A stretch of 64,000 bases of DNA from Allobosea sp. 117 (lineage in GTDB: Bacteria > Pseudomonadota > Alphaproteobacteria > Rhizobiales > Xanthobacteraceae), in contig NZ_JNLC01000012.1 of the NCBI RefSeq assembly GCF_000702305.1, positions 62,001 through 126,000 on the forward strand. The letters run 5' to 3'. The position numbers and the translations under genes were made by a program. The notes beneath the pieces were generated by a model. That model was not told where the DNA came from. It did no database searches and was given only the letters and a program-made list of their open reading frames with translations. Below, one piece after another: positions 1 through 64,000 of the stretch. The stretch's first letter is position 1. Every line of letters begins with the position of its first letter.

Positions 1-21
1 TTCAAGGCCGGCACGCTCTGA
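1..21 (+). CDS. 3' end of upstream gene (partial)
   Basis: The first 21 bases read as six codons (F-K-A-G-T-L) and a TGA in frame, then a 33-base gap to the ABC ATPase start. Given the ABC operon that follows, this is most simply the C-terminus of its periplasmic substrate-binding protein, but six residues cannot identify a family. Confidence 0.45.
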   Translation, partial: FKAGTL

Positions 22-54
22 CAAGCGCGCGTTCCCTCGAACATCGGAGCACGG

Positions 55-1155
55 GTGATGGCGAAGGATTCGCAGCCGATCCTCAACGTGGCGGGCGTCG
101 ACAAGACCTATGAGGGGGCGGTGCGTCCGGCCCTCGACAGGATCTCATTCTCGGTCGAGCCCGGCGAATTCTTCTCCATCCTCGGCCCGAGCGGCTCCGG
201 CAAGACGACGCTGCTGCGCCTGATCGCCGGTTTCGAGCGCCCGGACATCGGGCGCATTATCATTGACGGCGAGGACGTCACCCACGTCCCGCCGTTCCGC
301 CGCGACGTGCGCACGGTGTTCCAGAGCTATGCGCTGTTCCCGCATATGAGCGTGCTGGAGAACGTCGCCTATCCGCTGCGCATGGCCGGCGCCCGCAAGG
401 CCGAGCGCATGGCGAAGGCGCAGGAAGGGCTGGAGCTCGTCAGCATGGGCGAGTTCGCCGCCCGCCTGCCGCACCAGCTCTCCGGCGGCCAGCGCCAGCG
501 CGTGGCGCTTGCCCGCGCCATCGTCTGCCGGCCGCGCATCCTGCTGCTCGACGAGCCGCTCGGCGCGCTCGACCTGCGCCTGCGCCAGCAGATGCAGCAT
601 GTGCTGGTCTCGCTGCAGCGCGAGCTCGGCATCGCCTTCGTCTACGTCACCCACGACCAGGGCGAGGCCCTCTCCATGTCCGACCGCGTGGCGGTGATGA
701 GCGAGGGCCGCATCGCCCAGCTCGGCACGCCGCGCGAGATCTATTTCGACCCCTCCTCCGAGTTTGTCGCCCAGTTCGTCGGCTGCTCGAACCTGCTGCC
801 GATCGAGTTCGTCACCCGCGGCAGCGAGGTGACGGCGATGCTCGGCGGCCAGCCACTCGCCGGCCTCGACGCGCCGCGCGGCGATGCCGGATCGCGGGCC
901 GGGCCGGCGCGCATGGCGGTGCGCTTCGAATGCGTCCGCCTCGGCGCCCCCGGCGAGCCGGCGAACGGCGCCTGCAGCCTCGAAGGCACGGTCGAGGACG
1001 TGCTGTTCCTCGGCAATGCTCTGGAGGTGAACGTGCGTTGCGGCGAGATGAGCATCATCGCCCATGTGCCCTCGACGGGTGGGGAAGGCGCCGCGCCCGG
1101 CCAGAGGGTGCGGGTCATGTTCGAGCCGGACAACGCGACGGTGTTCCATGGCTGA
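55..1155 (+). CDS. ABC transporter ATP-binding protein, polyamine/opine (PotA-like) type
   Basis: Cytoplasmic ATPase that would energise uptake through the fused permease just downstream. Walker A GPSGSGKT lies at residues 44-51, the signature LSGGQRQR near 142-149 and Walker B ILLLDEP near 162-168, followed by the H-loop THDQGEA. A roughly 110-residue C-terminal part after residue 250 fits a TOBE domain as in PotA, CysA and FbpC. The frame opens with GTG at 55 and ATG at 58; either could be used. The stop overlaps the permease start by 8 bases, so the two are translationally coupled. Spermidine/putrescine-type specificity is inferred from domain layout and the aldehyde dehydrogenase downstream; other small organic solutes are possible. 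Confidence 0.9.
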   Translation: MMAKDSQPILNVAGVDKTYEGAVRPALDRISFSVEPGEFFSILGPSGSGKTTLLRLIAGFERPDIGRIIIDGEDVTHVPPFRRDVRTVFQSYALFPHMSVLENVAYPLRMAGARKAERMAKAQEGLELVSMGEFAARLPHQLSGGQRQRVALARAIVCRPRILLLDEPLGALDLRLRQQMQHVLVSLQRELGIAFVYVTHDQGEALSMSDRVAVMSEGRIAQLGTPREIYFDPSSEFVAQFVGCSNLLPIEFVTRGSEVTAMLGGQPLAGLDAPRGDAGSRAGPARMAVRFECVRLGAPGEPANGACSLEGTVEDVLFLGNALEVNVRCGEMSIIAHVPSTGGEGAAPGQRVRVMFEPDNATVFHG

Positions 1156-2902
1156 CATCGCCACCGAAGCCGTCGAAGCCGGAACCATGGCCACGCCCGT
1201 CGCCCGCCCTCTCCGGCTCCGGTCCTTCAGCATGCTCGGCTGGCCGGTCTATGCCTGGTTCGTCGCCCTCGTCCTGGTGCCGAACCTGCTGCTGATCGGC
1301 ACCAGCTTCCTGCGCACCTCCAACGGGCTGATCGTCTTCGATCCGAGCGTCGCCAGCTATCTGCGGCTGTGGAACTCCGCCAGCTTCCAGTGGCTGCTGA
1401 TGCGCACGCTGGCGACCAGCGCCGCCGCCGCCGTGCTCGGCTGCCTCATCGCCTACCCGATGGCCTATTACGCGGCGCGTGTCGTGCAGCGCGGCCGCTC
1501 GGTGCTGATCGTATTGGTGATCATCCCGCTGTGGATCAGCCTGCTGATGCGCGTCTTTGCCTGGCGCATGATCCTCGGCCAGAACGGCATATTGAACTCG
1601 TTCCTGGTGAACAGCGGCATCCTCGACCAGCCGAGCGAGGCCTTCCTCTATACCGGCTTCTCGGTGCTGCTGACCTATACCTACATCTCCATTCCCTTCG
1701 CCTTCATCGCCATCTTCACGGCGCTGGAGAAGATCCCGCATTCGCTGATCGAGGCCTCGCAGGACAGCGGCGCCTCCGCCTGGCAGACCTTCCGCCACGT
1801 GGTGTGGCCGCTCTCGCGCCCGGGCGTCGCCATCGGCTTCGCACTCGCTTTCCTGACCACGGTGGGCGACTACATCACGCCCTCCATGGTCGGCGGCATC
1901 GACGGCACCATGATCGGCATGGTGATCGCCTCGCAGTTCGGCATCGCCAACAACTGGCCCTACGGCTCGGCCATCGCGGTCTGTCTCATGGTGAGCGCGG
2001 GCCTCGTGCTCGCTTTCGTCATGTGGCTCGGCCAGACGAAGGGCGTGCTGATGGGCGACGAGGGCGCCAAGCCGCCATCGTCACGCGCACCGCGCACCCC
2101 CGGCGAACGTCTGCTGCGCGCCGGCGCGGCCGTCGCCTTCGCCGTACCCTATCTGTTCCTCTACGCGCCGCTCGCCATCATGATGCTGATGTCGTTCAAC
2201 GATTCCTCGGTGCAGGCCTTCCCGCTGCAGGGGATGACGCTGCGCTGGTACGTCGAGCTCGCGCAGAACGACGCGATGCTGGAGGCGGTGCAGCGCAGCC
2301 TCGTCGTCGGCTTCACCGTGGTGCTGGTTTCCACCGTGGCGGCGACCGGCTTCGCCTTCGCCATCCATTACGGACGGGTGCGTCAGCCGCGCTTCTTCGA
2401 GTTCGCGCTGGCGCTGCCGGTGGCGATACCGGGCGTGGTGCTCGGCATCGTCATGGTGCTCGCCACCCAGCTCGCGCACATCCCCTCCGGCGTCCCGCGC
2501 ACCGTCATCGGGCAGGCGAGCTTCGTCATGCCGGTGATCCTGATGGTGATCCTCGCCCGGCTGCGCCGGCTCGACGGCGCGCTGCTGGAAGCCTCGATGG
2601 ATGCCGGCGCCAATCACTGGCAGAGCTTCGTCCATGTGCTGTTCCCCTCGATCCGCGGCGCGGTCATCGGCGGGGCGCTGCTCGGCTTCACTTTGTCGGC
2701 CGACGACGTGATGGTGACGCTGTTCCTCTCCGGCACATCGCCGACGCTGCCGATCTGGGTGTGGAACCAGATGCGCTTCGGCTTCACCCCGTCGGTGAAC
2801 GCCATCTTCACGCTGGTCGGCGTCGGCTCGCTGCTGATCATCCTGCTGTGCAACCGGCTGCTCTTCCGCGGCCCGTCGCGCGGCAACGGCAGCGCCTCCT
2901 AG
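1148..2902 (+). CDS. fused dual ABC transporter permease (PotB-PotC-like, one chain)
   Basis: 584-residue inner-membrane protein carrying two complete permease modules that are usually separate proteins. Module 1 spans about residues 25-300 and module 2 about 325-580, each with around six hydrophobic segments. Each module has its own EAA loop for contacting the ATPase: EASQDSGASAWQTF near residue 201 and EASMDAGANHWQSF near 481. I chose ATG 1148, which overlaps the ATPase stop; the frame is open further upstream, but only inside the ATPase gene. Polyamine-type importers normally use separate PotB and PotC chains. The linker (about 300-325) is rich in Pro, Ser and Arg. Confidence is high for the family and moderate for the substrate class. 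Confidence 0.9.
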   Translation: MADIATEAVEAGTMATPVARPLRLRSFSMLGWPVYAWFVALVLVPNLLLIGTSFLRTSNGLIVFDPSVASYLRLWNSASFQWLLMRTLATSAAAAVLGCLIAYPMAYYAARVVQRGRSVLIVLVIIPLWISLLMRVFAWRMILGQNGILNSFLVNSGILDQPSEAFLYTGFSVLLTYTYISIPFAFIAIFTALEKIPHSLIEASQDSGASAWQTFRHVVWPLSRPGVAIGFALAFLTTVGDYITPSMVGGIDGTMIGMVIASQFGIANNWPYGSAIAVCLMVSAGLVLAFVMWLGQTKGVLMGDEGAKPPSSRAPRTPGERLLRAGAAVAFAVPYLFLYAPLAIMMLMSFNDSSVQAFPLQGMTLRWYVELAQNDAMLEAVQRSLVVGFTVVLVSTVAATGFAFAIHYGRVRQPRFFEFALALPVAIPGVVLGIVMVLATQLAHIPSGVPRTVIGQASFVMPVILMVILARLRRLDGALLEASMDAGANHWQSFVHVLFPSIRGAVIGGALLGFTLSADDVMVTLFLSGTSPTLPIWVWNQMRFGFTPSVNAIFTLVGVGSLLIILLCNRLLFRGPSRGNGSAS

Positions 2903-2970
2903 CGGAGCGCAAGGACAAGGCGTGCCGCTCGAACCTACGGATTTTCAGAGCCTGCGAAGGGGACAAGCAG

Positions 2971-4434
2971 ATGCGTGAGTACGGTCATTTCATCGACGGC
3001 GTGAATGCCGGATCGACCGGCGGCGAGATGATCGCGCGGGAGAACCCCGCCACACGCATGCCCGTCGCCTCCTGGCCCGCCGGCACCAAGGCCGATGTGG
3101 ACCACGCCGTGGCGGCAGCCGGCGCCGCCTTCAGAGACGGCCGCTGGTCCAACCTGCCGGCGCTGGCGCGCTCCGACGTGCTGCGCAAGGTGGCCGAAAA
3201 GCTGCGCAATGACGGGGGCGCCCTCGCCCGCATCGAGAGCGAGGAGACCGGCAAGCCGCTGCGGCAGGCCACCGAGGAAGTGCCGTGGGCCGGCGACATC
3301 TGGGATTTCGCCGCCGGCCAGGCGCGCGCCATCCATGGCGACGTGCACTCCAATCTCGGCCGGGACAAGCTCGCGCTGGTGCTGCGCCAGCCGGCCGGCG
3401 TGGTGGCGCTGATCACGCCGTGGAACTATCCGCTCGTCGTGCTGAGCCAGAAGCTGCCCTTCGCGCTCGCGGCCGGCTGCTCGGTCGTCGTCAAGCCGAG
3501 CGAGATGACCTCGGGCACCACTCTCGAAATCGCCCGTATCCTGACGGAAGCGGGCCTGCCGGACGGCGTGTTCAACGTCGTCACCGGCGTCGGCGATCCG
3601 GTCGGGCAGGCTCTCGCCGAGCATCCCGACGTCCGGGTGATCTCGTTCACCGGCTCGACCGCCACGGGCCGGAAGATCGTCCAGGCCTCCGCTGGCAACA
3701 TGAAGAAGGTGGTGCTCGAACTCGGCGGCAAGAATCCCTTCGTCGTCTTCGACGATGCCGATCTCGACGCCGCCGTCGACAATTGCATCAAGGGCTTCGT
3801 CTACAATGCCGGCGCCGAGTGCTGCAGCGGCAGCCGGGTGTTCGTGCAGCAGGGCATCTTCGAGCGTTTCGCCGGCTTGCTCACCGAGAAGCTGAAAAGC
3901 GTGAAGGTCGGCGATCCCAACGACCCGGACACGGTGATGGGCGCGCTGATCAGCGAGACGCACTTCCGGAAAGTGACCGGCCATATTGCCGAGGCGCGCA
4001 GGCTCGGCACGCTGCTCCATGGCGGAGGCACGCTCGACGCGCTGCCGGGCTATTTCGTCGAGCCGACCGTGATCGCCGGGCTGCCGGCCGGCGCCGCGGC
4101 GCTGCGCGAGGAGATATTCGGCCCGGTCATCGCCCTCGTTCCCTTCACCGACACGGCCGAGGCCATCGCCGTGGCGAACGACACGGAATACGGCCTCGCC
4201 TCCAGCATCTGGACCGACAGTCTCAACACCGCCAACGAGGTGTCGCGCGCCATCGAATCCGGCATCGTCTGGGTCAACACCTTCCTCGACGTCGCCTCGG
4301 AAATCCCGATCGGCGGCATCAAGCAGAGCGGCTACGGGCGGGAGAACGGCCGTCAGGCCATCGAGGAATTCACCGTCCTCAAGACCATCGTCCAGCAGGA
4401 CACACGGACCATCGGCCGCTATCTGCCGGGCTGA
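2971..4434 (+). CDS. NAD(P)-dependent aldehyde dehydrogenase (aminoaldehyde/betaine-aldehyde type)
   Basis: Soluble 487-residue ALDH oxidising an aldehyde to the acid. The general-base Glu is in VVLELGGKNP (E250) and the catalytic Cys is C284 in GAECCSGSR, 34 residues later as in family members such as ALDH2. The substrate-loop motif TPWNYPL and cofactor motif GSTATGR are visible. The usual Gln two residues before the Cys is replaced (G-A-E-C instead of G-Q-x-C). Start ATG 2971 follows a purine-rich GAAGGGGA. It lies 68 bases behind the ABC permease on the same strand, so import of an amine or choline-like compound and oxidation of its aldehyde is a sensible pathway guess. The exact substrate is not determinable. 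Confidence 0.9.
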   Translation: MREYGHFIDGVNAGSTGGEMIARENPATRMPVASWPAGTKADVDHAVAAAGAAFRDGRWSNLPALARSDVLRKVAEKLRNDGGALARIESEETGKPLRQATEEVPWAGDIWDFAAGQARAIHGDVHSNLGRDKLALVLRQPAGVVALITPWNYPLVVLSQKLPFALAAGCSVVVKPSEMTSGTTLEIARILTEAGLPDGVFNVVTGVGDPVGQALAEHPDVRVISFTGSTATGRKIVQASAGNMKKVVLELGGKNPFVVFDDADLDAAVDNCIKGFVYNAGAECCSGSRVFVQQGIFERFAGLLTEKLKSVKVGDPNDPDTVMGALISETHFRKVTGHIAEARRLGTLLHGGGTLDALPGYFVEPTVIAGLPAGAAALREEIFGPVIALVPFTDTAEAIAVANDTEYGLASSIWTDSLNTANEVSRAIESGIVWVNTFLDVASEIPIGGIKQSGYGRENGRQAIEEFTVLKTIVQQDTRTIGRYLPG

Positions 4435-4475
4435 GCCGCGCATCCGGATCGCAGGAAGGACCATACGACATGCGA

Positions 4476-4502
4476 GAACGCGGCGCTCAGGGCGCCGCGT
4501 TC
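4476..4502. terminator. strong hairpin between convergent genes
   Basis: An 11-bp perfect stem GAACGCGGCGC / GCGCCGCGTTC with a 5-base loop lies between the aldehyde dehydrogenase stop and the end of convergent tctA. There is no long T-run, only GTCATTGT on the plus side, so it may be a weak bidirectional terminator or an RNA 3'-end stabiliser. Confidence 0.55.
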
Positions 4503-4538
4503 GTCATTGTAGTGGCTGGCCCGATGCGTCCCGGCGTC

Positions 4539-6074
4539 TCAGCCTGCCTGCGAGGCCCGCCCCTGCAGTTCCGCCTGCGCGCGCGCCGCACGCGCCTTGG
4601 CGCGCCGGCTGATCAGATAGGGCAGGACCGCGATGGCGATCGCCATGATCCACAGCACGATGGAAATGGTGCTGCTGAACAGGATACCGATCTCGCCGCC
4701 GCTGATGGCGAGCGCGTTGCGCAGGTTCACCTCCATCACCCTCCCCAGCACGAAGCCGAGGATGATCGGCGCCATGTCGAAGCCGAGCTTGCGCAGCAGC
4801 CAGCCGACCACGCCGATGCCGAGCATCATCAGGATGGCGAGCACGCTCGCATGGGTCGAGTACACGCCGACCACCGAGAGGACGAGGATGCCCGGCACCA
4901 GGATCCAGTTCGGCAGCAGCAGCACGCGCGAGAAGATGCCGACGAAGGGCAGGTTCAGGATCAGCAGCAGGACGTTGCCGACATAGAGCGAGGCGATCAG
5001 GCCGCCGACCAGTTCCGGCCGCTCGGTGAAGAGCTGCGGGCCGGGCTGGATATTGTAGAGCATCAGCGCGCCGAGCATCACCGCGGTGGTGCCGCTGCCG
5101 GGCACGCCGAGGGTGAGCATCGGCACGAAGGCGCCCATGGCCGTCGAGTTGTTGGCCGCCTCCGGCGAGGCGAGACCACGCATGTCGCCCTTGCCGAAAG
5201 TGCCCTCCCGGTCGGAGATGCGCTTCTCGGTGGTGTAGGACACCGCGCTCGACACCGAGGCGCCGGTGCCCGGCAGCACGCCGACCACGAAGCCGATGAT
5301 CGAGCCGCGCAGGGTGGCGCCGGTGCAGAACACGATGTCGGCCCAGCGCGCCAGCGTGCGCCCGGTGACCTTGATGATCGAGCCGCCGCTCGCCTGATGC
5401 TCCAGCATCAGCATCGCCTCGGAGATCGAGAACAGGCCGATCACCAGCACCACGAACTCGATGCCGTCGCCGAGCTCCGGCTCGTTGAAGGTGAAACGAT
5501 AGGCGCCGGAGGTGGCGTCGAGGCCGACGGTGGCCAGCATCAGACCGATGACGCAGCCAATCAGCGTCTTCACCGGCTGGTCGCCGACCATCGAGCCGAG
5601 AGTCGCGAAGGCGAAGATCATCAGCACGAAATACTCGGCCGGGCCGAAACCGATGGCGAGGCCGCTCAGCATCGGCGCGAAGAAGGTGAGGCCGATGACG
5701 CCGATGATGCCGCCAACGAAGGAGGACAGGCCGGAAATCATCAGCGCCTCGCCCGCCCGGCCCTGCCGCGCCAGCGGATTGCCGTCGAGCGCGGTCATCA
5801 CCGCTCCGGCGTCGCCCGGCACGTTGAGCAGGATCGAGGAGATGCGCCCGCCATATTCGGCGCCGGAATAGATGGCGGCGAGCAGGATCATCGTGCTCTC
5901 GGCCGGTAGGCCCAGCGTGTAGGCGATCGGCAGCAGCAAGGCGATGCCGTTGATCGGCCCGATCGCCGGCAGCGCGCCGATCAGCGTGCCGAGGAAGCAG
6001 CCGATGAAGCCGATGAGGAGGTTGGTCGGCGTCAGCGCGACGGCGAAGCCGGTCCACAGATAGCTCAAATCCAT
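4539..6074 (-). CDS. tctA: tripartite tricarboxylate transporter large permease TctA
   Basis: 511-residue large membrane subunit of a TTT (tripartite tricarboxylate transporter) system, a secondary importer using a periplasmic receptor. About 10-12 hydrophobic segments are visible, with the family's Gly-rich loops, e.g. GALPAIGPINGIALLLPI near residues 33-50 and the repeat-related GVLPGTGASVSSAVSY near 265-280. Start ATG at 6074 is preceded by AAGGGG at good spacing. It is the third gene of tctC-tctB-tctA, 12 bases after tctB. The solute (citrate, tartrate, other carboxylates) is set by TctC and cannot be read here. Confidence 0.95.
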   Translation of the reverse strand: MDLSYLWTGFAVALTPTNLLIGFIGCFLGTLIGALPAIGPINGIALLLPIAYTLGLPAESTMILLAAIYSGAEYGGRISSILLNVPGDAGAVMTALDGNPLARQGRAGEALMISGLSSFVGGIIGVIGLTFFAPMLSGLAIGFGPAEYFVLMIFAFATLGSMVGDQPVKTLIGCVIGLMLATVGLDATSGAYRFTFNEPELGDGIEFVVLVIGLFSISEAMLMLEHQASGGSIIKVTGRTLARWADIVFCTGATLRGSIIGFVVGVLPGTGASVSSAVSYTTEKRISDREGTFGKGDMRGLASPEAANNSTAMGAFVPMLTLGVPGSGTTAVMLGALMLYNIQPGPQLFTERPELVGGLIASLYVGNVLLLILNLPFVGIFSRVLLLPNWILVPGILVLSVVGVYSTHASVLAILMMLGIGVVGWLLRKLGFDMAPIILGFVLGRVMEVNLRNALAISGGEIGILFSSTISIVLWIMAIAIAVLPYLISRRAKARAARAQAELQGRASQAG

Positions 6075-6086
6075 GTCGGTCGCCCC

Positions 6087-6554
6087 TTAAAGGCCGAGAA
6101 GGCTGCCGCCCGGCAGATAGACGTCGAGCAGGTAGCGGAAGATCACGAACCACAGCGCCGCCTGCGCGACGCCGCCGATGAGCGCGGCGCGCCAGCTCGC
6201 CCCGAAGATGCGCCCGACGCCGACCACCATGACGGTGATGGCGATGGCGAAGCCGAGCGGCTCCAGCAGCAGCGCCGCCGCCAGCACCAGGGCGGGGATC
6301 GCCAGAGAGGCGGCGAGCAGCCGACCGCGCGGCCAGCTCTCCGCCCCGCTCGGACGCATCAGGTAGATCAGCGAGAGCAGCGCCAGCAGGCCGGCGAGCG
6401 CCAGCGGGAAGACGCGCGGCCCGAGCGGGTCGGAGGAGAAGGAGTAGGCGATGCGGCTCGCCTCCAACCCATAGAGCAGGGCGAGGACGAGCAGGACGAT
6501 CGCGCCGATGCGATCGCTCCGCGTGCTGGCGCGCGGGCCGGTCGAGGTCGTCAT
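6087..6554 (-). CDS. tctB: tripartite tricarboxylate transporter small permease TctB
   Basis: 155-residue small membrane subunit of the TTT importer, with four hydrophobic segments (about residues 15-35, 50-66, 80-100 and 105-150). The family's PRVFPLALAG-type region follows the first segment, and it sits in the canonical position directly before tctA. The N-terminal stretch of Thr, Ser and Arg is hydrophilic. It is separated from tctC by a strong hairpin, so it may be expressed less than the binding protein. Assignment rests on length, topology and gene order as much as on motif. Confidence 0.92.
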   Translation of the reverse strand: MTTSTGPRASTRSDRIGAIVLLVLALLYGLEASRIAYSFSSDPLGPRVFPLALAGLLALLSLIYLMRPSGAESWPRGRLLAASLAIPALVLAAALLLEPLGFAIAITVMVVGVGRIFGASWRAALIGGVAQAALWFVIFRYLLDVYLPGGSLLGL

Positions 6555-6574
6555 GACGGGTCCAATCGAAAAAG

Positions 6575-6599
6575 GGCGGCCCCGGTCACCGGAGCCGCC
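6575..6599 (-). terminator. intra-operon attenuator between tctC and tctB
   Basis: Read on the minus strand, a GC-rich hairpin (outer stem GGCGGC/GCCGCC, inner CCGG/CCGG, triloop) is followed by five T residues and TCGATTGG. That is an intrinsic-terminator layout placed just after the tctC stop at 6615. Partial termination here would give more binding protein than permease, as commonly seen in binding-protein-dependent transport operons. Confidence 0.7.
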
Positions 6600-6614
6600 G
6601 CCATGCGTGGAGGA

Positions 6615-7586
6615 TCAGAGACCGGCCTCGGTGGCCAGGGTCTTGAAGCGCTGCACGTCCTTCTTCACCTGCGCCTCGAAATCCGCGCCGATCAGGGTGA
6701 AGGGGAACAGGCCGCGCGCTTCGCGCTCCTTCACGAATTCAGGGCTTTCCGACAGCTTCTTGAAGGTGTCAGCCCACCACCGGTAGTCGGCATCGGAGAC
6801 CTTCTTGCCGACATAGTAGCCGCGCCAGACCACCCAGTCGAAGGCGTAGCCCTGCTCGCGCGCGGTCGGGATCGCGGAAAGCTCGCCCGGCAGGCGCTCG
6901 GGGGACATCACCGCGATGATGCGCACCTTGCCGGCGGCGTGGTGCTTCGCCATCTCGGACGCCTCGCCGGCGCCGATCTTGATGTGGCCGCCTTCGAGCG
7001 CGGTCAGCACCGCGCCGCCGCCTTCGAGAGCCACATAGCGGATCTTCTTCGGGTCCTGATCTGCGCTCTTGGCGATCAGCGCCGCCTTCATCCAGTCCTG
7101 GCTGCCGACCGCGCCGCCGCCGCCGATGGCGAACTCGTTCGGTGCCTTGCGGTAGGCCTCGACGAGATCCTTCATCGACTTGTAGGGCGAATCCGCCGCG
7201 ACGACGATGACGCCATAATCGGCGCCGAGCGCGCCGAGCCAGCGCACCGCGTTCTCGTCATACTGGCCGAACTTGCCCTGCGCGAGCAGCAGCGCCGAGC
7301 CGGTGGAGGCCGCGGTGATCAGCGTCGGGTCGGCCGAGCGCTTGCCGACCACATGGTTGTAGGCAACCGCGCCGACGCCGCCCTCCATGTAGGTCACGAT
7401 CATCGGCTTCTCGATCAGCTTGGCCGCGAGCAGCGAGTTCGCCGCCAGCCGGCAGGTGACGTCGAAGCCGCCGCCTGGCTTGGCGCCGGCGAGGCACTCG
7501 GTCTTTTCCGGAGCTGCCGCAGCGGGAAACGCAAAGGCGCTCGCAAGCACCACGGCCGCAGTGTAATAAGCGATGGTTTTCATCAT
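6615..7586 (-). CDS. tctC: tripartite tricarboxylate transporter periplasmic receptor TctC
   Basis: 323-residue Bug-family solute receptor. It has a Sec signal peptide (MMKTIAYYTAAVVLASAFAF then PAAAA) and the Bug-type N-terminal ligand motif AKPGGGFDVTCRLAAN. It would bind a carboxylate in the periplasm and hand it to TctAB. The open frame extends upstream to 7664, but ATG 7586 (or the adjacent ATG 7583) has GGGAGG six bases upstream and gives a proper signal peptide. It is the first gene of the minus-strand operon and divergent from tctD, with 104 bases between them. Confidence 0.95.
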   Translation of the reverse strand: MMKTIAYYTAAVVLASAFAFPAAAAPEKTECLAGAKPGGGFDVTCRLAANSLLAAKLIEKPMIVTYMEGGVGAVAYNHVVGKRSADPTLITAASTGSALLLAQGKFGQYDENAVRWLGALGADYGVIVVAADSPYKSMKDLVEAYRKAPNEFAIGGGGAVGSQDWMKAALIAKSADQDPKKIRYVALEGGGAVLTALEGGHIKIGAGEASEMAKHHAAGKVRIIAVMSPERLPGELSAIPTAREQGYAFDWVVWRGYYVGKKVSDADYRWWADTFKKLSESPEFVKEREARGLFPFTLIGADFEAQVKKDVQRFKTLATEAGL

Positions 7587-7657
7587 GTTCGACCTCCCGG
7601 TTGAATAGAAAAACGCCCGTCTTGAGCGGTGCTTGCGCGGGACGCTAGGGCGGGAAC

Positions 7658-7675
7658 CTGTCATCCACCTGTCAC
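7658..7675 (+). promoter_or_regulatory. PHO-box-like direct repeat between tctC and tctD
   Basis: CTGTCAT-CCAC-CTGTCAC: two 7-base half-sites in direct orientation on an 11-base period. This matches the classical PhoB box layout (CTGTCAT, 4 bases, CTGTCAY). It lies 16 bases before the tctD start and 72 bases from the tctC start. PhoB and TctD both belong to the OmpR family, which favours such tandem heptamers, so the site may serve PhoB, TctD or both. Confidence 0.55.
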
Positions 7676-7690
7676 GCCGCCGGCCGCCGC

Positions 7691-8368
7691 ATGCGCATTT
7701 TTCTCGTCGAGGACACGCTGGACGTCGCGGAGGCGATCATTGAGCGCTTCGCGCGCATCGGACACGTGGTCGACCACGAGACCGACGGCACCGCCGCCGC
7801 CGCAACGCTGGAGGCCACGACCTACGACCTCGTCATCCTCGACGTTATGCTGCCGGGGCAAAGCGGCTTCACGCTGCTGCAGCGCCTCCGTGCCGCCGGC
7901 CGCACCACCCCGGTGCTGATGCTCACCGCCCGCTCGGAGATCGAGGACCGCGTCGGCGCGCTCGACATCGGCGCCGACGACTACCTCGTGAAGCCGTTCG
8001 ACTTCCGCGAGCTGGAGGCGCGCGCCCGCGCGCTGCTGCGCCGCCGCCATGGCGACGCGACCAACATCCTGACCTGCGGCGACATCACCATCGACCGCTC
8101 GGCCCGCTCGGTGCAGGTCGGCGAGCGGGAGGTGCATCTCACCCGCCGCGAGGTCACGCTTCTGGAGATCCTCGCCTCCCGGCCGGGGCGGGTGTTCAGC
8201 AAGGAGGACCTGCTCGACCAGGTCTTCGGCTATGACGTCGAGGCGCCGTCCTTCAACGCCGTCGAGCTCTATGTCGGCCGGCTGCGGCGCAAGCTGCAGG
8301 GCGCCAAGGCGCAGATCGTGACCGTGCGCGGTTTCGGCTATCAACTGGTGCGCGATGGCGCGACGTGA
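7691..8368 (+). CDS. tctD: OmpR-family response regulator TctD
   Basis: 225-residue two-component regulator. The receiver domain (about 1-115) has acidic pocket residues E7-D8, phosphoacceptor D51 in LVILDVMLPG, and Lys in DYLVKPFDF. The C-terminal winged-helix DNA-binding domain (about 125-222) ends in VRGFGYQLV, the usual end of the OmpR/PhoB wing. It overlaps the kinase gene by 14 bases and is divergent from tctCBA, so its main target is very probably the tctCBA promoter. The name follows its position beside the transporter and its pairing with TctE. Confidence 0.95.
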   Translation: MRIFLVEDTLDVAEAIIERFARIGHVVDHETDGTAAAATLEATTYDLVILDVMLPGQSGFTLLQRLRAAGRTTPVLMLTARSEIEDRVGALDIGADDYLVKPFDFRELEARARALLRRRHGDATNILTCGDITIDRSARSVQVGEREVHLTRREVTLLEILASRPGRVFSKEDLLDQVFGYDVEAPSFNAVELYVGRLRRKLQGAKAQIVTVRGFGYQLVRDGAT

Positions 8369-9734
8369 ACCATCGATCTTCGCGCGGCTCATCGCGCTCA
8401 TCTCGGTCGTGCTCGCGGTCGGCGCCGCCCTGCTGACGACCGCCGCCTGGTATTACGCGCGCGAGGCCGCGAACGAGGCCTATGATCGGCTGCTGGTCGG
8501 CGCTGTGCTGCAGATGGCCGAAGCGGTTCAGGTCGAAGGCGGGACGCTGCATGTGGAACTGCCGGTATCGGCCTTCGAGCTGCTGGCGCTCTCCGAGCGC
8601 GACAGCATCTACTACCGGATCGTCGACACCGCGGGGCGCACGCTAACCGGCTATGGCGACCTGCCGGTGCCGGAGGCCAGCGCCGATGTGCTGGAACGTC
8701 CGGCGATCGAGGATGGCCGCTATCGCGGCGTCGCCGTGCGCATCGCCAAGACCTCGCGCAATTTCGCCGACCCGGCCGTGCAGGGCCGCGTCGACGTCGT
8801 CGTCGGGCAGACCACCGAGGCGCGCAAGCAGCTCGCGCGCGAGCTCACCCTGCGCGCGGTCGGCCTGATCGCGGTGATGAGCGGGCTCGCGCTCGGCGGC
8901 GCGGTGTTCGCCATCCGCTACGCCCTGCGCCCCATCGAGCGGGTCGGCAACGCCCTGCGCCGGCGCGACCCCCACGACATGACGCCGGTGACCATCGACA
9001 CGCCGCGCGAGCTGCGGCCCTTCGTGGCGGCGACCAACGAGTTCATCGCGCGGCTGAAGAGCCGCGTCGATCTCATGCAGCAATTCGTCGCCGACGCCGC
9101 CCACCAGATCCGCACCCCGCTGACCGCGCTGAAGTCCCAGTCCGACCTGCTGTCGCGCTATCCGATCGACGGGCAGGCCCGCGTGCATCTCGGGCGCGTC
9201 GAGCAGCGGGTCGACCAGCTCTCGCGCCTTGCCGGGCAGCTTCTGAGCCATGCCATGGTCGGCCACCGCGCCGGCGTGGTGCGGTTCGAGCCGGTCGACC
9301 TCGTCGAGATCGTCCGCCGCGCGATGCGCGAGGCGGTGCCGGACACGCTGGAGCGTGACATCATCACGACGCTTGAGGCGCCGCGCGGATCGCTGGAGAT
9401 CATGGGCGACGCGATCAGCCTGAAGGAGGCGGTCAAGAACGTCATCGACAATGCCGTCCGCCACGGCGCCCCGACGCGCATCACCATCCGCCTGCGCGAA
9501 ATACCTGGCGGGGCCGAGATCGAGGTGGAGGATGACGGGCCGGGCATTCCCGAGACGGACTGGCCGCGTGTCGTCACCCGCTTCGGCGCCCCTTCGGAGC
9601 GGGGGTCCGGCCTCGGGCTCGCCATAGCGGTCGAGGTGCTCGCCATGCATGGCGGCGCGCTCGGCTTCGCCGCGCGGGGCGCGGACGGCTTCGCGGTGAT
9701 CATGACGATCCGGCACGACGGAGACGAGGCATGA
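8355..9734 (+). CDS. tctE: sensor histidine kinase TctE
   Basis: 459-residue membrane kinase partnering TctD. The first hydrophobic segment (about residues 10-32) and second (about 170-190) frame a periplasmic sensor region of roughly 135 residues typical of TctE. A HAMP-like stretch follows, then the H-box with H250 in AAHQIRTPL, the N-box NVIDNAVRHG, and G-boxes EDDGPGIP and GSGLGLAI. It starts inside tctD (14-base overlap) and its stop overlaps the next start as ATGA, so kinase, regulator and binding protein are made from one message. Confidence 0.95.
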   Translation: MARREPSIFARLIALISVVLAVGAALLTTAAWYYAREAANEAYDRLLVGAVLQMAEAVQVEGGTLHVELPVSAFELLALSERDSIYYRIVDTAGRTLTGYGDLPVPEASADVLERPAIEDGRYRGVAVRIAKTSRNFADPAVQGRVDVVVGQTTEARKQLARELTLRAVGLIAVMSGLALGGAVFAIRYALRPIERVGNALRRRDPHDMTPVTIDTPRELRPFVAATNEFIARLKSRVDLMQQFVADAAHQIRTPLTALKSQSDLLSRYPIDGQARVHLGRVEQRVDQLSRLAGQLLSHAMVGHRAGVVRFEPVDLVEIVRRAMREAVPDTLERDIITTLEAPRGSLEIMGDAISLKEAVKNVIDNAVRHGAPTRITIRLREIPGGAEIEVEDDGPGIPETDWPRVVTRFGAPSERGSGLGLAIAVEVLAMHGGALGFAARGADGFAVIMTIRHDGDEA

Positions 9735-10855
9735 GGAAGCACATGACAGCCGCATGGACGTTGCGGCGCGTCACCCGGCCCGGCCTGCTGGCGGCGCTGG
9801 CGATACTCGCGGCGGGTGCGGCGCAGGCGCAGGTGACGACCGATTTCCCGAGCCGCGGCGCGGAGCAGGAGGTGCTGTCCATCCACGCCGCCACCGACCT
9901 CGCGGCGATGCGCCCGCTCATCCTCGACTTTCAGGAGGCCAATCCCGGGCTGCGGGTCGCCTTCGTCGAATATGTCACCAACGACCTCTACGCCGCCGCG
10001 TCGGAAGCCTGCCGCAGCGGGCGCGTCATCGGCGACATCCTGCTCTCCTCCTCCGTCGACCAACTGGTGCGGCTCGCCAATGACGGCTGCGCCCATAATG
10101 TCGATCCGCCGAACGCCGCCGCCCTGCCCCGCTGGGCGAAATGGCGGGGCGACGTGTTCGGCTTCACCTTCGAGCCGGTGGTCTTCGTCTATAATCGCAA
10201 GCTCGTGCCGCCGGACGCCGTGCCGAAGACCCATCTCGAGCTCGCCGACCGGCTGCGCCTCGAACCGGAAACCTATCGCGGCCGCGTCGGCACCTACGAC
10301 ATCCGCCTCTCCGGCATCGGCTATCTGCTCGCCTTCAACGACGCGCTGCAGACCACCACCACCTATGGGCGCCTGCTGGAAGGGCTCGGCCGCGCCGCGG
10401 TGGTGGTGCGCTGCTGCACCAGCGAGATCCTCGACGAGGTCGAGGCCGGGCGCGTCCTGATCGGCTACAACATGCTGGCGTCCTACGCCTATGCTCGAAT
10501 GCGCGCCGGGGCGGATATCGGCATCGTCATGCCGGCCGACTACACACTCGTGCTCAGCCGCGGCGCCATGATCCCCAATGGCGCGCCGCACCTTTCCGCC
10601 GCCACGCGCTTCCTCGACTATCTGCTCTCCCCGCGCGGCCAGACGACGGCGCGGGAGAAGGCCTTCTTCTTCGGTTTCGACGGACAGGCGCCACCGGATA
10701 TCGAGGGCGCGTCCGCCATCATGCAGACCGGCATCGGCCGGCCCATCGCCATCGGCCCCGCCCTGCTCGCCGTGCAGGACGACCAGCGGCGCGGCCGCTT
10801 CCTCGGCGAGTGGAGCCGCAGCATGGTCGACATCGGCGCCAGCGGCTCGCAGTGA
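9731..10855 (+). CDS. periplasmic extracellular solute-binding protein coupled to TctDE
   Basis: 374 residues with an Arg-rich n-region and a signal peptide ending around AGAAQAQ (residue 34). The mature part resembles type-2 periplasmic binding proteins of ABC systems (iron/thiamine/putative sulfate class): EVLSIHAATDLAAMRPLI at the start and a late RFLDYLLSPRGQ motif. The start ATG overlaps the tctE stop (ATGA); an alternative ATG is at 9743. No ABC permease or ATPase follows, so it is more likely a ligand presenter for TctE than a transport receptor. That role is inferred from translational coupling only. Confidence 0.85.
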   Translation: MRKHMTAAWTLRRVTRPGLLAALAILAAGAAQAQVTTDFPSRGAEQEVLSIHAATDLAAMRPLILDFQEANPGLRVAFVEYVTNDLYAAASEACRSGRVIGDILLSSSVDQLVRLANDGCAHNVDPPNAAALPRWAKWRGDVFGFTFEPVVFVYNRKLVPPDAVPKTHLELADRLRLEPETYRGRVGTYDIRLSGIGYLLAFNDALQTTTTYGRLLEGLGRAAVVVRCCTSEILDEVEAGRVLIGYNMLASYAYARMRAGADIGIVMPADYTLVLSRGAMIPNGAPHLSAATRFLDYLLSPRGQTTAREKAFFFGFDGQAPPDIEGASAIMQTGIGRPIAIGPALLAVQDDQRRGRFLGEWSRSMVDIGASGSQ

Positions 10856-10880
10856 CGCGGCGCATGGCGCGCCGCGTCAC
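10852..10880. terminator. hairpin between convergent genes
   Basis: A perfect 10-bp stem GTGACGCGGC / GCCGCGTCAC with a 9-base loop begins in the stop codon of the tctDE-linked binding protein gene and ends 17 bases before the convergent esterase gene. No T-run is present on either strand; it is terminator-like at best. Confidence 0.4.
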
Positions 10881-10897
10881 GCATCCTCGCGCGGCCT

Positions 10898-12031
10898 CTA
10901 TTTGCGGGCGTCGAGACCGGTGCGCCTGAGGAAGTCGGAGAACACGTCGGCGACCTCGACATTGTTGAGGTCGAGCATCAGCAGATGCGTGTTCCCCTTG
11001 ATGCCCTTCTCCGGTAGATAGACGACCTCGACCTGCCCGCCGGCCTCGTTGACGAGCTCGGCGAAGCGCCTGGCATAGATCAGGCTGATGCGCCGGCGCT
11101 CCGGGCCGCGCACCTTGCTGCTCTCGGTCGGGATGAAGTCGCCGAAGACGAGCTGCATCTTCACGTCCTTCAATCGCGCGAATTCCTCCGCGCTCACCTC
11201 GACGCCGGGGTCCTGCGGCTTGTTGTTGAAGCCGGTGACGATCGCCTCCGGCTTCTTGCCGGGCGGGAACACGAAGGCGCTCGGCTCATAGGACACCACC
11301 GCCTTGACGTGCGGCACGCGGGTGGCGGTGAAGAAGCCCATCACCCCGCTGCCGGAATGGGTGACGAGAATGGAATCGCCGGCCTTGTCCAGCAGCGCGC
11401 CCACGGCAGCCGCGTTGCGGGCATTGGCATCGTCGCCCTCGGCTTCCGGATAGCGGGCGCGCAGCACCTGGTCGAGCCATTGCGGATCGTTGGCCGGCAC
11501 CTGTGCGCCCGGATAGAATTTCGGCGCATCCGGCGGATTCCAGGTGCCGAAGCGCCAGCCGTCGAAGGTGTACTGGTCGAGACCCGGATTGGGCTTGTAT
11601 TCGAGCACGCCGCAACCATTGCCGGCACGCCCCTGCCCGGGCAGGTCGATGATGTAGACCGGGAAGCCCCGGCGCAGGAAGATGCTCTGGAAGCCGTCGC
11701 GCCCGTCAGGCGAGGATTCCCACGTCACCGTGCTGGCGCTGTGCCAGAAGACGATCGGATAGCGGCGCGGCTCGACGGGAATCTGGAACTGCGCATAGCC
11801 GTGGTTGCAATGCTGCGTGCCGCCCTTCTCGCCGGTGATGGTGGTGCCGCCGAAGGCGAAGGCGCCCATCTTCTGCAGCATGATCGGTGCGTCCTCGGCC
11901 GTCGCCGGCGCGGGCAGCGACATCGCCGCCAGGGCAAGGCCAAAGGCAGCGGCGAGAGCATGGCCGGCGGCGCGGCCGCTTCCGCACCGGCTCGGCGGGA
12001 GGCGGCGCGATCGGGTCGTCTGGCGTTCCAT
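10898..12031 (-). CDS. secreted alpha/beta hydrolase, esterase-713-like
   Basis: 377-residue exported hydrolase. After a long basic n-region and a hydrophobic stretch (ALAAAFGLALAAMSLPAPATA) the mature enzyme starts near residue 47. The nucleophile Ser is S226 in VTHSGSGVMG, on a nucleophile-elbow-like turn; a strand DLPGQGRAG and a late His in KGNTHLLMLDLN could complete the site. The overall pattern resembles the Alcaligenes esterase 713 family, in which the natural substrate is unclear. I chose ATG 12031 for its GGAGGAAA ribosome site; the frame is open to 12109. It is convergent with the TctDE cluster and has no obvious operon partner. Confidence 0.8.
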   Translation of the reverse strand: MERQTTRSRRLPPSRCGSGRAAGHALAAAFGLALAAMSLPAPATAEDAPIMLQKMGAFAFGGTTITGEKGGTQHCNHGYAQFQIPVEPRRYPIVFWHSASTVTWESSPDGRDGFQSIFLRRGFPVYIIDLPGQGRAGNGCGVLEYKPNPGLDQYTFDGWRFGTWNPPDAPKFYPGAQVPANDPQWLDQVLRARYPEAEGDDANARNAAAVGALLDKAGDSILVTHSGSGVMGFFTATRVPHVKAVVSYEPSAFVFPPGKKPEAIVTGFNNKPQDPGVEVSAEEFARLKDVKMQLVFGDFIPTESSKVRGPERRRISLIYARRFAELVNEAGGQVEVVYLPEKGIKGNTHLLMLDLNNVEVADVFSDFLRRTGLDARK

Positions 12032-12409
12032 GGGCGGTTTCCTCCTGTCCCGGTTCTCTTGTGCCCCCGGCGACGTCGTGGTCCGGCCTCCGGTTGGGCA
12101 GCCCGACAAAGGCGCTCCGGTTTAGGCCACATCCGACATTTTGTCGACAGTTGACGATTTTGAACAAATCTGGATGGAAGGCGCAGCCATCAGTATAATC
12201 CGATGTATTAAATTATTTGCTTTCAAATGATAACGTCATTTCATAAGAATATTCTCAGCAACGTAAAAAGACACTCCCCTGCAATCGAACTATCAAGCTT
12301 CTGCTGATACTGTCAGGAATTGATCGCAGCTACGTCACGATGCCTCTCCCGGCCTTGCCCGAGCCCGCCCCTTCTGGAAGAATGCCCGGCGCAATGGGGA
12401 GTAGACCCG
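12032..12409. other. AT-richer intergenic region, no gene
   Basis: 378 bases between the divergent esterase and small exported-protein genes. About 12140-12310 is clearly AT-richer than the surroundings and has no convincing open frame or RNA fold. It most likely carries the two divergent promoters. Confidence 0.5.
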
Positions 12410-12700
12410 ATGGTCCTTCGACGTGCCCACCTCGCTCCTACCGGTATTTTGATTGTCGCTCTCGGCCTCGCCGGAGCCACGCCCGCCAGCGCCCATAACA
12501 GCACCGGCGCGCTGATCGGCGGCCTGGTCGCCGGCGCGCTCATCGGCGGTGTCGTGAGCGCCGCGACCACACCGCCGCCCCCGCCGCCGACCTATTATTA
12601 CGGTCCGCCGCGGGCCTATGCCCCACCGGCGCCGGTCTATGGTCCGGGCTATTGCGGCGCGCCGCCCTATCCGCCCTGCCGCACGCCCGTGCCCTATTGA
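12410..12700 (+). CDS. small exported glycine-zipper, Pro/Tyr-rich protein
   Basis: 96 residues: a signal peptide (MVLRRAHLAPTGILIVALGL, cleavage near PASA-HN), then a glycine-zipper-like segment GALIGGLVAGALIGGVVSAA, then a tail of Pro, Tyr and Gly with two Cys (YCGAPPYPPC). Such proteins are common in Hyphomicrobiales envelopes and usually have no assigned function. ATG 12410 has GGGGAG upstream and gives the signal peptide; the open frame begins earlier at 12320 without a better ribosome site. It is followed 31 bases later by another small exported protein on the same strand. Confidence 0.75.
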   Translation: MVLRRAHLAPTGILIVALGLAGATPASAHNSTGALIGGLVAGALIGGVVSAATTPPPPPPTYYYGPPRAYAPPAPVYGPGYCGAPPYPPCRTPVPY

Positions 12701-12731
12701 TATGCCCCCTTCATCGCTCAAGGCCGTTTCC

Positions 12732-13187
12732 ATGCCTGCCATCGCTTCCCGCCTGCTTCTCGGCGCCTGTCTTCTTGTGATCGCGGGCCCCGCTTCCGCC
12801 CAGACCCCGGCCGCTGCTCCGGCGCCGGCCGCCGCCACGGCTCCGCCGCTGCCGGGGCCGCTCGACTGCAGCTTCGACAAGGCGTTCCTCTGCGAGCCAG
12901 CCAAGGGCTGCGCCACGGTTAACACGCTCGGCGAGCTTCCACTGCCCGGCCGCATGCTGGTGCATTTCGAGAAGCAGATCATCGCCAGCACCGCCAAGGA
13001 TGGCATGCCGCACGTCTCCGGCATCACCTCGGTGGCGAGCGCCGGCGACAGCCTCGTCCTGCAGGGCGTCGACGGCACCATCGGCTGGGTGATCCAGACC
13101 CTGCACAAGGGCCCCGCGGCCTCCTTCACCGCGGTCGATCACGATTCGGTCCTGACCGCCTTCGGAACCTGCAAGCCGGCCGAGTGA
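12732..13187 (+). CDS. small secreted protein of unknown function
   Basis: 151 residues with a clear signal peptide (MPAIASRLLLGACLLVIAGP, cleavage after ASAQ) and an Ala/Pro linker. The mature domain has four Cys (CSFDKAFLC, GCATVN, FGTCKPAE) that could form two disulfides. I do not recognise a named family. ATG 12732 gives the best signal peptide and has AAGG upstream; ATG 12702 is in frame but lacks a ribosome site. Its TGA is immediately followed by the convergent glycosyltransferase stop, with zero bases between the genes. Confidence 0.75.
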   Translation: MPAIASRLLLGACLLVIAGPASAQTPAAAPAPAAATAPPLPGPLDCSFDKAFLCEPAKGCATVNTLGELPLPGRMLVHFEKQIIASTAKDGMPHVSGITSVASAGDSLVLQGVDGTIGWVIQTLHKGPAASFTAVDHDSVLTAFGTCKPAE

Positions 13188-14693
13188 TCAGGGCGGGCTC
13201 ACACCCAGCCCGGCGCGGCGGGCGACGACGACCGCCGCGTTTCTGCCGAAAATCTCCATGGAGATGCGGGCGCCGGCATAGTCCGGATTCCAGCTCGTGA
13301 AATACGCCGCCTGACCTTCCGCGCCGGCCGGTATCGGGCCCGTATCGGTGTGCGGAATCCACACGATATCCGGACATCGGCCGGGCGGGCTCTCGATCGG
13401 TTTCGTTTCGAGGTCCGCAAGCGGCAGGCCGACATCGCGTGCCATCATTGCATGAGCGAGCACCCGGACCCGATCCTCGCCATAGACAGGAGAAGGATTG
13501 AGCTCCCTCGCGACCACACGCGAGGTTGGGCAGGCAGCGAGCAGTTCCTTGACCCGCGCCGCCGGCCCGTACCAGCGCGGCTCGCTGGCACGGACCCCGG
13601 CCGCGCCGATGAGCAGCAGGACGCTCGTCGCCATCACGGCTCCCCGCACCCACCTGCGGTCGAACGCCGCGAGTTCCCCGAGATTGGCGACCACCGCCAG
13701 CGCCGCGACGCCGAGAGTGAGGACATAGCGATCCTGCACAATCGCATGGCGGGCGTGGTAAGCCAGGAGCACTATCGCAGCGAGCGCGATGCCGAGGCTC
13801 GTCAACAGCGCGACATCGATGCGTCCCGAGCGCACCGTCGCGGCGAGACGGCCCTCGCGCCACTGGCGCAGGAGTTCGTTGCCGGCAAGCAGCAGCACGA
13901 CGATCTGACCGAGCGCCGCCAGCCCCACCACGAATATGATGAAAGCCGCCGCCTTCGGCGTTGAGGTCGTGATCCAGGTGCCGGCATTCGCCTGGATCAC
14001 CTCGTGATTGCGGATGAAGAAGCCCAGCATCGGCACGCAGGCGGCGATCCCCATCAGGGCGATGCGCAGAAAGTCCCCGGTGCGGCCCGCGAGCAGGAAG
14101 CGCAGCCCGAACACGCCGACGATGAGCGCTGTGATCAGCGCCGTGATGAAGTGCACGTTCAGGCACAGCAGCAGCGCGACGAAGAAGACCGTCCATACGC
14201 CCCAGCCGAAGCCCGCGCCGGGAATCGGCTCCGACAGGCGGCGCAGGCACAGCATCACCACCGCGAAGGTGCACATGCCGAGGAAATAGGAGCGCAGCTC
14301 GGCGAAATAGGTGACGAACATCACCGACGAGGTGACACCGAGCAGGAACAGCACAGTGAAGCGCCGCATCGCCGGTTCGCGCGCAATGAACGCGGCAGCG
14401 GCGAGGAGGCCAGCGAGCGGCACGAAATTGAGCAGCCGGCCCTGATCGACGCTGAGCGGCGCCCATGCGGCCGCTGCATGCACCAGCGCCACATAGAGCG
14501 GCGGGTGCACATCGATGCTCCAGCGCTCCCACAATTCGCCGGCGGTCAGGGTGCGGTCGGTGAGCCACAGCGTCCAGTACTCGTCCAGCCAGGGCCCGCG
14601 ATGGGTGGCGACGAAGGCGAGCGCCACCACCAGCAGAACGAGATAGACACCGACGAGGGCACCGATGCGCACGCGCGGGGCTTGGCTGTTCAT
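13188..14693 (-). CDS. GT-C type membrane glycosyltransferase (ArnT/PMT-like)
   Basis: 501-residue integral membrane protein with about 10-12 hydrophobic segments. After the first segment comes GPWLDEYWTLWLTD, whose acidic D-E pair matches the catalytic loop of GT-C polyprenol-dependent glycosyltransferases, followed by DVHPPLY, the second family motif. The C-terminal 130 residues are periplasmic-looking. It would transfer a sugar from a polyprenyl-phosphate donor to a lipid, polysaccharide or protein at the outer face of the inner membrane; the acceptor is unknown. ATG 14693 is preferred, with a CCGGAG site; the frame is also open to 14741. It stands alone and ends exactly against the convergent gene. 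Confidence 0.8.
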   Translation of the reverse strand: MNSQAPRVRIGALVGVYLVLLVVALAFVATHRGPWLDEYWTLWLTDRTLTAGELWERWSIDVHPPLYVALVHAAAAWAPLSVDQGRLLNFVPLAGLLAAAAFIAREPAMRRFTVLFLLGVTSSVMFVTYFAELRSYFLGMCTFAVVMLCLRRLSEPIPGAGFGWGVWTVFFVALLLCLNVHFITALITALIVGVFGLRFLLAGRTGDFLRIALMGIAACVPMLGFFIRNHEVIQANAGTWITTSTPKAAAFIIFVVGLAALGQIVVLLLAGNELLRQWREGRLAATVRSGRIDVALLTSLGIALAAIVLLAYHARHAIVQDRYVLTLGVAALAVVANLGELAAFDRRWVRGAVMATSVLLLIGAAGVRASEPRWYGPAARVKELLAACPTSRVVARELNPSPVYGEDRVRVLAHAMMARDVGLPLADLETKPIESPPGRCPDIVWIPHTDTGPIPAGAEGQAAYFTSWNPDYAGARISMEIFGRNAAVVVARRAGLGVSPP

Positions 14694-14811
14694 GCGTTGC
14701 GGCTCCGGTCGAATGGCGGCTTCGGACAGGCCGTCCCCCATACCGGCGCAGCCCTTAAAATCCGATGACGGCGACCCGTAAAGGCTGCCGCATCCGGTGT
14801 CGCGCGAGGGC

Positions 14812-15441
14812 CTATTTCAGGTTGATGCCGAAGAAGAAGACGAGGATCGTCAGGATATACATCAGCGAGTTGCCGACGCTGAGGATGGTCGTGCGGAACG
14901 CCGTCCTGGCGTCGATCTCGGCGGCCACGCGGTTGGAGCTTTCCTGCAGCATGGTGAGCTGGCGGCTGGCATCGGCGATCATCGCGCTCTCGGCCGATTG
15001 CAGCTCGCGCACCGTCTCGGCGCTGCGATAGTCCTGCTGCACCAGATGCTCATAGGGCGCCATCCGGTCCTTCCACTCGACCGGATAGAGGGTGGCGGCG
15101 ACCCGGCGCATCGAGTTCAGCGCGTTCAGCCGGAACAACTTGTCGAGCGCGAATTTGAGCTGAATGTCGGCGTCCTGCCCGTTCATGATCAGCAGCAGGG
15201 CGGCGCGGTCGAGCTGCAGGCGCTCGACGTCGCGCGTGAAGCTGTCGAGCTCGCGCGAGGTCTCAGTGAGCCGGTCGCGGCGCTGCGTCAGCCCGGCGAT
15301 CTCGGCGTCCACCGAGCGCGACATGATGAAGGAGCCGGTGGCGGCGAGGATCGCCGGCGAGGCCAGCAGCACCGCGTTGAGGCTCGCGCGGTTCCAGACG
15401 AAACGGCGGAAGGCGAGCGCCGCGCGGCTCATCTCGGGCAT
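14812..15441 (-). CDS. two-TM membrane protein with coiled coil, unknown function
   Basis: 209 residues: an N-terminal transmembrane segment (about 22-42), a roughly 130-residue loop rich in Leu, Arg, Glu and Gln with heptad character (AEIAGLTQRRDRLTETSREL), and a C-terminal segment SLMYILTILVFFFGINLK. Both ends therefore anchor in the membrane with a helical domain between. No enzyme motif is visible. ATG 15441 has AAGGAC upstream; the frame is open to 15567. No operon partner. Confidence 0.65.
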   Translation of the reverse strand: MPEMSRAALAFRRFVWNRASLNAVLLASPAILAATGSFIMSRSVDAEIAGLTQRRDRLTETSRELDSFTRDVERLQLDRAALLLIMNGQDADIQLKFALDKLFRLNALNSMRRVAATLYPVEWKDRMAPYEHLVQQDYRSAETVRELQSAESAMIADASRQLTMLQESSNRVAAEIDARTAFRTTILSVGNSLMYILTILVFFFGINLK

Positions 15442-15624
15442 GGGAGGTCCTTGTCGCGGGAAGCGCGGCGGAGGTGTACTGCCACCAGTTTGCCCGCCCG
15501 CGCCCGCTGCGTCGAGACGGTCGCGGAGCTGCCGCGAAGAATGCCGGCGCGGGAGAATGTTTTTCATGGCAGGTTACCGATGTCGGATGCGCCTGCGGCC
15601 TGTTAGTCTGCCGGCATCATGGAA

Positions 15625-15720
15625 CCGACGGCGAGCCGTCGGAACGGAACTCGGTGCAGCACACCGAGTTGAGTAAGGCCCTTTCCGTGCCGGTGATCGG
15701 TCGGGAACCGGGCACGGAAA
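15625..15720 (+). promoter_or_regulatory. leader with three consecutive hairpins upstream of the Tat mini-protein
   Basis: Three independent inverted repeats follow one another: CCGACGG/CCGTCGG (15625-15642, 4-base loop), AACTCGGTG/CACCGAGTT (15648-15670, 5-base loop) and TTTCCGTGCC/GGCACGGAAA (15682-15720, extendable inward with one bulge). The block ends about 35 bases before the GGAGG of the next gene. This density of perfect stems suggests a structured 5' leader or a small RNA. The rest of the 323-base intergenic region (15442-15764) shows nothing else. Confidence 0.5.
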
Positions 15721-15764
15721 CGGTGAACGCCGCACCCCGCGCGGCATTGTTCGGAGGCTGGACT

Positions 15765-16109
15765 ATGGATCGTCGCTCATTCCTCACTGGGCTCGCCGGC
15801 ACGGCCGGCATCGTCGCGGCCGGGGCCGCCGGCATCTCCATGCTTCCCTCCGCCGCCGAGGCGACGCCGCTCGATCAGCTCCGTGCGCTGTCGGGCCGTC
15901 GCCGCGAACTCGGCGAGGATCCGCGGGCGACGAATATCGACGACGGGCTCGATGGCGAGTTCGATGCCGACGCCGCCGACCTCGCCTATGGCGCGGCGCC
16001 CGATGGCACGCCGGTCGAGCAGGTCTGGCATCATCGCCGCCGCCGCGTCTGCCGCTGGTACTGGCGTCGCGGCGTCCGCGTGCGTCGCTGCTGGTGGGTC
16101 CGCTGGTAG
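15765..16109 (+). CDS. Tat-signal mini-protein with Arg/Trp/Cys-rich C-terminus
   Basis: 114 residues. The start MDRRSFLTGLAGTAGIVAAG is a twin-arginine signal (RRSFL) with a hydrophobic core; cleavage is likely near AAEA. The middle is acidic (DDGLDGEFDADAADL) and the last 26 residues are strikingly basic and aromatic (repeats of R-R-x-C-R-W type with two Cys and five Trp). Family-level knowledge: many Hyphomicrobiales encode short Tat-signal proteins with such tails, with no known role. The start has GGAGG nine bases upstream. The preceding leader is highly structured. Confidence 0.7.
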   Translation: MDRRSFLTGLAGTAGIVAAGAAGISMLPSAAEATPLDQLRALSGRRRELGEDPRATNIDDGLDGEFDADAADLAYGAAPDGTPVEQVWHHRRRRVCRWYWRRGVRVRRCWWVRW

Positions 16110-16147
16110 GAATCCGGGCCCGTCGAGGTCCATCCGACATGAAAAAA

Positions 16148-16177
16148 GCCGGCCATCGATCAACCCCGATGGCCGGC
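16148..16177 (-). terminator. rho-independent terminator of the minus-strand small gene
   Basis: A perfect 11-bp stem GCCGGCCATCG / CGATGGCCGGC with an 8-base loop. On the minus strand it is followed directly by TTTTTTC, a canonical intrinsic terminator for the gene at 16225-16563. On the plus strand the following CTTCCTC gives only a weak terminator for the Tat mini-protein. Confidence 0.85.
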
Positions 16178-16224
16178 CTTCCTCGTGGACGTCCCGCTGC
16201 CTCCAGCGGCCCGGCGGCAGGCAC

Positions 16225-16563
16225 TCAGAGCAGTTCGACCAGCATATAGGTGAGGCCGCCGGCAATCGCGGTGGCGGCCAGCGGCCCGATATAGCCGCTG
16301 GAACGCTGCCGCGGCGGCACCGCGCCGGGCGCCAGCGTGTCGCGCTCCTCAGTCACCTCGCCGCTGGTGATGTGCCCGCTCTCCAGAAAGAACTCGGCCA
16401 CCGCCCGCGCATGCGGCGACCAGGGCGACGTCTGGTGGAATTGCGAGCGGACCTCGTTCCGCAAGGCCGCCGGAACGCGATCAAGATGCCCGACGCGCGC
16501 CATGTCGCGCCACGCGTCCAGGACGACGATCACGCCTCCGGCCACGTCTCCGCTATTGGACAT
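16225..16563 (-). CDS. small C-tail-anchored membrane protein, unknown
   Basis: 112 residues: a soluble N-terminal part with charged helices (HLDRVPAALRNEVRSQF) and a C-terminal hydrophobic segment YIGPLAATAIAGGLTYMLVE that would anchor it in the membrane. No domain recognised. ATG 16563 has GGGGA upstream and the gene ends before a perfect intrinsic terminator, which supports it as a real transcription unit. The frame is open upstream to 16710 but without start support. Confidence 0.65.
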   Translation of the reverse strand: MSNSGDVAGGVIVVLDAWRDMARVGHLDRVPAALRNEVRSQFHQTSPWSPHARAVAEFFLESGHITSGEVTEERDTLAPGAVPPRQRSSGYIGPLAATAIAGGLTYMLVELL

Positions 16564-16760
16564 TTCCGTATCCCCTCCCCGCGCACATTCCTGTTGCGAC
16601 GGGCAATATTTATGGGCCGGGGCCCATTCCGGGACGGGCGGACGGTCGGCGCCCCTCGCCGGAACGGACCCAAGCAAAAATAGTTTACAATTGGTTTTAC
16701 GGAACGACAAGAATACGTAACTACCTGCGCGTGCAGGGCGCCAACCGGTGCAGCCTCATA

Positions 16761-17690
16761 TCATTTGGGCGCGAGCGCCCGCACCGCGAGGGCAGTGGCG
16801 GCGGCGCGGTTCTCGACGCCGATCTTCGAATAGATCTGTTCGAGATGCTTGTTCACCGTGCGCGGCGACAGGCCGAGAATCTCGCCGATGTCGCGGTTGG
16901 CCTTGCCGCGGGCGAGCCAGGTAAGCACCTCCGCCTCGCGCAGCGTCAGGTTGAGCCGCGCCTTGAGTATCTGCTCGGGCGGCAGTCCCTCGTCCTCGAC
17001 GATGCGCAGGAGGAGCTCGTCCGGGCCGATCTGCCCGACATAGGAAAGCTTGAGGCGGCGCGCCGATCCTTCGAGCGGCACGTCGATCGAATCCGGCTCG
17101 GCGCTGGCTTCGCCCCGCCGCCCATCGAGCCAGCGCCGCACCGGCTCGGGCAGGAGAAAGCTGTCGCCCGGCGGCGAGACGGTGATGGCGGTGAGCAGCG
17201 CGGTCGCCTGCGGCGTACTCCAGAGCACCCGGCCGGCGCGCGTCGCCGACAACAGGAAGCGGCCCGACGCGTCGAGCGCCGCGCGGGCGGAATGGGTATG
17301 GCGGGCATTGGCGAGGTGCACGCGCATACGGGCGATAAGCTCATCGGGCGCGATCGGCTTGGTCACATAATCGACGCCGCCGGCCTCCAGCCCCTTCACG
17401 ATCTGCTCGGTCTCCGAAAGACCGGTCATGAAGATCACCGGCACATGCGCCACCGCCTTGTTGCGCTTGAGCTGGCGGCAGGTCTCGAAGCCGTCCATGC
17501 CGGGCATCACCGCGTCCATCAGGATGACGTCGGGGGTGATGCGCTCGACCAGCGCCAGCGCGTTGGCGCCCTCCACCGCCACCAGCACGGTGGCGCCGGC
17601 GGCTTCCAGCGCATCGGTGAGCAGGCTCAGCGTTTCGGGGGAATCGTCCACCACCAGGACGATGTCGCGGCGCTCCATGCTATGCATCAT
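16761..17690 (-). CDS. LuxR-family response regulator of the urea/amide cluster
   Basis: 309-residue regulator. The receiver (about 8-125) has DD acidic pair, phosphoacceptor D59 in DVILMDAVMPG and Lys in DYVTKPI. After a middle region of about 110 residues, the C-terminal HTH (about 240-300) reads LTLREAEVLTWLARGKANRD and SPRTVNKHLEQIYSKIGV, a typical LuxR/NarL helix-turn-helix. It overlaps the end of the hybrid kinase gene by 11 bases, so both come from one message. Divergent urtABCDE-fmdAB is its probable target; the palindrome at 21423-21440 is a candidate site. Confidence 0.92.
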   Translation of the reverse strand: MMHSMERRDIVLVVDDSPETLSLLTDALEAAGATVLVAVEGANALALVERITPDVILMDAVMPGMDGFETCRQLKRNKAVAHVPVIFMTGLSETEQIVKGLEAGGVDYVTKPIAPDELIARMRVHLANARHTHSARAALDASGRFLLSATRAGRVLWSTPQATALLTAITVSPPGDSFLLPEPVRRWLDGRRGEASAEPDSIDVPLEGSARRLKLSYVGQIGPDELLLRIVEDEGLPPEQILKARLNLTLREAEVLTWLARGKANRDIGEILGLSPRTVNKHLEQIYSKIGVENRAAATALAVRALAPK

Positions 17691-20600
17691 TGCTGCGCAG
17701 CGCCCCCAGAACCGCCATGTACTGCTTGAAGTCGAAGGTTTCCATCAGGTCGCGCATGTGGTTGACGAACGCCTCGTAGTCCGGGGAATTTGCCTCGATC
17801 TCGCTCAGCTTCGCCTGGATGCCGCGCACATAGCCGATCTCGCCCAGCTTCATCAGGTCGTCGATATGACTGCCCGACGGCGCGTGGATCGCCTGGACGG
17901 GCATCGGCGCCGGCTGGCCCGGCACGATGTCCCCCTCGCCGATCCATTCGAGGTCGAGCAGGCTCTGCATCTTCTCCATCAGTCCGCGCAGATGCACCGG
18001 CTTGATGATCTGGTCGTCGTGATGGCTGGCATTGGCCGGCTCGCGGATCTCGCCGGCATTGGCCGAGATCATGATGATGCGCAGCTTCGAGAAGCCCTCG
18101 TCGCGCAGTTGCCGCGCCACCTCCCAGCCGTTCAGCCCCGGCATGGAGATGTCGAGCAGCAGAAGCTCCGGCTCCCACTGGCGTGTCATGTCGAGCGCGG
18201 CGACGCCGTCCGCCGCCGAAAGGACGGTGAAGCCGAGCGGCGCCAAAAGCTCGTGCATGAGGTCGCGATGCGCCTCGTCGTCATCCGCCACCAGCACGGT
18301 GCGCCGCGGGCCCGTATAGCCGACGATGCGCCGGTGCTGGATCGGCCCGGTACGGGTCGGGCTGCTGACCTCCGAGAGCATCAGCCGGACGCGGAAGGTG
18401 CTGCCCGCGCCCGGCGTCGAGGTGAGCGCGATCTCCCCGCCCATGATCTCGGTCAAAAGCTTGGTGATGGTGAGGCCGAGGCCGATGCCGCTGGTCGAAT
18501 AGGTGCCGGCTCGCTCCCCCCGCTCGAAGGGCTCGAAGATGCGCTTGTGGTCGGCCGCCGGAATGCCGATGCCGGTGTCCTCCACCTCGAATTCGGCGAC
18601 CTGGTTGCGATAGGCGACGCGCAGCCCGACGCGTCCCTCATGGGTGAACTTGATAGCGTTGGACAGGAGGTTGATGAGGATCTGCCGTAGCCGCTTCTCG
18701 TCGGTGTAGACCACCGCCGGCAGCCGTTCGGGGCGGACATAGACGAAGTCGATGCCCTTGGCGGTCGCCTGCAGGCGGAACATGTCGACGAGCTGGTCGA
18801 GGAACTCGCCGATGCGCACCTCGTCGCGGGTGAGGTGCAGCCGCCCGGCCTCGATCTTGGAGATGTCGAGCAGGCCGTCGATGAGGCCGGACAGATGCTC
18901 GGCCGAGCGGCGGACCACGCGGATGGCGTCGCGCCGGTGCGGCGGGATCGAAATGTCGCGCTCGAGCAACTGTGCATAGCCGAGAATGGCATTGAGCGGC
19001 GTGCGCAGCTCGTGGCTGATGCCGACGACATAGCGGCTCTTGGCGAGGTTGGCAGCCTCCGCCACCTCCTTCGCCTTCTGCAGCTTGGCGTCGGTGCGCT
19101 TGTGCGCCTCGATCTCGCGCATCAGCAGCGCGGTCTGGCGCTGGCTCTCCTCCTGCGCGACGCGGCGGCTCTCCTGCGCCAGCACGAACAGCCAGGCGGC
19201 GACGCCGGCGATGATCAACAGGATGAAGTAGAGCGTGAAAAGCACCTGGCCGATGGCTTCGCGCCCGACAGCGGGCGCGAAGGTGGCCTGGAAATAGATG
19301 ACGGCGAGTATCCCGCCGATCACCGTCGCGAGCAGCGACAGCACGCCGAGATAGTGGCCGAGCCGCGAATTGAGGCGCACCACCATCCAGCTCGGCAGCG
19401 TCGCCTGCATCACCGCGAGGATCTGGTCGGGGAAGCGCGCATCCTCCTTGCACCGGTCGTGGCAGCGCGCGTCGAGCGAGCAGCACAGCGAGCAGATCGG
19501 CCCGGCATAGACCGGGCAATGCGCCATGTCCTCCGGCTCGAACTTGTGCTCGCAGATGCAGCACTTGATGGTGAGGCGCGAGTCCCAGTTCTTGGTGGTG
19601 CGCCGGGCGATGTAGTAGCGGCCCTGCGTCGCGAAGGCGATTGCCGCGGCACTCACGAAGGAAGCAACGAGCGCGAGGAACGGCGCGAAGGCCTGCAGCG
19701 CCGGCCCCAGGAAGCCGGTGAAGGCGATCGTGCCGATCAGCGTGCCGACGATGACCGCGCCGACCCCAACCGGGTTGATGTCGTAGAGATGCGCCCGCTT
19801 GAACTCGATGCCCGGCGGGCTCCAGCCCATCGGCTTGTTGACCACCAGATCGGCGACCAGCGCGGCCACCCACGCCACCGCGACGATGGCGTAGAGCCCG
19901 AGGATCTGCTCCAGCACCTTGTAGATGCCGAGCGCCATCAGCATCAGCGCGATGGTGACGTTGAACACCAGCCACACCACCCGCCCCGGATGGCTGTGCG
20001 TCAGCCGCGAGAAGAAGTTCGACCAGGCGATCGACCCCGCATAGGAGTTGGTCACGTTGATCTTGAGCTGGGCGAGGATGACGAACACGCCGGTGAAGGC
20101 GAGCGCCACCTCCGGCGAGAACACCGTGCGGAACGCCGCCAGATACATCTGTGTCGGCTCGGCGGCATGGACGAACGGCACGCCCTGGGTGAGCGCGAAA
20201 TAGGCGAGGAAGGAACCGGCGAGCATCTTGATGCCGCCGGGGATGATCCAGCCCGGCCCGGCCGAGAGCAGCGCCACCCACCACAGCGCGTTGCGGGTCG
20301 CCTCGCTGCGGCCCGGCGCCCGGCGCGGCAGGAAGCGCAGGAAGTCCACCTGCTCGCCGATCTGCGCCACCAGCGCGAAGATCACGGTGCAGGCCGCACC
20401 GAACATGAGCCAGTCGAACGAACCGTCCAACGCGCCGAGGCGGCCGGTATAGGAGGTCCATCCGGCGAAGGAATCGCCGTGATAGACGAGGATGAAGCCG
20501 AACGGGATGAGGTTCAGCAGCAGCCAGAACGGCTGGGTCCAGAGCTGGAAGCGGCTGATGAAGGTGATGCCGTGCGTCACCAGCGGGATCACCACCAGCG

Positions 20601-21069
20601 CGCTGATGAAATAGCCCACCATCAGCGGCACGCCGAAGCACATCTCCAGCGCCAGCGCCATGATCGCCGCCTCGATGGCGAAGAACAGATAGGTGAAGGA
20701 GGCGTAGATCAGCGAAGTGACGGTGGAGCCGATATAGCCGAAGCCGGCGCCGCGGGTGAGCAGGTCGATGTCGACGCCGAACTTCGCGGCGTAGTAGCTG
20801 ATCGGCAGCCCGGCCGCGAAGATGACGACGCACACCGCCAGAATGGCGGCGACCGCGTTTGGAAAGCCGTAGGCGAGCGTGATGGCGCCGCCGATCGCCT
20901 CCAGCGCGAGGAAGGACACGGCGCCGAGCGCGGTGTTGGCGACGCGCAGCGCCGACCAGCGCCGCGCGCTCTTCGCGGTGAAGCGCAGCGCGTAGTCCTC
21001 GAGTGTCTCGTTGACCACCCACTGATTGTACTGGCGGCGAACACGGACAATCTTCTGTTCCGCAGCCAT
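17680..21069 (-). CDS. NCS1-transporter-domain hybrid sensor histidine kinase
   Basis: 1129 residues in one chain. Residues about 15-490 form a complete NCS1 (nucleobase:cation symporter-1) type transporter with about 12 hydrophobic segments. Residues about 500-535 hold a Cys-rich block (CCICEH, then HCPVYAGPICSLCC, then ARCHDRC). Two more membrane segments follow (about 555-625), a short coiled coil, HisKA with H686 in GISHELRTPLNAIL, HATPase (NLLSNAIKF, EDTGIGIP, GIGLGLTI), a receiver with D973 in LLLLDISMPG, and about 70 further residues. I chose ATG 21069. It is probably a transporter-like receptor for urea, amides or related compounds, judging by the divergent urt-fmd operon. Whether it also transports is unknown. 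Confidence 0.92.
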   Translation of the reverse strand: MAAEQKIVRVRRQYNQWVVNETLEDYALRFTAKSARRWSALRVANTALGAVSFLALEAIGGAITLAYGFPNAVAAILAVCVVIFAAGLPISYYAAKFGVDIDLLTRGAGFGYIGSTVTSLIYASFTYLFFAIEAAIMALALEMCFGVPLMVGYFISALVVIPLVTHGITFISRFQLWTQPFWLLLNLIPFGFILVYHGDSFAGWTSYTGRLGALDGSFDWLMFGAACTVIFALVAQIGEQVDFLRFLPRRAPGRSEATRNALWWVALLSAGPGWIIPGGIKMLAGSFLAYFALTQGVPFVHAAEPTQMYLAAFRTVFSPEVALAFTGVFVILAQLKINVTNSYAGSIAWSNFFSRLTHSHPGRVVWLVFNVTIALMLMALGIYKVLEQILGLYAIVAVAWVAALVADLVVNKPMGWSPPGIEFKRAHLYDINPVGVGAVIVGTLIGTIAFTGFLGPALQAFAPFLALVASFVSAAAIAFATQGRYYIARRTTKNWDSRLTIKCCICEHKFEPEDMAHCPVYAGPICSLCCSLDARCHDRCKEDARFPDQILAVMQATLPSWMVVRLNSRLGHYLGVLSLLATVIGGILAVIYFQATFAPAVGREAIGQVLFTLYFILLIIAGVAAWLFVLAQESRRVAQEESQRQTALLMREIEAHKRTDAKLQKAKEVAEAANLAKSRYVVGISHELRTPLNAILGYAQLLERDISIPPHRRDAIRVVRRSAEHLSGLIDGLLDISKIEAGRLHLTRDEVRIGEFLDQLVDMFRLQATAKGIDFVYVRPERLPAVVYTDEKRLRQILINLLSNAIKFTHEGRVGLRVAYRNQVAEFEVEDTGIGIPAADHKRIFEPFERGERAGTYSTSGIGLGLTITKLLTEIMGGEIALTSTPGAGSTFRVRLMLSEVSSPTRTGPIQHRRIVGYTGPRRTVLVADDDEAHRDLMHELLAPLGFTVLSAADGVAALDMTRQWEPELLLLDISMPGLNGWEVARQLRDEGFSKLRIIMISANAGEIREPANASHHDDQIIKPVHLRGLMEKMQSLLDLEWIGEGDIVPGQPAPMPVQAIHAPSGSHIDDLMKLGEIGYVRGIQAKLSEIEANSPDYEAFVNHMRDLMETFDFKQYMAVLGALRSNDA

Positions 21070-21532
21070 GACATCTCGCCCCGTCGCCCCGACGCCCGAT
21101 GTCCTCCCTGGCTGCACGCGTTCCCTGCCCATTTTTTTGATCACCCCGTGGCGCGAGCGTTTCGCCGCCGGCACCGCGCCGAACATAGCGGACCGACCAT
21201 GCACGAGACGTTCCACCACGCGGTGTGGCAAATATGCGCAATGGCGACAGTCCAGACTGGCCGACGGTCGCGAAGAATTCCGTCTACCGGCCGGACTTTC
21301 CGCACTCGCTGCAACATTCGCCTTGGATTTACCGAGCGCGCGCGCGCGAAAAACATGCGTGCACGCGCGATCCCGCACGACATCCTTGTCCGCAACTGTG
21401 TGACCGCGGGCCGAAAACCCCTATACGTCAATTGACGTATTGCTGCAGCGCGGCAATCCCGCCCACGATCCTCGCAATACAAGCCAAAATGAAAAGCTTG
21501 TTGGGCCACGTCTAACCCGTGGAGGGGATCGC
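21070..21532. other. divergent promoter region of sensor and urtA
   Basis: 463 bases without a supported gene between the hybrid kinase start and urtA. It contains an alternating GC run (about 21335-21348), the perfect palindrome at 21423-21440 and, overlapping it, the inverted repeat ATTGC/GCAAT (21438-21456). I see no convincing sigma-54 promoter. Confidence 0.6.
21423..21440. promoter_or_regulatory. 18-bp perfect palindrome upstream of urtA
   Basis: ATACGTCAATTGACGTAT is a perfect palindrome centred about 102 bases before the urtA ATG. Dyad sites of this length are typical of dimeric LuxR/NarL-type regulators, one of which is encoded at 16761-17690. Its location in the only promoter region shared by the sensor-regulator and uptake operons makes it the best operator candidate. 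Confidence 0.65.
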
Positions 21533-22807
21533 ATGTCTTCAAATAACGACAATCATGACAAGTTTTCCGGCACACGTCGCCGGCTTCTACAGGGGATGGC
21601 GGCGCTGCCTCTGCTGTCGACGACTTCGCTGTTCTCGGGATCAGCCTTCGCCCAGGCGCCCGCGACCTCGGCCGTGAATACGACGGGGCTTGCGGTTACT
21701 GACACCGAAGTCACCGTCGGCATTCTCCATTCCGTCACCGGCACCATGGCGATCTCGGAGACCGGCTCGGTGCAGGCCGAGAAGCTCGCCATCGAGCAGA
21801 TCAACGCCTCCGGCGGCGTGCTCGGCCGCAAGATCAAGTTCATTCAGGAGGACGGCGCCTCCGACTGGCCGACCTTCGCCGAGAAGGCCAAGAAGCTGCT
21901 GGTCAACGACAAGGTTGCGGCGATCATGGGCTGCTGGACCTCGGCCTCGCGCAAGGCGGTGCTGCCGGTGGTCGAGCAGTACAACGGCATGCTCTACTAC
22001 CCGACCTTCTACGAGGGTCTCGAGCAGTCGAAGAACGTCATCTACACCGGCCAGGAGGCGACCCAGCAGATCCTCGCCGGCCTCGACTGGGTGCAGAAGG
22101 AGAAGGGCGGCAAGACCTTCTACCTCATCGGCTCGGACTACATCTGGCCGCGCACCTCGATGAAGATCGCCCGCAAGCACATCGAGGGGCACCTGAAGGA
22201 CTCTTCGGTGGTGGGCGAGGAATATTTCCCGCTCGGCCACACCCAGTTCAACTCGGTGATCAACAAGATCAAGCTGAAGAAGCCGGACGTGATCTACGCC
22301 GCAGTGGTCGGTGGCTCGAACGTCGCCTTCTACAAGCAGCTCAAGGCCGCCGGCATCGACCTCTCCAAGCAGACGCTGCTCACCATCTCGGTGACCGAGG
22401 ACGAGATCGACGGCATCGGCGGCGAGAACATCGCCGGCGCCTATAGCTGCATGAAGTACTTCCAGTCGCTCGACAACCCGAACAACAAGGAGTTCGTCGC
22501 CGCCTTCAAGAAGATGTGGGGCGAGAAGACGGTGATCGGCGACGTGACGCAGGCCGCCTATCTGGGCCCGTGGCTGTGGAAGATGACGGTGGAGAAGGCC
22601 GGCTCCTTCGACATCGACAAGATCGCCGAAGCCTCGGCCGGCATCGAGTTCACCAAGGCGCCGGAAGGCTACGTCAAGATCCACCCGAACCACCACCTGT
22701 GGTCCAAGACCCGCGTCGGCCAGGCGCAGCTCGACGGCCAGTTCAAGGTGGTGTTCGAGACCGCCAATCTCATCGAGCCCGATCCGTTCCCCAAGGGCTA
22801 CCAGTGA
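21533..22807 (+). CDS. urtA: urea/short-chain amide ABC transporter substrate-binding protein UrtA (FmdD-like)
   Basis: 424-residue periplasmic receptor of the branched-chain-amino-acid-type ABC family. A Tat-like signal (TRRRLLQGMAALPLLSTTSL) precedes the mature sequence, which starts with the characteristic VTVGILHSVTGTMAISE. Further UrtA-type motifs are GCWTSASRKAVLPVVE and YYPTFYEGLEQSKNVIYTGQ. It would bind urea or formamide/acetamide. Start ATG 21533 has GGAGGGG upstream. It leads urtABCDE-fmdAB. Because formamidase rather than urease follows, the amide-uptake role known for FmdD of Methylophilus is as likely as urea. Confidence 0.95.
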   Translation: MSSNNDNHDKFSGTRRRLLQGMAALPLLSTTSLFSGSAFAQAPATSAVNTTGLAVTDTEVTVGILHSVTGTMAISETGSVQAEKLAIEQINASGGVLGRKIKFIQEDGASDWPTFAEKAKKLLVNDKVAAIMGCWTSASRKAVLPVVEQYNGMLYYPTFYEGLEQSKNVIYTGQEATQQILAGLDWVQKEKGGKTFYLIGSDYIWPRTSMKIARKHIEGHLKDSSVVGEEYFPLGHTQFNSVINKIKLKKPDVIYAAVVGGSNVAFYKQLKAAGIDLSKQTLLTISVTEDEIDGIGGENIAGAYSCMKYFQSLDNPNNKEFVAAFKKMWGEKTVIGDVTQAAYLGPWLWKMTVEKAGSFDIDKIAEASAGIEFTKAPEGYVKIHPNHHLWSKTRVGQAQLDGQFKVVFETANLIEPDPFPKGYQ

Positions 22808-22822
22808 CCGCCTGAGCTCCCG

Positions 22823-22852
22823 CCCGGAGAGGACGGCCACGTCCTCTCCGGG
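22823..22852 (+). promoter_or_regulatory. stable mRNA hairpin after urtA
   Basis: A perfect 12-bp stem CCCGGAGAGGAC / GTCCTCTCCGGG with a 6-base loop lies 15 bases after the urtA stop and is followed by TCCTCGTG rather than a T-run. It is more like a 3'-end stabiliser or processing barrier that favours urtA over urtB-E than a full terminator. Confidence 0.65.
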
Positions 22853-22902
22853 TCCTCGTGTCGTGAAGACCGCGCGGGCACGCGCATGTCGGGGGATTCG
22901 TG

Positions 22903-23829
22903 ATGTTTTCTGATTATTCGCTGGCCGAACTCGGCTCGATCTTCGTGATGCAGGGCTTCGCCGGGCTCATCCTGTTTTCCGTCTTCGTGCTCATGGCGCT
23001 CGGCCTCGCCATCATCTTCGGACAGATGGGCGTCATCAACATGGCGCATGGCGAGTTCATGATCCTCGGCGCCTATGTCACCTATTTCACGTCACAGTTC
23101 TTCCTGAACTACCTGCCGGGCCTGTTCGGCATCTACTTCTTCATCGCGATGATCCTCGCCTTCATCGCCGCCGGCGCGCTCGGCATGGCGGTGGAATGGC
23201 TGATGATCCGAAGGCTCTACAAGCGCCCCCTCGACACGCTGCTCGCCACCTGGGGCCTCAGCCTCATCCTCCAGCAGATCTACCGCTCGGTGTTTGGCCC
23301 GCGCGAGGTCGGCGTCGAGCTGCCGGGCTGGATGATGGGCTCGCTGCCCGTAACCGATTCCATCGAGATGCAGATCAACGGCCTGTTCGTCATGGGCCTG
23401 ACCATCTGCATCACCATCGCGGTGGCGCTGCTGATGTACCGCTCCAACTGGGGCATCCAGGTGCGCGCCGTCGTGCAGAACCGCATCATGGCGGGCGCGG
23501 TGGGCATCAACACCGAGAAGGTGGACCGCTACACCTTCGGCCTCGGCTGCGGCATCGCCGGCGTCGCCGGCTCCGCCTTCACCATGATCGGCTCGACCGG
23601 GCCGACCTCCGGCCAGCTCTACATCGTCGACACCTTCCTGGTCGTCGTGTTCGGCGGCGCGCAGAGCCTGCTCGGCACCATCGCCTCCGCCTTCACCATC
23701 TCGCAGGCCCAGTCGACCCTGGAGTTCTTCCTCTCCGGCTCGATGGCCAAGGTCCTCACGCTGCTCGGGGTGGTCATCATCCTGATGCTGCGGCCCCAGG
23801 GCCTGTTCGTCATCAAGGTCCGGCGTTGA
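22903..23829 (+). CDS. urtB: urea/amide ABC transporter permease UrtB
   Basis: 308-residue inner-membrane permease of the LivH/UrtB family with about eight hydrophobic segments. The conserved region FGQMGVINMAHGEFMILGAY (residues about 39-58) is the LivH-type motif, and a later AGVAGSAFTMIGSTGPTSGQ matches the second conserved loop. It pairs with UrtC and contacts UrtD/UrtE. Start ATG 22903 (a GTG directly precedes it) has GGGGG upstream. It is 95 bases after urtA, the gap holding the hairpin, and 10 bases before urtC. Confidence 0.95.
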   Translation: MFSDYSLAELGSIFVMQGFAGLILFSVFVLMALGLAIIFGQMGVINMAHGEFMILGAYVTYFTSQFFLNYLPGLFGIYFFIAMILAFIAAGALGMAVEWLMIRRLYKRPLDTLLATWGLSLILQQIYRSVFGPREVGVELPGWMMGSLPVTDSIEMQINGLFVMGLTICITIAVALLMYRSNWGIQVRAVVQNRIMAGAVGINTEKVDRYTFGLGCGIAGVAGSAFTMIGSTGPTSGQLYIVDTFLVVVFGGAQSLLGTIASAFTISQAQSTLEFFLSGSMAKVLTLLGVVIILMLRPQGLFVIKVRR

Positions 23830-23839
23830 GGAGGCGCAC

Positions 23840-25006
23840 ATGACCCAATCCGGCCGCACCTTCTTCCTGCGCCCCCGAGACATGATCGGGATCGTCATCC
23901 TCGCCTTCCTGCTGATCGTCGTGCTGCCCCTGACGCTCGACAATTTCCGCCTGCAGTTCGTCGGCAAGTACCTCACCTACGCCTTCGTGGCGCTCGGCCT
24001 CGTGCTGTGCTGGGGCTATGCCGGCATCCTCTCGCTCGGCCAGGGCGTGTTCTTCGGCCTCGGCGGCTACTGCATGGCGATGTTCCTGAAGCTGGAGGCC
24101 TCCAGCGTCGCGAACACCAAGATCCAGACCACGCCGGGCATCCCGGACTTCATGGACTGGAACCAGATCACCGCCCTGCCCTGGTTCTGGGAGCCGTTCC
24201 GCAGCTTCCCGTTCACCGTGCTCGCCGTGGTGCTGGTGCCGGCGATCTTCGCCTTCATCGTCGGCTTCGCCCTGTTCAAGCGGCGGGTGGGCGGCGTCTA
24301 CTTCGCCATTATCACCCAGGCGCTCGCGGCGATCATGACCATCCTGATCGTCGGCCAGCAGGGCTACACCGGCGGCATCAACGGCATCACCGACCTACGC
24401 ACGCTGAACGGCTGGGACATCCGCACCGACAGCGCCAAGACGGTGCTCTACTTCGTCTGCGTCGGCCTGCTCATCGCCTGCATCCTGATCGCCTATTTCG
24501 TGAAGTCGTCCAAGCTCGGCCGCATCCTCGTCGCCATGCGCGACAAGGAGGACCGCGTCCGCTTCTCGGGCTACGACGTCTCGAACTTCAAGGTGTTCGT
24601 GTTCTGCCTGGCGGCATCGCTGTCGGCGATCGGCGGGGCGATGTTCACCCTGCAGGTCGGCTTCATGTCGCCCTCCTTCGTCGGCATCGTGCCCTCGATC
24701 GAGATGGTCATCTACACCGCGGTCGGCGGGCGCCTGTCCATCCTCGGCGCCATCTACGGCACGCTGCTGGTCAACTGGGCGAAGACCTCCTTCTCCGAGA
24801 CCTTCCCCGAGCTCTGGCTGCTCGGCCTCGGCGGCCTGTTCATCGCGGTGGTCCTCGCCTTCCCGAACGGCATCGCCGGTCTCTGGCAGACCTATGTCGC
24901 CCCGCGCCTCGGCCCGCTGTTCAGCGACGCCGTGAAGCGCCGCGACGCCACCCCGCCCGCGACGCCCCCGGCCTCCGGGCCGGTGGCGCCCGCCGCTGCC
25001 GAGTGA
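23840..25006 (+). CDS. urtC: urea/amide ABC transporter permease UrtC
   Basis: 388-residue LivM-like permease with about ten hydrophobic segments. The motif WGYAGILSLGQGVFFGLGGY near residues 55-74 is the LivM-type signature, and a cytoplasmic loop ILVAMRDKEDRVRFSGYDV follows near 229. The C-terminal 25 residues are Pro/Ala-rich and probably disordered. It forms the membrane channel with UrtB, spaced 12 bases before urtD. Confidence 0.95.
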   Translation: MTQSGRTFFLRPRDMIGIVILAFLLIVVLPLTLDNFRLQFVGKYLTYAFVALGLVLCWGYAGILSLGQGVFFGLGGYCMAMFLKLEASSVANTKIQTTPGIPDFMDWNQITALPWFWEPFRSFPFTVLAVVLVPAIFAFIVGFALFKRRVGGVYFAIITQALAAIMTILIVGQQGYTGGINGITDLRTLNGWDIRTDSAKTVLYFVCVGLLIACILIAYFVKSSKLGRILVAMRDKEDRVRFSGYDVSNFKVFVFCLAASLSAIGGAMFTLQVGFMSPSFVGIVPSIEMVIYTAVGGRLSILGAIYGTLLVNWAKTSFSETFPELWLLGLGGLFIAVVLAFPNGIAGLWQTYVAPRLGPLFSDAVKRRDATPPATPPASGPVAPAAAE

Positions 25007-25018
25007 GGAGAGCACGCC

Positions 25019-25780
25019 ATGAACGTCATCACCGACCAGATGAACAAGGACTTCGTGCTCGCGGTCGAAGGGCTCACCGTCTCCTTCGACGGCTTCAAGG
25101 CGGTCAACGACCTGTCCTTCTACGTCGACGAGAATGAGATCCGCGTGATCATCGGCCCGAACGGCGCCGGCAAGACCACGGTGCTCGATCTCATCTGCGG
25201 GCGCACCAAGGCGACCAACGGCTCGATCCGGTTCAAGAGCCAGGAACTCACCAAGATGAAGGAGCACGAGATCGTGCGCGCCGGCGTCGGCCGCAAGTTC
25301 CAGAACCCCTCCATCTATGAGGACCTGACGGTCTTCGAGAATCTGGAGATCTCCTACCCCAAGGGCCGCTCGGTGTTCGGCGCGCTCGCCTTCCGCCGCG
25401 ACGCCCCGGTGAAGGAGCGGGTGCAGGAGATCGCCGAGACCATCTTCCTCGCCGACCAGCTCGACCAGCGCGCCGAATATCTCTCGCATGGCCAGAAGCA
25501 GTGGCTGGAGATCGGCATGCTGCTCATCCAGGACCCCGAGCTGCTGATGCTCGACGAGCCGGTGGCCGGCATGAGCGTGTCCGAGCGCAAGAAGACCGCC
25601 GAGCTGCTCAACACCATCATCAAGGACCGCTCGGTGATCGTCATCGAGCACGACATGAAGTTCGTCGAGGACATCGCCCACAAGGTGACGGTGCTGCACC
25701 AGGGCAAGATCCTCTCGGAAGGCTCGATGGCCAAGGTCCAGGCGGACCCGAAGGTCGTCGAGGTCTATCTCGGCCATTGA
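25019..25780 (+). CDS. urtD: urea/amide ABC transporter ATPase UrtD
   Basis: 253-residue LivG-type ATPase. Walker A GPNGAGKTT lies at about residues 44-52 and Walker B LLMLDEP follows; the signature is LSHGQKQWLEIGM, where SHGQ replaces the usual SGGQ, a feature familiar from UrtD proteins. The H-loop is IVIEHDMKFV. It powers UrtBC together with UrtE. ATG 25019 follows GAGGAGAG, 12 bases after urtC. Confidence 0.95.
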   Translation: MNVITDQMNKDFVLAVEGLTVSFDGFKAVNDLSFYVDENEIRVIIGPNGAGKTTVLDLICGRTKATNGSIRFKSQELTKMKEHEIVRAGVGRKFQNPSIYEDLTVFENLEISYPKGRSVFGALAFRRDAPVKERVQEIAETIFLADQLDQRAEYLSHGQKQWLEIGMLLIQDPELLMLDEPVAGMSVSERKKTAELLNTIIKDRSVIVIEHDMKFVEDIAHKVTVLHQGKILSEGSMAKVQADPKVVEVYLGH

Positions 25781-25791
25781 GGAGGCGCGCG

Positions 25792-26481
25792 ATGCTGAAC
25801 GTATCCCACCTGCACGTCTCCTACGGCGAGAGCGAGGTGCTGCACGGGCTCGACTTCAAGGTCGCGCCCAACGAGATCGTCGCCATCATGGGCCGCAACG
25901 GCATGGGCAAGACCACGCTCATGAAGTCGCTCATGGGCATCGTGCCGACCAAGAGCGGCGCGGTGTCGATCGGCGACACCGACATCACCAAATTGAAGAG
26001 CTATGAGCGCGTCGCCAACGGCATCGCCTATGTGCCGCAGGGCCGCATGATCTTCTCCACCATGACGGTGCAGGAGAACATCGAGACCGGGCTGATCCCG
26101 CGTGGCGCCTCGAAGGTGCCGCCGGACCTCTACGAGCTGTTCCCTGTGTTGCTGGAGATGAAGGGCCGTCGCGGCGGCAACCTCTCCGGCGGCCAGCAGC
26201 AGCAGCTCGCCATCGCCCGCGCGCTCGCCACCGAGCCCAAGGTGCTCCTGCTCGACGAACCGACCGAGGGCATCCAGCCCTCCATCATCCGCGAGATGGC
26301 GCGCACGCTGAAGCGCATCCGCGACGAGCGCGGCCTGTCCATCGTGGTGTCCGAGCAGGTGCTCTCCTTCGCCCTCGACATCGCCGACCGGGTGCTGGTG
26401 CTGGAGAACGGGGAGATCGTCCACGAAGACGCCCGCGCCGATGTCGACGAGGCGAAGGTCGCGAAATTCCTGTCCGTCTGA
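25792..26481 (+). CDS. urtE: urea/amide ABC transporter ATPase UrtE
   Basis: 229-residue LivF-type ATPase. Walker A GRNGMGKTT is at about residues 36-44, the signature LSGGQQQQLAIARAL is followed by Walker B LLLDEPTEGIQPS, and VVSEQVLSF marks the switch. The open frame extends upstream inside urtD, but ATG 25792 has GGAGG eight bases before it and gives the normal family length. It is 11 bases after urtD. Confidence 0.95.
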   Translation: MLNVSHLHVSYGESEVLHGLDFKVAPNEIVAIMGRNGMGKTTLMKSLMGIVPTKSGAVSIGDTDITKLKSYERVANGIAYVPQGRMIFSTMTVQENIETGLIPRGASKVPPDLYELFPVLLEMKGRRGGNLSGGQQQQLAIARALATEPKVLLLDEPTEGIQPSIIREMARTLKRIRDERGLSIVVSEQVLSFALDIADRVLVLENGEIVHEDARADVDEAKVAKFLSV

Positions 26482-26490
26482 AGACGCGTG

Positions 26491-26507
26491 CCGGCGGGGT
26501 CCGCCGG
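26491..26507 (+). promoter_or_regulatory. short hairpin between urtE and fmdA
   Basis: CCGGCGG-GGT-CCGCCGG is a perfect 7-bp stem with a three-base loop in the 67-base gap after urtE. It has no T-run. It may separate transport and enzyme segments of the message by affecting decay; otherwise its meaning is unclear. Confidence 0.4.
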
Positions 26508-26548
26508 AGCGTGACGTTCGTTGCAGCCCAAGGGGAACGGAGTGCGCA

Positions 26549-27787
26549 ATGCCTGAAACACTGATCTCGGTCGATCTGTCCAAGCCGGCCACGGAGAACG
26601 AGTACCTCCACAATCGCTGGCACCCCGACATCCCGATCGCCACCTGGGTGGAGCCGGGCGCCGACTTCATCGTCGAAACCGTCGACTGGACCGGCGGCGC
26701 CATCGCCAACAACGATTCCGCCGACGACATCCGCGACGTCGACCTCTCCACCGTGCACTATCTGTCCGGCCCGATCGGCGTGAAGGGCGCCGAGCCGGGC
26801 GATCTCCTGGTCGTCGACATCCTCGACGCCGGCACGCTCAAAGGTCACGAATGGGGCTTCAACGGCTTCTTCTCGAAGAAGAACGGCGGCGGCTTCCTGA
26901 CCGACCACTTCCCGCTCGCCCAGAAGTCGATCTGGCATTACGAGGGCATGTTCACCCGCTCGCGCCACGTGCCCGGCGTCGGCTTCGCCGGCCTCATCCA
27001 TCCCGGCCTGATCGGCACCCTGCCCTCGCAGAAGCTGCTCGACACCTGGAACGCCCGCGAGCAGGCGCTGATCGACACCAACCCGACCCGCGTGCCCCCG
27101 CTCGCCAACCCGCCCGCGCCGAAGACCGCGCATCTCGGCAAGCTCGGCAAGGGCACCGATGCCTATGCCAAGGTCGCCTCCGAGGGTGCCCGCACCGTGC
27201 CGCCGCGCGAGCACGGCGGCAATTGCGACATCAAGGACCTGTCGCGCGGCTCGAAGATCTACTTCCCGGTCTATGTGCCCGGCGCCGGCCTCTCCATGGG
27301 CGACATGCACTTCTCCCAGGGCGACGGCGAAATCACCTTCTGCGGCGCCATCGAGATGTTCGGCGCGTGGCTGCACATCAAGGTCTCGCTGATCAAGGAC
27401 GGCATGGCGCTGTACGGGATCAAGAACCCGATCTTCAAGCCCTCGCCGATCACCCCGAACTACAAGGACTACCTGATCTTCGAGGGCATCTCGGTCGACG
27501 AGAGCGGCACGCAGCATTACCTCGACGCCAACGTCGCCTATCGGCAGGCCTGCCTCAACGCCATCGAGTACCTGAAGAAGTTCGGCTATTCAGGCGCGCA
27601 GGCGCACTCGATCCTCGGCGTCGCGCCGGTGCAGGGCCATTTCTCGGGCGTGGTCGACATTCCGAACTCCTGCGCCACGCTGTGGCTGCCGACCGAGATC
27701 TTCGACTTCGACATCAAGCCGTCGGCGGCCGGCCCGACCAAGTTCATCGACGGCTCCATCGACATGCCGATTTCGCCGGACCTTTGA
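26549..27787 (+). CDS. fmdA: formamidase/acetamidase FmdA
   Basis: 412-residue cytoplasmic amidase of the FmdA_AmdA family, hydrolysing formamide (or acetamide) to ammonia and the acid. N-terminal landmarks are HNRWHPDIP and DWTGGAIANNDSADD; central ones are FTRSRHVPGVGFAGLIHPG and REHGGNCDIKDLSRGSKIYF; later ones are GDGEITFCGAIEM and FSGVVDIPNSCATLWLP. All match the family across its full length. ATG 26549 has AAGGGGAACGG upstream. It follows the ABC importer in the same direction, so imported amide is hydrolysed directly, giving ammonia for nitrogen assimilation and formate. Confidence 0.95.
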   Translation: MPETLISVDLSKPATENEYLHNRWHPDIPIATWVEPGADFIVETVDWTGGAIANNDSADDIRDVDLSTVHYLSGPIGVKGAEPGDLLVVDILDAGTLKGHEWGFNGFFSKKNGGGFLTDHFPLAQKSIWHYEGMFTRSRHVPGVGFAGLIHPGLIGTLPSQKLLDTWNAREQALIDTNPTRVPPLANPPAPKTAHLGKLGKGTDAYAKVASEGARTVPPREHGGNCDIKDLSRGSKIYFPVYVPGAGLSMGDMHFSQGDGEITFCGAIEMFGAWLHIKVSLIKDGMALYGIKNPIFKPSPITPNYKDYLIFEGISVDESGTQHYLDANVAYRQACLNAIEYLKKFGYSGAQAHSILGVAPVQGHFSGVVDIPNSCATLWLPTEIFDFDIKPSAAGPTKFIDGSIDMPISPDL

Positions 27788-27853
27788 CCCCCGCTTAAGT
27801 CCGGCGTCGCGGGGCGGCCCACATGCCGTCCCGCCCCCATCGAGGAAACGCCC

Positions 27854-27878
27854 AGGGACGGTGCTCCACACCGTCCCT
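27854..27878 (+). promoter_or_regulatory. hairpin between fmdA and fmdB
   Basis: A perfect 10-bp stem AGGGACGGTG / CACCGTCCCT with a 5-base loop, followed by CAAAAC, sits in the 118-base gap between fmdA and fmdB. It lacks a T-run and probably stabilises the fmdA 3' end or attenuates read-through into fmdB. Confidence 0.55.
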
Positions 27879-27905
27879 CAAAACAACGACCCGAGGAATC
27901 CGGCC

Positions 27906-28271
27906 ATGCCCGTCTACGAGTACATGTGCGAGAGCTGCGGCGACTTCACCGAACTGCGGCCGATGAGCGAGTACCAGGATCCGCAGCCCTGCCCGGATTG
28001 CGGCGCCGCCTCGCCCCGCGTGCTGCTGACCGCGCCGCATTTCACCGCGATGTCGCGCGAGCGCATGATCGCCCATTCGACCAATGAGAGCGCGCGCCAC
28101 GCGCCGATGAGCATCGACGGCTACAAGGAAAAGCAGGAGCGCGCCAAGCACGCCGCCGGATGCTCCTGCTGCTCCGGCATGCAGAGCCGGACCAAGAAGA
28201 ACCGCACGGCGACCTCGAAGAGTGGCGCCAAGAGCTTCCCCTCGGCACGCCCCTGGATGATCAGCCACTAG
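27906..28271 (+). CDS. fmdB: FmdB-family zinc-ribbon protein
   Basis: 121 residues. The N-terminus MPVYEYMCESCGDFTELRPM and CPDCGAASPRVLL give two CxxC knuckles (about residues 8-11 and 31-34) of the FmdB/CxxC_CxxC_SSSS zinc ribbon. The C-terminal half is basic and has CSCCSG. FmdB was named as a putative regulatory protein of the Methylophilus formamidase cluster; its molecular role is unclear. ATG 27906 is chosen because it starts the conserved motif. It is the last gene of the operon and convergent with ggt, 19 bases apart. Confidence 0.92.
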   Translation: MPVYEYMCESCGDFTELRPMSEYQDPQPCPDCGAASPRVLLTAPHFTAMSRERMIAHSTNESARHAPMSIDGYKEKQERAKHAAGCSCCSGMQSRTKKNRTATSKSGAKSFPSARPWMISH

Positions 28272-28290
28272 CCACCGGCGTGCTTCCTCA

Positions 28291-30060
28291 TCACTCCCCG
28301 ATCGCCAGACCTTCGCGGCGCGGATCGGCGGCGCCGGTCAGCCCGTCCGGCGCGATGAGCACCGCCTGCACGCCCGATGTCATCTCGGCGCTGGTCACCG
28401 GAAAGCCGAGCTGCTTCAGCTCCGGCACCAGCGCCTCCGCGGAACTGCCCTTCTCGACCTCCACCGCATCGAAACGCGCCAGCACGTTGGGCGCGGCGAT
28501 CGCCTGCTCGATCGGCAGGCCCCAGTCGAGATGGGCGATCAGCGTCTTCGCCACATAGCCGATGATCTGGCTGCCGCCCGGCGAGCCGAGCGCCAGCACC
28601 GGCGCGCCGTCCTTCATCACGATGGTCGGCGCCATGGAGGAACGCGGCCGCTTGCCGGGCTCGACCCGGTTGGCGACCGGCACGCCGTCGACCTGGCTGC
28701 GGAAGGAGAAGTCGGTCAGCTCGTTGTTGAGCAGGAAGCCGCCGGCCATCAGCCGCGAGCCGAAGCCGTTCTCGATGGTCGTGGTCATGGAGAGCACATT
28801 GCCGTCGGCATCGACGATGGAGATCTGGCTGGTCGAGGGCAGCTCGATCGCCCCGCCATCGGCGTAGCGCGGCGGCGCCTCGAGGCCGGCATGGCTCCAT
28901 TTCGGCTGTCCCGGCACGACCTCAGGTAGCGCGTCGTCGCCCTTCAGCAGCGTCGCCCGCGCGGCGAGATAGTCCGGCGCGATCAGGCCCTTGGTCGGCA
29001 TCGGCACGAAATCGGCATCGGCCATGTAGCGGCCGCGATCGGCGAAGGCGAGGCGGGAAGCGTCGGCGATCAGCCGCCACGCCTCGGGCGAGGTCGGCCC
29101 CAGAGCCTTGAGGTCGAAGCCCTGCAGCATGCCGAGGATCTGCCCGAGGGTCAGCGCGCCCGAGCTCGGCGGCCCCATGCCGCAGACGTCATAGCCGCGA
29201 TAGGGCGCGCAGACCGGCATGCGCTCCTTGACCCGGTAATTCGCGAGGTCCGAAAGCCGCATCACGCCGCGATTGCCCGGCGCCCGGCGCACCGTGTTCA
29301 CGATGCCGCGCGCCAGCGGGCCGGTATAGAAGGCGTCAGCCCCGTTCTCGGCGAGGTGGCGCAGCGTGCGCCCATAGGCGGGGTTCTTCAGGATGTCGCC
29401 GGCGACGAGCGGCGTCCCGTCGGCATGGAAGAAATAGCCGCGCGTACCCGGAAAGCGCTTCAGCCCTTCGCCCTCGGCGGCGATCAGCCCGGCGAGGCGC
29501 GGCGAGACGGGAAAGCCGGCCTCGGCCAGTTGGATCGCCGGGGCGAAGAGCCGCCGCCATGCCAGCTTGCCGTAGCGCCGGTGCGCGGTCTCCAGCAGGC
29601 GCGGCGTGCCCGGCACGCCCACCGAGCGCCCACCGATCACCGCATCCATGAAGGCGAGCGGCTCGCCTTTCGCATTCTGGAACAGGGTCGGCGTCGCCGC
29701 CGCCGGCGCCGTCTCGCGCCCGTCGAAGGTGGTGAGCCGCTTGGCCGCATTGTCCCAGTAGACCAGGAAGGCGCCGCCGCCGAGGCCGGAGGACTGCGGC
29801 TCGACGAGGCCGAGCACGAGCTGCACCGCCACCATGGCGTCGACCGCGCCGCCGCCCGCACGCAGCACGGCGGCCCCCGCCTCGGCGGCCAGCGGGTTCG
29901 CCGCGGCGACCATCCAGCGCTTCGCGTGGACGGCGGGCCTGGCGGCGATCGCGCCCGCCCGCTCCGGCGCCAGGGCGTCGGATGCCTGCTGCGCCGGCGC
30001 GGAACCCACGGCGAGCGCAAGGAGAAGGGCCGTCAGACCCGCACGCACGACGCCTCGCAT
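28291..30060 (-). CDS. ggt: gamma-glutamyltransferase (glutathione hydrolase)
   Basis: 589-residue periplasmic enzyme made as a proenzyme that cleaves itself before the nucleophile Thr. Signal peptide: MRGVVRAGLTALLLALAVGS then APAQQ. The large subunit has GGGAVDAMVAVQLVLGLVEP and SGLGGGAFLVYW; the predicted cleavage and nucleophile is T410 in LPSTSQISIVDADGN, followed by MTTTIENGFGS. The C-terminal GSPGGSQIIGYV matches the gamma-glutamyl-binding loop. ATG 30060 has GAGGGAG upstream; the frame is open to 30120. It would hydrolyse glutathione or gamma-glutamyl amides. It is convergent with fmdB but not in that operon. Confidence 0.93.
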   Translation of the reverse strand: MRGVVRAGLTALLLALAVGSAPAQQASDALAPERAGAIAARPAVHAKRWMVAAANPLAAEAGAAVLRAGGGAVDAMVAVQLVLGLVEPQSSGLGGGAFLVYWDNAAKRLTTFDGRETAPAAATPTLFQNAKGEPLAFMDAVIGGRSVGVPGTPRLLETAHRRYGKLAWRRLFAPAIQLAEAGFPVSPRLAGLIAAEGEGLKRFPGTRGYFFHADGTPLVAGDILKNPAYGRTLRHLAENGADAFYTGPLARGIVNTVRRAPGNRGVMRLSDLANYRVKERMPVCAPYRGYDVCGMGPPSSGALTLGQILGMLQGFDLKALGPTSPEAWRLIADASRLAFADRGRYMADADFVPMPTKGLIAPDYLAARATLLKGDDALPEVVPGQPKWSHAGLEAPPRYADGGAIELPSTSQISIVDADGNVLSMTTTIENGFGSRLMAGGFLLNNELTDFSFRSQVDGVPVANRVEPGKRPRSSMAPTIVMKDGAPVLALGSPGGSQIIGYVAKTLIAHLDWGLPIEQAIAAPNVLARFDAVEVEKGSSAEALVPELKQLGFPVTSAEMTSGVQAVLIAPDGLTGAADPRREGLAIGE

Positions 30061-30186
30061 CGAAGGAACTCCCTCTTCGCAGTGCACAAATCGTCTCACA
30101 TCGTAACCGGATTTGAACAAAACTCACCCGGAGAGGGGTGACGAATCACTCAGATCACGTAAACTCGTAGTCGTTCTCAACAATCG

Positions 30187-30200
30187 AAAGGAGGTGATCC
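30187..30200 (+). promoter_or_regulatory. extended, near-complete anti-16S Shine-Dalgarno
   Basis: AAAGGAGGTGATCC is complementary over its whole length to the bacterial 16S rRNA 3' end (GGATCACCTCCTTT). Ordinary ribosome sites match 4-7 bases. It ends one base before a GTG codon at 30202. Confidence 0.75.
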
Positions 30201-30201
30201 T

Positions 30202-30279
30202 GTGTCTATCAGTCTTGACACGCGGTCGGAGGTGACCGCGACGAGGATACTCGCCTCCTGCGAGGTTCTGGTCGCGTAG
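30202..30279 (+). CDS. candidate 25-residue leader peptide
   Basis: GTG start, 25 codons, TAG stop; translation starts (M)SISLDTRSEVTATRILAS. There is no hydrophobic or repeated-codon pattern that would mark a classical attenuator peptide. Support comes from the exceptionally long Shine-Dalgarno directly upstream. The spacing from AGGAGG to GTG (6 bases) is optimal. The coding sequence also folds, so its translation could open or close the hairpins. Confidence 0.45.
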   Translation: MSISLDTRSEVTATRILASCEVLVA

Positions 30280-30448
30280 AGCGCATTGCCGCTGCGTCAT
30301 CGACGCTGGCTCCATTCGGATGATGTCGTCCGAACAGGAAACGAATGCTCCGGCGATAGCCGGGACAGGATCGTTGCGTGAAGTGCTTTGCCTTCGCGCG
30401 GGCAGTCGTCGGGATGCCAACCGGGCCGGACCGCGGTCTGACATTGGG

Positions 30449-30474
30449 AAGGGCTGCTCGCAAGGGCAGCCCTT
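30449..30474 (+). terminator. terminator-like hairpin before the YaiI-family gene
   Basis: AAGGGCTGC / GCAGCCCTT, a perfect 9-bp stem with an 8-base loop, followed by CTTGCT. It lies 33 bases before the TTG start of the next gene, so it could end the upstream RNA or act as an attenuator for that gene. The following pyrimidine run is weak. Confidence 0.6.
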
Positions 30475-30506
30475 CTTGCTATGAAGGACGCCCTGGAGGC
30501 GCCCCC

Positions 30507-30974
30507 TTGAAACCGATCACCATCTATATCGACGCCGACGCCTGCCCGGTGAAGGACGAGACCTACCGCGTCGCCGGCCGCCATGGGCTGCGCACGGTCG
30601 TCGTCGCCAACAGCTACATCGCCCTTCCCCGTGATGAGCTCATCGAACGCGCGCTGGTCGGCGCCGGAGCCGACAAGGCGGACGATTTCATCGCCGAGCA
30701 CGCCGGCGCAGGCGACGTCGTCATCACCGCCGACGTGCCGCTGGCCGCCCGCTGCGTGGCGACGGGTGCCGAGGTGCTGGCGCCGAACGGCACCGCCTTC
30801 ACCGCCTCGTCCATCGGCATGCAGCTCGCCACCCGCAACCTGATGCAGGAGCTGCGCGAGACCGGCACCGTCACCGGCGGCCCGCGCCCCTTCGCCCCGC
30901 GCGACCGCTCGAATTTCCTGCAGGCGCTGGAACGCACCGTGGTCCGGCTGAAGCGCAGGGGCGGCACCGCCTGA
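30507..30974 (+). CDS. YaiI/YqxD family protein (DUF188)
   Basis: 155 residues of the UPF0178/DUF188 family, a PIN-like fold whose biochemical function is unestablished. The N-terminal [20 protein letters not shown] carries the conserved D-A-D-A-C-P motif, and the middle has [14 protein letters not shown] with further conserved Asp residues. The start is probably TTG 30507 with GGAGG nine bases upstream; an ATG start would give an unrelated 43-residue extension. The ribosome site lies within a small CGCC/GGCG fold. A leader-like region precedes it. Confidence 0.88.
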
Positions 30975-31022
30975 CGATGCCGGAGCGGACCAGACCGCGG
31001 CCGGGCATCTCGGCGGCGGCGT

Positions 31023-31685
31023 TCAGCCGATCATCTCGTAGCCGAAGATGCGGAAATCGCGCTCATAGATCCGGTTGACGATCGCGATCGACGCCGGCGT
31101 CAGATAGTCCTGGAACGAGCCGGCCATCGGGCGGCTGTTGCGGTGCCTCGCGCCCCGCAGTTTCAGCGCCAAATCCGGACGCAGCAGGCGCAGCGCCTCC
31201 AGGCACTGCGGATAATCCTCGATCTTCATGACGAGATCGACATATCTCTTCGTTCCCAGATAAGCGAAGTCGACCTGTCGGACGAAATGCCGGAAATCGA
31301 AGGTCCACCCGTCCACCATATCGCCGGTCATGCCGCCGATCAGCTCGTTTAGGCTGCGCACATAGCCTTCCCGGCCATCCTCCGTGTCATGGGTGGCATA
31401 GAGCGCGTCGCGGGTTTCGTTGAAGGCGGAGATGATGCGCGAATAGGGGTTTCGCACGAACATGAACGAGAAATAATCGTCGAACAGCGCGAAGTAGTCC
31501 GGGTATTCGTCCTTCAGGATCGACAGCGGCAGATGCGCCTTGTCGATCGTCTTGCCGTCCTTCTCGTCATACAGCCAGAAGAAGTCGCCGGTGGTGTCGA
31601 AAGCACGCAGCGCCCGCCGGACCGAGGTGCCGCCGCATTTCGGATTATGGACGAAAATAAAGCGCTTACGCGTACTGACGATCAT
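31023..31685 (-). CDS. sulfotransferase family 2 protein
   Basis: 220-residue protein of the PAPS-dependent sulfotransferase type found in polysaccharide and lipooligosaccharide modification. FIFVHNPKCGGTSVRRAL near residues 10-27 is the 5'-phosphosulfate-binding loop, and FMFVRNPYSRIISAFNE near 75-91 is the 3'-phosphate-binding motif (RNPxxR..S). It would transfer sulfate to a carbohydrate hydroxyl, acceptor unknown. The start is uncertain: ATG 31685 is chosen, with an in-frame TTG at 31709. It stands alone. Confidence 0.85.
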   Translation of the reverse strand: MIVSTRKRFIFVHNPKCGGTSVRRALRAFDTTGDFFWLYDEKDGKTIDKAHLPLSILKDEYPDYFALFDDYFSFMFVRNPYSRIISAFNETRDALYATHDTEDGREGYVRSLNELIGGMTGDMVDGWTFDFRHFVRQVDFAYLGTKRYVDLVMKIEDYPQCLEALRLLRPDLALKLRGARHRNSRPMAGSFQDYLTPASIAIVNRIYERDFRIFGYEMIG

Positions 31686-31892
31686 CGGTCGGTTCGGCGC
31701 CGCCCCCAAGATGCAGGATGACCAAGGTTAGGACAGAACCGGTCCGCTCCACAACGAAGCGCGGCCGCGCAAGACGCGACGGCGCCCCGAAGATTGAACT
31801 GCGCGATGCTACGACTGCAACGAAACGGCGCCGCACGGGATTAAGCTTGCTGAATTGAAAGCTCGCTGGGTTAACGCGGACAGGAGAACACC

Positions 31893-32660
31893 ATGCTGCA
31901 GGCCTGCCTCAACGGTTCCCGCGACAAGGACTTCCATCCGCAAACGCCGGTCACGCCTGCCGAGCTGGCGGCGGATGCGAGGCGCGTGGTGGCGGCCGGC
32001 GCTGCCGAGCTGCATTTCCACCCGCGCGACGCGGACGGCGCCGAGACACTCGATGCCGCCCATGTCGCCGCCGCCATAAAGGCGGTGCGCGCCGCCGTGC
32101 CCGGCACACCGATCGGCCTCTCCACCCACGCCGGCATCGCCCCCCGCGGCAGGGGACGGCTCAAGACCGTCGAGGCCTGGACGGTGAAGCCCGACTACGT
32201 CTCGGTGAACCTCGTCGAGGAGGACGCACCGCAGATGATCGCACTGGCGCTGGACAAGGGCATCGGCGTCGAGGCGGGGCTGTGGTCGGTCGCCGACGCC
32301 GAGCGCCTCATAGCGCTGCCGCGGGCGCACGACTGCCTGCGCATCCTCATCGAGATCAACGAACAGGACATCGCGCAGGGGCTGGAGGTCGCCGCCGCCA
32401 TCCGCACGCTGCTGGCCGGCGCCAATCTCGATCTGCCCATCCTCCAGCACGGCTTCGACGCGAGCGTCTGGCCGCTCTACGAGGACGCGCTGCTGCGCCA
32501 GCTCGACACCCGCATCGGATTGGAGGATGGCCGCCACCTTCCGGACGGCACGCCCGCCGCCGACAATGCCGCGCTGATCACCGCCGCGCTACGCCTGGCG
32601 CGCCTCGCTCCCAACCTGCCGCCGGAAGCGGCCGCTCCCACGCGGGCCACCCGGAATTGA
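31893..32660 (+). CDS. BKACE family beta-keto acid cleavage enzyme (DUF849)
   Basis: 255-residue TIM-barrel protein. AELHFHPRDADG (H41, H43) is the metal-binding HxHxR motif of BKACE enzymes, which split a beta-keto acid with acetyl-CoA. GLSTHAGI, YVSVNLVEE and a late GLEDG region match the family. At 255 residues it is shorter than the usual 270-310. The substrate cannot be assigned. ATG 31893 has ACAGGAG upstream. There is no operon partner. Confidence 0.85.
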   Translation: MLQACLNGSRDKDFHPQTPVTPAELAADARRVVAAGAAELHFHPRDADGAETLDAAHVAAAIKAVRAAVPGTPIGLSTHAGIAPRGRGRLKTVEAWTVKPDYVSVNLVEEDAPQMIALALDKGIGVEAGLWSVADAERLIALPRAHDCLRILIEINEQDIAQGLEVAAAIRTLLAGANLDLPILQHGFDASVWPLYEDALLRQLDTRIGLEDGRHLPDGTPAADNAALITAALRLARLAPNLPPEAAAPTRATRN

Positions 32661-33013
32661 GCCGGCGGCCGACCGCCCCCGCCGCCTTCAGCTTCGCTTA
32701 CGCGCGGACACCGATCTCGGGCCGGCCCGCTGATCCCGGCATATTTTTCGGGCATCGGCGCGCTGCAAGGCTTTACCGCATCTTGATTTGCGGCAGCAAC
32801 CCGTCAGACTTGCTCGACTTCACTTCGCAACTCCACACGGATGCGACACTGCGGCGAACAGCCCGCCCGACGATCCGCCGAACCCCTCGCATGACATCCG
32901 CGGAGACCCGCAAGCCATGACGAAAGCGACGTGGATTTCCGGGCTGGCAAGGCGCGGCTCGCCATCCGAATATTTCGGATGTCATCCAGAGCGCATGACC
33001 GGCGATATGTACC
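32661..33013. other. intergenic region, no gene seen
   Basis: 353 bases after the BKACE gene. Composition shifts from GC-rich to AT-richer towards the orphan gene at 33014. No supported open frame, strong hairpin or repeat was found; it presumably holds the orphan gene's promoter. Confidence 0.5.
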
Positions 33014-34681
33014 ATGGCAACACGACGTGATATTTCATTAGTATATAATGATAATTTGAGAAATATATACTATCGAGCATGCTTCATATGCCTGTGCATA
33101 CTTGCGATGATTGCATCCGCCAATGCACAAACTCCACCCGCGCCGGGAAACATCAACGCTCCATTCGAAGGTCGCTGGGGCGGCTCATATGCCTGCAACG
33201 AAACAGAAAAGCATGTTTCCTTGAGCGTCATATCGAACGGCACCAGCCTTGACGCCACGATGATCAGCTTTGGACTATCCGATGACGGGCGGCTGAAGGT
33301 CGACAGAGCTCGCGCGACGATCGCGCCGGAATCCGGAAACGCTGCTTACTCGATAACATCGGATTCCCCGGACATACCGATATTCAAAGGTCGATTCGGA
33401 CTTGGCAACGGCACGTTCCGCGGCGATATGAACACCTCGGGCTGCACTTATTTTTCTTTTCGTCGCATGTCGGCTGACGAACAGAAGATCTATGAAACGT
33501 CGGCTGAATCCCGATTGAGAAAAGCGGCGCAGAGCAAAACAAATCTTGCCAAAGCAATCACGAACAATACATCGACACCATTGACCGAAGACCAGATTCT
33601 GAACTATCTCCCTCGCCATAAGAACTATCAAGGCGATATCGTCGCAAGCTTTGAAGACGCCTATGCGCCGTGCGAGGAAGCGCCCCGCAATCTCAGTGGT
33701 TTCAAGATTGAATCTTGCCTTATATTCTATCATTTTTATAAAACACGAAGCACAATATCGATCAGAAATATAATCGATAAGAATGATTCCTGTGTCGAAT
33801 TCATAGATTTCTATAACTCATATATCGTTTATGACCTGAGAGGTGGCCGGAAAAGCGCGCTTCTTTCCGTGAGTCCGGCGAGCTGCCGAGCGGTCGCGGA
33901 AGTATACAAGCGCAACGGTCAGGAAAAGCCGTGGCGATACTGCATCGATGACGATCTGAAACGCAATCCGGACGCCATAGCGACCTGCGGCGCGGGGGCT
34001 CCGCTCGGAAGCGACGCCCTTCGCGCGGCATGGGCGAAGGCGGCAGACCAATGCGCTGCGACGAACGGTGCCGAGTTGATCGGCAATATCCGCGACCTCC
34101 AGTACAAGACATTTGACCGCGAGGACGTTCTAATCTCGTGCGACACGGTGCTCGACATTGCTCAGAGGGTGGGCGCGATCGCGCCGGCCGACGCGGCGCG
34201 CCACAGACGGTCACTGGCCGAGATGATCGGCCGCCGCCCACCGAGCGATTTCGAGATCGACGAGCTGTATCGGGCCGCCTTTGGCCGAACCTATGACTGC
34301 TCCGTCAATGGCGCCGAAACATGCAATATTCATCGCCCCAGAAAGGCCGTCGACAGGGCCGCGATTCAGCTCGGCAACGATATGGCCAAGCTCTTCGCCG
34401 ATGCTTTCGCGGAAGCCTCGAGCATCAGCAAGACGCCGAATCTCGGGCCGACTGTGACCGAGATTCATTTGGGTGTTCGGTACGTCGGGAATACGAAATG
34501 CCGAACTCTCAGTCCATCGTCCTATTCATGCGTGTTCGTCGTTACGCGCACATGCGCGATCGCCGCCCAGACGAGGGAATTGTCGATTCTGTATCGACCG
34601 CTCATTTGTCCAAAATTTCTTGTGCCTGCGATATATGAATGGTCATTTTCTTGGGATGGTGATCGCATCGTGGCGCAATAG
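33014..34681 (+). CDS. large exported Cys-rich orphan protein, AT-rich gene
   Basis: 555 residues I cannot assign. A signal peptide is likely: ACFICLCILAMIASANAQ with cleavage near residue 39. Residues 45-155 resemble a small beta domain (FEGRWGGSYACNETEKHVSL). The rest is rich in Cys, Ser, Arg and Asn (e.g. SCLIFYHFYKTRSTIS; YDCSVNGAETCNIH) and ends in a short domain with several Cys (SYSCVFVVTRTC). Base composition, especially 33014-33830, is clearly lower in GC than all neighbours and codon use differs, suggesting acquisition by transfer. The start ATG has a weak ribosome site. Confidence 0.65.
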   Translation: MATRRDISLVYNDNLRNIYYRACFICLCILAMIASANAQTPPAPGNINAPFEGRWGGSYACNETEKHVSLSVISNGTSLDATMISFGLSDDGRLKVDRARATIAPESGNAAYSITSDSPDIPIFKGRFGLGNGTFRGDMNTSGCTYFSFRRMSADEQKIYETSAESRLRKAAQSKTNLAKAITNNTSTPLTEDQILNYLPRHKNYQGDIVASFEDAYAPCEEAPRNLSGFKIESCLIFYHFYKTRSTISIRNIIDKNDSCVEFIDFYNSYIVYDLRGGRKSALLSVSPASCRAVAEVYKRNGQEKPWRYCIDDDLKRNPDAIATCGAGAPLGSDALRAAWAKAADQCAATNGAELIGNIRDLQYKTFDREDVLISCDTVLDIAQRVGAIAPADAARHRRSLAEMIGRRPPSDFEIDELYRAAFGRTYDCSVNGAETCNIHRPRKAVDRAAIQLGNDMAKLFADAFAEASSISKTPNLGPTVTEIHLGVRYVGNTKCRTLSPSSYSCVFVVTRTCAIAAQTRELSILYRPLICPKFLVPAIYEWSFSWDGDRIVAQ

Positions 34682-34735
34682 CCTCGCGACCGAGGCGCAA
34701 CGCCGTGCACAGCCTTACCAGGCGCGTCGCCTGCC

Positions 34736-37516
34736 TCACCCCGAATTCCGCAACCCCGCCGAGATGCCGTTGATGGTGAGCTGGATGCCCTGCAGCACCT
34801 TCTCGTCGGTGTCGTTGGCGCGGTACTTGCGCAATAGCCCGACCTGCACGTGGTTGAGCGGATCGATATAGGGGAAGCGGTAGCGGATCGAGCGGTCGAG
34901 CACCGGGTTGGCGGCGAGCAGCTTCGGCTGCTGGGAGATCGTCAGCAGCGCGTCGATCGAGTCGTGATACTCGGTGCGGATGCGCCCGAAGATGCTCTCG
35001 CGCAGCTCCACGTCCTCGACGAGTTGCGCATAGCGCGAGGCGATGGCGATCGAGCTCTTCGACAGCACCATGTCCATGTTGGAGAGCTGGGTGCGGAAGA
35101 AGGGCCACTCGCGATACATCTCCTGCAGCAGCGGCAGCCCGTCCGGGTGCTTGGCGAGCCATGCCTTGACCGCAGCGCCGAAGCCATACCAGCCGGGCAG
35201 CATCAGCCGGCACTGCGCCCAGGAGAACACCCACGGAATGGCGCGCAGGTCCTCGATCCGCCGCGTCTTCTTGCGCGAGGCCGGGCGCGAGCCGATGTTC
35301 AGCGTCGCGATCTCGTTGATGACGGTGGATTCCCAGAAATAGTCCTCGAAGCGCGGCGTCTCGTAGACGAGCCCGCGATAGGCGCTGAACGCGGCGTCGG
35401 AAAGCTCCTCCATCACGGTGAGATATTCGTCGCGCGGCGCCTTGGCGTCGCCCGAGAGCAGCGTCGCCTCCAGCGTCGCGGCGGCGAGGATCTCGAGATT
35501 GCCGCGCCCGACGCTCGGATTGGCGTATTTCGAGGAGATGATCTCGCCCTGCTCGGTGATGCGGATGGCGCCCTGCACCGCCCCGCCCGGCTGGGCGAGG
35601 ATGGCGTCGTAGCTCGGCCCGCCACCGCGCCCGACCGAGCCGCCGCGGCCATGGAACAGCCTGAGCCTGACGCCATGGCGCTTGAAAACCTCGATCAGCT
35701 CGATCTCGGCCTTGTAGAGCTCCCAGCCGGAGGTGACGAAGCCGCCGTCCTTGTTGCTGTCGGAATAGCCGAGCATCACCTCCTGCATGGAGCCGCGGCT
35801 GTCGACCAGCCTGCGATATTCCGGCAGGCGGAACATCTGCTCCATCACCCGGGCGGCGTTGCGCAGGTCCTCGATGGTCTCGAACAGCGGCACGATGTTC
35901 ACCGCGCTCGTCCCGGCCGGGTCGACGAGGCCGACCTCCTTCAGGAGCAGCGCCAGCTCCAGCATGTCCGAGACGCCCTCGGCCTTGGAGATGATGCAGG
36001 TCTGGATCGCCTCGGGGCCGAAAAGCTGGTGGATGCGCGCGCAGGTGCGCAGCATCGCCATCTCGCCCAGCGTCTCCTCCGAGTACTTAGCGAAGGGCGA
36101 GGTCAGCGGACGCGCCGTCGCCAGCTCGCGCAGCAGCATGGAGACGCGCGTGCCTTCCGGCAGGCCCTTGTAGTTGGTGCCGGGCGCGGCGACCTCGAAC
36201 AGCTCGGCGACGCAGCGCTCGTGCACGTCGGAGTTCTGGCGCGAGTCGAGGATGGCGAGATGGAAGCCGAAGCAGTCGACCGCGCGGCGCAGGTGCCGCA
36301 GCTTGCCGCGCGCGATGGCCGCCGACTTGTGCATGCGCAGCGAGCGGTCGATCACGTCGAGATCGGCCTTCAGCTCGGCGGCGCTCTCGTAGGGCACCGC
36401 CGCCGGCTTGTAGGCGATGCCGACCAGATCGGCGATCTCCAGGCGGAAGGCGGTGGCCTTCAGCCGCGCCGCGATGGTGGTGGTGGCGAGGCGATAGGGC
36501 TCATTGCGCCGGTGCGGCGAGGGATCGGGCGAACTGTCGACGAGGGCGAGCAACTCCTCGGAGACATGCACGCGGATGGTGCTGATGGAGAGCTCGGCGC
36601 CGAGCGCGGAGAGCTCGTCGAGATAGAACTTCACCGCCACCGCGGATTGCAGGCGCATGGTCTGCGCCGTCACCTCGGCGGTGACGAAGGGATTGCCGTC
36701 GCGGTCGCCGCCGATCCAGCTACCGGTGCGCAGGAAACGACCGACCGCCGGTCCCTCCCCATGGCCCTCGATCGCCGCCAGCCGGTCCTCCAGCGCCGCA
36801 TAAAGCTTCGGCAGTTCGCGCAGAAAGGTGCTCTCGTAATAGGAGAGCCCGTTCGCCACCTCGTCGAGCACCGTCAGCTTGGTCTTGCGCAGCAGGTTGG
36901 TCTGCCACAGCGTCAGCACCCGGCGGCGCAGCTCGTCGGCGCCGCTCTCCAGCTCCTCGGGCGTCGGGTCGATCCGCTCGCGCTCGGCCAGCAGCTCGGC
37001 GATGCGCGATTCGTGGGTCATGGTGGAGCGTCGGCGCACCTCGGTCGGATGCGCGGTCAGCACCGGGCTCGCCAGCGCCGTCTCGAAGAACTTGCGCAGC
37101 TCGGCCGTCGGGATGCCGCTCTCGCGGGCATGCCCGAGCGCGTGGGTGAGCGTGCCGGGGCGCAGCTCCCCGTTCGCCGCGGCGGTGCGGTTGCGGCGGA
37201 TGACGTGCTGGTCCTCGGCGATGTTGGCGAGGTGCGAGAAATAGCTGAAGGCCCGCACGATGGTGATGATCTGATCCGGCGGCAGGTCGGCGAGGATCGC
37301 TTCCAGCTCGTGGCGCGCGCCTTCGTCCTCCTCGCGGTGAAAGCGCGTCGAGAAGCGGCGGATGCGCTCGACGAGCTCGAACATCGCCTCGCCTTCCTGA
37401 TCGCGCAGCGTGTCGCCGAGCACCCGCCCGAGCATGCGGATGTCGTCGCGCAGCGAGATGTCGAGGTCGTGCTCGTTCTCAGGAATCGACTGCGCGACGT
37501 GGAGGGCGAGTGACAT
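34736..37516 (-). CDS. ppc: phosphoenolpyruvate carboxylase
   Basis: 926-residue cytoplasmic enzyme fixing bicarbonate onto PEP to give oxaloacetate (anaplerosis). The catalytic His motif [13 protein letters not shown], the Lys motif [14 protein letters not shown] and the Gly-rich loop [14 protein letters not shown] are all intact, and the C-terminus ends in [11 protein letters not shown] as expected. The frame is open to 37639, but ATG 37516 with AGCGGAG upstream gives the usual N-terminus. Length is normal for the bacterial family. It stands alone. Confidence 0.97.
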
Positions 37517-37820
37517 GGCTGGAACGCTCCGCTGACCGAAATCAACATAGCAATTAGCATGCCGTCGACGACAGCGATGCCACCCTCGCTGCGGCAGATC
37601 GCCGGGATTACGCCACGGCAATTCCTCGATCCGCCGCATCCTCGCCGCGATGCTGAACCGATCGGGCTCCTATATGAACGGGCCGCTCAGACGGGGTTCA
37701 GGCCAAGCCTCGTACAAGGACGGCATGGTGAGCGTGCTTTCCCGGTCGCCGTCGAACAGCAGCACCGGGGCGCGCATGCCTCAGGAGTTGAGAGTGGCAG
37801 TGAGTGTAAAGGAGGCTGAA
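37517..37820. other. intergenic region upstream of ppc and a small gene
   Basis: 304 bases between divergent ppc and the 63-residue gene. It probably contains both promoters. An in-frame plus-strand open stretch begins at 37650, but there is no start support before 37821. No repeat or strong hairpin seen. Confidence 0.45.
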
Positions 37821-38012
37821 ATGGCCAGAGTTTCCAATGGTCCGGAAGGTGGCGCCGCCACCGCGGAACGTCCGGCCCGGACCTTTATCAGCACGCCGGC
37901 GCGCCGCGCCGACGCCATTGATGCGCCCGAGCGGAAGAACGCGGGGACCCCGGCATCCGGCAACATGCCGGCCGGCTCCATCGCCGCCATCGAGGCGCGG
38001 CTCGGATTCTGA
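37821..38012 (+). CDS. small hypothetical protein, probably disordered
   Basis: 63 residues rich in Ala, Arg, Pro, Gly and Ser (MARVSNGPEGGAATAERPAR), with no hydrophobic segment or recognised domain; ends AAIEARLGF. Support comes from an excellent ribosome site AAAGGAGG seven bases before ATG 37821 and typical codon bias. It could be a small DNA- or RNA-associated protein; nothing else can be said. Confidence 0.5.
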   Translation: MARVSNGPEGGAATAERPARTFISTPARRADAIDAPERKNAGTPASGNMPAGSIAAIEARLGF

Positions 38013-38036
38013 TCCCGCAGGGTCAGACAGGCCTCG

Positions 38037-38120
38037 TCAGCTCACGCCGATCAGCAGGAATGCGAACGGCAGCAGCACCGGCGAGAGGCCGAGCAGCAGA
38101 TTAAGGCACATTCGGCCCAT
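38037..38120 (-). CDS. possible 27-residue membrane peptide
   Basis: ATG 38120 to TGA gives a short peptide (MGRMCLNLLLGLSPVLLPFA plus seven more residues) that is one hydrophobic helix with a positive start. Very small single-helix proteins of this kind are widespread, but there is no good ribosome site and the peptide is short enough to be chance. It is convergent with the gene ending at 38012. Confidence 0.25.
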   Translation of the reverse strand: MGRMCLNLLLGLSPVLLPFAFLLIGVS

Positions 38121-38437
38121 TTGTCGTGCGCCCGGAAGGCGCCTCCTGTTATGCGCCCCTTCCGGGGAGCTCCCTGTCCGCCGGGCGACGCCTGCGTCGG
38201 CGCCGCTCACGCTGCGAGGCAACAGCCTGGACACGGGAAGTTTCCGGCGTCTTGCCGGTCCGCACGCAAACGTGATCGCGGCAGGAAAATCGCCGATCGC
38301 GGTTGATCCGCTCTCGCCGCGCGCTCCCAGAATCCGTGATGCCCATTTGCAATCCGTTCACCGGACGGGATGACAAACCGCGCCGGGCGCCCCATATGGA
38401 TGACCTTACGGCAGGCACTATCGCTCTGCCGCGTCAC

Positions 38438-39496
38438 ATGGAATCAGCAGCACCGATGCCCGCTTCCCCGACGACCCGCCGTATGCCGCGTGCCCTGCTC
38501 GCGGTGCTGGCGCTCGCCGCCGGCCTCATGGTCGCCACCGATTTCGCCGAGGCCCGGGTCGGGCGCAGCGGCAGCTTCGGCAGCCGCGGCAGCCGCACTT
38601 GGTCGACGCCGGCGCCGACCCCGACCGCGCCGACCGCCCAGCCAATGCAGCGCTCGGCCACCCCGAACACCACCCAGCCCGGAGCGACGCAGCCCGGAGT
38701 AACGCAGCCCGGCGCGGCCGCGCGGCCGGCCGGCGGACTGTTCAACCGTCCCGGCCTGATGGGCGGTCTCATGGGCGGCCTGCTCGGCGCAGGCATCTTC
38801 GGCCTGCTGATGGGCACCGGCTTCTTCTCCGGCCTCGGCAGCCTCGCCGGCATTCTCGGCTTCGTCCTGCAGATGGTGCTGATCGTCATCGTGGCGCGGC
38901 TCGTCCTCGGCTGGTGGCGCTCGCGCAACCAGCAGCCCTCCTATGCGGGCGGCCCCGCCGGCCCGCGACCGGGCCCAATGTCGCGCGATCCGCACGCGGA
39001 AGGCGCAGCCTCCGGCAGCGCGATGGGTGCGCCGGACGGCGCGGCCCGCGCCGGCTTTGGCACCGGCCCGCGCGGCAAGCCGCTGAAGCTCGCGGCGAGC
39101 GACTTCGACAGCTTCGAGCGCACGCTCGGCGAGGTGCAGGAGGCCTATGGCCGCGACGACCGCGCCACCCTCGATCGCCTGCTGACCCCGGAGATGGCCG
39201 GCTATATCGGCGAGGAGCTCGACGAGCTTGCCCGCGACGGCCTCGTCAACCGCCTCTCCGACGTCAAGCTGCTGCAGGGCGACCTCTCCGAGGCCTGGAG
39301 CGAGCCGGACGAGGGCGGCACCTCGGAATACGCGACCGTCGCCATGCGCTACGAGCTGAAGGACGCGCTGGTCGAGCGCGCCACCGGCCGGCTGGTGCAG
39401 GGCGACCCCGACCGCCCGACACAGGCCACCGAGTTCTGGACCTTTGTGCGCCGCCCCGGCGGCGCGTGGAAGGTCAGCGCCATCCAGCAGGGCTGA
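38438..39496 (+). CDS. Tim44-domain membrane protein
   Basis: About 352 residues. A signal or first membrane segment (PRALLAVLALAAGLMVATDF) precedes a Gly/Ser/Thr/Pro/Gln low-complexity stretch with repeated TQPG, then a Gly/Leu-rich segment (RPGLMGGLMGGLLGAGIFGL) and a further helix. The C-terminal 150 residues, FDSFERTLGEVQEAYGRDD onwards to FWTFVRRPGGAWKVSAIQQ, are a Tim44/MRPL45-like domain. This is the common bacterial Tim44-like architecture, of unknown function, perhaps membrane-associated. Start uncertain: candidates are 38396, 38438, 38456 and 38483, all without a strong ribosome site. A perfect terminator follows. Confidence 0.8.
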   Translation: MESAAPMPASPTTRRMPRALLAVLALAAGLMVATDFAEARVGRSGSFGSRGSRTWSTPAPTPTAPTAQPMQRSATPNTTQPGATQPGVTQPGAAARPAGGLFNRPGLMGGLMGGLLGAGIFGLLMGTGFFSGLGSLAGILGFVLQMVLIVIVARLVLGWWRSRNQQPSYAGGPAGPRPGPMSRDPHAEGAASGSAMGAPDGAARAGFGTGPRGKPLKLAASDFDSFERTLGEVQEAYGRDDRATLDRLLTPEMAGYIGEELDELARDGLVNRLSDVKLLQGDLSEAWSEPDEGGTSEYATVAMRYELKDALVERATGRLVQGDPDRPTQATEFWTFVRRPGGAWKVSAIQQG

Positions 39497-39561
39497 GCCG
39501 CCTTCAGCGGCTCCGCTCCTCCGGCGCGGCGGATCTCCTCTCCAGCCGTTGTGCCTTCCCG

Positions 39562-39590
39562 ATCCCCGGCCTCTCGGCCGGGGATTTTTT
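39562..39590 (+). terminator. rho-independent terminator after the Tim44-domain gene
   Basis: ATCCCCGGCC / GGCCGGGGAT, a perfect 10-bp stem with a TCTC tetraloop, followed immediately by five T. This is a textbook intrinsic terminator on the plus strand, 66 bases after the stop. It lies only 5 bases from the end of the convergent DUF805 gene. Confidence 0.92.
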
Positions 39591-39595
39591 ATGGC

Positions 39596-39988
39596 TCAGG
39601 CCGGGCCGAGCGGATCGGGCCCGTAACGGTTGGGGCCTTCGGTGCCCTTGAACATGAACCAGAAGAAGATGACAAAGGCGCCGATGCCTGTCAGCCCGAT
39701 CAGGATCCACCAGCCGGTGCGGTCCATGTCGTGGAAGCGCCGCACGCCGACCGCGATGGAGGGGATGAGCAGCGCCAGCCCCACCAGCGAGGTGATCGGC
39801 GTGAAGGCCTGGGTGTCACCGAAGCGGTAGAGCGCGTATCCGGCGAACACCGCGAAATCCAGCAGGCTGGTGGCCCAGTTCACGATGACGATGAACAGCA
39901 CCCACCACCAATATTCCGACCGCGGCGCGCGGCCTTCGAAGGTGGCGTATTTGTTGAAGACGGACGAAACCGCCTGAGTGAGTGTCAT
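39596..39988 (-). CDS. DUF805 family inner-membrane protein
   Basis: 130 residues with four hydrophobic segments. The N-terminus YATFEGRAPRSEYWWWVLF has the family's F-x-GRAxRxEYW motif, and VGVRRFHDMDRTGWW is the second conserved signature. The C-terminus ends GTEGPNRYGPDPLG, also family-typical. DUF805 (YhaH/YhaI-like) proteins have no established function. It is convergent with the Tim44-domain gene. Confidence 0.92.
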   Translation of the reverse strand: MTLTQAVSSVFNKYATFEGRAPRSEYWWWVLFIVIVNWATSLLDFAVFAGYALYRFGDTQAFTPITSLVGLALLIPSIAVGVRRFHDMDRTGWWILIGLTGIGAFVIFFWFMFKGTEGPNRYGPDPLGPA

Positions 39989-40311
39989 TGCGAGCCCCCG
40001 ACCGCATCGATCGGGAGAGTGGAGTCCGCGGCGTGAGTCGAGTCAATGCTCGCGGCAGGCATCCCGACCAGCACGATCTGCCCCCTCCTCCACCCGGGCG
40101 GAGGTTGGGTCGGGCGGTCTTTCAGTTAGCGGCAGGGAGGCAACTATGTGGCCGGTAGCGAACTTGCGACGGGATCGCCGCTTCTTTCAAAAGATCGAGT
40201 CTTTCGATGCTAGGGACAGGCCATTGTATCGAGGTCGAGCCGGACCTTGGCGACTTGGCCTGACTCAGCCATGATTGTGCGGCGAAAATCTACAATCCCA
40301 GGGAGCGAGAC
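39989..40311. other. intergenic region, no gene
   Basis: 323 bases between the DUF805 gene and the HEPN gene. Composition drops towards 40150-40310. No hairpin with a T-run, no repeat and no supported ORF. It likely holds the HEPN gene's promoter. Confidence 0.45.
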
Positions 40312-40974
40312 TTGAGTGTATTCACTGACTTTCAGCACAGCATCGCATCTGCGAGAAGCCTTACGGCAATGTACGTGGAACTTCGAAGATTCCGTGGTCT
40401 TGGTCGGCGCGGCCAACTTCCTCCAGGGAATGACGACTTGCTGTGGCTTCCACGTTCCGCCGTTGTCGCTGCGATTTCCTCTTTGGACGCTTATGTACAC
40501 GCAGCCATTCTGGAGCGTCTACCTCACGTGCTGAGAGCTAGTCCAGTGCCGTCGGCGCTTTGTGCTGCGATGGCTGATATTCTGCCAATCAAGAATTCTG
40601 ATGGTTTTCGCGAGGCGCTTCCGGTTATCATCAGTCCAAGTGGGGAAATCGAACTCACGAAACGCCTGAATGAAAAAGTTCTTGCGTTCAGCTCTTACCA
40701 AGCACCTGAGAAAGTACAGGGGGCGTACGCTATTATTGGTCATTCAAACGTGTTCGATGCTGTCGCTGCGACGTGGCCAGGGCCAAACAGCTCCGCCGAT
40801 GACCTTAAGAGATTGTTGGCGAATTACGTAAAGCGTCGAAATCAAATTGCGCATGAGGGAGACCGCGAAGCCACTGGGTCTGTTCGCCCCATGCAGCCCA
40901 GCTATGCCAACAACTGTACGGCTTTTATCGAGAATCTAGTGACTCGCCTCAATCGGATCGTTTACGGCGTGTGA
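40312..40974 (+). CDS. RiboL-PSP-HEPN-like protein
   Basis: 220 residues. The middle holds ISSLDAYVHAAILERLP, and near residues 174-183 is RRNQIAHEGD, the R-x4-H motif of HEPN domains in the RiboL-PSP-HEPN arrangement. HEPN proteins are often metal-independent RNases in toxin-antitoxin, abortive-infection or RNA-processing systems, but many serve as non-catalytic helical domains. The start is probably TTG 40312 with GGGAG seven bases upstream. Codon use and GC are lower than in flanking genes, suggesting recent transfer. No antitoxin-like gene is adjacent, which leaves its role open. Confidence 0.65.
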   Translation: MSVFTDFQHSIASARSLTAMYVELRRFRGLGRRGQLPPGNDDLLWLPRSAVVAAISSLDAYVHAAILERLPHVLRASPVPSALCAAMADILPIKNSDGFREALPVIISPSGEIELTKRLNEKVLAFSSYQAPEKVQGAYAIIGHSNVFDAVAATWPGPNSSADDLKRLLANYVKRRNQIAHEGDREATGSVRPMQPSYANNCTAFIENLVTRLNRIVYGV

Positions 40975-41205
40975 CCAGTGCGTGCTGCCGACCGCGTCGG
41001 CTGCGACCGTTATAAACGGCAGGGCTGGGTTGAAAGGCAAAATGCAACCCACCATAATCCTTGATTGTCAGTCGTCAGGCTCTGACAGCGAGTTCCCTAT
41101 ACAAGGTTCTTCCCGGCACAGCCGCTCCGGACTTGCAGGGGATTTGCTAGAATAGCATCTCGCCCTTTTCCCTCCCGGCTCACTCCGTCGCTTACCACCA
41201 GTGCC

Positions 41206-43791
<2,586 letters not shown>

Positions 43792-43868
43792 GGCCGGGAA
43801 TATGGGGCGGCCAGGCGCCGGAGGGAAGGGCCGGCGAGCGTCCACCCGCCGGCGCGTGGACGGCCCTC

Positions 43869-44759
43869 TCAGCCCGCGAAATAGCTCGGCCGGTCGAGAT
43901 CGGCGAGAAGCCCCGGCTGCTCGGGCGCCCAGCCCAGCAGCGCCCGCGTCCGCGCGCTCGACGCCGGAACGTCCATCGCGGCGAAGGACGCGAACCAGCC
44001 GAAATGCCCCGCCGCCTCCTGTGCCGGCACGCCGATCACCGGCAGGTTCAGGCGGCGGCCGATCACGCTCGCGATCTCCCGGAACGGCACGCCCTCCTCG
44101 GCGATCGCGTGATACGGACCTTCGGCTGCACCCCGCTCCAGCGCCAGCCTGTAGATCCGGGCGGCGTCGAGGCGGTGCACCGCGGGCCAGAGATTGAGGC
44201 CCTCGCCGACATAGGCCGAGACGCCCCTCTCGCGCGCCAGGCGGATGAGGATCGGCACGAACCCGTGATCGCCTTCGCCATACGTCGATGGCGGAAGCCG
44301 GACCACCGCTGCGCGAACCCCGCGCTCCGACAGCGCGACCGCGGCCACCTCCGATCGGCGCGGATAGGCGAGATCGGTGCTCACCGCATCGGCCTCTGTC
44401 GCGACGCGGCCCGAAGCCAGATCGGCAAGACCCGAGGTGACCAGCAGAGGGCGCTCGGTTCCCGCAAGCGCGGCGCCGAGCGTCTCGATGGCGCGCCGGT
44501 CGGCCCGGCAGTTCTCGGCGAAGCGGGAGAAGTCATGGTTGAAGGCGGTGTGGACCACCCCGTCCGCCAAGGCCGCACCGGCGCGCAGGCTTTCAGGATC
44601 CTCGAGCGAGCCGCGATGGACCTCGGCGCCCGCCGCACGAAGAGCGGCGGCGCCGGCTTCCGATCGGGCGAGGCCAACCACCTTGTGGCCCGCGCCGATC
44701 AACTCCCGGACAATGGCCGAGCCGACGAAGCCGGTGGCGCCGGTGACGAGAACGCGCAT
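43869..44759 (-). CDS. NAD-dependent epimerase/dehydratase family protein
   Basis: 296-residue extended/atypical SDR. The N-terminal Rossmann motif is [20 protein letters not shown] (GxxGxxG). It lacks an obvious YxxxK active-site pair in the usual place (YPRRSEVA is the nearest), so it may be an atypical SDR. ATG 44759 follows GGAGAC; a long open frame continues upstream but overlaps the divergent gene. It is divergent from the MmyB-type regulator 78 bases away, the usual arrangement for a regulator and its target. Confidence 0.85.
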
Positions 44760-44837
44760 GGAAAGTCTCCGGTTATGAACCGCGCGACTGTCCTCACGTT
44801 GATTATCCCGGTAAAGTCGTGACCTTATCAGGGTATA

Positions 44838-45695
44838 ATGCCTAACAGGATCAGCATGGTCGAGGCGAGCGAACTGCTGGGCAGCTATCTCAAGGACCGC
44901 CGTTCGCGGCTCGATCCGGCGGCGCTGGGGTTCTCCTCGACGCGCCGGCGAACGCCCGGCCTGCGCCGTGAGGAGGTGGCGCAGCGCGCCAATATCAGTC
45001 CGACCTGGTACACCTGGCTCGAACAGGGCCGGGGCGGCGCCCCTTCCGCGGACGTGCTCGACCGGATCGCCCGCGCGCTGATGCTGACGGAGGTAGAGCG
45101 GGAGCATCTCTTCCTGCTCGGCCTGGGCCGGCCGCCGGAGGTGCGCTACCAGGCCGCCGAGGGGGTCACGCCGCGCCTCCAGCGGGTGCTCGACGCGCTG
45201 GAGCTCAGTCCCGCGCTGGTGCGAACCGCGACCTGGGACGTGGTGGCGTGGAACCGGGCGGCGGCGGCGGTGCTGACCGACTACGGATCGCTCCCGCCCC
45301 CGCAACGCAATATCCTGCGCCTGATCTTCTGCGATCCCCGCGTCCGCGCCGCGCAGTTCGACTGGGACAGCGTCGCCCGCTTCGTGGTCGGCGCCTTCCG
45401 GGCCGACGCGACGCGGGCCGGGGCAACGGCGCAGGTGAAGGCTCTCATCGACGAGCTCTGCCAGCTCAGCGCGGATTTCGCGGCGATGTGGCGCGACTAC
45501 GACGTGCGCACCTATGGCGAGGGCATGAAGCGCCTGCGCCACCCGACGCTTGGATCGATCGCGTTCGAATATTCTGCCTTCGCCGTCGACGGACGCCCCG
45601 ACCTCGGCATGGTGGTCTACAACCCGGCGACGGCGCAGGATGCCGACCGCGTCCGGTCACTGCTGCATCCCGGCGCCGCGTCTGCACCGCCGTAG
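44838..45695 (+). CDS. XRE-family regulator with MmyB-like ligand domain
   Basis: 285 residues. The N-terminal HTH (about 10-85) reads [20 protein letters not shown] and [20 protein letters not shown]. The remainder matches the MmyB-type ligand-binding domain seen in many Streptomyces and alphaproteobacterial regulators ([31 protein letters not shown]). It probably represses the divergent epimerase gene. ATG 44838 is used here, but ATG 44856 with AGGA upstream is plausible because a TATAAT lies across 44834-44839. It ends 8 bases before the convergent lipoprotein gene. Confidence 0.9.
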
Positions 45696-45703
45696 TCGCG
45701 CTT

Positions 45704-46384
45704 TCACGATCCCTCGCCGTTCTTCACCAGCAGGACGACCGAATAGACCAGCCCGCGCCCGGAGAACTTCAGCGAGAAGCTCCGGCTCAGCGTCGCCTGG
45801 ATCTGCGGTCCCAGCGCGTCGAGCTTCGCCAGTACGGACGCGCTCAGATTGAGGTTCTGCCGGCGGGTGAAGATGATGTCGCCGACATAGGCCGACTTCA
45901 CCTGATAGACGGCGTTGTCGCGCACCGTCAGGCCGAATTCGTCGCGGCAGGCGCGCTGCTTCATCAGGCCGTTGAAGACGATCCGGGCCGACGTCGCGGG
46001 TATGTCGTAGAAGGTGACGTTGGTGATCTTGTACTCGAAATAGTTAGTCACCGAGCCGCTCAAGCCGAGATCGGCGAGATGGCTGGTGAAGCCGGCCAGC
46101 GACGCCGCGATCTGCCGGTTCGCGAACAGATCGACATCCGCCGACTCGCTGCCCATGGGCGGAGGCACCCCGAACTCGGCGAGATCGCGCGATACGGCGC
46201 ACAGGGAAAAGAGCGACACCGGCTTGTCGATCTTCGTGGTCGGCTGCTCCCGCGCCGAATAGAGGCCGCCGACATAGATCCCCTTGCCCGGCGGCTGAAT
46301 CTCGCGGGCGCCGAACAGCCCGCCCTGCGTACATCCGGCCACCGCCAGCGCACCCAGCAGCACCAATCCCCATCCCGCCCGCAT
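45704..46384 (-). CDS. lipoprotein of unknown function
   Basis: 226 residues with a lipoprotein signal MRAGWGLVLLGALAVAGC (lipobox AVAG-C at residue 18). The mature part is mixed alpha/beta with one internal Cys pair (SLCAVS; QRACRDEFG) and no enzyme motif. ATG 46384 has GGGGGTT upstream and gives the normal lipobox distance. An alternative ATG is at 46405. No operon partner; convergent with the MmyB-type regulator. Confidence 0.75.
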   Translation of the reverse strand: MRAGWGLVLLGALAVAGCTQGGLFGAREIQPPGKGIYVGGLYSAREQPTTKIDKPVSLFSLCAVSRDLAEFGVPPPMGSESADVDLFANRQIAASLAGFTSHLADLGLSGSVTNYFEYKITNVTFYDIPATSARIVFNGLMKQRACRDEFGLTVRDNAVYQVKSAYVGDIIFTRRQNLNLSASVLAKLDALGPQIQATLSRSFSLKFSGRGLVYSVVLLVKNGEGS

Positions 46385-46776
46385 GCCAACCCCCAATGAT
46401 TGCATGGGAAAATATATACACTCATAAGTTGATATCTGTACATCTCCATCGTGAGTTGAGCGACGAGTTCCGACATACGTGCGCAGATGGCCGCCACCGA
46501 CTCTCGTCCTACACATTCAGGCGGAGGCACTGGCGCTCATATCGTTCTGATTAATTTTTGATCATAACGCCCGCAAACGTCACGCCGGAGCGCCGTCGGC
46601 ACGGCGCGGGAATGGCGTATCTCCACGACATATAATGCATTAATTTCAGTTATTTAATTGAAATATGCCATGCCTCGAAACGCTGGCACGCGGCATGCAT
46701 ACGAAATTGTATGCATGCCGCGGCGCCCCCGGCTCCGTCCGGCATGTGTGTTCCCCGCACCGTCCGTGGAGCCGCC
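46385..46776. other. AT-richer divergent promoter region with dyads
   Basis: 392 bases without a gene between the lipoprotein and cysteine hydrolase genes. It is AT-richer at 46385-46450, 46540-46570 and 46620-46670. Near 46645-46672 there is an imperfect AATTTCA/TGAAAT dyad, and at 46690-46721 a perfect 13-bp inverted repeat. Confidence 0.6.
46690..46721. promoter_or_regulatory. 13-bp perfect inverted repeat upstream of the cysteine hydrolase
   Basis: GCGGCATGCATAC, 6-base spacer GAAATT, GTATGCATGCCGC: perfect over 13 bp on each side, centred about 71 bases before the ATG at 46777. The inner ATAC-N6-GTAT core resembles operators of GntR-type dimers. It could also act as an RNA hairpin in the leader if transcription starts upstream. 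No regulator gene is adjacent. Confidence 0.6.
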
Positions 46777-47463
46777 ATGCCGAAGCTCAATCTCGCCGCC
46801 GAGCCCGCCCCGCTCGCCTTCGATCCGCCGCGCACGGCGCTGATCATCATCGACATGCAGCGCGACTTCCTGGAGCCGGGCGGCTTCGGCGAAACGCTCG
46901 GCAACGACGTCTCGCTGCTGCAGGCGGCGGTCGGTCCGTGCAAGGTGGCGCTCGCCGCCGCCCGCGCCGCCGGCATGCTGGTCATCCACACCCGCGAGGG
47001 ACACCGCCCGGACATGGCGGACGCGCCGCCCGCCAAGGTCGAGCGCGGCGAGCCGACCGCCCGCATCGGCTGCGCCGGCCCGATGGGCCGCATCCTGATA
47101 CGCGGCGAGGCCGGCCACGACATCATCGCCGAGCTCTATCCGGCCGAGGGCGAGGTCGTGCTCGACAAGCCCGGCAAGGGCGCCTTCTACCAGACCGACC
47201 TCGAGCTCATCCTGAAGAACCGCGGCATCGACACGCTGCTGGTCTGCGGCGTCACCACCGAGGTGTGCGTCCACACCACCATCCGCGAGGGCAACGACCG
47301 CGGCTATCGCTGCGTCGCGCTGGCCGATTGCTGCGCCTCCTATTTCCCGGAGTTCCACCGGATGGGGCTGGAGATGATCAAGGCGCAGGGCGGCATCTTC
47401 GGCTGGGTGTCGGATTCCCGTGCCTTCGCCGGCGCGCTCGGCGCCGCCGCCAGGGCCGCCTGA
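46777..47463 (+). CDS. isochorismatase-like cysteine hydrolase (biuret-amidohydrolase type)
   Basis: 228-residue enzyme with an intact Asp-Lys-Cys triad: D26 in ALIIIDMQRDF, K131 in VLDKPGKGAF, and C164 in VCGVTTEVCVHTT, with a cis-peptide-type GVTTE just before the Cys. The 33-residue Lys-Cys spacing and motifs fit the biuret hydrolase/N-carbamoylsarcosine amidohydrolase branch, which hydrolyses carbamoyl amides. ATG 46777 has GGAG seven bases upstream. It is 52 bases before an NCS2 permease, suggesting import and hydrolysis of a ureide, biuret or related nitrogen source. Exact substrate is inference. Confidence 0.85.
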   Translation: MPKLNLAAEPAPLAFDPPRTALIIIDMQRDFLEPGGFGETLGNDVSLLQAAVGPCKVALAAARAAGMLVIHTREGHRPDMADAPPAKVERGEPTARIGCAGPMGRILIRGEAGHDIIAELYPAEGEVVLDKPGKGAFYQTDLELILKNRGIDTLLVCGVTTEVCVHTTIREGNDRGYRCVALADCCASYFPEFHRMGLEMIKAQGGIFGWVSDSRAFAGALGAAARAA

Positions 47464-47515
47464 CGGCGCGGATCGCCGACCGCATGCACAAACGCATCAT
47501 CGTGGGGATGACAGA

Positions 47516-49132
47516 ATGAGCGCGACAGACATGACGCCAATATCGCCCTCCCGGATCGGCATGCGGCCGAACCTGTGGACCAAGGGCGACTGGAACGCCC
47601 TGTTCGGCTTCGGCACGAACATCCTTGTCAACATGCTGGTGCTCACCGGCCTGCTGCAGTTCGTGCTGAAGATGCCGCCCGATATCGTATTCGGCCGCAT
47701 CCTGCCGGCGGTCGGGCTGATGATGTTCCTGTCGACCGCCTATTACGCCTTCCTCGCCTATCAGCTCGCCAAGAAGACCGGCCGCGAGGACGTGTGCGCC
47801 CTGCCCTCGGGCATCTCGGTGCCGCACATGTTCGTGGTCGTCTTCGTCATCATGCTGCCGATCGGCGCATCCACCGGCGATCCGATCCAGGGCTGGGAGG
47901 CCGGCCTCGTCTGGGTGTTCTTCCAGAGCTTCATCCTGATGATCGGCGGCTTCGTCGCCCCCTATATCCGCCGCATCACGCCGCGCGCCGCGCTGCTCGG
48001 CACGCTCGCCGGCGTCTCCATCGCCTTCATCTCGATGCGTCCGGCTTTCGAGATCTTCATGACGCCGGTGATCGGCCTCACCTGCTTCGCCATCATCCTG
48101 GTGAGCTGGTTCGGCGGCGTGAAATACCCGAAGGGCATTCCCGCCGGCCTCGTCGCCATCGCGGTGGGCATGGTCATCGCTTGGGGCTCGAACCTCGTCG
48201 GCCTGAACTATGGCGGCCTCAGCGTCGAGAAGCTCGGCGACTCCTTCGCCAATTTCGGCTTCTCGATCCCGCTGCCGGCCTTCGACCACGTCTTCCACGG
48301 CTTCAAATATCTCGGCGTGATCCTGATCACCGCCATCCCCTTCGGCATCTACGACCTCGTCGAGGCGATGGACAATGTCGAAAGCGCGGAAGCCGCCGGC
48401 GACCATTTCCCGACCACCCGCGTGCTGAGCGCCGACGGCGTGGTGAGCCTGATCGGTTGCCTGATGGGCAACCCCTTCATCAACGCGGTCTATATCGGCC
48501 ATCCGGGCTGGAAATCGATGGGCGGGCGCATCGGTTACTCCGCCGCGACCGGCGTGCTGGTGCTGCTGCTGGCCTGGTTCGGCATCATCGCCGTGCTGTT
48601 GGCGCTGATCCCGATCGTCGCCATCTCGCCGATCCTGCTCTACATCGGCATGCTGATCGGCGCGCAGGCCTTCCAGACGACGCCGAGCCGCCATGCTCCT
48701 GCCGTGGTGCTGGCGCTCACCCCGCATCTCGCCGCCTGGGCGAAGCTGCTCATCGACAACACGCTGAACCTCGCCGGCACCTCGGCGCAGGCTCTCGGCT
48801 TCGACAAGCTCGGCGGCGTCGGCGTGCTTTATCATGGGCTCGAGGTGATGGGCGGCGGCGCCATCCTGGTCGGCCTCGTGCTCGGCGCCATCGGCGTCTT
48901 CATCGTCGACCGCAAGTTCATGCACGCAGCCGCCTTCGCCGGGGCCGGCGCGGTGCTCACCTTCTTCGGCTTCATGCATGGCGAGAAGGTCGGCTTCGCG
49001 GTGACTCCGGGGGTCGCCGTCGCCTATCTCCTCGTCGCCGGCGTGTTCGTCGCCTGCGCCAAATATGCCGAGGTCGAGAAGCCGGCGGAGGAGCCGCTCG
49101 TCGAGGGCGCCCACCCGGCGCCGGCCGAATAG
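47516..49132 (+). CDS. NCS2-like purine/uracil-type permease
   Basis: 538-residue integral membrane protein with about 12-14 hydrophobic segments, of the xanthine/uracil permease type, in the same direction as the cysteine hydrolase. Visible conserved stretches include CALPSGISVPHMFVVVFVIM and FGIYDLVEAMDNVESAEAAG (the latter around the family's acidic substrate-contact helix), then NPFINAVYIGHPGWKSMGGR. The C-terminus is charged (AEVEKPAEEPLVEG). ATG 47516 has GGGGATGACAGA upstream. It probably imports the nitrogen compound hydrolysed by its partner. Confidence 0.85.
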   Translation: MSATDMTPISPSRIGMRPNLWTKGDWNALFGFGTNILVNMLVLTGLLQFVLKMPPDIVFGRILPAVGLMMFLSTAYYAFLAYQLAKKTGREDVCALPSGISVPHMFVVVFVIMLPIGASTGDPIQGWEAGLVWVFFQSFILMIGGFVAPYIRRITPRAALLGTLAGVSIAFISMRPAFEIFMTPVIGLTCFAIILVSWFGGVKYPKGIPAGLVAIAVGMVIAWGSNLVGLNYGGLSVEKLGDSFANFGFSIPLPAFDHVFHGFKYLGVILITAIPFGIYDLVEAMDNVESAEAAGDHFPTTRVLSADGVVSLIGCLMGNPFINAVYIGHPGWKSMGGRIGYSAATGVLVLLLAWFGIIAVLLALIPIVAISPILLYIGMLIGAQAFQTTPSRHAPAVVLALTPHLAAWAKLLIDNTLNLAGTSAQALGFDKLGGVGVLYHGLEVMGGGAILVGLVLGAIGVFIVDRKFMHAAAFAGAGAVLTFFGFMHGEKVGFAVTPGVAVAYLLVAGVFVACAKYAEVEKPAEEPLVEGAHPAPAE

Positions 49133-49343
49133 CCGGCAACGAGACGCAGCGCCGGCGGGGGCGGCGGCGCGGCCGGGAGGGGACGCCGGAACGGCGTTCC
49201 CTCTCTTATCATTCGTACACACCCCTTTCCGTTACCATCGAAGCTGTGCTCTGATCGCGCCGCGCGCGACGTCCATGCCACGGTCACGCAAGACGTGTAC
49301 GGCAGGCATGCATGATTCTGCGTCAGCTCAAGGAGAGGCGACG

Positions 49344-49847
49344 ATGTCGGTACTGAAGAAGGGGCTCGCCGGCGAGCCCGTGAAAGTCCTGCAGCAGAAG
49401 CTCGGCGTGCCCGCCGACGGCCAGTTCGGCCCGAAGACCGAGGAGGCGCTCAAGGCCTACCAGAAGGAACACGGCCTCGCGGTCGACGGCATCGCCGGCC
49501 CGGACACCTTCGCCACCCTCGGGCTCTACGAGCTGATCCTCCTGAAGGTCGGCACCTCCGGCGAGACGGTCAAGAAGCTGCAGACCGCGCTCGGCATCGC
49601 CGCCGACGGCAAGTTCGGTCCCGGCACCCAGAAGGCGGTGAAGGAATATCAGGCGAAGAACGGCCTCGCCTCCGACGGCTTCGCCGGCCCGGCGACGCTC
49701 GCCAAGCTCACCATCTTCAAGGAGATCACCCCGGAGGTTGTCTCCAAGGCGGAGCTCAAGCCGGGCGCCGCTCCGGCGGAGGCCTCCGCCACCGATGAAG
49801 CTCCCGCCAAGAGCATCTGGGCGACCATCAAGGGCTTCTTTAGCTGA
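49344..49847 (+). CDS. protein with two peptidoglycan-binding repeats
   Basis: 167 residues with two tandem PG_binding_1 repeats: residues about 6-60 (VKVLQQKLGVPADGQFGPKT) and about 75-125 (VKKLQTALGIAADGKFGPGT). A short Ala/Pro/Glu linker leads to the C-terminal ten residues SIWATIKGFFS. No signal peptide or catalytic domain is visible, so export would need a non-classical route or it acts in the cytoplasm as a scaffold. ATG 49344 follows AGGAGAGG. Confidence 0.88.
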   Translation: MSVLKKGLAGEPVKVLQQKLGVPADGQFGPKTEEALKAYQKEHGLAVDGIAGPDTFATLGLYELILLKVGTSGETVKKLQTALGIAADGKFGPGTQKAVKEYQAKNGLASDGFAGPATLAKLTIFKEITPEVVSKAELKPGAAPAEASATDEAPAKSIWATIKGFFS

Positions 49848-50015
49848 GAAGCACGGGCGGCGCCTCACCGTGCCGCCCGACCTGCTCCGTGCGTCTGCCC
49901 TGAGCCGGAGGCTGCCGCAAAAGACGTGGACCGTCCGGACAAGCCGGCCATGACGGCGGAAACGGCCTCGGCTCCCCATACTTTGTCTCTTCCGGCCAAG
50001 CCCCGAGGTCGAACG

Positions 50016-50369
50016 ATGTCCTCCCTGCTCCGCTTCGACCCCGCCGCCCTCGGCGCTCCCGAGGAAGGCGCGCCGCCGGCCGAGCGCATCGTGACGGGCG
50101 AGCCCCGGCACCGCACATGGAACCTTGAGACCGCCTATGACGAGACACAGTTCGCCGGGATATGGGAATCGACGCCCGGCGCCTGGCGGGTGGTCTATGA
50201 GGAGTGGGAGTTCTGCACCATCCTCGAGGGCGTCTCGATCCTGCACGAGGACGGCGCCGCGCCGGTGCGCCTCACCGCCGGCGACAGCTTCGTGCTGCGC
50301 CCCGGCTTCACCGGCGTCTGGGAGGTCGTCGAGACCACCCGCAAGCTCTACGTGATCCGGCTGGCCTGA
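50016..50369 (+). CDS. cupin-domain protein (EutQ/ureidoglycine-aminohydrolase-like cupin)
   Basis: 117-residue single cupin. EWEFCTILEGVSILHEDG and AGDSFVLRPGFTGVWEVVE form the two cupin motifs, matching the DUF861/(S)-ureidoglycine aminohydrolase cupin family. Metal ligands are reduced: the first motif lacks the usual His pair, so it may be a binding rather than catalytic domain. ATG 50016 has GAGG eight bases upstream. It lies upstream of an aminotransferase and XRE regulator, with two palindromes between. Confidence 0.8.
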   Translation: MSSLLRFDPAALGAPEEGAPPAERIVTGEPRHRTWNLETAYDETQFAGIWESTPGAWRVVYEEWEFCTILEGVSILHEDGAAPVRLTAGDSFVLRPGFTGVWEVVETTRKLYVIRLA

Positions 50370-50407
50370 TCCGTCCGCGGTGACATCGTCCGGCGGCTTC
50401 GAATAAT

Positions 50408-50474
50408 TTTCGATCTCGAAAAAATCCTTTGATTACGCCGATATCTGGCGAAACTCATATTTCGATCTCGAAAA
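50408..50474. promoter_or_regulatory. two identical palindromic operators before the aminotransferase gene
   Basis: TTTCGATCTCGAAAA occurs twice, at 50408-50422 and 50460-50474. The core TTTCGA-TC-TCGAAA is a perfect 14-base dyad. The 52-base centre spacing is about five helical turns, so two bound dimers would face the same side. The AT-rich region between probably contains the promoter of the aminotransferase gene. The XRE-cupin regulator at 51795 is the natural candidate to bind. Confidence 0.7.
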
Positions 50475-50543
50475 TATGCCGGCTGTGGCGCCCTCGGCCG
50501 GTCGGTCCGGCATGACATCAGCCCTGCACGAAAGGGACGCGCG

Positions 50544-51791
50544 GTGACAAGCACGCATGCGCTTTACGACGCCTATGAGCAGCGCTACTGGCGCGAGCTC
50601 GTCCGCCGCACCCGCTCGCGCGGCATCGAGTTCGTCCTCGGCCGGCGCGAGGGACCCTATGTCTGGGAACGCGACAGCGGCTTCCGCCTGCTTGACTGCG
50701 GCCTCACCGGCGGCGTGCACGGCCTCGGCCATCGCCATCCTGATATCCTCGCCGCGCTGACCGGCGCGCTCGAGGCGGGGCTCGATTCCGGGCTATGGAA
50801 CTTCCCCACCCACGAGATGCTGGCCTTCCAGGACCTGATGGCGGCGCTCGCTCCGGTGCCCGCGCTCAACCGCACCGTGGTGACGCTCGGCGCCACCGCC
50901 AGCATCGACCTCGCGGTGCAGTTCTGCGCCCGGGTGACCGGCCGCCACAAGGTGCTGGCCTATCGCCATGGCTATCACGGCCATGCCGGCTTCGCCGCCA
51001 TGGTGACCGGCTCGGAATCCGAGGGCATCGCCGGCCATTATGGCCTACCCAATTCGACAGCGCGCTTCTTCCCGAACTACGGCGTGCTCGACGATGTCGC
51101 CGCCGCCATGGGGCCGGACATCGCGGCCATCATCATCGAGCCCTTCAACTACGAGACCTTCGCGCCGCCTCCGGCCGACTATCTGCCGGGGGTCGAGGCG
51201 CTGTGCCGCCGGCACGGCGCGCTTCTCATCATCGACGAGACCCGCACCGGCCTGTCGCGCTCCGGCCGGCTGTGGATGAGCGAGCATGACGCCTTCACGC
51301 CCGACATCCTCATTTCCGGCAAGGGCCTCGGCGGCGGGCTCTATCCGGTGAGCGCCCTGCTCACCACCGAGGCGATCTATGACGACTGCATCAACGGCCA
51401 TGCCTATGGTTTCGCCAGCAGCATGGCCGGCAACGAGATCGCCTGCACGGTCGGCCGGCGGGTGCTGGAGGTGGCATCCCGGCCGGAGACGCTGGCGCAT
51501 GTCGCGCGGCTCGAAGCGCGCTTCCGGGAGGCCTTCGCGGCGCTGTGCGAGCGCCACCCCGGCGTCTATGCGCCGGCCCATATCAGGGGTGGTGTCGTCA
51601 CCCTCGGCCTACGCGATCCGGCCGACGCCGACGCCATCGGCCCGGCGCTGTTCCGCCACGGCGTCTATTGCCACAGCGTCTCGCTGGTCGATCCGCTGGT
51701 GGTGAAGTTCTTCCCGGTGCTCACCGCGCCGCTCGACATCGTCGACGAGGTCGCCGAGGCACTCGACCGCTTCGCCCGGCGCGGACATTAG
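50544..51791 (+). CDS. class III aminotransferase
   Basis: 415-residue PLP enzyme. The phosphate-binding stretch TVVTLGATASIDLAVQF, the acidic pyridine-N ligand in LLIIDETRTGL and the Schiff-base K260 in LISGKGLGGGLYP are all visible. The N-terminal helix YEQRYWRELVRRTRSRG is typical of the omega-/glutamate-semialdehyde-type aminotransferases. GTG 50544 with AAAGGGACG upstream is the best start. The stop is 3 bases before the regulator gene, so they are co-transcribed. The amino donor and acceptor cannot be read. Confidence 0.9.
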   Translation: MTSTHALYDAYEQRYWRELVRRTRSRGIEFVLGRREGPYVWERDSGFRLLDCGLTGGVHGLGHRHPDILAALTGALEAGLDSGLWNFPTHEMLAFQDLMAALAPVPALNRTVVTLGATASIDLAVQFCARVTGRHKVLAYRHGYHGHAGFAAMVTGSESEGIAGHYGLPNSTARFFPNYGVLDDVAAAMGPDIAAIIIEPFNYETFAPPPADYLPGVEALCRRHGALLIIDETRTGLSRSGRLWMSEHDAFTPDILISGKGLGGGLYPVSALLTTEAIYDDCINGHAYGFASSMAGNEIACTVGRRVLEVASRPETLAHVARLEARFREAFAALCERHPGVYAPAHIRGGVVTLGLRDPADADAIGPALFRHGVYCHSVSLVDPLVVKFFPVLTAPLDIVDEVAEALDRFARRGH

Positions 51792-51794
51792 GCC

Positions 51795-52430
51795 ATGAAC
51801 ACCGCGCGCAGCCTCACGGCCGACATCCACGGCGGCGACACCGGCCCCCGCGACATCGTCCGCGCGCTGAGCGAATACCGGCTGCGCCGCCGCATGACGC
51901 TGCAGGACGTCGCCAATCTTACCGGCGTGTCGGTGGGCACGCTGTCGAAGCTGGAGAACGACAAGGCGACGCCGAGTTTCGGGACGCTGACCCGCATCAT
52001 GCGGCACATCGACCTTTCCGCCGACCTACCCCTGCGTCCGGCGGCGCCGGCCGCCAGCGCGCGCAAGGCGGTGACGCGGGAGGAGAACGTCATCACCGCC
52101 ACCACCGACCGCGCCATCATGTCGATCCACGCCGCCGAGCTGATGAGCAAGCAGATGTTCCCGATGGTGGCGCAGATCACCCTGCACGAGACGCCGCCGG
52201 TCGAGGAATGGACACGCCACGCCGGCGACGAGTTCGTCTATGTGCTGAGCGGCGAGGTCGAGGTCCACGTGGAACCCTACCGACCCTTCGTGCTGCGCTC
52301 CGGCCAGAGCGCCTATTACGACAGCGGCATGCGCCACGTCATCGTCTCGCGCGGAAGCGAGGACGCCGTCGTCCTCTCGGTGTCGACCTCGCCAGCCAGC
52401 GCGGACATTACCGCGCCGGACCCGCGCTGA
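51795..52430 (+). CDS. XRE-cupin transcriptional regulator
   Basis: 211 residues: an N-terminal HTH (about 25-80: MTLQDVANLTGVSVGTLSKL) and a C-terminal cupin (about 125-200: EWTRHAGDEFVYVLSGEVEV and GQSAYYDSGMRHVI). The cupin retains His and Glu residues in the metal-binding positions. Regulators of this architecture (SutR/PuuR-like) sense small metabolites and usually act on neighbouring genes. It is 3 bases behind the aminotransferase and probably binds the two palindromes at 50408-50474, autoregulating the operon. Confidence 0.92.
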   Translation: MNTARSLTADIHGGDTGPRDIVRALSEYRLRRRMTLQDVANLTGVSVGTLSKLENDKATPSFGTLTRIMRHIDLSADLPLRPAAPAASARKAVTREENVITATTDRAIMSIHAAELMSKQMFPMVAQITLHETPPVEEWTRHAGDEFVYVLSGEVEVHVEPYRPFVLRSGQSAYYDSGMRHVIVSRGSEDAVVLSVSTSPASADITAPDPR

Positions 52431-52544
52431 GCGCCACAGCCTCGAAGGGTGGTGCATTTTCGTTGCACTGTGGCGCCGCCGACATTGACGCCGGCCCTGC
52501 GGCCGACGCATCGTCCGCTCAACAGGCATACGGGGAGACTGAAC

Positions 52545-53021
52545 ATGCGCGCAGCGCGGCGGAGCTCGGCGGTCCGGCGGGCCGTGACCGGATTGGTGAC
52601 GGCGGCCCTGCTGGCGGCATCGGCGGCAAGCGGCCATGCCGCGAGCTTCCTCGAGAAGAACTTCTGGCTCTCCGGGCCGAACTGGGACGGCGTCGTGCCG
52701 GCCTGTGACACGCCCGGCGCCATCTCGCTCATCCAGAGCCGTTTCGCCACCACCGAGGGGCGCTTCTGGAACTCGGCGCTGACGCTCGGCGAGTTCGACC
52801 GCATCCATCAGGTCGCCTTCCGCCCCTGGGGCGAGGAATACCAGCCCCGCCGCTATTGCTCGGCCCGCGTGCTGGTCTCGGACGGCCGCCGCCGCACCAT
52901 CTACTATTCGATCATCGAGGATGGCGGCTTCATCGGCGCTTCATGGGGCGTCGAATGGTGCGTGGTGGGCCTCGACCGCGGCTGGGGCTATCCGCCGCGC
53001 TGTACGGCGGCGCTGCCGTGA
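52545..53021 (+). CDS. small secreted disulfide-type protein coupled to RNase T2
   Basis: 158 residues with a signal peptide (RRSSAVRRAVTGLVTAALLA, cleavage near SGHAA). The mature part has four Cys (VPACDTPG; RRYCSAR; VEWCVVG; PPRCTAALP), enough for two disulfides, and a conserved-looking WNSALTLGEFDRIHQVAFRP. No named domain recognised. ATG 52545 has GGGGAG upstream. Its TGA overlaps the GTG of the RNase T2 gene by four bases (GTGA), so the two are coupled and may work together in the periplasm. Confidence 0.75.
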   Translation: MRAARRSSAVRRAVTGLVTAALLAASAASGHAASFLEKNFWLSGPNWDGVVPACDTPGAISLIQSRFATTEGRFWNSALTLGEFDRIHQVAFRPWGEEYQPRRYCSARVLVSDGRRRTIYYSIIEDGGFIGASWGVEWCVVGLDRGWGYPPRCTAALP

Positions 53022-53680
53022 GGCTTGCTAGCGCGGCGCGGCTTCTCCTCGCCGCGCTTCTCCTGCTGGGCATGGCCCTCCCCGCCGCCGCGCAGAAGGC
53101 CGGCTGGCCGGGCGATTTCGACTATTACGTGCTCTCGCTCTCCTGGTCGCCGAGCTATTGCGAATCCGCCGGCCAGAAGGCCGATCCGCTGCAGTGCCGG
53201 CGCGGCGGCCCGCCACTCGGCTTCGTCGTGCACGGCCTGTGGCCGCAATACAAGGACGGCTGGCCGCAGGACTGCCGGAACCCGGCGCCGCGCGTGCCTG
53301 AGGCGACGCTCGCCGGCATGCTCGACCTGATGCCGAGCCGCCGCCTCGTGCTGCACGAATGGCGCAAGCACGGCACCTGCTCGGGCCTCGCGCCCGACGC
53401 CTATTTCACGGCGGTGCGCGAGGCCTTCGGCAAGGTCACCGTTCCCGGCCAGTACCGCGGCGTCGCCCGGCCGATGTCGACCTCGGCGCCGGAGGTCGAG
53501 AACGCCTTCCGCGTCGCCAATCGCGACATCGCCGCCGACATGATCGCGGTGACCTGCGAGGACGGGCGGGTGAGCGAGGTGCGCGTCTGCTTCGACAAGT
53601 CGCTTGCCTTCACCGCCTGCCCGGCGGTGGACCGGCGCGCCTGCCGCGCCGGCCGCATCACCCTGCCGCCGACGCGGTGA
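53018..53680 (+). CDS. secreted ribonuclease T2 family protein
   Basis: 220 residues with a signal peptide (RLASAARLLLAALLLLGMAL, cleavage near PAAAQ). The two catalytic RNase T2 segments are present: CAS1 VVHGLWPQ and CAS2 HEWRKHGTCSG. The WSPSYC region and several Cys for disulfides are also typical. It would cleave RNA through 2',3'-cyclic phosphates in the periplasm or outside the cell, like E. coli RNase I. GTG 53018 is the start coupled to the upstream gene. The rlmJ ATG follows 16 bases after its stop. Confidence 0.93.
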   Translation: MRLASAARLLLAALLLLGMALPAAAQKAGWPGDFDYYVLSLSWSPSYCESAGQKADPLQCRRGGPPLGFVVHGLWPQYKDGWPQDCRNPAPRVPEATLAGMLDLMPSRRLVLHEWRKHGTCSGLAPDAYFTAVREAFGKVTVPGQYRGVARPMSTSAPEVENAFRVANRDIAADMIAVTCEDGRVSEVRVCFDKSLAFTACPAVDRRACRAGRITLPPTR

Positions 53681-53696
53681 AGCCCGCGGCGCGCCC

Positions 53697-54548
53697 ATGA
53701 ACTACCGCCACGCCTTCCATGCCGGCAATTTCGCCGATGTGCTGAAGCACGTCGTGCTGGCGCGCATCCTCGCCTATCTCGGCCGCAAGGACGGCGCCTG
53801 GCGGGTCATCGACACCCATGCCGGCGCCGGGCTCTACGATCTCGCCGGCGAGGAGGCCGAGCGCACCGGCGAATGGCGCCAGGGCGTCGGCGCCGTCTTC
53901 GAGGCGACGCTCGCTCCGGAGGTCGAGACGCTGCTCGCGCCGTGGAAGGCCTCCGTGGCGGCGGCCAATCCGCAGGGCGGCCTGCGCCATTATCCCGGCT
54001 CGCCGCTGGTCGCGCTGTCGCTCGCCCGCCCGCAGGACCGGCTGCTGTTCTGCGAGACCGAGCCCGGCATCCGCGCCGCCCTCGCTGAAGCCGTGAAGGG
54101 CGACGCCCGCGCCAAGGTGCTCGCCACCGACGGCTGGCAGGCACTTTCCGCCTATGTGCCGCCGAAGGAGCGGCGTGGCGTGGTGCTGGTCGACCCGCCC
54201 TTCGAGCAGCCGGGCGAGTTCCAGCGCCTCGCGGACGGGCTGATCTCTGCGCATGCCCGCTGGCAGGGCGGCGTGCTCTGCGCCTGGTATCCGATCAAGG
54301 ACATTCGCGCGGTCGACGCCTTCCGCCGCGAGATCACCCGCGCCGGCATCCCGAAGACCCTGCGCGTCGAGCTCGACATCTACGCCACCCGCCAGCCGGA
54401 CCGGCTCTCCGGCTGCGGCATGGTCGTGGTCAATCCGCCCTTCACCCTTGCCGACGAGATGCGCACCGTGCTCACCGCCCTCGCCCCGCTGCTCGCCGCC
54501 GACGGCAAGGGCCGTGTGCGGGTCGGCTGGCTGATGCCCGAGCGATAA
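53697..54548 (+). CDS. rlmJ: 23S rRNA (adenine(2030)-N6)-methyltransferase RlmJ
   Basis: 283-residue SAM-dependent methyltransferase modifying A2030 of 23S rRNA. The N-terminus [20 protein letters not shown] is the family signature; the catalytic motif is [14 protein letters not shown], and [11 protein letters not shown] lies near the end. SAM-binding [11 protein letters not shown] is at about residues 40-50. ATG 53697 is chosen as the start of the conserved sequence. It follows the RNase T2 gene by 16 bases in the same direction, but the functional link is uncertain. Confidence 0.95.
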
Positions 54549-54787
54549 CGCAGCCGACGGGTCCGGCTGAGGCCCCCGGTGGCCATGTTGCCGCAGCGTC
54601 GGAAAGATGTTTTCTCGCCGCCCCCGATGTCCTACCAATTTCACATCCAGTGAGTGAAGTTTGGGTTGGAGGAACGGGGCCCAGCGCCGCGCCTGCGCGC
54701 ACGGCATCGGTTTTGCTTGAGCCAATCCAGCGGAGCGATCGACGGGGTGGTGTGGGAGCCACCTGTGGCGTGAAGGAGCAGGACGCG

Positions 54788-55003
54788 ATGGCGATGACGG
54801 GTACCGTCAAATTCTTCAACACGGAAAAGGGCTACGGCTTCATTCGCCCGGATGACGGCGGGCGCGACGTCTTCGTGCATGTCTCCGCCGTCACACGTTC
54901 CGGCCTCGGCACGCTCGCCGAAGGGCAGCGGGTGAGCTTCGAGGTGGAACCGGACAAGCGCGGCAAGGGGCCCAAGGCGGTCGACCTGCAGACGGCCGAC
55001 TGA
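54788..55003 (+). CDS. cold-shock domain protein (CspA family)
   Basis: 71-residue single cold-shock domain, an RNA chaperone. RNP1 is KGYGFIRP and RNP2 is [24 protein letters not shown] is standard. ATG 54788 has AAGGAG upstream. The 239-base gap to rlmJ is long enough for the extended 5' leader that many csp messages use for temperature control, though no single strong fold stands out. Confidence 0.96.
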
Positions 55004-55102
55004 TAAGCACGGAGCCCGTTGGTGGCGGCGCGGCGCGCCACCGGCTGCCATCCGCCGCCATCTTCCGGGCGCGTAAGGGACGGCCTTCCGCACGCGCCGC
55101 AG

Positions 55103-55723
55103 ATGGCGGATTTCATGCAACTGCGTTCCTCCCCTGCCTCGCCGTTCGGACGCAAGGTCAAGATCGGCGCGGCCCTGTGCGGCGTCGCCCTCGACATCGT
55201 CTGGGCCGACACCTCCGATCCCGGCGATTCGCTGCGCAGCCAGAACCCGCTCGGCAAGATCCCGGCGCTGCTGCGCGAGGGCAAGGCGCCGGTCTTCGAT
55301 TCCCCCGTGATCCTCGAATTCCTCGACATCGAGGCCGGCGGCGGATGCATCATCCCCGCCGCGGGCGAAGCGCGGATCGCCGCCCTCACCCAGCAGGCGC
55401 TGGCCGACGGCATCATGGATGCCGCGCTTTTGCAGGTCTACGAGGTCCGCCACCGCGCCGAGAACGAGCGCAGCCCGAAATGGGTGGAGAACCAGGCCGG
55501 CAAGGTGACGCGCGGGCTTGATGCCTTCGCCGCCGCGCTGCCGGCGCGCGGTGGGGTGAGCGCCCCGGCCCATGTCGGCGAGATCGGGCTCGCCTGCGCG
55601 CTCGGCTATCTCGACCTGCGCTTCGCCGGAGCCTGGCGCGCCGGCTATCCCGTCCTCGTCGACTGGCTGGCCGATTTCGCCGCGCGCGTGCCTGCTTTCG
55701 AGGCAACCCGCCCGCCGGCGTGA
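55103..55723 (+). CDS. glutathione S-transferase family protein
   Basis: 206 residues. The thioredoxin-like N-terminal part (MQLRSSPASPFGRKVKIGAA) has the Ser-x-Phe site of bacterial GSTs and the cis-Pro motif NPLGKIPALL, followed by FDSPVILEFLD; the helical C-terminal part has GEIGLACALGYLDLRF. It probably conjugates or reduces substrates with glutathione. ATG 55103 is chosen, with ATG 55115 as an alternative; the longer frame to 55019 lacks support. It ends 15 bases before a terminator hairpin. Confidence 0.9.
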   Translation: MADFMQLRSSPASPFGRKVKIGAALCGVALDIVWADTSDPGDSLRSQNPLGKIPALLREGKAPVFDSPVILEFLDIEAGGGCIIPAAGEARIAALTQQALADGIMDAALLQVYEVRHRAENERSPKWVENQAGKVTRGLDAFAAALPARGGVSAPAHVGEIGLACALGYLDLRFAGAWRAGYPVLVDWLADFAARVPAFEATRPPA

Positions 55724-55738
55724 GGCGCCGGAAAACAA

Positions 55739-55766
55739 AAGGCCCGGGCGGACCGGCCCGGGCCTT
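55739..55766. terminator. terminator between GST and Omp25-like genes
   Basis: AAGGCCCGGG / CCCGGGCCTT, a perfect 10-bp stem with an 8-base loop. On the minus strand it is followed by TTGTTTTC, making a good intrinsic terminator for the outer-membrane gene at 55809-56579. On the plus strand the following CGACGTG gives no T-run. Confidence 0.75.
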
Positions 55767-55808
55767 CGACGTGCGCCTCCCCTTGGCGAACGCCAGATGC
55801 AGTGAACC

Positions 55809-56579
55809 TCAGAACTTGTAGTTCACGCCGACCTTCAGCGTCTGGATGCTGAAGTCGAGGTCGCTGCTGTTGAAAAGCTGGTCGAAATTGGTCGCGCCGA
55901 GATCCGAGTAGATGTACTCGGCCTTGAGCGTCCAGTGGTCGGTGACGGCATATTCGACGCCGGCGCCGATCGCCCAGCCCCAATAGGTCTCGCTCTCCGA
56001 CCCCTGGTACCAGCCGAGCTGCGGGCCGCCCGAGAGGTCGACGGTGCCGTTGCCGGAGACCTCGACATTCGCCCAGGCGAGACCGCCGGTGATGTAGGGC
56101 AGGAAGCGGTCGGCGGCGTAGCCGAGGCGGGCGCGGACGGTGCCGAAGGTGTCGATCTTCGCCGTGGCGGTGGCGTTGTAGGTGTCGGTGATGCCCGGCA
56201 GCACCGCGCCATAGCCAAAGCTGAAGGTGTCCTTCATGTCGGCGAACATGACGTCCGCTTCGATGCCGAGCACGACGTTGTTGTAGAATTGGTAGTTGTA
56301 GCCGGCCTGCAGGCCGCCGAACCAGCCGTCCGGCTCCATCGAGCCCGAGGTGTAGGTGTTGATGTAGGAATCGTAGCCCGGCACGTAATAGGGGCCGACG
56401 CCGTCGACACTGGTCCAGCCATAGCCGACCGAGCCGCCGATGTAGAAGCCGGTCCAGGTGAAGACCGGCACCACCGCCACGATCGGCGCCTTGACCGGAT
56501 AGGAGAGATCGGCCGCCATGGCCGGCGCGGCCGAGAGCGCGACGGCGAGGGCGGTGCCGCTCAGAAGCTTGCGAACCAT
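55809..56579 (-). CDS. Omp25/RopB-like outer-membrane beta-barrel protein
   Basis: 256 residues. Signal peptide MVRKLLSGTALAVALSAAPA then MAADLS. The mature protein starts with the family's FTWTGFYIGGSVGYGW and ends VGVNYKF with a terminal aromatic, as required for barrel assembly. Alternating beta strands include GTVRARLGYAADRFLPYITG and AVTDHWTLKAEYIYSDLG. It is an eight-stranded porin-like protein of the Omp25/Hbp type. ATG 56579 has GGAG upstream. A paralogue lies 525 bases away in the same orientation. Confidence 0.93.
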   Translation of the reverse strand: MVRKLLSGTALAVALSAAPAMAADLSYPVKAPIVAVVPVFTWTGFYIGGSVGYGWTSVDGVGPYYVPGYDSYINTYTSGSMEPDGWFGGLQAGYNYQFYNNVVLGIEADVMFADMKDTFSFGYGAVLPGITDTYNATATAKIDTFGTVRARLGYAADRFLPYITGGLAWANVEVSGNGTVDLSGGPQLGWYQGSESETYWGWAIGAGVEYAVTDHWTLKAEYIYSDLGATNFDQLFNSSDLDFSIQTLKVGVNYKF

Positions 56580-57104
56580 GACTGGCACTCCGCGTGAAGA
56601 ACTGCATTCTTCATACGCGAATGACCTAAAGACATCTATGGCATAAAAGTCACAGCGAAGATCGCCATATACACTCTCAAGACGAGATAATGTATATACT
56701 GGTTAATAACTTGATAAAATACTTAAATCGGCAATCGATTCAATTTTAATCAAATCCGACCAATCGCCAACATGGTTAAAAACCCGCTAATCCAACAGCT
56801 TAGCGGTGAGAATAGGCGAGATGTGCACGGGTTTTGCCGCTCATCACGAGGAGCGCCGCACGCCCGGAAGCCGCAACGGGCACCGCATTTTCTTTGAGCG
56901 GATGACGTGGCAATACAGCCGGCGCCGTCACGCCGGACAACAGAAGGGTCACGCGGCCGCTCTCATGGAGCAGAAGGAGGGCGCGCGCCCGGTGGGCACC
57001 CAGCCCGCCGCAGCGGTCGGCCCCTCCGCGGCCCGAAAACAGTTCGGCGGAAACGGCATCGCCGTTCCCGCCGAAAGGCTCGTACTCTGATACGCTCAGG
57101 AAGA
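56580..57104. other. AT-rich region between the two Omp25-like genes
   Basis: 525 bases. The 56610-56800 part is strongly AT-rich and probably contains the promoter of the downstream gene. A small GAAGAA/TTCTTC inverted repeat lies at 56596-56612, just before the downstream gene's start. Around 56930-57080 the composition is GC-rich with no supported gene. Confidence 0.5.
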
Positions 57105-57749
57105 TCAGAACTTGTAGTTCAGACCAGCGCGCAGGACGTTGGCGGTGAGGCCGGCATCCGCGCCGATGCTGTCGTAGTACTCGTCGCCGAAATCCATGTA
57201 GAGGTATTCGGCCTTGGCGGTCCAGTTCGGCGCGAAGCCCCACTCGACACCACCGCCGACGGTCCAGCCGACATGGGTCTTGTCGGAGGTGAAGCCGTCA
57301 TACTTGATCTCGTTGTGGCCCCAGGCGAGACCGCCGGTCACGTAGGGCAGCACGTTGTCGAACGCGTAGCCGAGGCGGGCGCGCACCGTGCCGAAATAGT
57401 CCATCTTGGAACGGACGCCATAGAAGTCGTCGTTATCCTTGAAATCCGAACCCTGGATGTCGGCCTCGGCGCCCAGCACGACATTGTTGCCGAACTGGTA
57501 GTTCACGCCGATCTGGCCACCGGCCAGCCAGCCGTCCGGATCGATGCCGAGGTCATCCGTCAGGCCGGAGCCGCTGCCCCAGCCATAGCCGGCGTTCACG
57601 CCGAGATAGAAGCCGGTCCAGTTGAAGGCCGGGGCGATGATGGCCGCCGGAGCCTTGGTCGGATAGGGCTGGGACATATCGGCGGCGAAGGCCGGGGCCG
57701 CAGCGAGGAGCGCCGCCGCCGCAATGCCAGTGCCAATGATCTTCTTCAT
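57105..57749 (-). CDS. Omp25/RopB-like outer-membrane beta-barrel protein (paralogue)
   Basis: 214 residues. Signal peptide MKKIIGTGIAAAALLAAAPA then FAADMS. The mature part shares FNWTGFYLGVNAGYGWG with its neighbour and ends VLRAGLNYKF; strands GTVRARLGYAFDNVLPYVTG and APNWTAKAEYLYMDFGD are equivalent to those of the neighbour. It is about 42 residues shorter. ATG 57749 is chosen. Tandem divergent paralogues suggest an old duplication. Its own promoter region (57750-58179) is AT-richer. Confidence 0.93.
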   Translation of the reverse strand: MKKIIGTGIAAAALLAAAPAFAADMSQPYPTKAPAAIIAPAFNWTGFYLGVNAGYGWGSGSGLTDDLGIDPDGWLAGGQIGVNYQFGNNVVLGAEADIQGSDFKDNDDFYGVRSKMDYFGTVRARLGYAFDNVLPYVTGGLAWGHNEIKYDGFTSDKTHVGWTVGGGVEWGFAPNWTAKAEYLYMDFGDEYYDSIGADAGLTANVLRAGLNYKF

Positions 57750-58179
57750 AGGTGTGGTCTCCGACGATACTGCAACTATACAACTACGCAGTCGCGAGAT
57801 TGGATAGAGGTCGAGCTTGGCAGGTCGAAGGCAGGATTGCGGCAGATAGTACATAATTGGTGCCCTATTCGCCCCTCACAGCCGTGTGAATTAACCGGCC
57901 GGGACTTTGCAGGTGCATGATTCGTGGAGGTATCCGCCGCGCTCTTTAACCATGAATGCCAGCAACAATTTCGCCACGATTCATTGCGCGATGACGAACA
58001 CCTGTGTCGTACATATCACAGATTCCCGATTACTTACGTACCGTAATAGGCGCCGGGCGGCTGGAATACGCGCCGGCATGGACCCCGGAATCTGTCAAGA
58101 TCGCCCTGTCCGCCCCTGAATCCGGTCCGCCGCGGGTTCGCGGCTGGACGCCTGCCGCAATTGCGGGCATCACACGCCG
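57750..58179. other. intergenic region before the SDR gene
   Basis: 430 bases between the divergent outer-membrane and SDR genes, AT-richer than average near 57770-58060. It contains TTACGTACCGTAA near 58033, a partial dyad. No supported ORF; presumably divergent promoters. Confidence 0.45.
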
Positions 58180-58977
58180 ATGCCCTCGCCCGACGCCACA
58201 CATCCTTCCCCGCGGCAGGTCGCCCTCGTCACCGGCGGCGGCGTGCGGATCGGCCGCGCCATAGCCTGCGCGCTGGCCGGGGCCGGCTACGACGTCGCGA
58301 TCCACCTGCGCCGCCCACCGACCGGCGAGACGCAGGCGCAGGCCGACGCGCTGCTCGCCGAGGTCGCCGCCTGTGGCGGCCGGGGCGCCCTCGTCCATGC
58401 CGAGCTCGCCGACGCGTCCGCCGTCGCCGGGCTGCTGCCGGCGGCGGAGGCCGCTCTCGGCCCGGTGACGCTGCTCGTCAACAACGCCTCCGAATTCCAC
58501 GATGACGGCATCGGCCATCTCGACGCGGCGGTCTGGGACCGCCAGTTCGCGGTCAATCTGCGCGCGCCGGTCTTCCTTGCCGAGGCACTGGCGGCACGAC
58601 TGACGGAGGGTGCGAATGCAGCAGTGGTCAATATTATTGACCAGAGGGTATTGAAGCCGACGCCGCGCTTCCTCTCCTACAGCCTCGCCAAGAGCGGCCT
58701 GTGGGCGGCCACCCGCCTGCTTGCCCAGGCGCTCGCCCCGCGCGTGCGGGTCAACGCGGTGGCGCCGGGCCCGACCATGCGCAGCGCCCGCCAGAGCGAG
58801 GAGGATTTCGCCGCGCAGAACGCGGCCATGCCGCTGGGGCGCGGCGCGAGCCCGGAGGAGGTCGCGGACGCCGTGCTGTTCCTCGCGCGCGCCACCAGCG
58901 TCACCGGCCAGATGATCGCGGTCGACGGCGGCCAGCACATCGGCTGGCAGACGCCGGACACCTTCGTGATCGAATAG
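58180..58977 (+). CDS. SDR family oxidoreductase, pteridine-reductase-like
   Basis: 265 residues. The cofactor motif VALVTGGGVRIGRAIA (T-G-x3-R-I-G) is the version found in pteridine reductases and FolM, with VNNASEFHDDGIG and the catalytic pair Y/K in LSYSLAKSGLW. The C-terminal GQMIAVDGGQHIGW is standard. It may reduce dihydrobiopterin/dihydrofolate-like pterins with NADPH; other carbonyl substrates are possible. It is convergent with the EamA gene, 9 bases apart. Confidence 0.88.
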   Translation: MPSPDATHPSPRQVALVTGGGVRIGRAIACALAGAGYDVAIHLRRPPTGETQAQADALLAEVAACGGRGALVHAELADASAVAGLLPAAEAALGPVTLLVNNASEFHDDGIGHLDAAVWDRQFAVNLRAPVFLAEALAARLTEGANAAVVNIIDQRVLKPTPRFLSYSLAKSGLWAATRLLAQALAPRVRVNAVAPGPTMRSARQSEEDFAAQNAAMPLGRGASPEEVADAVLFLARATSVTGQMIAVDGGQHIGWQTPDTFVIE

Positions 58978-58986
58978 CGGACAGGC

Positions 58987-59925
58987 TCAGCGCCGGCTGT
59001 CCGCCAGCGTGAACCAGCCGACGCTCACCATCACCAGCACCGCGCCAGCGATCTCGGCGGGCGTCACGCTCTCGCCGAGCACAAGGACCGCCAGCACCAT
59101 GGTGGCGACCGGGCTCACCGTGCCGATGGTGGCGTTGGCCTGCGCCGAGATGCGCTGCAGCGCCGCGTTCATCAGGAAGGTCGGCAGCACGGTGGCGCCG
59201 ATGGCGATGGCGACCGACAGCGCGAAAAGGCGCGGCGAAACCAGCAGCGCCGAGAACGGCCGAATGGCGGCGAACTGCAACAGCGAGGCGAAGGCCGCCG
59301 CGCTCATGGCGATGCAGGTGAACAGCCACGACGATCCGATCCTTCCGATCAGGTCGCGGGCCATGAGCTGGTAGAGCGCGAAGCTCATAGCCGCCATCAT
59401 GACGAAGCCCGAGCCGCGCGCGACGTCGACACCCGCCACCGAGAAGTTCTGCAGGAAGATCAGCGCCAGGCCGGCATAGCTGACGAGAAACGCCAGCAGC
59501 GCCCGAGGCCGGATCGGCTGGCGAAACAGCAGCGCGCCGAACAGCACGGTGAACAGCGGATAGGTGAACAGGATCAGCCGTTCGAACGAGGCCGAGATGT
59601 ACTGTAGGCCGAGAAAGTCGACATAGCTGGAGAACCAGTAGCCGAGCGCACCGACCCCCATCGCCTGCAGCACCAGCCCACGCGGCGGCAGCTCCAGCGC
59701 CCTGGCCCGCATGCCGCGTGCCGCCAGCACCCCGATCACGATGTAGAAGGGCAGCGAGAGCCCCATGCGCAGGGCGAGCAGCGTCTCCGCGTCGATTCCC
59801 TCGGCATAGGCGAGCTTGATGATCACGCCCTTGGCCGAGAACAGGATCGCGCCGGCCGCGCCGAGCGCATAGCCGGTCATTGGCAGGCGCGCCGGGGCCT
59901 CCCGTTCGTCCTGAGCCGTCGTCAT
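58987..59925 (-). CDS. EamA-family (DMT superfamily) exporter
   Basis: 312 residues with about ten hydrophobic segments in two EamA repeats. Repeat 1 includes ALGAAGAILFSAKGVIIKLA and repeat 2 begins near ARGSGFVMMAAMSFALYQLM. These carriers export amino acids or other metabolites. ATG 59925 has AAGGAACGG upstream; the frame is open to 60036 without better support. Substrate unknown. Confidence 0.9.
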   Translation of the reverse strand: MTTAQDEREAPARLPMTGYALGAAGAILFSAKGVIIKLAYAEGIDAETLLALRMGLSLPFYIVIGVLAARGMRARALELPPRGLVLQAMGVGALGYWFSSYVDFLGLQYISASFERLILFTYPLFTVLFGALLFRQPIRPRALLAFLVSYAGLALIFLQNFSVAGVDVARGSGFVMMAAMSFALYQLMARDLIGRIGSSWLFTCIAMSAAAFASLLQFAAIRPFSALLVSPRLFALSVAIAIGATVLPTFLMNAALQRISAQANATIGTVSPVATMVLAVLVLGESVTPAEIAGAVLVMVSVGWFTLADSRR

Positions 59926-60354
59926 TGCCGTTCCTTGTGTCGGAAGCAGGCGGAGCGTCGCGCGCTGGAGGGAAACCGGCATCGCGAGCCCCGCGTGCCG
60001 GTGGAGAGGTCGATCGGATTGATCAGCCGCCCCCACCGCTACGCGTGGTAGCGGTAAGCGTAAGGCCTCGCCAGTGGCGGGCCGGGATGCGGCTGGAAAC
60101 GATCATGATGCCGCCGGATTAGCACCGCGGAACAGCACCGGCAATGCGTACCGTAGGGTCAGACGAACAGGCTGCCCCTGTTCGGCGGCGCCGGCGACAC
60201 CTATCTGCAGGAGAGGTCCCCCGATGGACCTGCTTCCTTCCTTTGCGCCTCAGGCGCCTTTCATCCTTCCGACCCCCGCCTTTCGCGAGGGCCGCGTTCC
60301 TCTCCCGGGCGGCGGCGCGCGGCGTCCTGCCCTGCACGATCACAGGATCACGGC
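59926..60354. other. intergenic region before the aldo/keto reductase gene
   Basis: 429 bases of ordinary GC content. An ATG at 60224 with GGAGAGG upstream opens a frame of about 65 codons that runs into the next gene out of frame; its composition is not gene-like, so I treat it as chance. No strong repeat or terminator. Confidence 0.4.
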
Positions 60355-61380
60355 ATGCGCTACAAGACACTCGGCAATACCGGCCTCCTCGTCTCCGAAA
60401 TCTGCCTCGGCACCATGACCTTCGGCGGCAAGGGCTTCTGGACCGCCATCGGCACCCTCGACCAGTCCGTGGCGGACGACATCGTCGCCCGCTCGCTCGA
60501 CGCCGGCGTCAATTTCATCGACACGGCGGACGTCTATTCGGAAGGTGTCTCCGAGGAGATCACCGGCGCGGCGATGCGCAATTCCGGCCGGCCGCGCACG
60601 GACGTCGTGCTGGCGACCAAGGTCTATGGTTCGGTCGGCAGCGGCGGCCCCAATGACCGCGGCGCCTCGCGCGGCCATATCATGGATGGCGTCAAGGCCA
60701 GCCTGAAGCGGCTCGGCACCGACTATATCGACCTCTACCAGATCCACGGCCTCGACACGCTGACCCCGATCGAGGAGACGCTGCGGGCGCTCGACGATCT
60801 CGTCCGGCAGGGTCATGTCCGCTATGTCGGCGTATCGAACTGGTCGGCCTGGACGCTCATGAAGGCGCTAGGCCTCGCCGACCGGCACGGCTGGACCCGG
60901 CCGGTGACGCTGCAGGCCTACTACACCATCGCCGGCCGCGACCTCGAGCGGGAGATCGCCCCGTTGCTCGAGGCCGAGAAGCTCGGCCTGATGGTGTGGA
61001 GCCCGCTCGCCGGCGGTCTGCTCTCCGGCAAATATGACCGCGAGGGCAGCGGCCCGCAGGGCTCGCGCCGCGCCAGCTTCGACTTCCCGCCGGTGGACCG
61101 CGAGCGCGCCTTCGACTGCATCGACGCCATGCGCCCGATCGCGCAGGCGCATGGCGTCTCAGTGGCGCGCGTGGCGCTCGCCTATGTGCTGGCCAAGCCC
61201 TTCGTGATGTCGGTCATCATCGGCGCCAAGAATGTCGAGCAGCTCGACGACAACCTCGCGGCGACCGGCCTCGTGCTGTCGCCGGAGGAGATCGCCACGC
61301 TCGACGCGGTGAGCGCCCTGCCCCGCGAATATCCGGGCTGGATGATCGAGCGGCAGTCGGAAGGCCGCCGCATCGGCTGA
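60355..61380 (+). CDS. aldo/keto reductase
   Basis: 341-residue NADPH-dependent oxidoreductase with a TIM-barrel. The start [20 protein letters not shown] is standard; the catalytic Asp and Tyr are in [11 protein letters not shown], the Lys is in VLATKVYG, and [11 protein letters not shown] supplies the His. The C-terminal cofactor loop [19 protein letters not shown] is also present. It reduces aldehydes or ketones; substrate not determinable. It ends 71 bases before uvrC. Confidence 0.95.
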
Positions 61381-61451
61381 TCCGGCATCGCATCCAACCT
61401 CGCGGCGGCGGCCCCTGTTCGCCGCCGCCGCGAATCCCTATTTTGCCGCGC

Positions 61452-63578
61452 ATGACATCCCGCCGGACCATCGACGCCCCCGAGCTCGACGACGATCTCG
61501 CCGAGACCGAGGACGAGGCGCTTCCCCTCGCCGAGGACCTCGCCGACAGCACCCTGCCGAGCGCCGGCTCGATCGCTTCGGGCCGCGAGGCGATCCTGCG
61601 CGCGGTGAAGCACGCACCCTCCGGTGCCGGCGTCTACCGCATGCTGGGTACCGACGGCGCCGTGCTCTATGTCGGCAAGGCGAAGAGCATCAAGAAGCGC
61701 ATCATCGCCTATACGCGCCCGACCGGCCTGACCAACCGCATCGCCCGCATGGTCGCCGCCACCGCCGAGATGGAATTCGTCTCGACCGGCACCGAGACCG
61801 AGGCGCTGCTGCTGGAGGCCAACCTCATCAAGCAGTTGAAGCCGCGCTTCAACGTGCTGCTGCGCGACGACAAGTCGTTCCCCTACATCCTCATCACCCG
61901 CGACCACGCGGCGCCGCAGATCACCAAGCATCGCGGCGCGCACTCGCGGCCGGGCGACTATTACGGCCCCTTCGCCTCGGTCTGGGCGGTGAACCGCACC
62001 ATCAACGCGCTGCAGAAGGCGTTCCTGGTGCGCTCCTGCACGGACAGCTTCTACGAAGCGCGCACCCGGCCTTGCCTGCTGTTCCAGATCAAGCGCTGCT
62101 CCGGCCCCTGCACCGGCGAGATCTCGCACACCGACTACGCCGCCCTGGCGCAGGAGGCGCGCGACTTCCTCTCCGGCCGCAGCCGCGCGGTGAAGGAGCA
62201 CATGGCGCGCGAGATGGAGGAGGCCGCCGAGACGCTGGAATTCGAACGCGCCGCCGCCCTGCGCGACCGTCTCGCCGCGCTCTCTGCCGTGCAGGGCACG
62301 CAGGGCATCAACCCGCGCTCGGTCGAGGAGGCGGACGTCTTTGCCCTGCATCAGGAGGGCGGCGCGACCTGCGTGCAGGTGTTCTTCTTCCGCACCGGGC
62401 AGAACTGGGGCAACCGCGCCTATTATCCGCGCGCCGACCGCGCGCTGGAGCCGGCCGAGGTGCTCTCCTCCTTCCTCGCCCAGTTCTACGAGGACAAGCC
62501 CTGCCCGCGCCTGATCCTGCTCAGCCACGCGGTGGAGGATGCCGAGCTCCTGACCGAGGCGCTCTCCGCCCATGCCGGCCACCGCGTCGAGATCGCCGTG
62601 CCGCAGCGGGGCGAGAAGCGCGAACTGGTCGAGCACGCCTTGCAGAACGCGCGCGAGGCGCTTGGCCGCAAGCTCGCCGAAAGCGCCAGCCAGGCCCGCC
62701 TGCTGGATGAATTGGCCCGCGCCTTCGAGCTGCCGCGCCCGCCGCGCCGCATCGAGGTCTACGACAACAGCCACATCATGGGCACCAATGCCGTGGGCGG
62801 CATGATCGTCGCGGGGCCCGAGGGCTTCGCCAAGAGCCAGTACCGCAAGTTCAACATCAAGTCGGCCGATCTCGCCCCCGGCGACGACTACGGCATGATG
62901 CGCGAGGTTCTCCGCCGCCGCTTCTCGCGGCTGATGCGCGAGGCGCCGCGGGCCGACTCACCTCTCCCCGTCGTGGAGAGGTCGACGGCGCCGCCGTCGG
63001 GTGAGGGGGAAGCAACCTTGCTTGCCCCCGCCCCCTCACCCCACCCCTCTCTCCACCGGGGAGAGGGAGAGGAAGCGCGCAACGACGACACCGCCGAGGC
63101 CTTCCGCGAGACCCCCGAAGGCTGGCCCGACCTGGTGCTGATCGACGGCGGCGCCGGGCAGCTCAAGGCCGCCGCCGACACGCTCGCCGAGCTCGGCATC
63201 GCCGACGTGCCGCTCGTCGGCGTCGCCAAAGGGCCGGACCGCGACGCCGGCCGCGAGACCTTCTTCATGGCGGGACGCGCGCCGTTCCGGCTGGAGCCGC
63301 GCGACCCCGTGCTCTATTTCGTGCAACGCCTGCGCGACGAGGCGCACCGCTTCGCCATCGGCTCGCACCGCGCGCGGCGCAAGAAGGACATCGCGCAATC
63401 CGGCCTGCAGGAGATCGCCGGCATCGGCCCCACCCGCAAGCGCGCGCTGCTGCGCCATTTCGGGACGCTGAAGGCGATCGAGCGTGCCTCGCTCACCGAT
63501 CTCGAGGGCGCGCCCGGCATCAATGCTGCAACCGCACGCGCGGTCTACGACTTCTTCCATGCAAGGTCGGGCGGATGA
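61452..63578 (+). CDS. uvrC: excinuclease ABC subunit UvrC with an in-frame palindromic insertion
   Basis: 708 residues from ATG 61452 (a TTG at 61443 is also in frame). The GIY-YIG domain contains GAGVYRMLG and [16 protein letters not shown] Cys-rich [19 protein letters not shown], a UVR motif (about 240-280), the RNase-H-like C-terminal endonuclease ([28 protein letters not shown]) and the final HhH region ([17 protein letters not shown]) are all present. Residues about 503-540, between REAPRAD and [11 protein letters not shown], are encoded by a three-hairpin palindromic element. It sits in the linker before LVLIDGG, so activity may well survive. pgsA starts 111 bases downstream. Confidence 0.95.
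62960..63071 (+). repeat. REP-like palindromic element inside uvrC
   Basis: About 112 bases with three hairpins: ACCTCTCC/GGAGAGGT (62960-62982), GGGTGAGGGGG/CCCCCTCACCC (62999-63041, with AAGCAA/TTGCTT nested inside), and CCCTCTC/GAGAGGG (63045-63068). It encodes a Pro/Ser/Glu-rich low-complexity peptide without stops. CTCTCC...GGAGAG elements of this kind are familiar in intergenic regions of Hyphomicrobiales; being inside a gene is unusual, comparable to Rickettsia palindromic elements. Confidence 0.75.
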
Positions 63579-63688
63579 TCGCCGGGCCTGGATACCACAG
63601 GCCATGCCGGCCACGAGCGATCGTCAAGCTTTGGATTGACGCCGGCCCCCCGGATGGCTACCTCGGGTGCATTGGAGCCTGACACTTC

Positions 63689-64000
63689 ATGGTCGACGCA
63701 ACCTCCAGTCGAAACGTCGCGCCGGAGCCCGCAGTGGCGAAGCGGGGGCATGCCTTCGCCCTGCCGAACCTGCTGACCTATGGCCGCTGCGCCGCCGTCC
63801 CGCTGCTCGCCGCCTGCCTGTTCTGGTCCGACATCCTCGCCGGCGGGCTCTGGTTGCGCTGGGTGGCGGTCGGCCTCTACATCGCCGCCGCCATCACCGA
63901 CTTCTTCGATGGCTACCTCGCCCGCGCCTGGCAGCAGCAATCGGCGATCGGGCGCATGCTCGATCCCATCGCCGACAAGCTTCTGGTCTCCACCGCGCTC
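63689..64000 (+). CDS. pgsA: CDP-diacylglycerol--glycerol-3-phosphate 3-phosphatidyltransferase (partial)
   Basis: First 104 residues of a membrane enzyme that makes phosphatidylglycerolphosphate. NLLTYGRCAAVPLLAACL is the usual first segment, and the CDP-alcohol phosphotransferase motif is complete: DGYLARAWQQQSAIGRMLD then PIAD (DGxxAR-x8-GxxxD-x3-D). The gene continues beyond the window. Order uvrC-pgsA is common in bacteria. ATG 63689 is chosen, with GGAG about 13 bases upstream; the first 25 residues are variable. Confidence 0.95.
   Translation, partial: MVDATSSRNVAPEPAVAKRGHAFALPNLLTYGRCAAVPLLAACLFWSDILAGGLWLRWVAVGLYIAAAITDFFDGYLARAWQQQSAIGRMLDPIADKLLVSTAL

Follow-up and report, generated by a model that had tools for sequence, protein, structure and literature searches.

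A predicted permease-derived receptor for formamide/urea-type ligands: an NCS1-like domain fused to a hybrid histidine kinase

What is a carrier-like membrane domain doing at the N terminus of a histidine kinase whose gene diverges from an amide/urea uptake operon? The question is raised by a locus in the window, i.e. the whole stretch of 64,000 nucleotides of Allobosea sp. 117 DNA that was analysed. An ATG at 21069 opens a single frame of 1129 codons, running from 21069 to 17680 on the minus strand. The parts of the encoded chain, together with the regulator gene, are as follows.

17680..21069, minus strand: hybrid sensor histidine kinase, 1129 aa (start backed by a 20-member alignment)
19600..21015, minus strand: NCS1/LeuT-fold carrier domain, residues 19-490 (AlphaFold2/Foldseek fold, hhalign, conservation in 124/124 sequences)
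19450..19563, minus strand: Cys block, residues 503-540, eight Cys (alignment, conservation)
19042..19365, minus strand: helices 13-14 and signalling helix, residues 569-676 (linker model, pLDDT 89.5)
18844..19041, minus strand: HisKA domain with H686 (Pfam and alignment)
18376..18705, minus strand: HATPase_c domain (Pfam)
17968..18297, minus strand: receiver domain with D973 (Pfam and alignment)
16761..17690, minus strand: cognate response regulator, REC (D59), a middle part without assignment and LuxR/GerE HTH (Pfam Response_reg and GerE)

The C-terminal half of the chain is a classical hybrid kinase. Pfam identifies HisKA (residues 677-742), HATPase_c (789-898) and Response_reg (925-1034), with H686 as the phospho-acceptor and D973 as the receiver Asp. 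Conservation was assessed in 124 full-length dereplicated sequences, the window's own included (dereplication at 97% reduced 138 sequences to 128, from which L112 with 686 aa, L102 with 960 aa, L170 and L171 were excluded). The kinase boxes (H, N, D and G) and the receiver are intact, since H686, N804, D831, G861, G863 and D973 are present in 124/124, in agreement with the first-pass annotation, which had placed HisKA/HATPase (H686) and a receiver (D973) in this 1129-residue chain. That annotation had also given the kinase a LuxR-type regulator of its own, and indeed a gene encoding Response_reg and GerE domains shares 11 nt with the kinase gene. In 124 of the 127 other loci, a relative of this regulator is encoded downstream in the same orientation. 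As assessed by mean majority frequency in the 124 sequences, the carrier domain (0.74) is about as conserved as HisKA (0.75), followed by HATPase (0.69) and the receiver (0.56).

The N-terminal half is silent in family searches. In 20 members including the window's, no carrier family of Pfam matches residues 1-660, the best E-value of any family being 0.0027 (DUF6526). The SSS family has no match in the chain or in the 20 members, and PF02133 is without a match across the whole genome of the strain. The NCS1 assignment is therefore invisible to family models. We compared an AlphaFold2 model of residues 1-660 (pLDDT 74.9, pTM 0.77) with the PDB using Foldseek. The five top-ranked matches are all Mhp1/CodB chains (E 3.7e-7 and TM 0.67 by target for 2x79; TM 0.74 for 7qoa), and SSS-type chains (NIS, DUR3) rank below NCS1 chains. 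When an alignment of 20 fusions (16 rows used by the program) was compared by hhalign with 11 NCS1 carriers, no member being common to both, the probability was 99.3% over 434 columns (residues 19-492); only probability and coverage were used, because the E-value refers to a single template. A PDB sequence search with the fusion profile yielded no NCS1 match, and likewise none with the plain carrier L173. The Mhp1/CodB matches and the hhalign probability rule out that this is not a carrier fold, and the ranking of NCS1 above SSS chains speaks, as far as the carrier domain goes, against SLC5/STAC membership. As judged from predicted fold and profile homology, residues 19-490 are a distant, separate NCS1 branch missed by Pfam and not a canonical NCS1 carrier. 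What had been proposed, an NCS1-type carrier at about residues 15-490, thus stands as to fold and homology and fails as to a canonical carrier; the possibility that the first ~500 residues belong to a non-carrier family was checked with Foldseek and hhalign, and the outcome was the NCS1 fold.

Residues 490-660 have no convincing Pfam match and are modelled as a Cys domain followed by two helices. Both a Cys-rich block after the carrier and two further membrane helices had been noticed at first reading; eight Cys, each invariant in 124/124, lie at 503-540, and structure models place the helices at 569-595 and from 603 on. In the linker model a single continuous helix spans residues 603-689, running beyond H686. 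The Cys block weakly resembles RING/PHD/LIM folds (best Foldseek E 0.51). Foldseek on the linker model returned nothing at E ≤ 0.001, and the zinc-finger folds that recur among its weak matches prove nothing; a two-zinc (treble-clef/RING-like) domain is possible. Searching 190 genomes with the 61-aa Cys block identified 12 fusions and two places at chance level. In a plasmid collection, the block is also found in stand-alone carriers, degenerate in eight of nine.

The operon that faces the kinase gene, and the predicted operator before it, consist of the following.

21423..21440, unstranded: predicted operator ATACGTCAATTGACGTAT, an 18-bp palindrome without mismatch that lies 93 bp before the urtA start (21533)
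21533..22807, plus strand: urtA, substrate-binding protein (TIGR03407, 545.7 bits; start at MSSNN)
22900..23829, plus strand: urtB (reaches the TIGR03409 cut-off)
23840..25006, plus strand: urtC (reaches the TIGR03408 cut-off)
25019..25780, plus strand: urtD (reaches the TIGR03411 cut-off)
25792..26481, plus strand: urtE (translation; homologues in the same place across loci)
26549..27787, plus strand: fmdA, formamidase/acetamidase (PF03069, 599.8 bits at G000:C11:88570-89709)
27906..28271, plus strand: fmdB-like zinc-ribbon protein (translation; named by analogy with annotated FmdB beside FmdA)

Divergence from urtABCDE-fmdAB, claimed from the start, is confirmed, with urtA-urtD reaching TIGR cut-offs and FmdA matching PF03069. 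Among the best 80 of at least 576 relatives, a sample that favours window-like members, the same order of genes is seen again, far beyond chance, in what record titles give as Alpha-, Beta- and Gammaproteobacteria. The regulator is the constant neighbour. The variable neighbours are urt with FmdA (amide-type), urt with urease (urea-type), urea carboxylase/allophanate hydrolase, a CN-hydrolase amidase or AmiS/UreI, and their common denominator is urea and short-chain amides. Loci were labelled amide- or urea-type by the best-scoring query in the stretch examined, except that L155 was labelled urea-type by hand because it carries ureABC. Among 113 dereplicated loci of at least 17 kb, urtA is found in 99 and FmdA in 83, and 18 have relatives of urease, urea carboxylase or allophanate hydrolase. 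Five (L032-L035, L054) have no urtA, FmdA or urea-enzyme gene within the stretch examined; in L054 a CN_hydrolase amidase gene is divergent from the kinase.

The same association is seen across genomes. The fusion is present in 52/398 genomes (in G465 only in split form), and 38 of the 39 genomes with a strong FmdA (>550 bits) are among these 52, with the caveat that counts were tallied by hand over 398 (fusion) and 388 (FmdA) genomes, samples that may differ, and are inflated by shared ancestry. Fourteen fusion genomes are without a listed strong FmdA, and all 12 that were inspected have urea genes near the fusion. In four of five genomes with two fusions (G513, G492, G428 and G636), one copy lies beside urt-fmd and the other beside urea genes. 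Co-occurrence with urt/fmd, a check suggested at the outset, is thus borne out by the long loci, and of the idea of an unusual receptor tied to urt-fmd the link survives, but the family is widespread and serves several operon types.

The palindrome ATACGTCAATTGACGTAT has a chance expectation of 0.02 in the window, and its occurrence at 21423-21440 is the only perfect match in the strain's own genome. At up to five mismatches, the 18-mer is found in 65 of 96 kinase-urtA intergenic regions (92 amide-type, 3 urea-type, 1 mixed) vs 2 of 288 shuffles, which preserved two-base blocks and not full dinucleotide statistics. It is found again ahead of target operons, and in some genomes the kinase lies kilobases away; in L028, L036/L037 (second site), L115, L185-L187 and L189 the site precedes the target and not the kinase. 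A weight matrix was built from the 56 regions with at most four mismatches (54 amide-, 2 urea-type). At 14 bits, it places an operator upstream of the target in 11/23 urea-type, 0/5 unlabelled and 0/1 mixed loci, and in 59/91 amide-type loci, the last count being partly circular because the matrix comes from the same, mostly amide-type, regions. In two urea-type groups most members show no such operator, and in Bradyrhizobium it has diverged. Three scanned plasmid-collection loci with the kinase score 15.6-24.3 bits, and no score exceeds 10.4 bits in the 12 examined carrier loci without it.

Nine carrier-domain residues, E57, E133, Q236, E239, Q240, K336, N338, N341 and Y343, are invariant in 124/124. 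In the profile alignment, E133 aligns with Mhp1 Gln121 and N341 with Asn318, the roles of Mhp1/CodB site residues being those given in PMC4195764 and PMC9379551. The Na2-site Ser312/Thr313 position on TM8 corresponds to K336/I337, with Lys in 124/124; a one-residue gap in TM8 makes this register uncertain, so K336 may be off by one position. The Na2 Ser/Thr pair is not universal among PF02133 carriers (L203). The Mhp1 aromatic sandwich, Trp117/Trp220, is not kept: as mapped by eye, F129 is at Trp117 and the TM6 position is non-aromatic. As to whether substrate and cation residues are kept, Gln121 and Asn318 have equivalents in E133 and N341, and the Na2 Ser/Thr and the Trp pair are replaced. 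A screen for residues that differ between amide- and urea-type members found no position altered in each of the five lineages; changes in four lineages were seen at 402, 595 and 599, and changes in three at many positions. The sole reason for highlighting F129, which is Phe in 94/94 amide-type and Leu in 11/23 urea-type members, is its mapping to the substrate site together with its invariance in the former.

The fusions have sister carriers without a kinase, which are 40-52% identical and have nearly the same site. F129, E133, Q236, E239, Q240, K336, N338, N341 and Y343 are identical in 9/9 compared carriers, and predicted site residues differ from the fusions only at 52, 53, 56 and 57. In TM1 the carriers have Asp56 (9/9) followed by Phe (8) or Gln (1), vs Leu/Cys/Met56-Glu57 in 127/127 aligned fusions. 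Neighbourhoods were viewed at 14 carrier loci, several near-identical, out of 18 plasmid-collection records with at least 50% identity to the query (H63, H64, H65 and H70 were left out). Nine adjoin urease, FmdA or amidase genes, a tenth contains the kinase itself, and four (L264, L274-L276; two without annotation) have no informative neighbour. One of five sister carriers scanned reaches the PF02133 cut-off (L269, 37.7 bits), as does the more distant L173, and a more distant plain carrier has a CN_hydrolase, a UrtA/AmiC-like binding protein and AmiR as neighbours. In a carrier/fusion tree rooted on distant carriers, the two split fusions cluster with the carriers, the support being only 0.58, so the change between carrier and receptor may have run either way.

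The reading that we favour, with a probability of about 0.7, is that the kinase would be a receptor derived from a permease, binding formamide/urea-type ligands and, via the LuxR-type regulator, activating its own uptake/hydrolysis operon. We infer ligand, transport ability and direction of signalling from sequence. A small amide would sit in the central site, contacting E133 (for Gln121) and N341 (for Asn318), and K336, which occupies the Na2 position or a neighbouring one, would render the cycle sodium-independent. Occupancy would alter rocking between bundle and hash domain, a change that the Cys block and helix 14, unbroken to H686, could transmit to the kinase. Phosphate would then pass to the regulator, with the fused receiver as relay or brake (no HPt step was identified), and the regulator would dimerise on ATACGTCAATTGACGTAT and switch on urtABCDE-fmdAB. 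The ligand would be of formamide type in this strain and urea in other lineages, and the receptor itself probably moves little or no net substrate.

The closest alternative differs in letting the domain keep its transport activity. The fusion might be a true transceptor: the domain would still carry urea or amides across the membrane with protons, and this turnover, as has been considered for CbrA, and not ligand binding alone, would drive the kinase. The site shared with sister carriers except at four positions would suit it, as would a carrier domain nearly as conserved as HisKA and more so than HATPase and receiver, and K336 near Na2 recalls K196 of CbrA, whose SLC5 domain transports histidine (PMC13022988). 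We nevertheless consider it doubtful, because the TM1 acidic residue differs (Asp56 in carriers, Glu57 in fusions), transport is described as lost in Ks-Amt5 (PMC5764959), and the fusion's own transport looks redundant beside a dedicated ABC importer, present in 99/113 long loci.

Two further readings move the signal elsewhere. Cys domains often bind metals, and the eight invariant Cys could make the kinase a receptor of cytoplasmic state (ammonium, pH, redox or zinc), with the carrier as a conserved scaffold whose site is not the signal input; ammonia represses the M. methylotrophus cluster (PMC10781810), which would fit. This is unlikely, as polar predicted-site residues are invariant in 124/124 where a non-binding scaffold could drift, F129 varies with operon type, and stand-alone carriers also have the Cys block, mostly degenerate. 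The ligand could instead be a larger ureide or a product of purine breakdown (allantoin, hydantoin, ureidoglycolate), urea or formamide being handled downstream, given that nucleobases, hydantoin or allantoin are the ligands of characterised NCS1 carriers and that the annotation of some sister carriers reads allantoin or cytosine permease. We regard this as very improbable, because the substrates of the enzymes identified are urea, allophanate, formamide or simple aliphatic amides, and no allantoinase or hydantoinase is present in the annotated stretches viewed. Hydantoin and purines, among the ligands first suggested, were set aside as leading candidates on the latter ground, and urea and formamide were retained on that of the neighbouring enzymes; urea and short-chain amides are thus the likely ligands of the proposed receptor.

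We found no NCS1-type domain in a carrier-kinase fusion; known fusions include CbrA, CrbS and Ks-Amt5. Mhp1/CodB share the fold and the Gln121/Asn318 equivalents E133/N341, but the window's domain is Pfam-invisible, distant, replaced at the Na2 Ser/Thr and kinase-fused. UhpC has the MFS fold, and its sister carrier is UhpT. UhpC-UhpB also has a transporter-like sensor that feeds a histidine kinase (UhpC is mentioned in PMC7096432), but with separate polypeptides and glucose-6-phosphate. The acetate system CrbS/CrbR (MxtR), as described in PMC5715377 and PMC7918813, resembles the system here in its carrier-type domain, hybrid kinase and C-terminal receiver, its paired LuxR-family regulator, and an inverted-repeat operator before uptake/utilisation genes found by comparative genomics. 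CrbS differs by SLC5/SSS, STAC and PAS domains and an acetate regulon, vs an NCS1-type domain, Cys block and two helices here. CbrA/CbrB of Pseudomonas is likewise a carrier-kinase fusion with a LeuT-type fold and a Na2-site Lys, K196 (PMC13022988), but has SLC5, histidine, STAC and PAS linkers, a sigma54-dependent regulator, no fused receiver and other targets. In Ks-Amt5 a nitrogen-compound carrier domain is also reused as a histidine kinase receptor, but with a trimeric Amt fold and an ammonium ligand (PMC5764959).

More broadly, we give even odds to a scenario in which there are unrecognised urea/short-chain-amide permeases of the NCS1 superfamily, now annotated as cytosine or allantoin permease or as hypothetical, one branch of which was captured by a hybrid kinase as its dedicated receptor (Asp56 giving way and Glu57 appearing, or the opposite if the carriers come from the receptor), switched some five times between formamide- and urea-type operons, partly with its operator, and may be the missing sensor of formamide/urea-inducible uptake in Proteobacteria. 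The locus yields a concrete predicted sensor, regulator, operator and target set, and extends the short list of carriers serving as kinase inputs by an NCS1-type domain. The natural carrier/receptor sister pairs, some within a single locus, are material on how a transporter becomes a receptor. Annotated plasmid records name the kinase mostly 'ATP-binding protein', otherwise 'response regulator' or ArcB-like and once hybrid sensor kinase, so that the sensory half of the protein has been overlooked.

The sensor is encoded by a single unbroken frame that overlaps by 11 nt with a downstream regulator gene, an arrangement that makes co-transcription of the two likely. The first-pass annotation had given the kinase a LuxR-type regulator of its own, which holds, and had marked H686 and D973, which are the phospho-acceptor His and the receiver Asp. 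Likewise, urtABCDE-fmdAB is indeed divergent from the fusion. The genes urtA-D match NCBIfam models, and fmdA (PF03069) is followed by a zinc-ribbon fmdB-like gene. A gamma-glutamyltranspeptidase gene (PF01019; window 28291-30120), convergent with fmdB, has no known link to the sensor system.

21069-17680, minus strand: hybrid sensor kinase, 1129 codons
Residues 677-742, minus strand: HisKA (Pfam)
Residues 789-898, minus strand: HATPase_c (Pfam)
Residues 925-1034, minus strand: receiver (Pfam)
17690-16761, minus strand: LuxR-type regulator with receiver and GerE domains
21423-21440: predicted operator, a perfect palindrome, ATACGTCAATTGACGTAT

No carrier family was found by Pfam within residues 1-660 of 20 members, including the one in the window, and PF02133, the NCS1 model, matches nowhere in the window's own genome. 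Although the domain is invisible to Pfam, the earlier assignment of an NCS1-type carrier to the first ∼490 residues stands. The top PDB matches of an AlphaFold2 model are Mhp1 and CodB, above the LeuT-fold NIS, Nramp and urea transporter DUR3, and a profile-profile alignment with NCS1 carriers, with no sequence common to both sides, spans 434 columns at a probability of 99.3%. A plain carrier (L173) forms a bridge, matching PF02133 while being 30% identical to the window domain, and one of the five closer sister carriers scanned matches the model as well. From these structural, profile and bridging matches, we place the carrier domain on a distant NCS1 branch.

L173:7949-12984: distant plain NCS1 carrier that appears to share an operon with genes for a CN_hydrolase, a UrtA/AmiC-like binding protein and an AmiR regulator (ANTAR)

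The carrier is followed by a Cys block whose eight Cys are each kept in 124/124 sequences. In a model of the linker (pLDDT 89.5), a helix hairpin is seen, the second helix of which runs unbroken over residues 603-689, beyond H686, suggesting a direct mechanical path from the membrane to the kinase.

In a class sample of 289 genomes, 21 match (20 full fusions, counting the window's own, and one plain carrier), as do 52 of the 398 genomes in a phylum sample. A scan of genome contigs yielded at least 576 relatives, the best 80 of which were kept and belong, by record title, to Alpha-, Beta- and Gammaproteobacteria. In 124 of the 127 dereplicated loci other than the window, a LuxR-type regulator relative is encoded downstream of the kinase in the same orientation. 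The three remaining loci are L108, a contig of 3 kb, and two split systems in which the carrier-kinase lacks a receiver. No operator site was found in either split system.

L170:3701-10656: split system with carrier-kinase, separate REC-HisKA-HATPase protein, FmdA, AmiS/UreI channel gene and FmdB-like gene; an OmpR-type regulator lies on the opposite strand
L171:3169-10347: split system with a similar gene set, the AmiS/UreI family and OmpR-type regulator having been tested in L170 only

The survey of homologue neighbourhoods proposed by the first-pass annotation confirmed co-occurrence with urt/fmd genes. For 113 loci a stretch of 17 kb or more was fetched; 99 of them contain urtA, 83 contain FmdA, and 18 contain relatives of urease, urea carboxylase or allophanate hydrolase. 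None of these genes was found in five of the 113; among the five, L054 carries a CN_hydrolase resembling aliphatic amidases, transcribed divergently from the kinase. No urt, fmd or urease genes were found within the 19 kb fetched around the L032-L035 fusions; in L032-L034 an operator-like site directly precedes the kinase gene, which could mean self-regulation or targets farther away. On an IncF plasmid of Klebsiella variicola (L265), a 58%-identical sensor relative annotated only as 'ATP-binding protein' is transcribed away from urtABCDE and the gene for a CN_hydrolase formamidase; an operator-like site lies at 8878. The carrier domain matches 342 Klebsiella records, at least two of them via a stand-alone carrier. 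The Klebsiella importer has been treated as a urea transport system, UTS, in a text that does not contain 'histidine kinase' (PMC13060141). Uptake systems and enzymes vary among loci, the common chemistry being H2N-C(=O)-R.

By dyad counting, TACG-N8-CGTA occurs in 61 of the 96 kinase-urtA intergenic regions, versus ∼1 expected. In the window, where 0.02 palindromes are expected by chance, it takes the form ATACGTCAATTGACGTAT, which is unique in its genome at 0 mismatches; two further places at 3 mismatches correspond to the control rate. With up to 5 mismatches allowed, it is found in 65/96 intergenic regions versus 2/288 shuffles. NarL-type regulators use a 7-2-7 half-site arrangement, to which the spacing of the predicted half-sites is similar. 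The predicted operator travels with the target rather than with the kinase. Sites lie before allophanate hydrolase/urea carboxylase and before a porin-urt operon (L036/L037), before urtA at 2-3 kb (L185-L187) or more than 6 kb (L189) from the kinase, before FmdA (L115) and more than 4 kb from the regulator (L028). Sites of at least 14 bits near targets were found in 59/91 amide-type loci, a count that is partly circular because 54 of the 56 regions behind the weight matrix are amide-type, in 11/23 urea-type loci, and in none of five unlabelled loci or one mixed locus. The three scanned plasmid-collection loci with the kinase score 15.6-24.3 bits, and the best score in 12 carrier loci without a kinase is 10.4 bits. 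An operator-like site of 15.1 bits with 3 mismatches is also present elsewhere in the window's genome (G000:C16:201733-201750; L286:6734).

Strong FmdA was found in 39 genomes, 38 of which also carry the fusion (G465 only in split form; G387 is the exception). Another 14 fusion genomes are not on the list of strong FmdA hits; neighbourhoods were fetched for 12 of them (all but G491 and G649), and every one of the 12 has urea genes nearby. Five genomes carry two fusions, and in four of these each context is represented by one copy. Along the domain tree, the label amide or urea switches 5 times versus at least 18 in 500 shuffles; the context is therefore inherited, yet repeatedly switched. Allobosea sp. 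117 has a single fusion; its urea-type urt operon, accompanied by urease, lies apart on another contig, in a stretch where no operator-like site above 8.0 bits was found. This favors formamide-type amides over urea as the probable ligand here. Contig C17 encodes a second urease.

When plasmid records were searched with the domain by tblastn, a Streptomyces protein annotated 'allantoin permease' was found, with 43% identity over 96%. Nine stand-alone carriers of this kind share 40-52% identity with the window domain. Their terminal Cys block is complete in one, from Methylovirgula, and degenerate in the other eight. The tree resolves carriers (9/9, support 0.998) and hybrid fusions (127 sequences, support 0.986) as distinct clades and places both split fusions with the carriers, weakly (support 0.58). 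Among 14 stand-alone carrier loci, which include several near-identical Acinetobacter plasmids, urease, FmdA or aliphatic amidase adjoins in nine, the fusion is present in one, and four show nothing informative. A single cluster in Methylovirgula sp. HY1 combines fusion, regulator, sister carrier, formamidase, amidase and a short UrtA-like fragment, and in an Acinetobacter baumannii record, fusion and carrier diverge from an intergenic region that contains an operator-like site. We propose that this sister family, to which a Klebsiella 'cytosine permease' belongs, consists of urea/amide permeases. Judging from annotation, msmeg_3402 of Mycobacterium smegmatis could be another member; this 'cytosine permease' and the consecutively numbered formamidase msmeg_3403 are described as up under nitrogen limitation (PMC4617892).

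L269:7941-9548: stand-alone carrier annotated 'cytosine permease', whose gene immediately follows ureG in a urease operon of Klebsiella

The best reading of these sequence comparisons is that the fusion may be a permease-derived receptor for small amides/urea, which, with ligand bound, would activate the genes for the ligand's own uptake and hydrolysis. Known carrier-kinase fusions have an SLC5 domain, as described for CbrA (PMC13022988) and CrbS (PMC5715377, PMC7918813), or an Amt domain, as described for Ks-Amt5 (PMC5764959), whereas the domain here is NCS1-type. In the mostly open-access literature we found neither a kinase fusion with such a domain, which would thus add to the SLC5 and Amt types, nor a named sensor of fmd/urt induction. 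One genome paper, in its available text, places a hybrid kinase and a LuxR-type regulator beside a urt operon and leaves the sensor domain uncommented (PMC13296017).

Carriers and fusions share polar predicted-site residues (E133, Q236, E239, Q240, K336, N338, N341 and Y343). In the profile alignment, E133 and N341 occupy the positions of Mhp1 Gln121 and Asn318, reported to hold the hydantoin ring (PMC4195764). The sharpest difference between the two groups is in TM1, where carriers have Asp56 (9/9) followed by Phe (8) or Gln (1), and all 127 aligned fusions have Leu, Cys or Met at 56 followed by Glu57. The Na2 residues Ser312/Thr313 of Mhp1 are replaced by K336/I337 in the fusion, with a register accurate to within one residue. 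Those of CodB are given as Thr278/Thr279 (PMC9379551). CbrA, whose transport is described as proton-driven, has a lysine at Na2 (PMC13022988), comparable with K336 at about this position in the fusion. Finally, F129, at the position of Mhp1 Trp117, is Phe in 94/94 amide-type and Leu in 11/23 urea-type members, making it a candidate lead for specificity, not proof.
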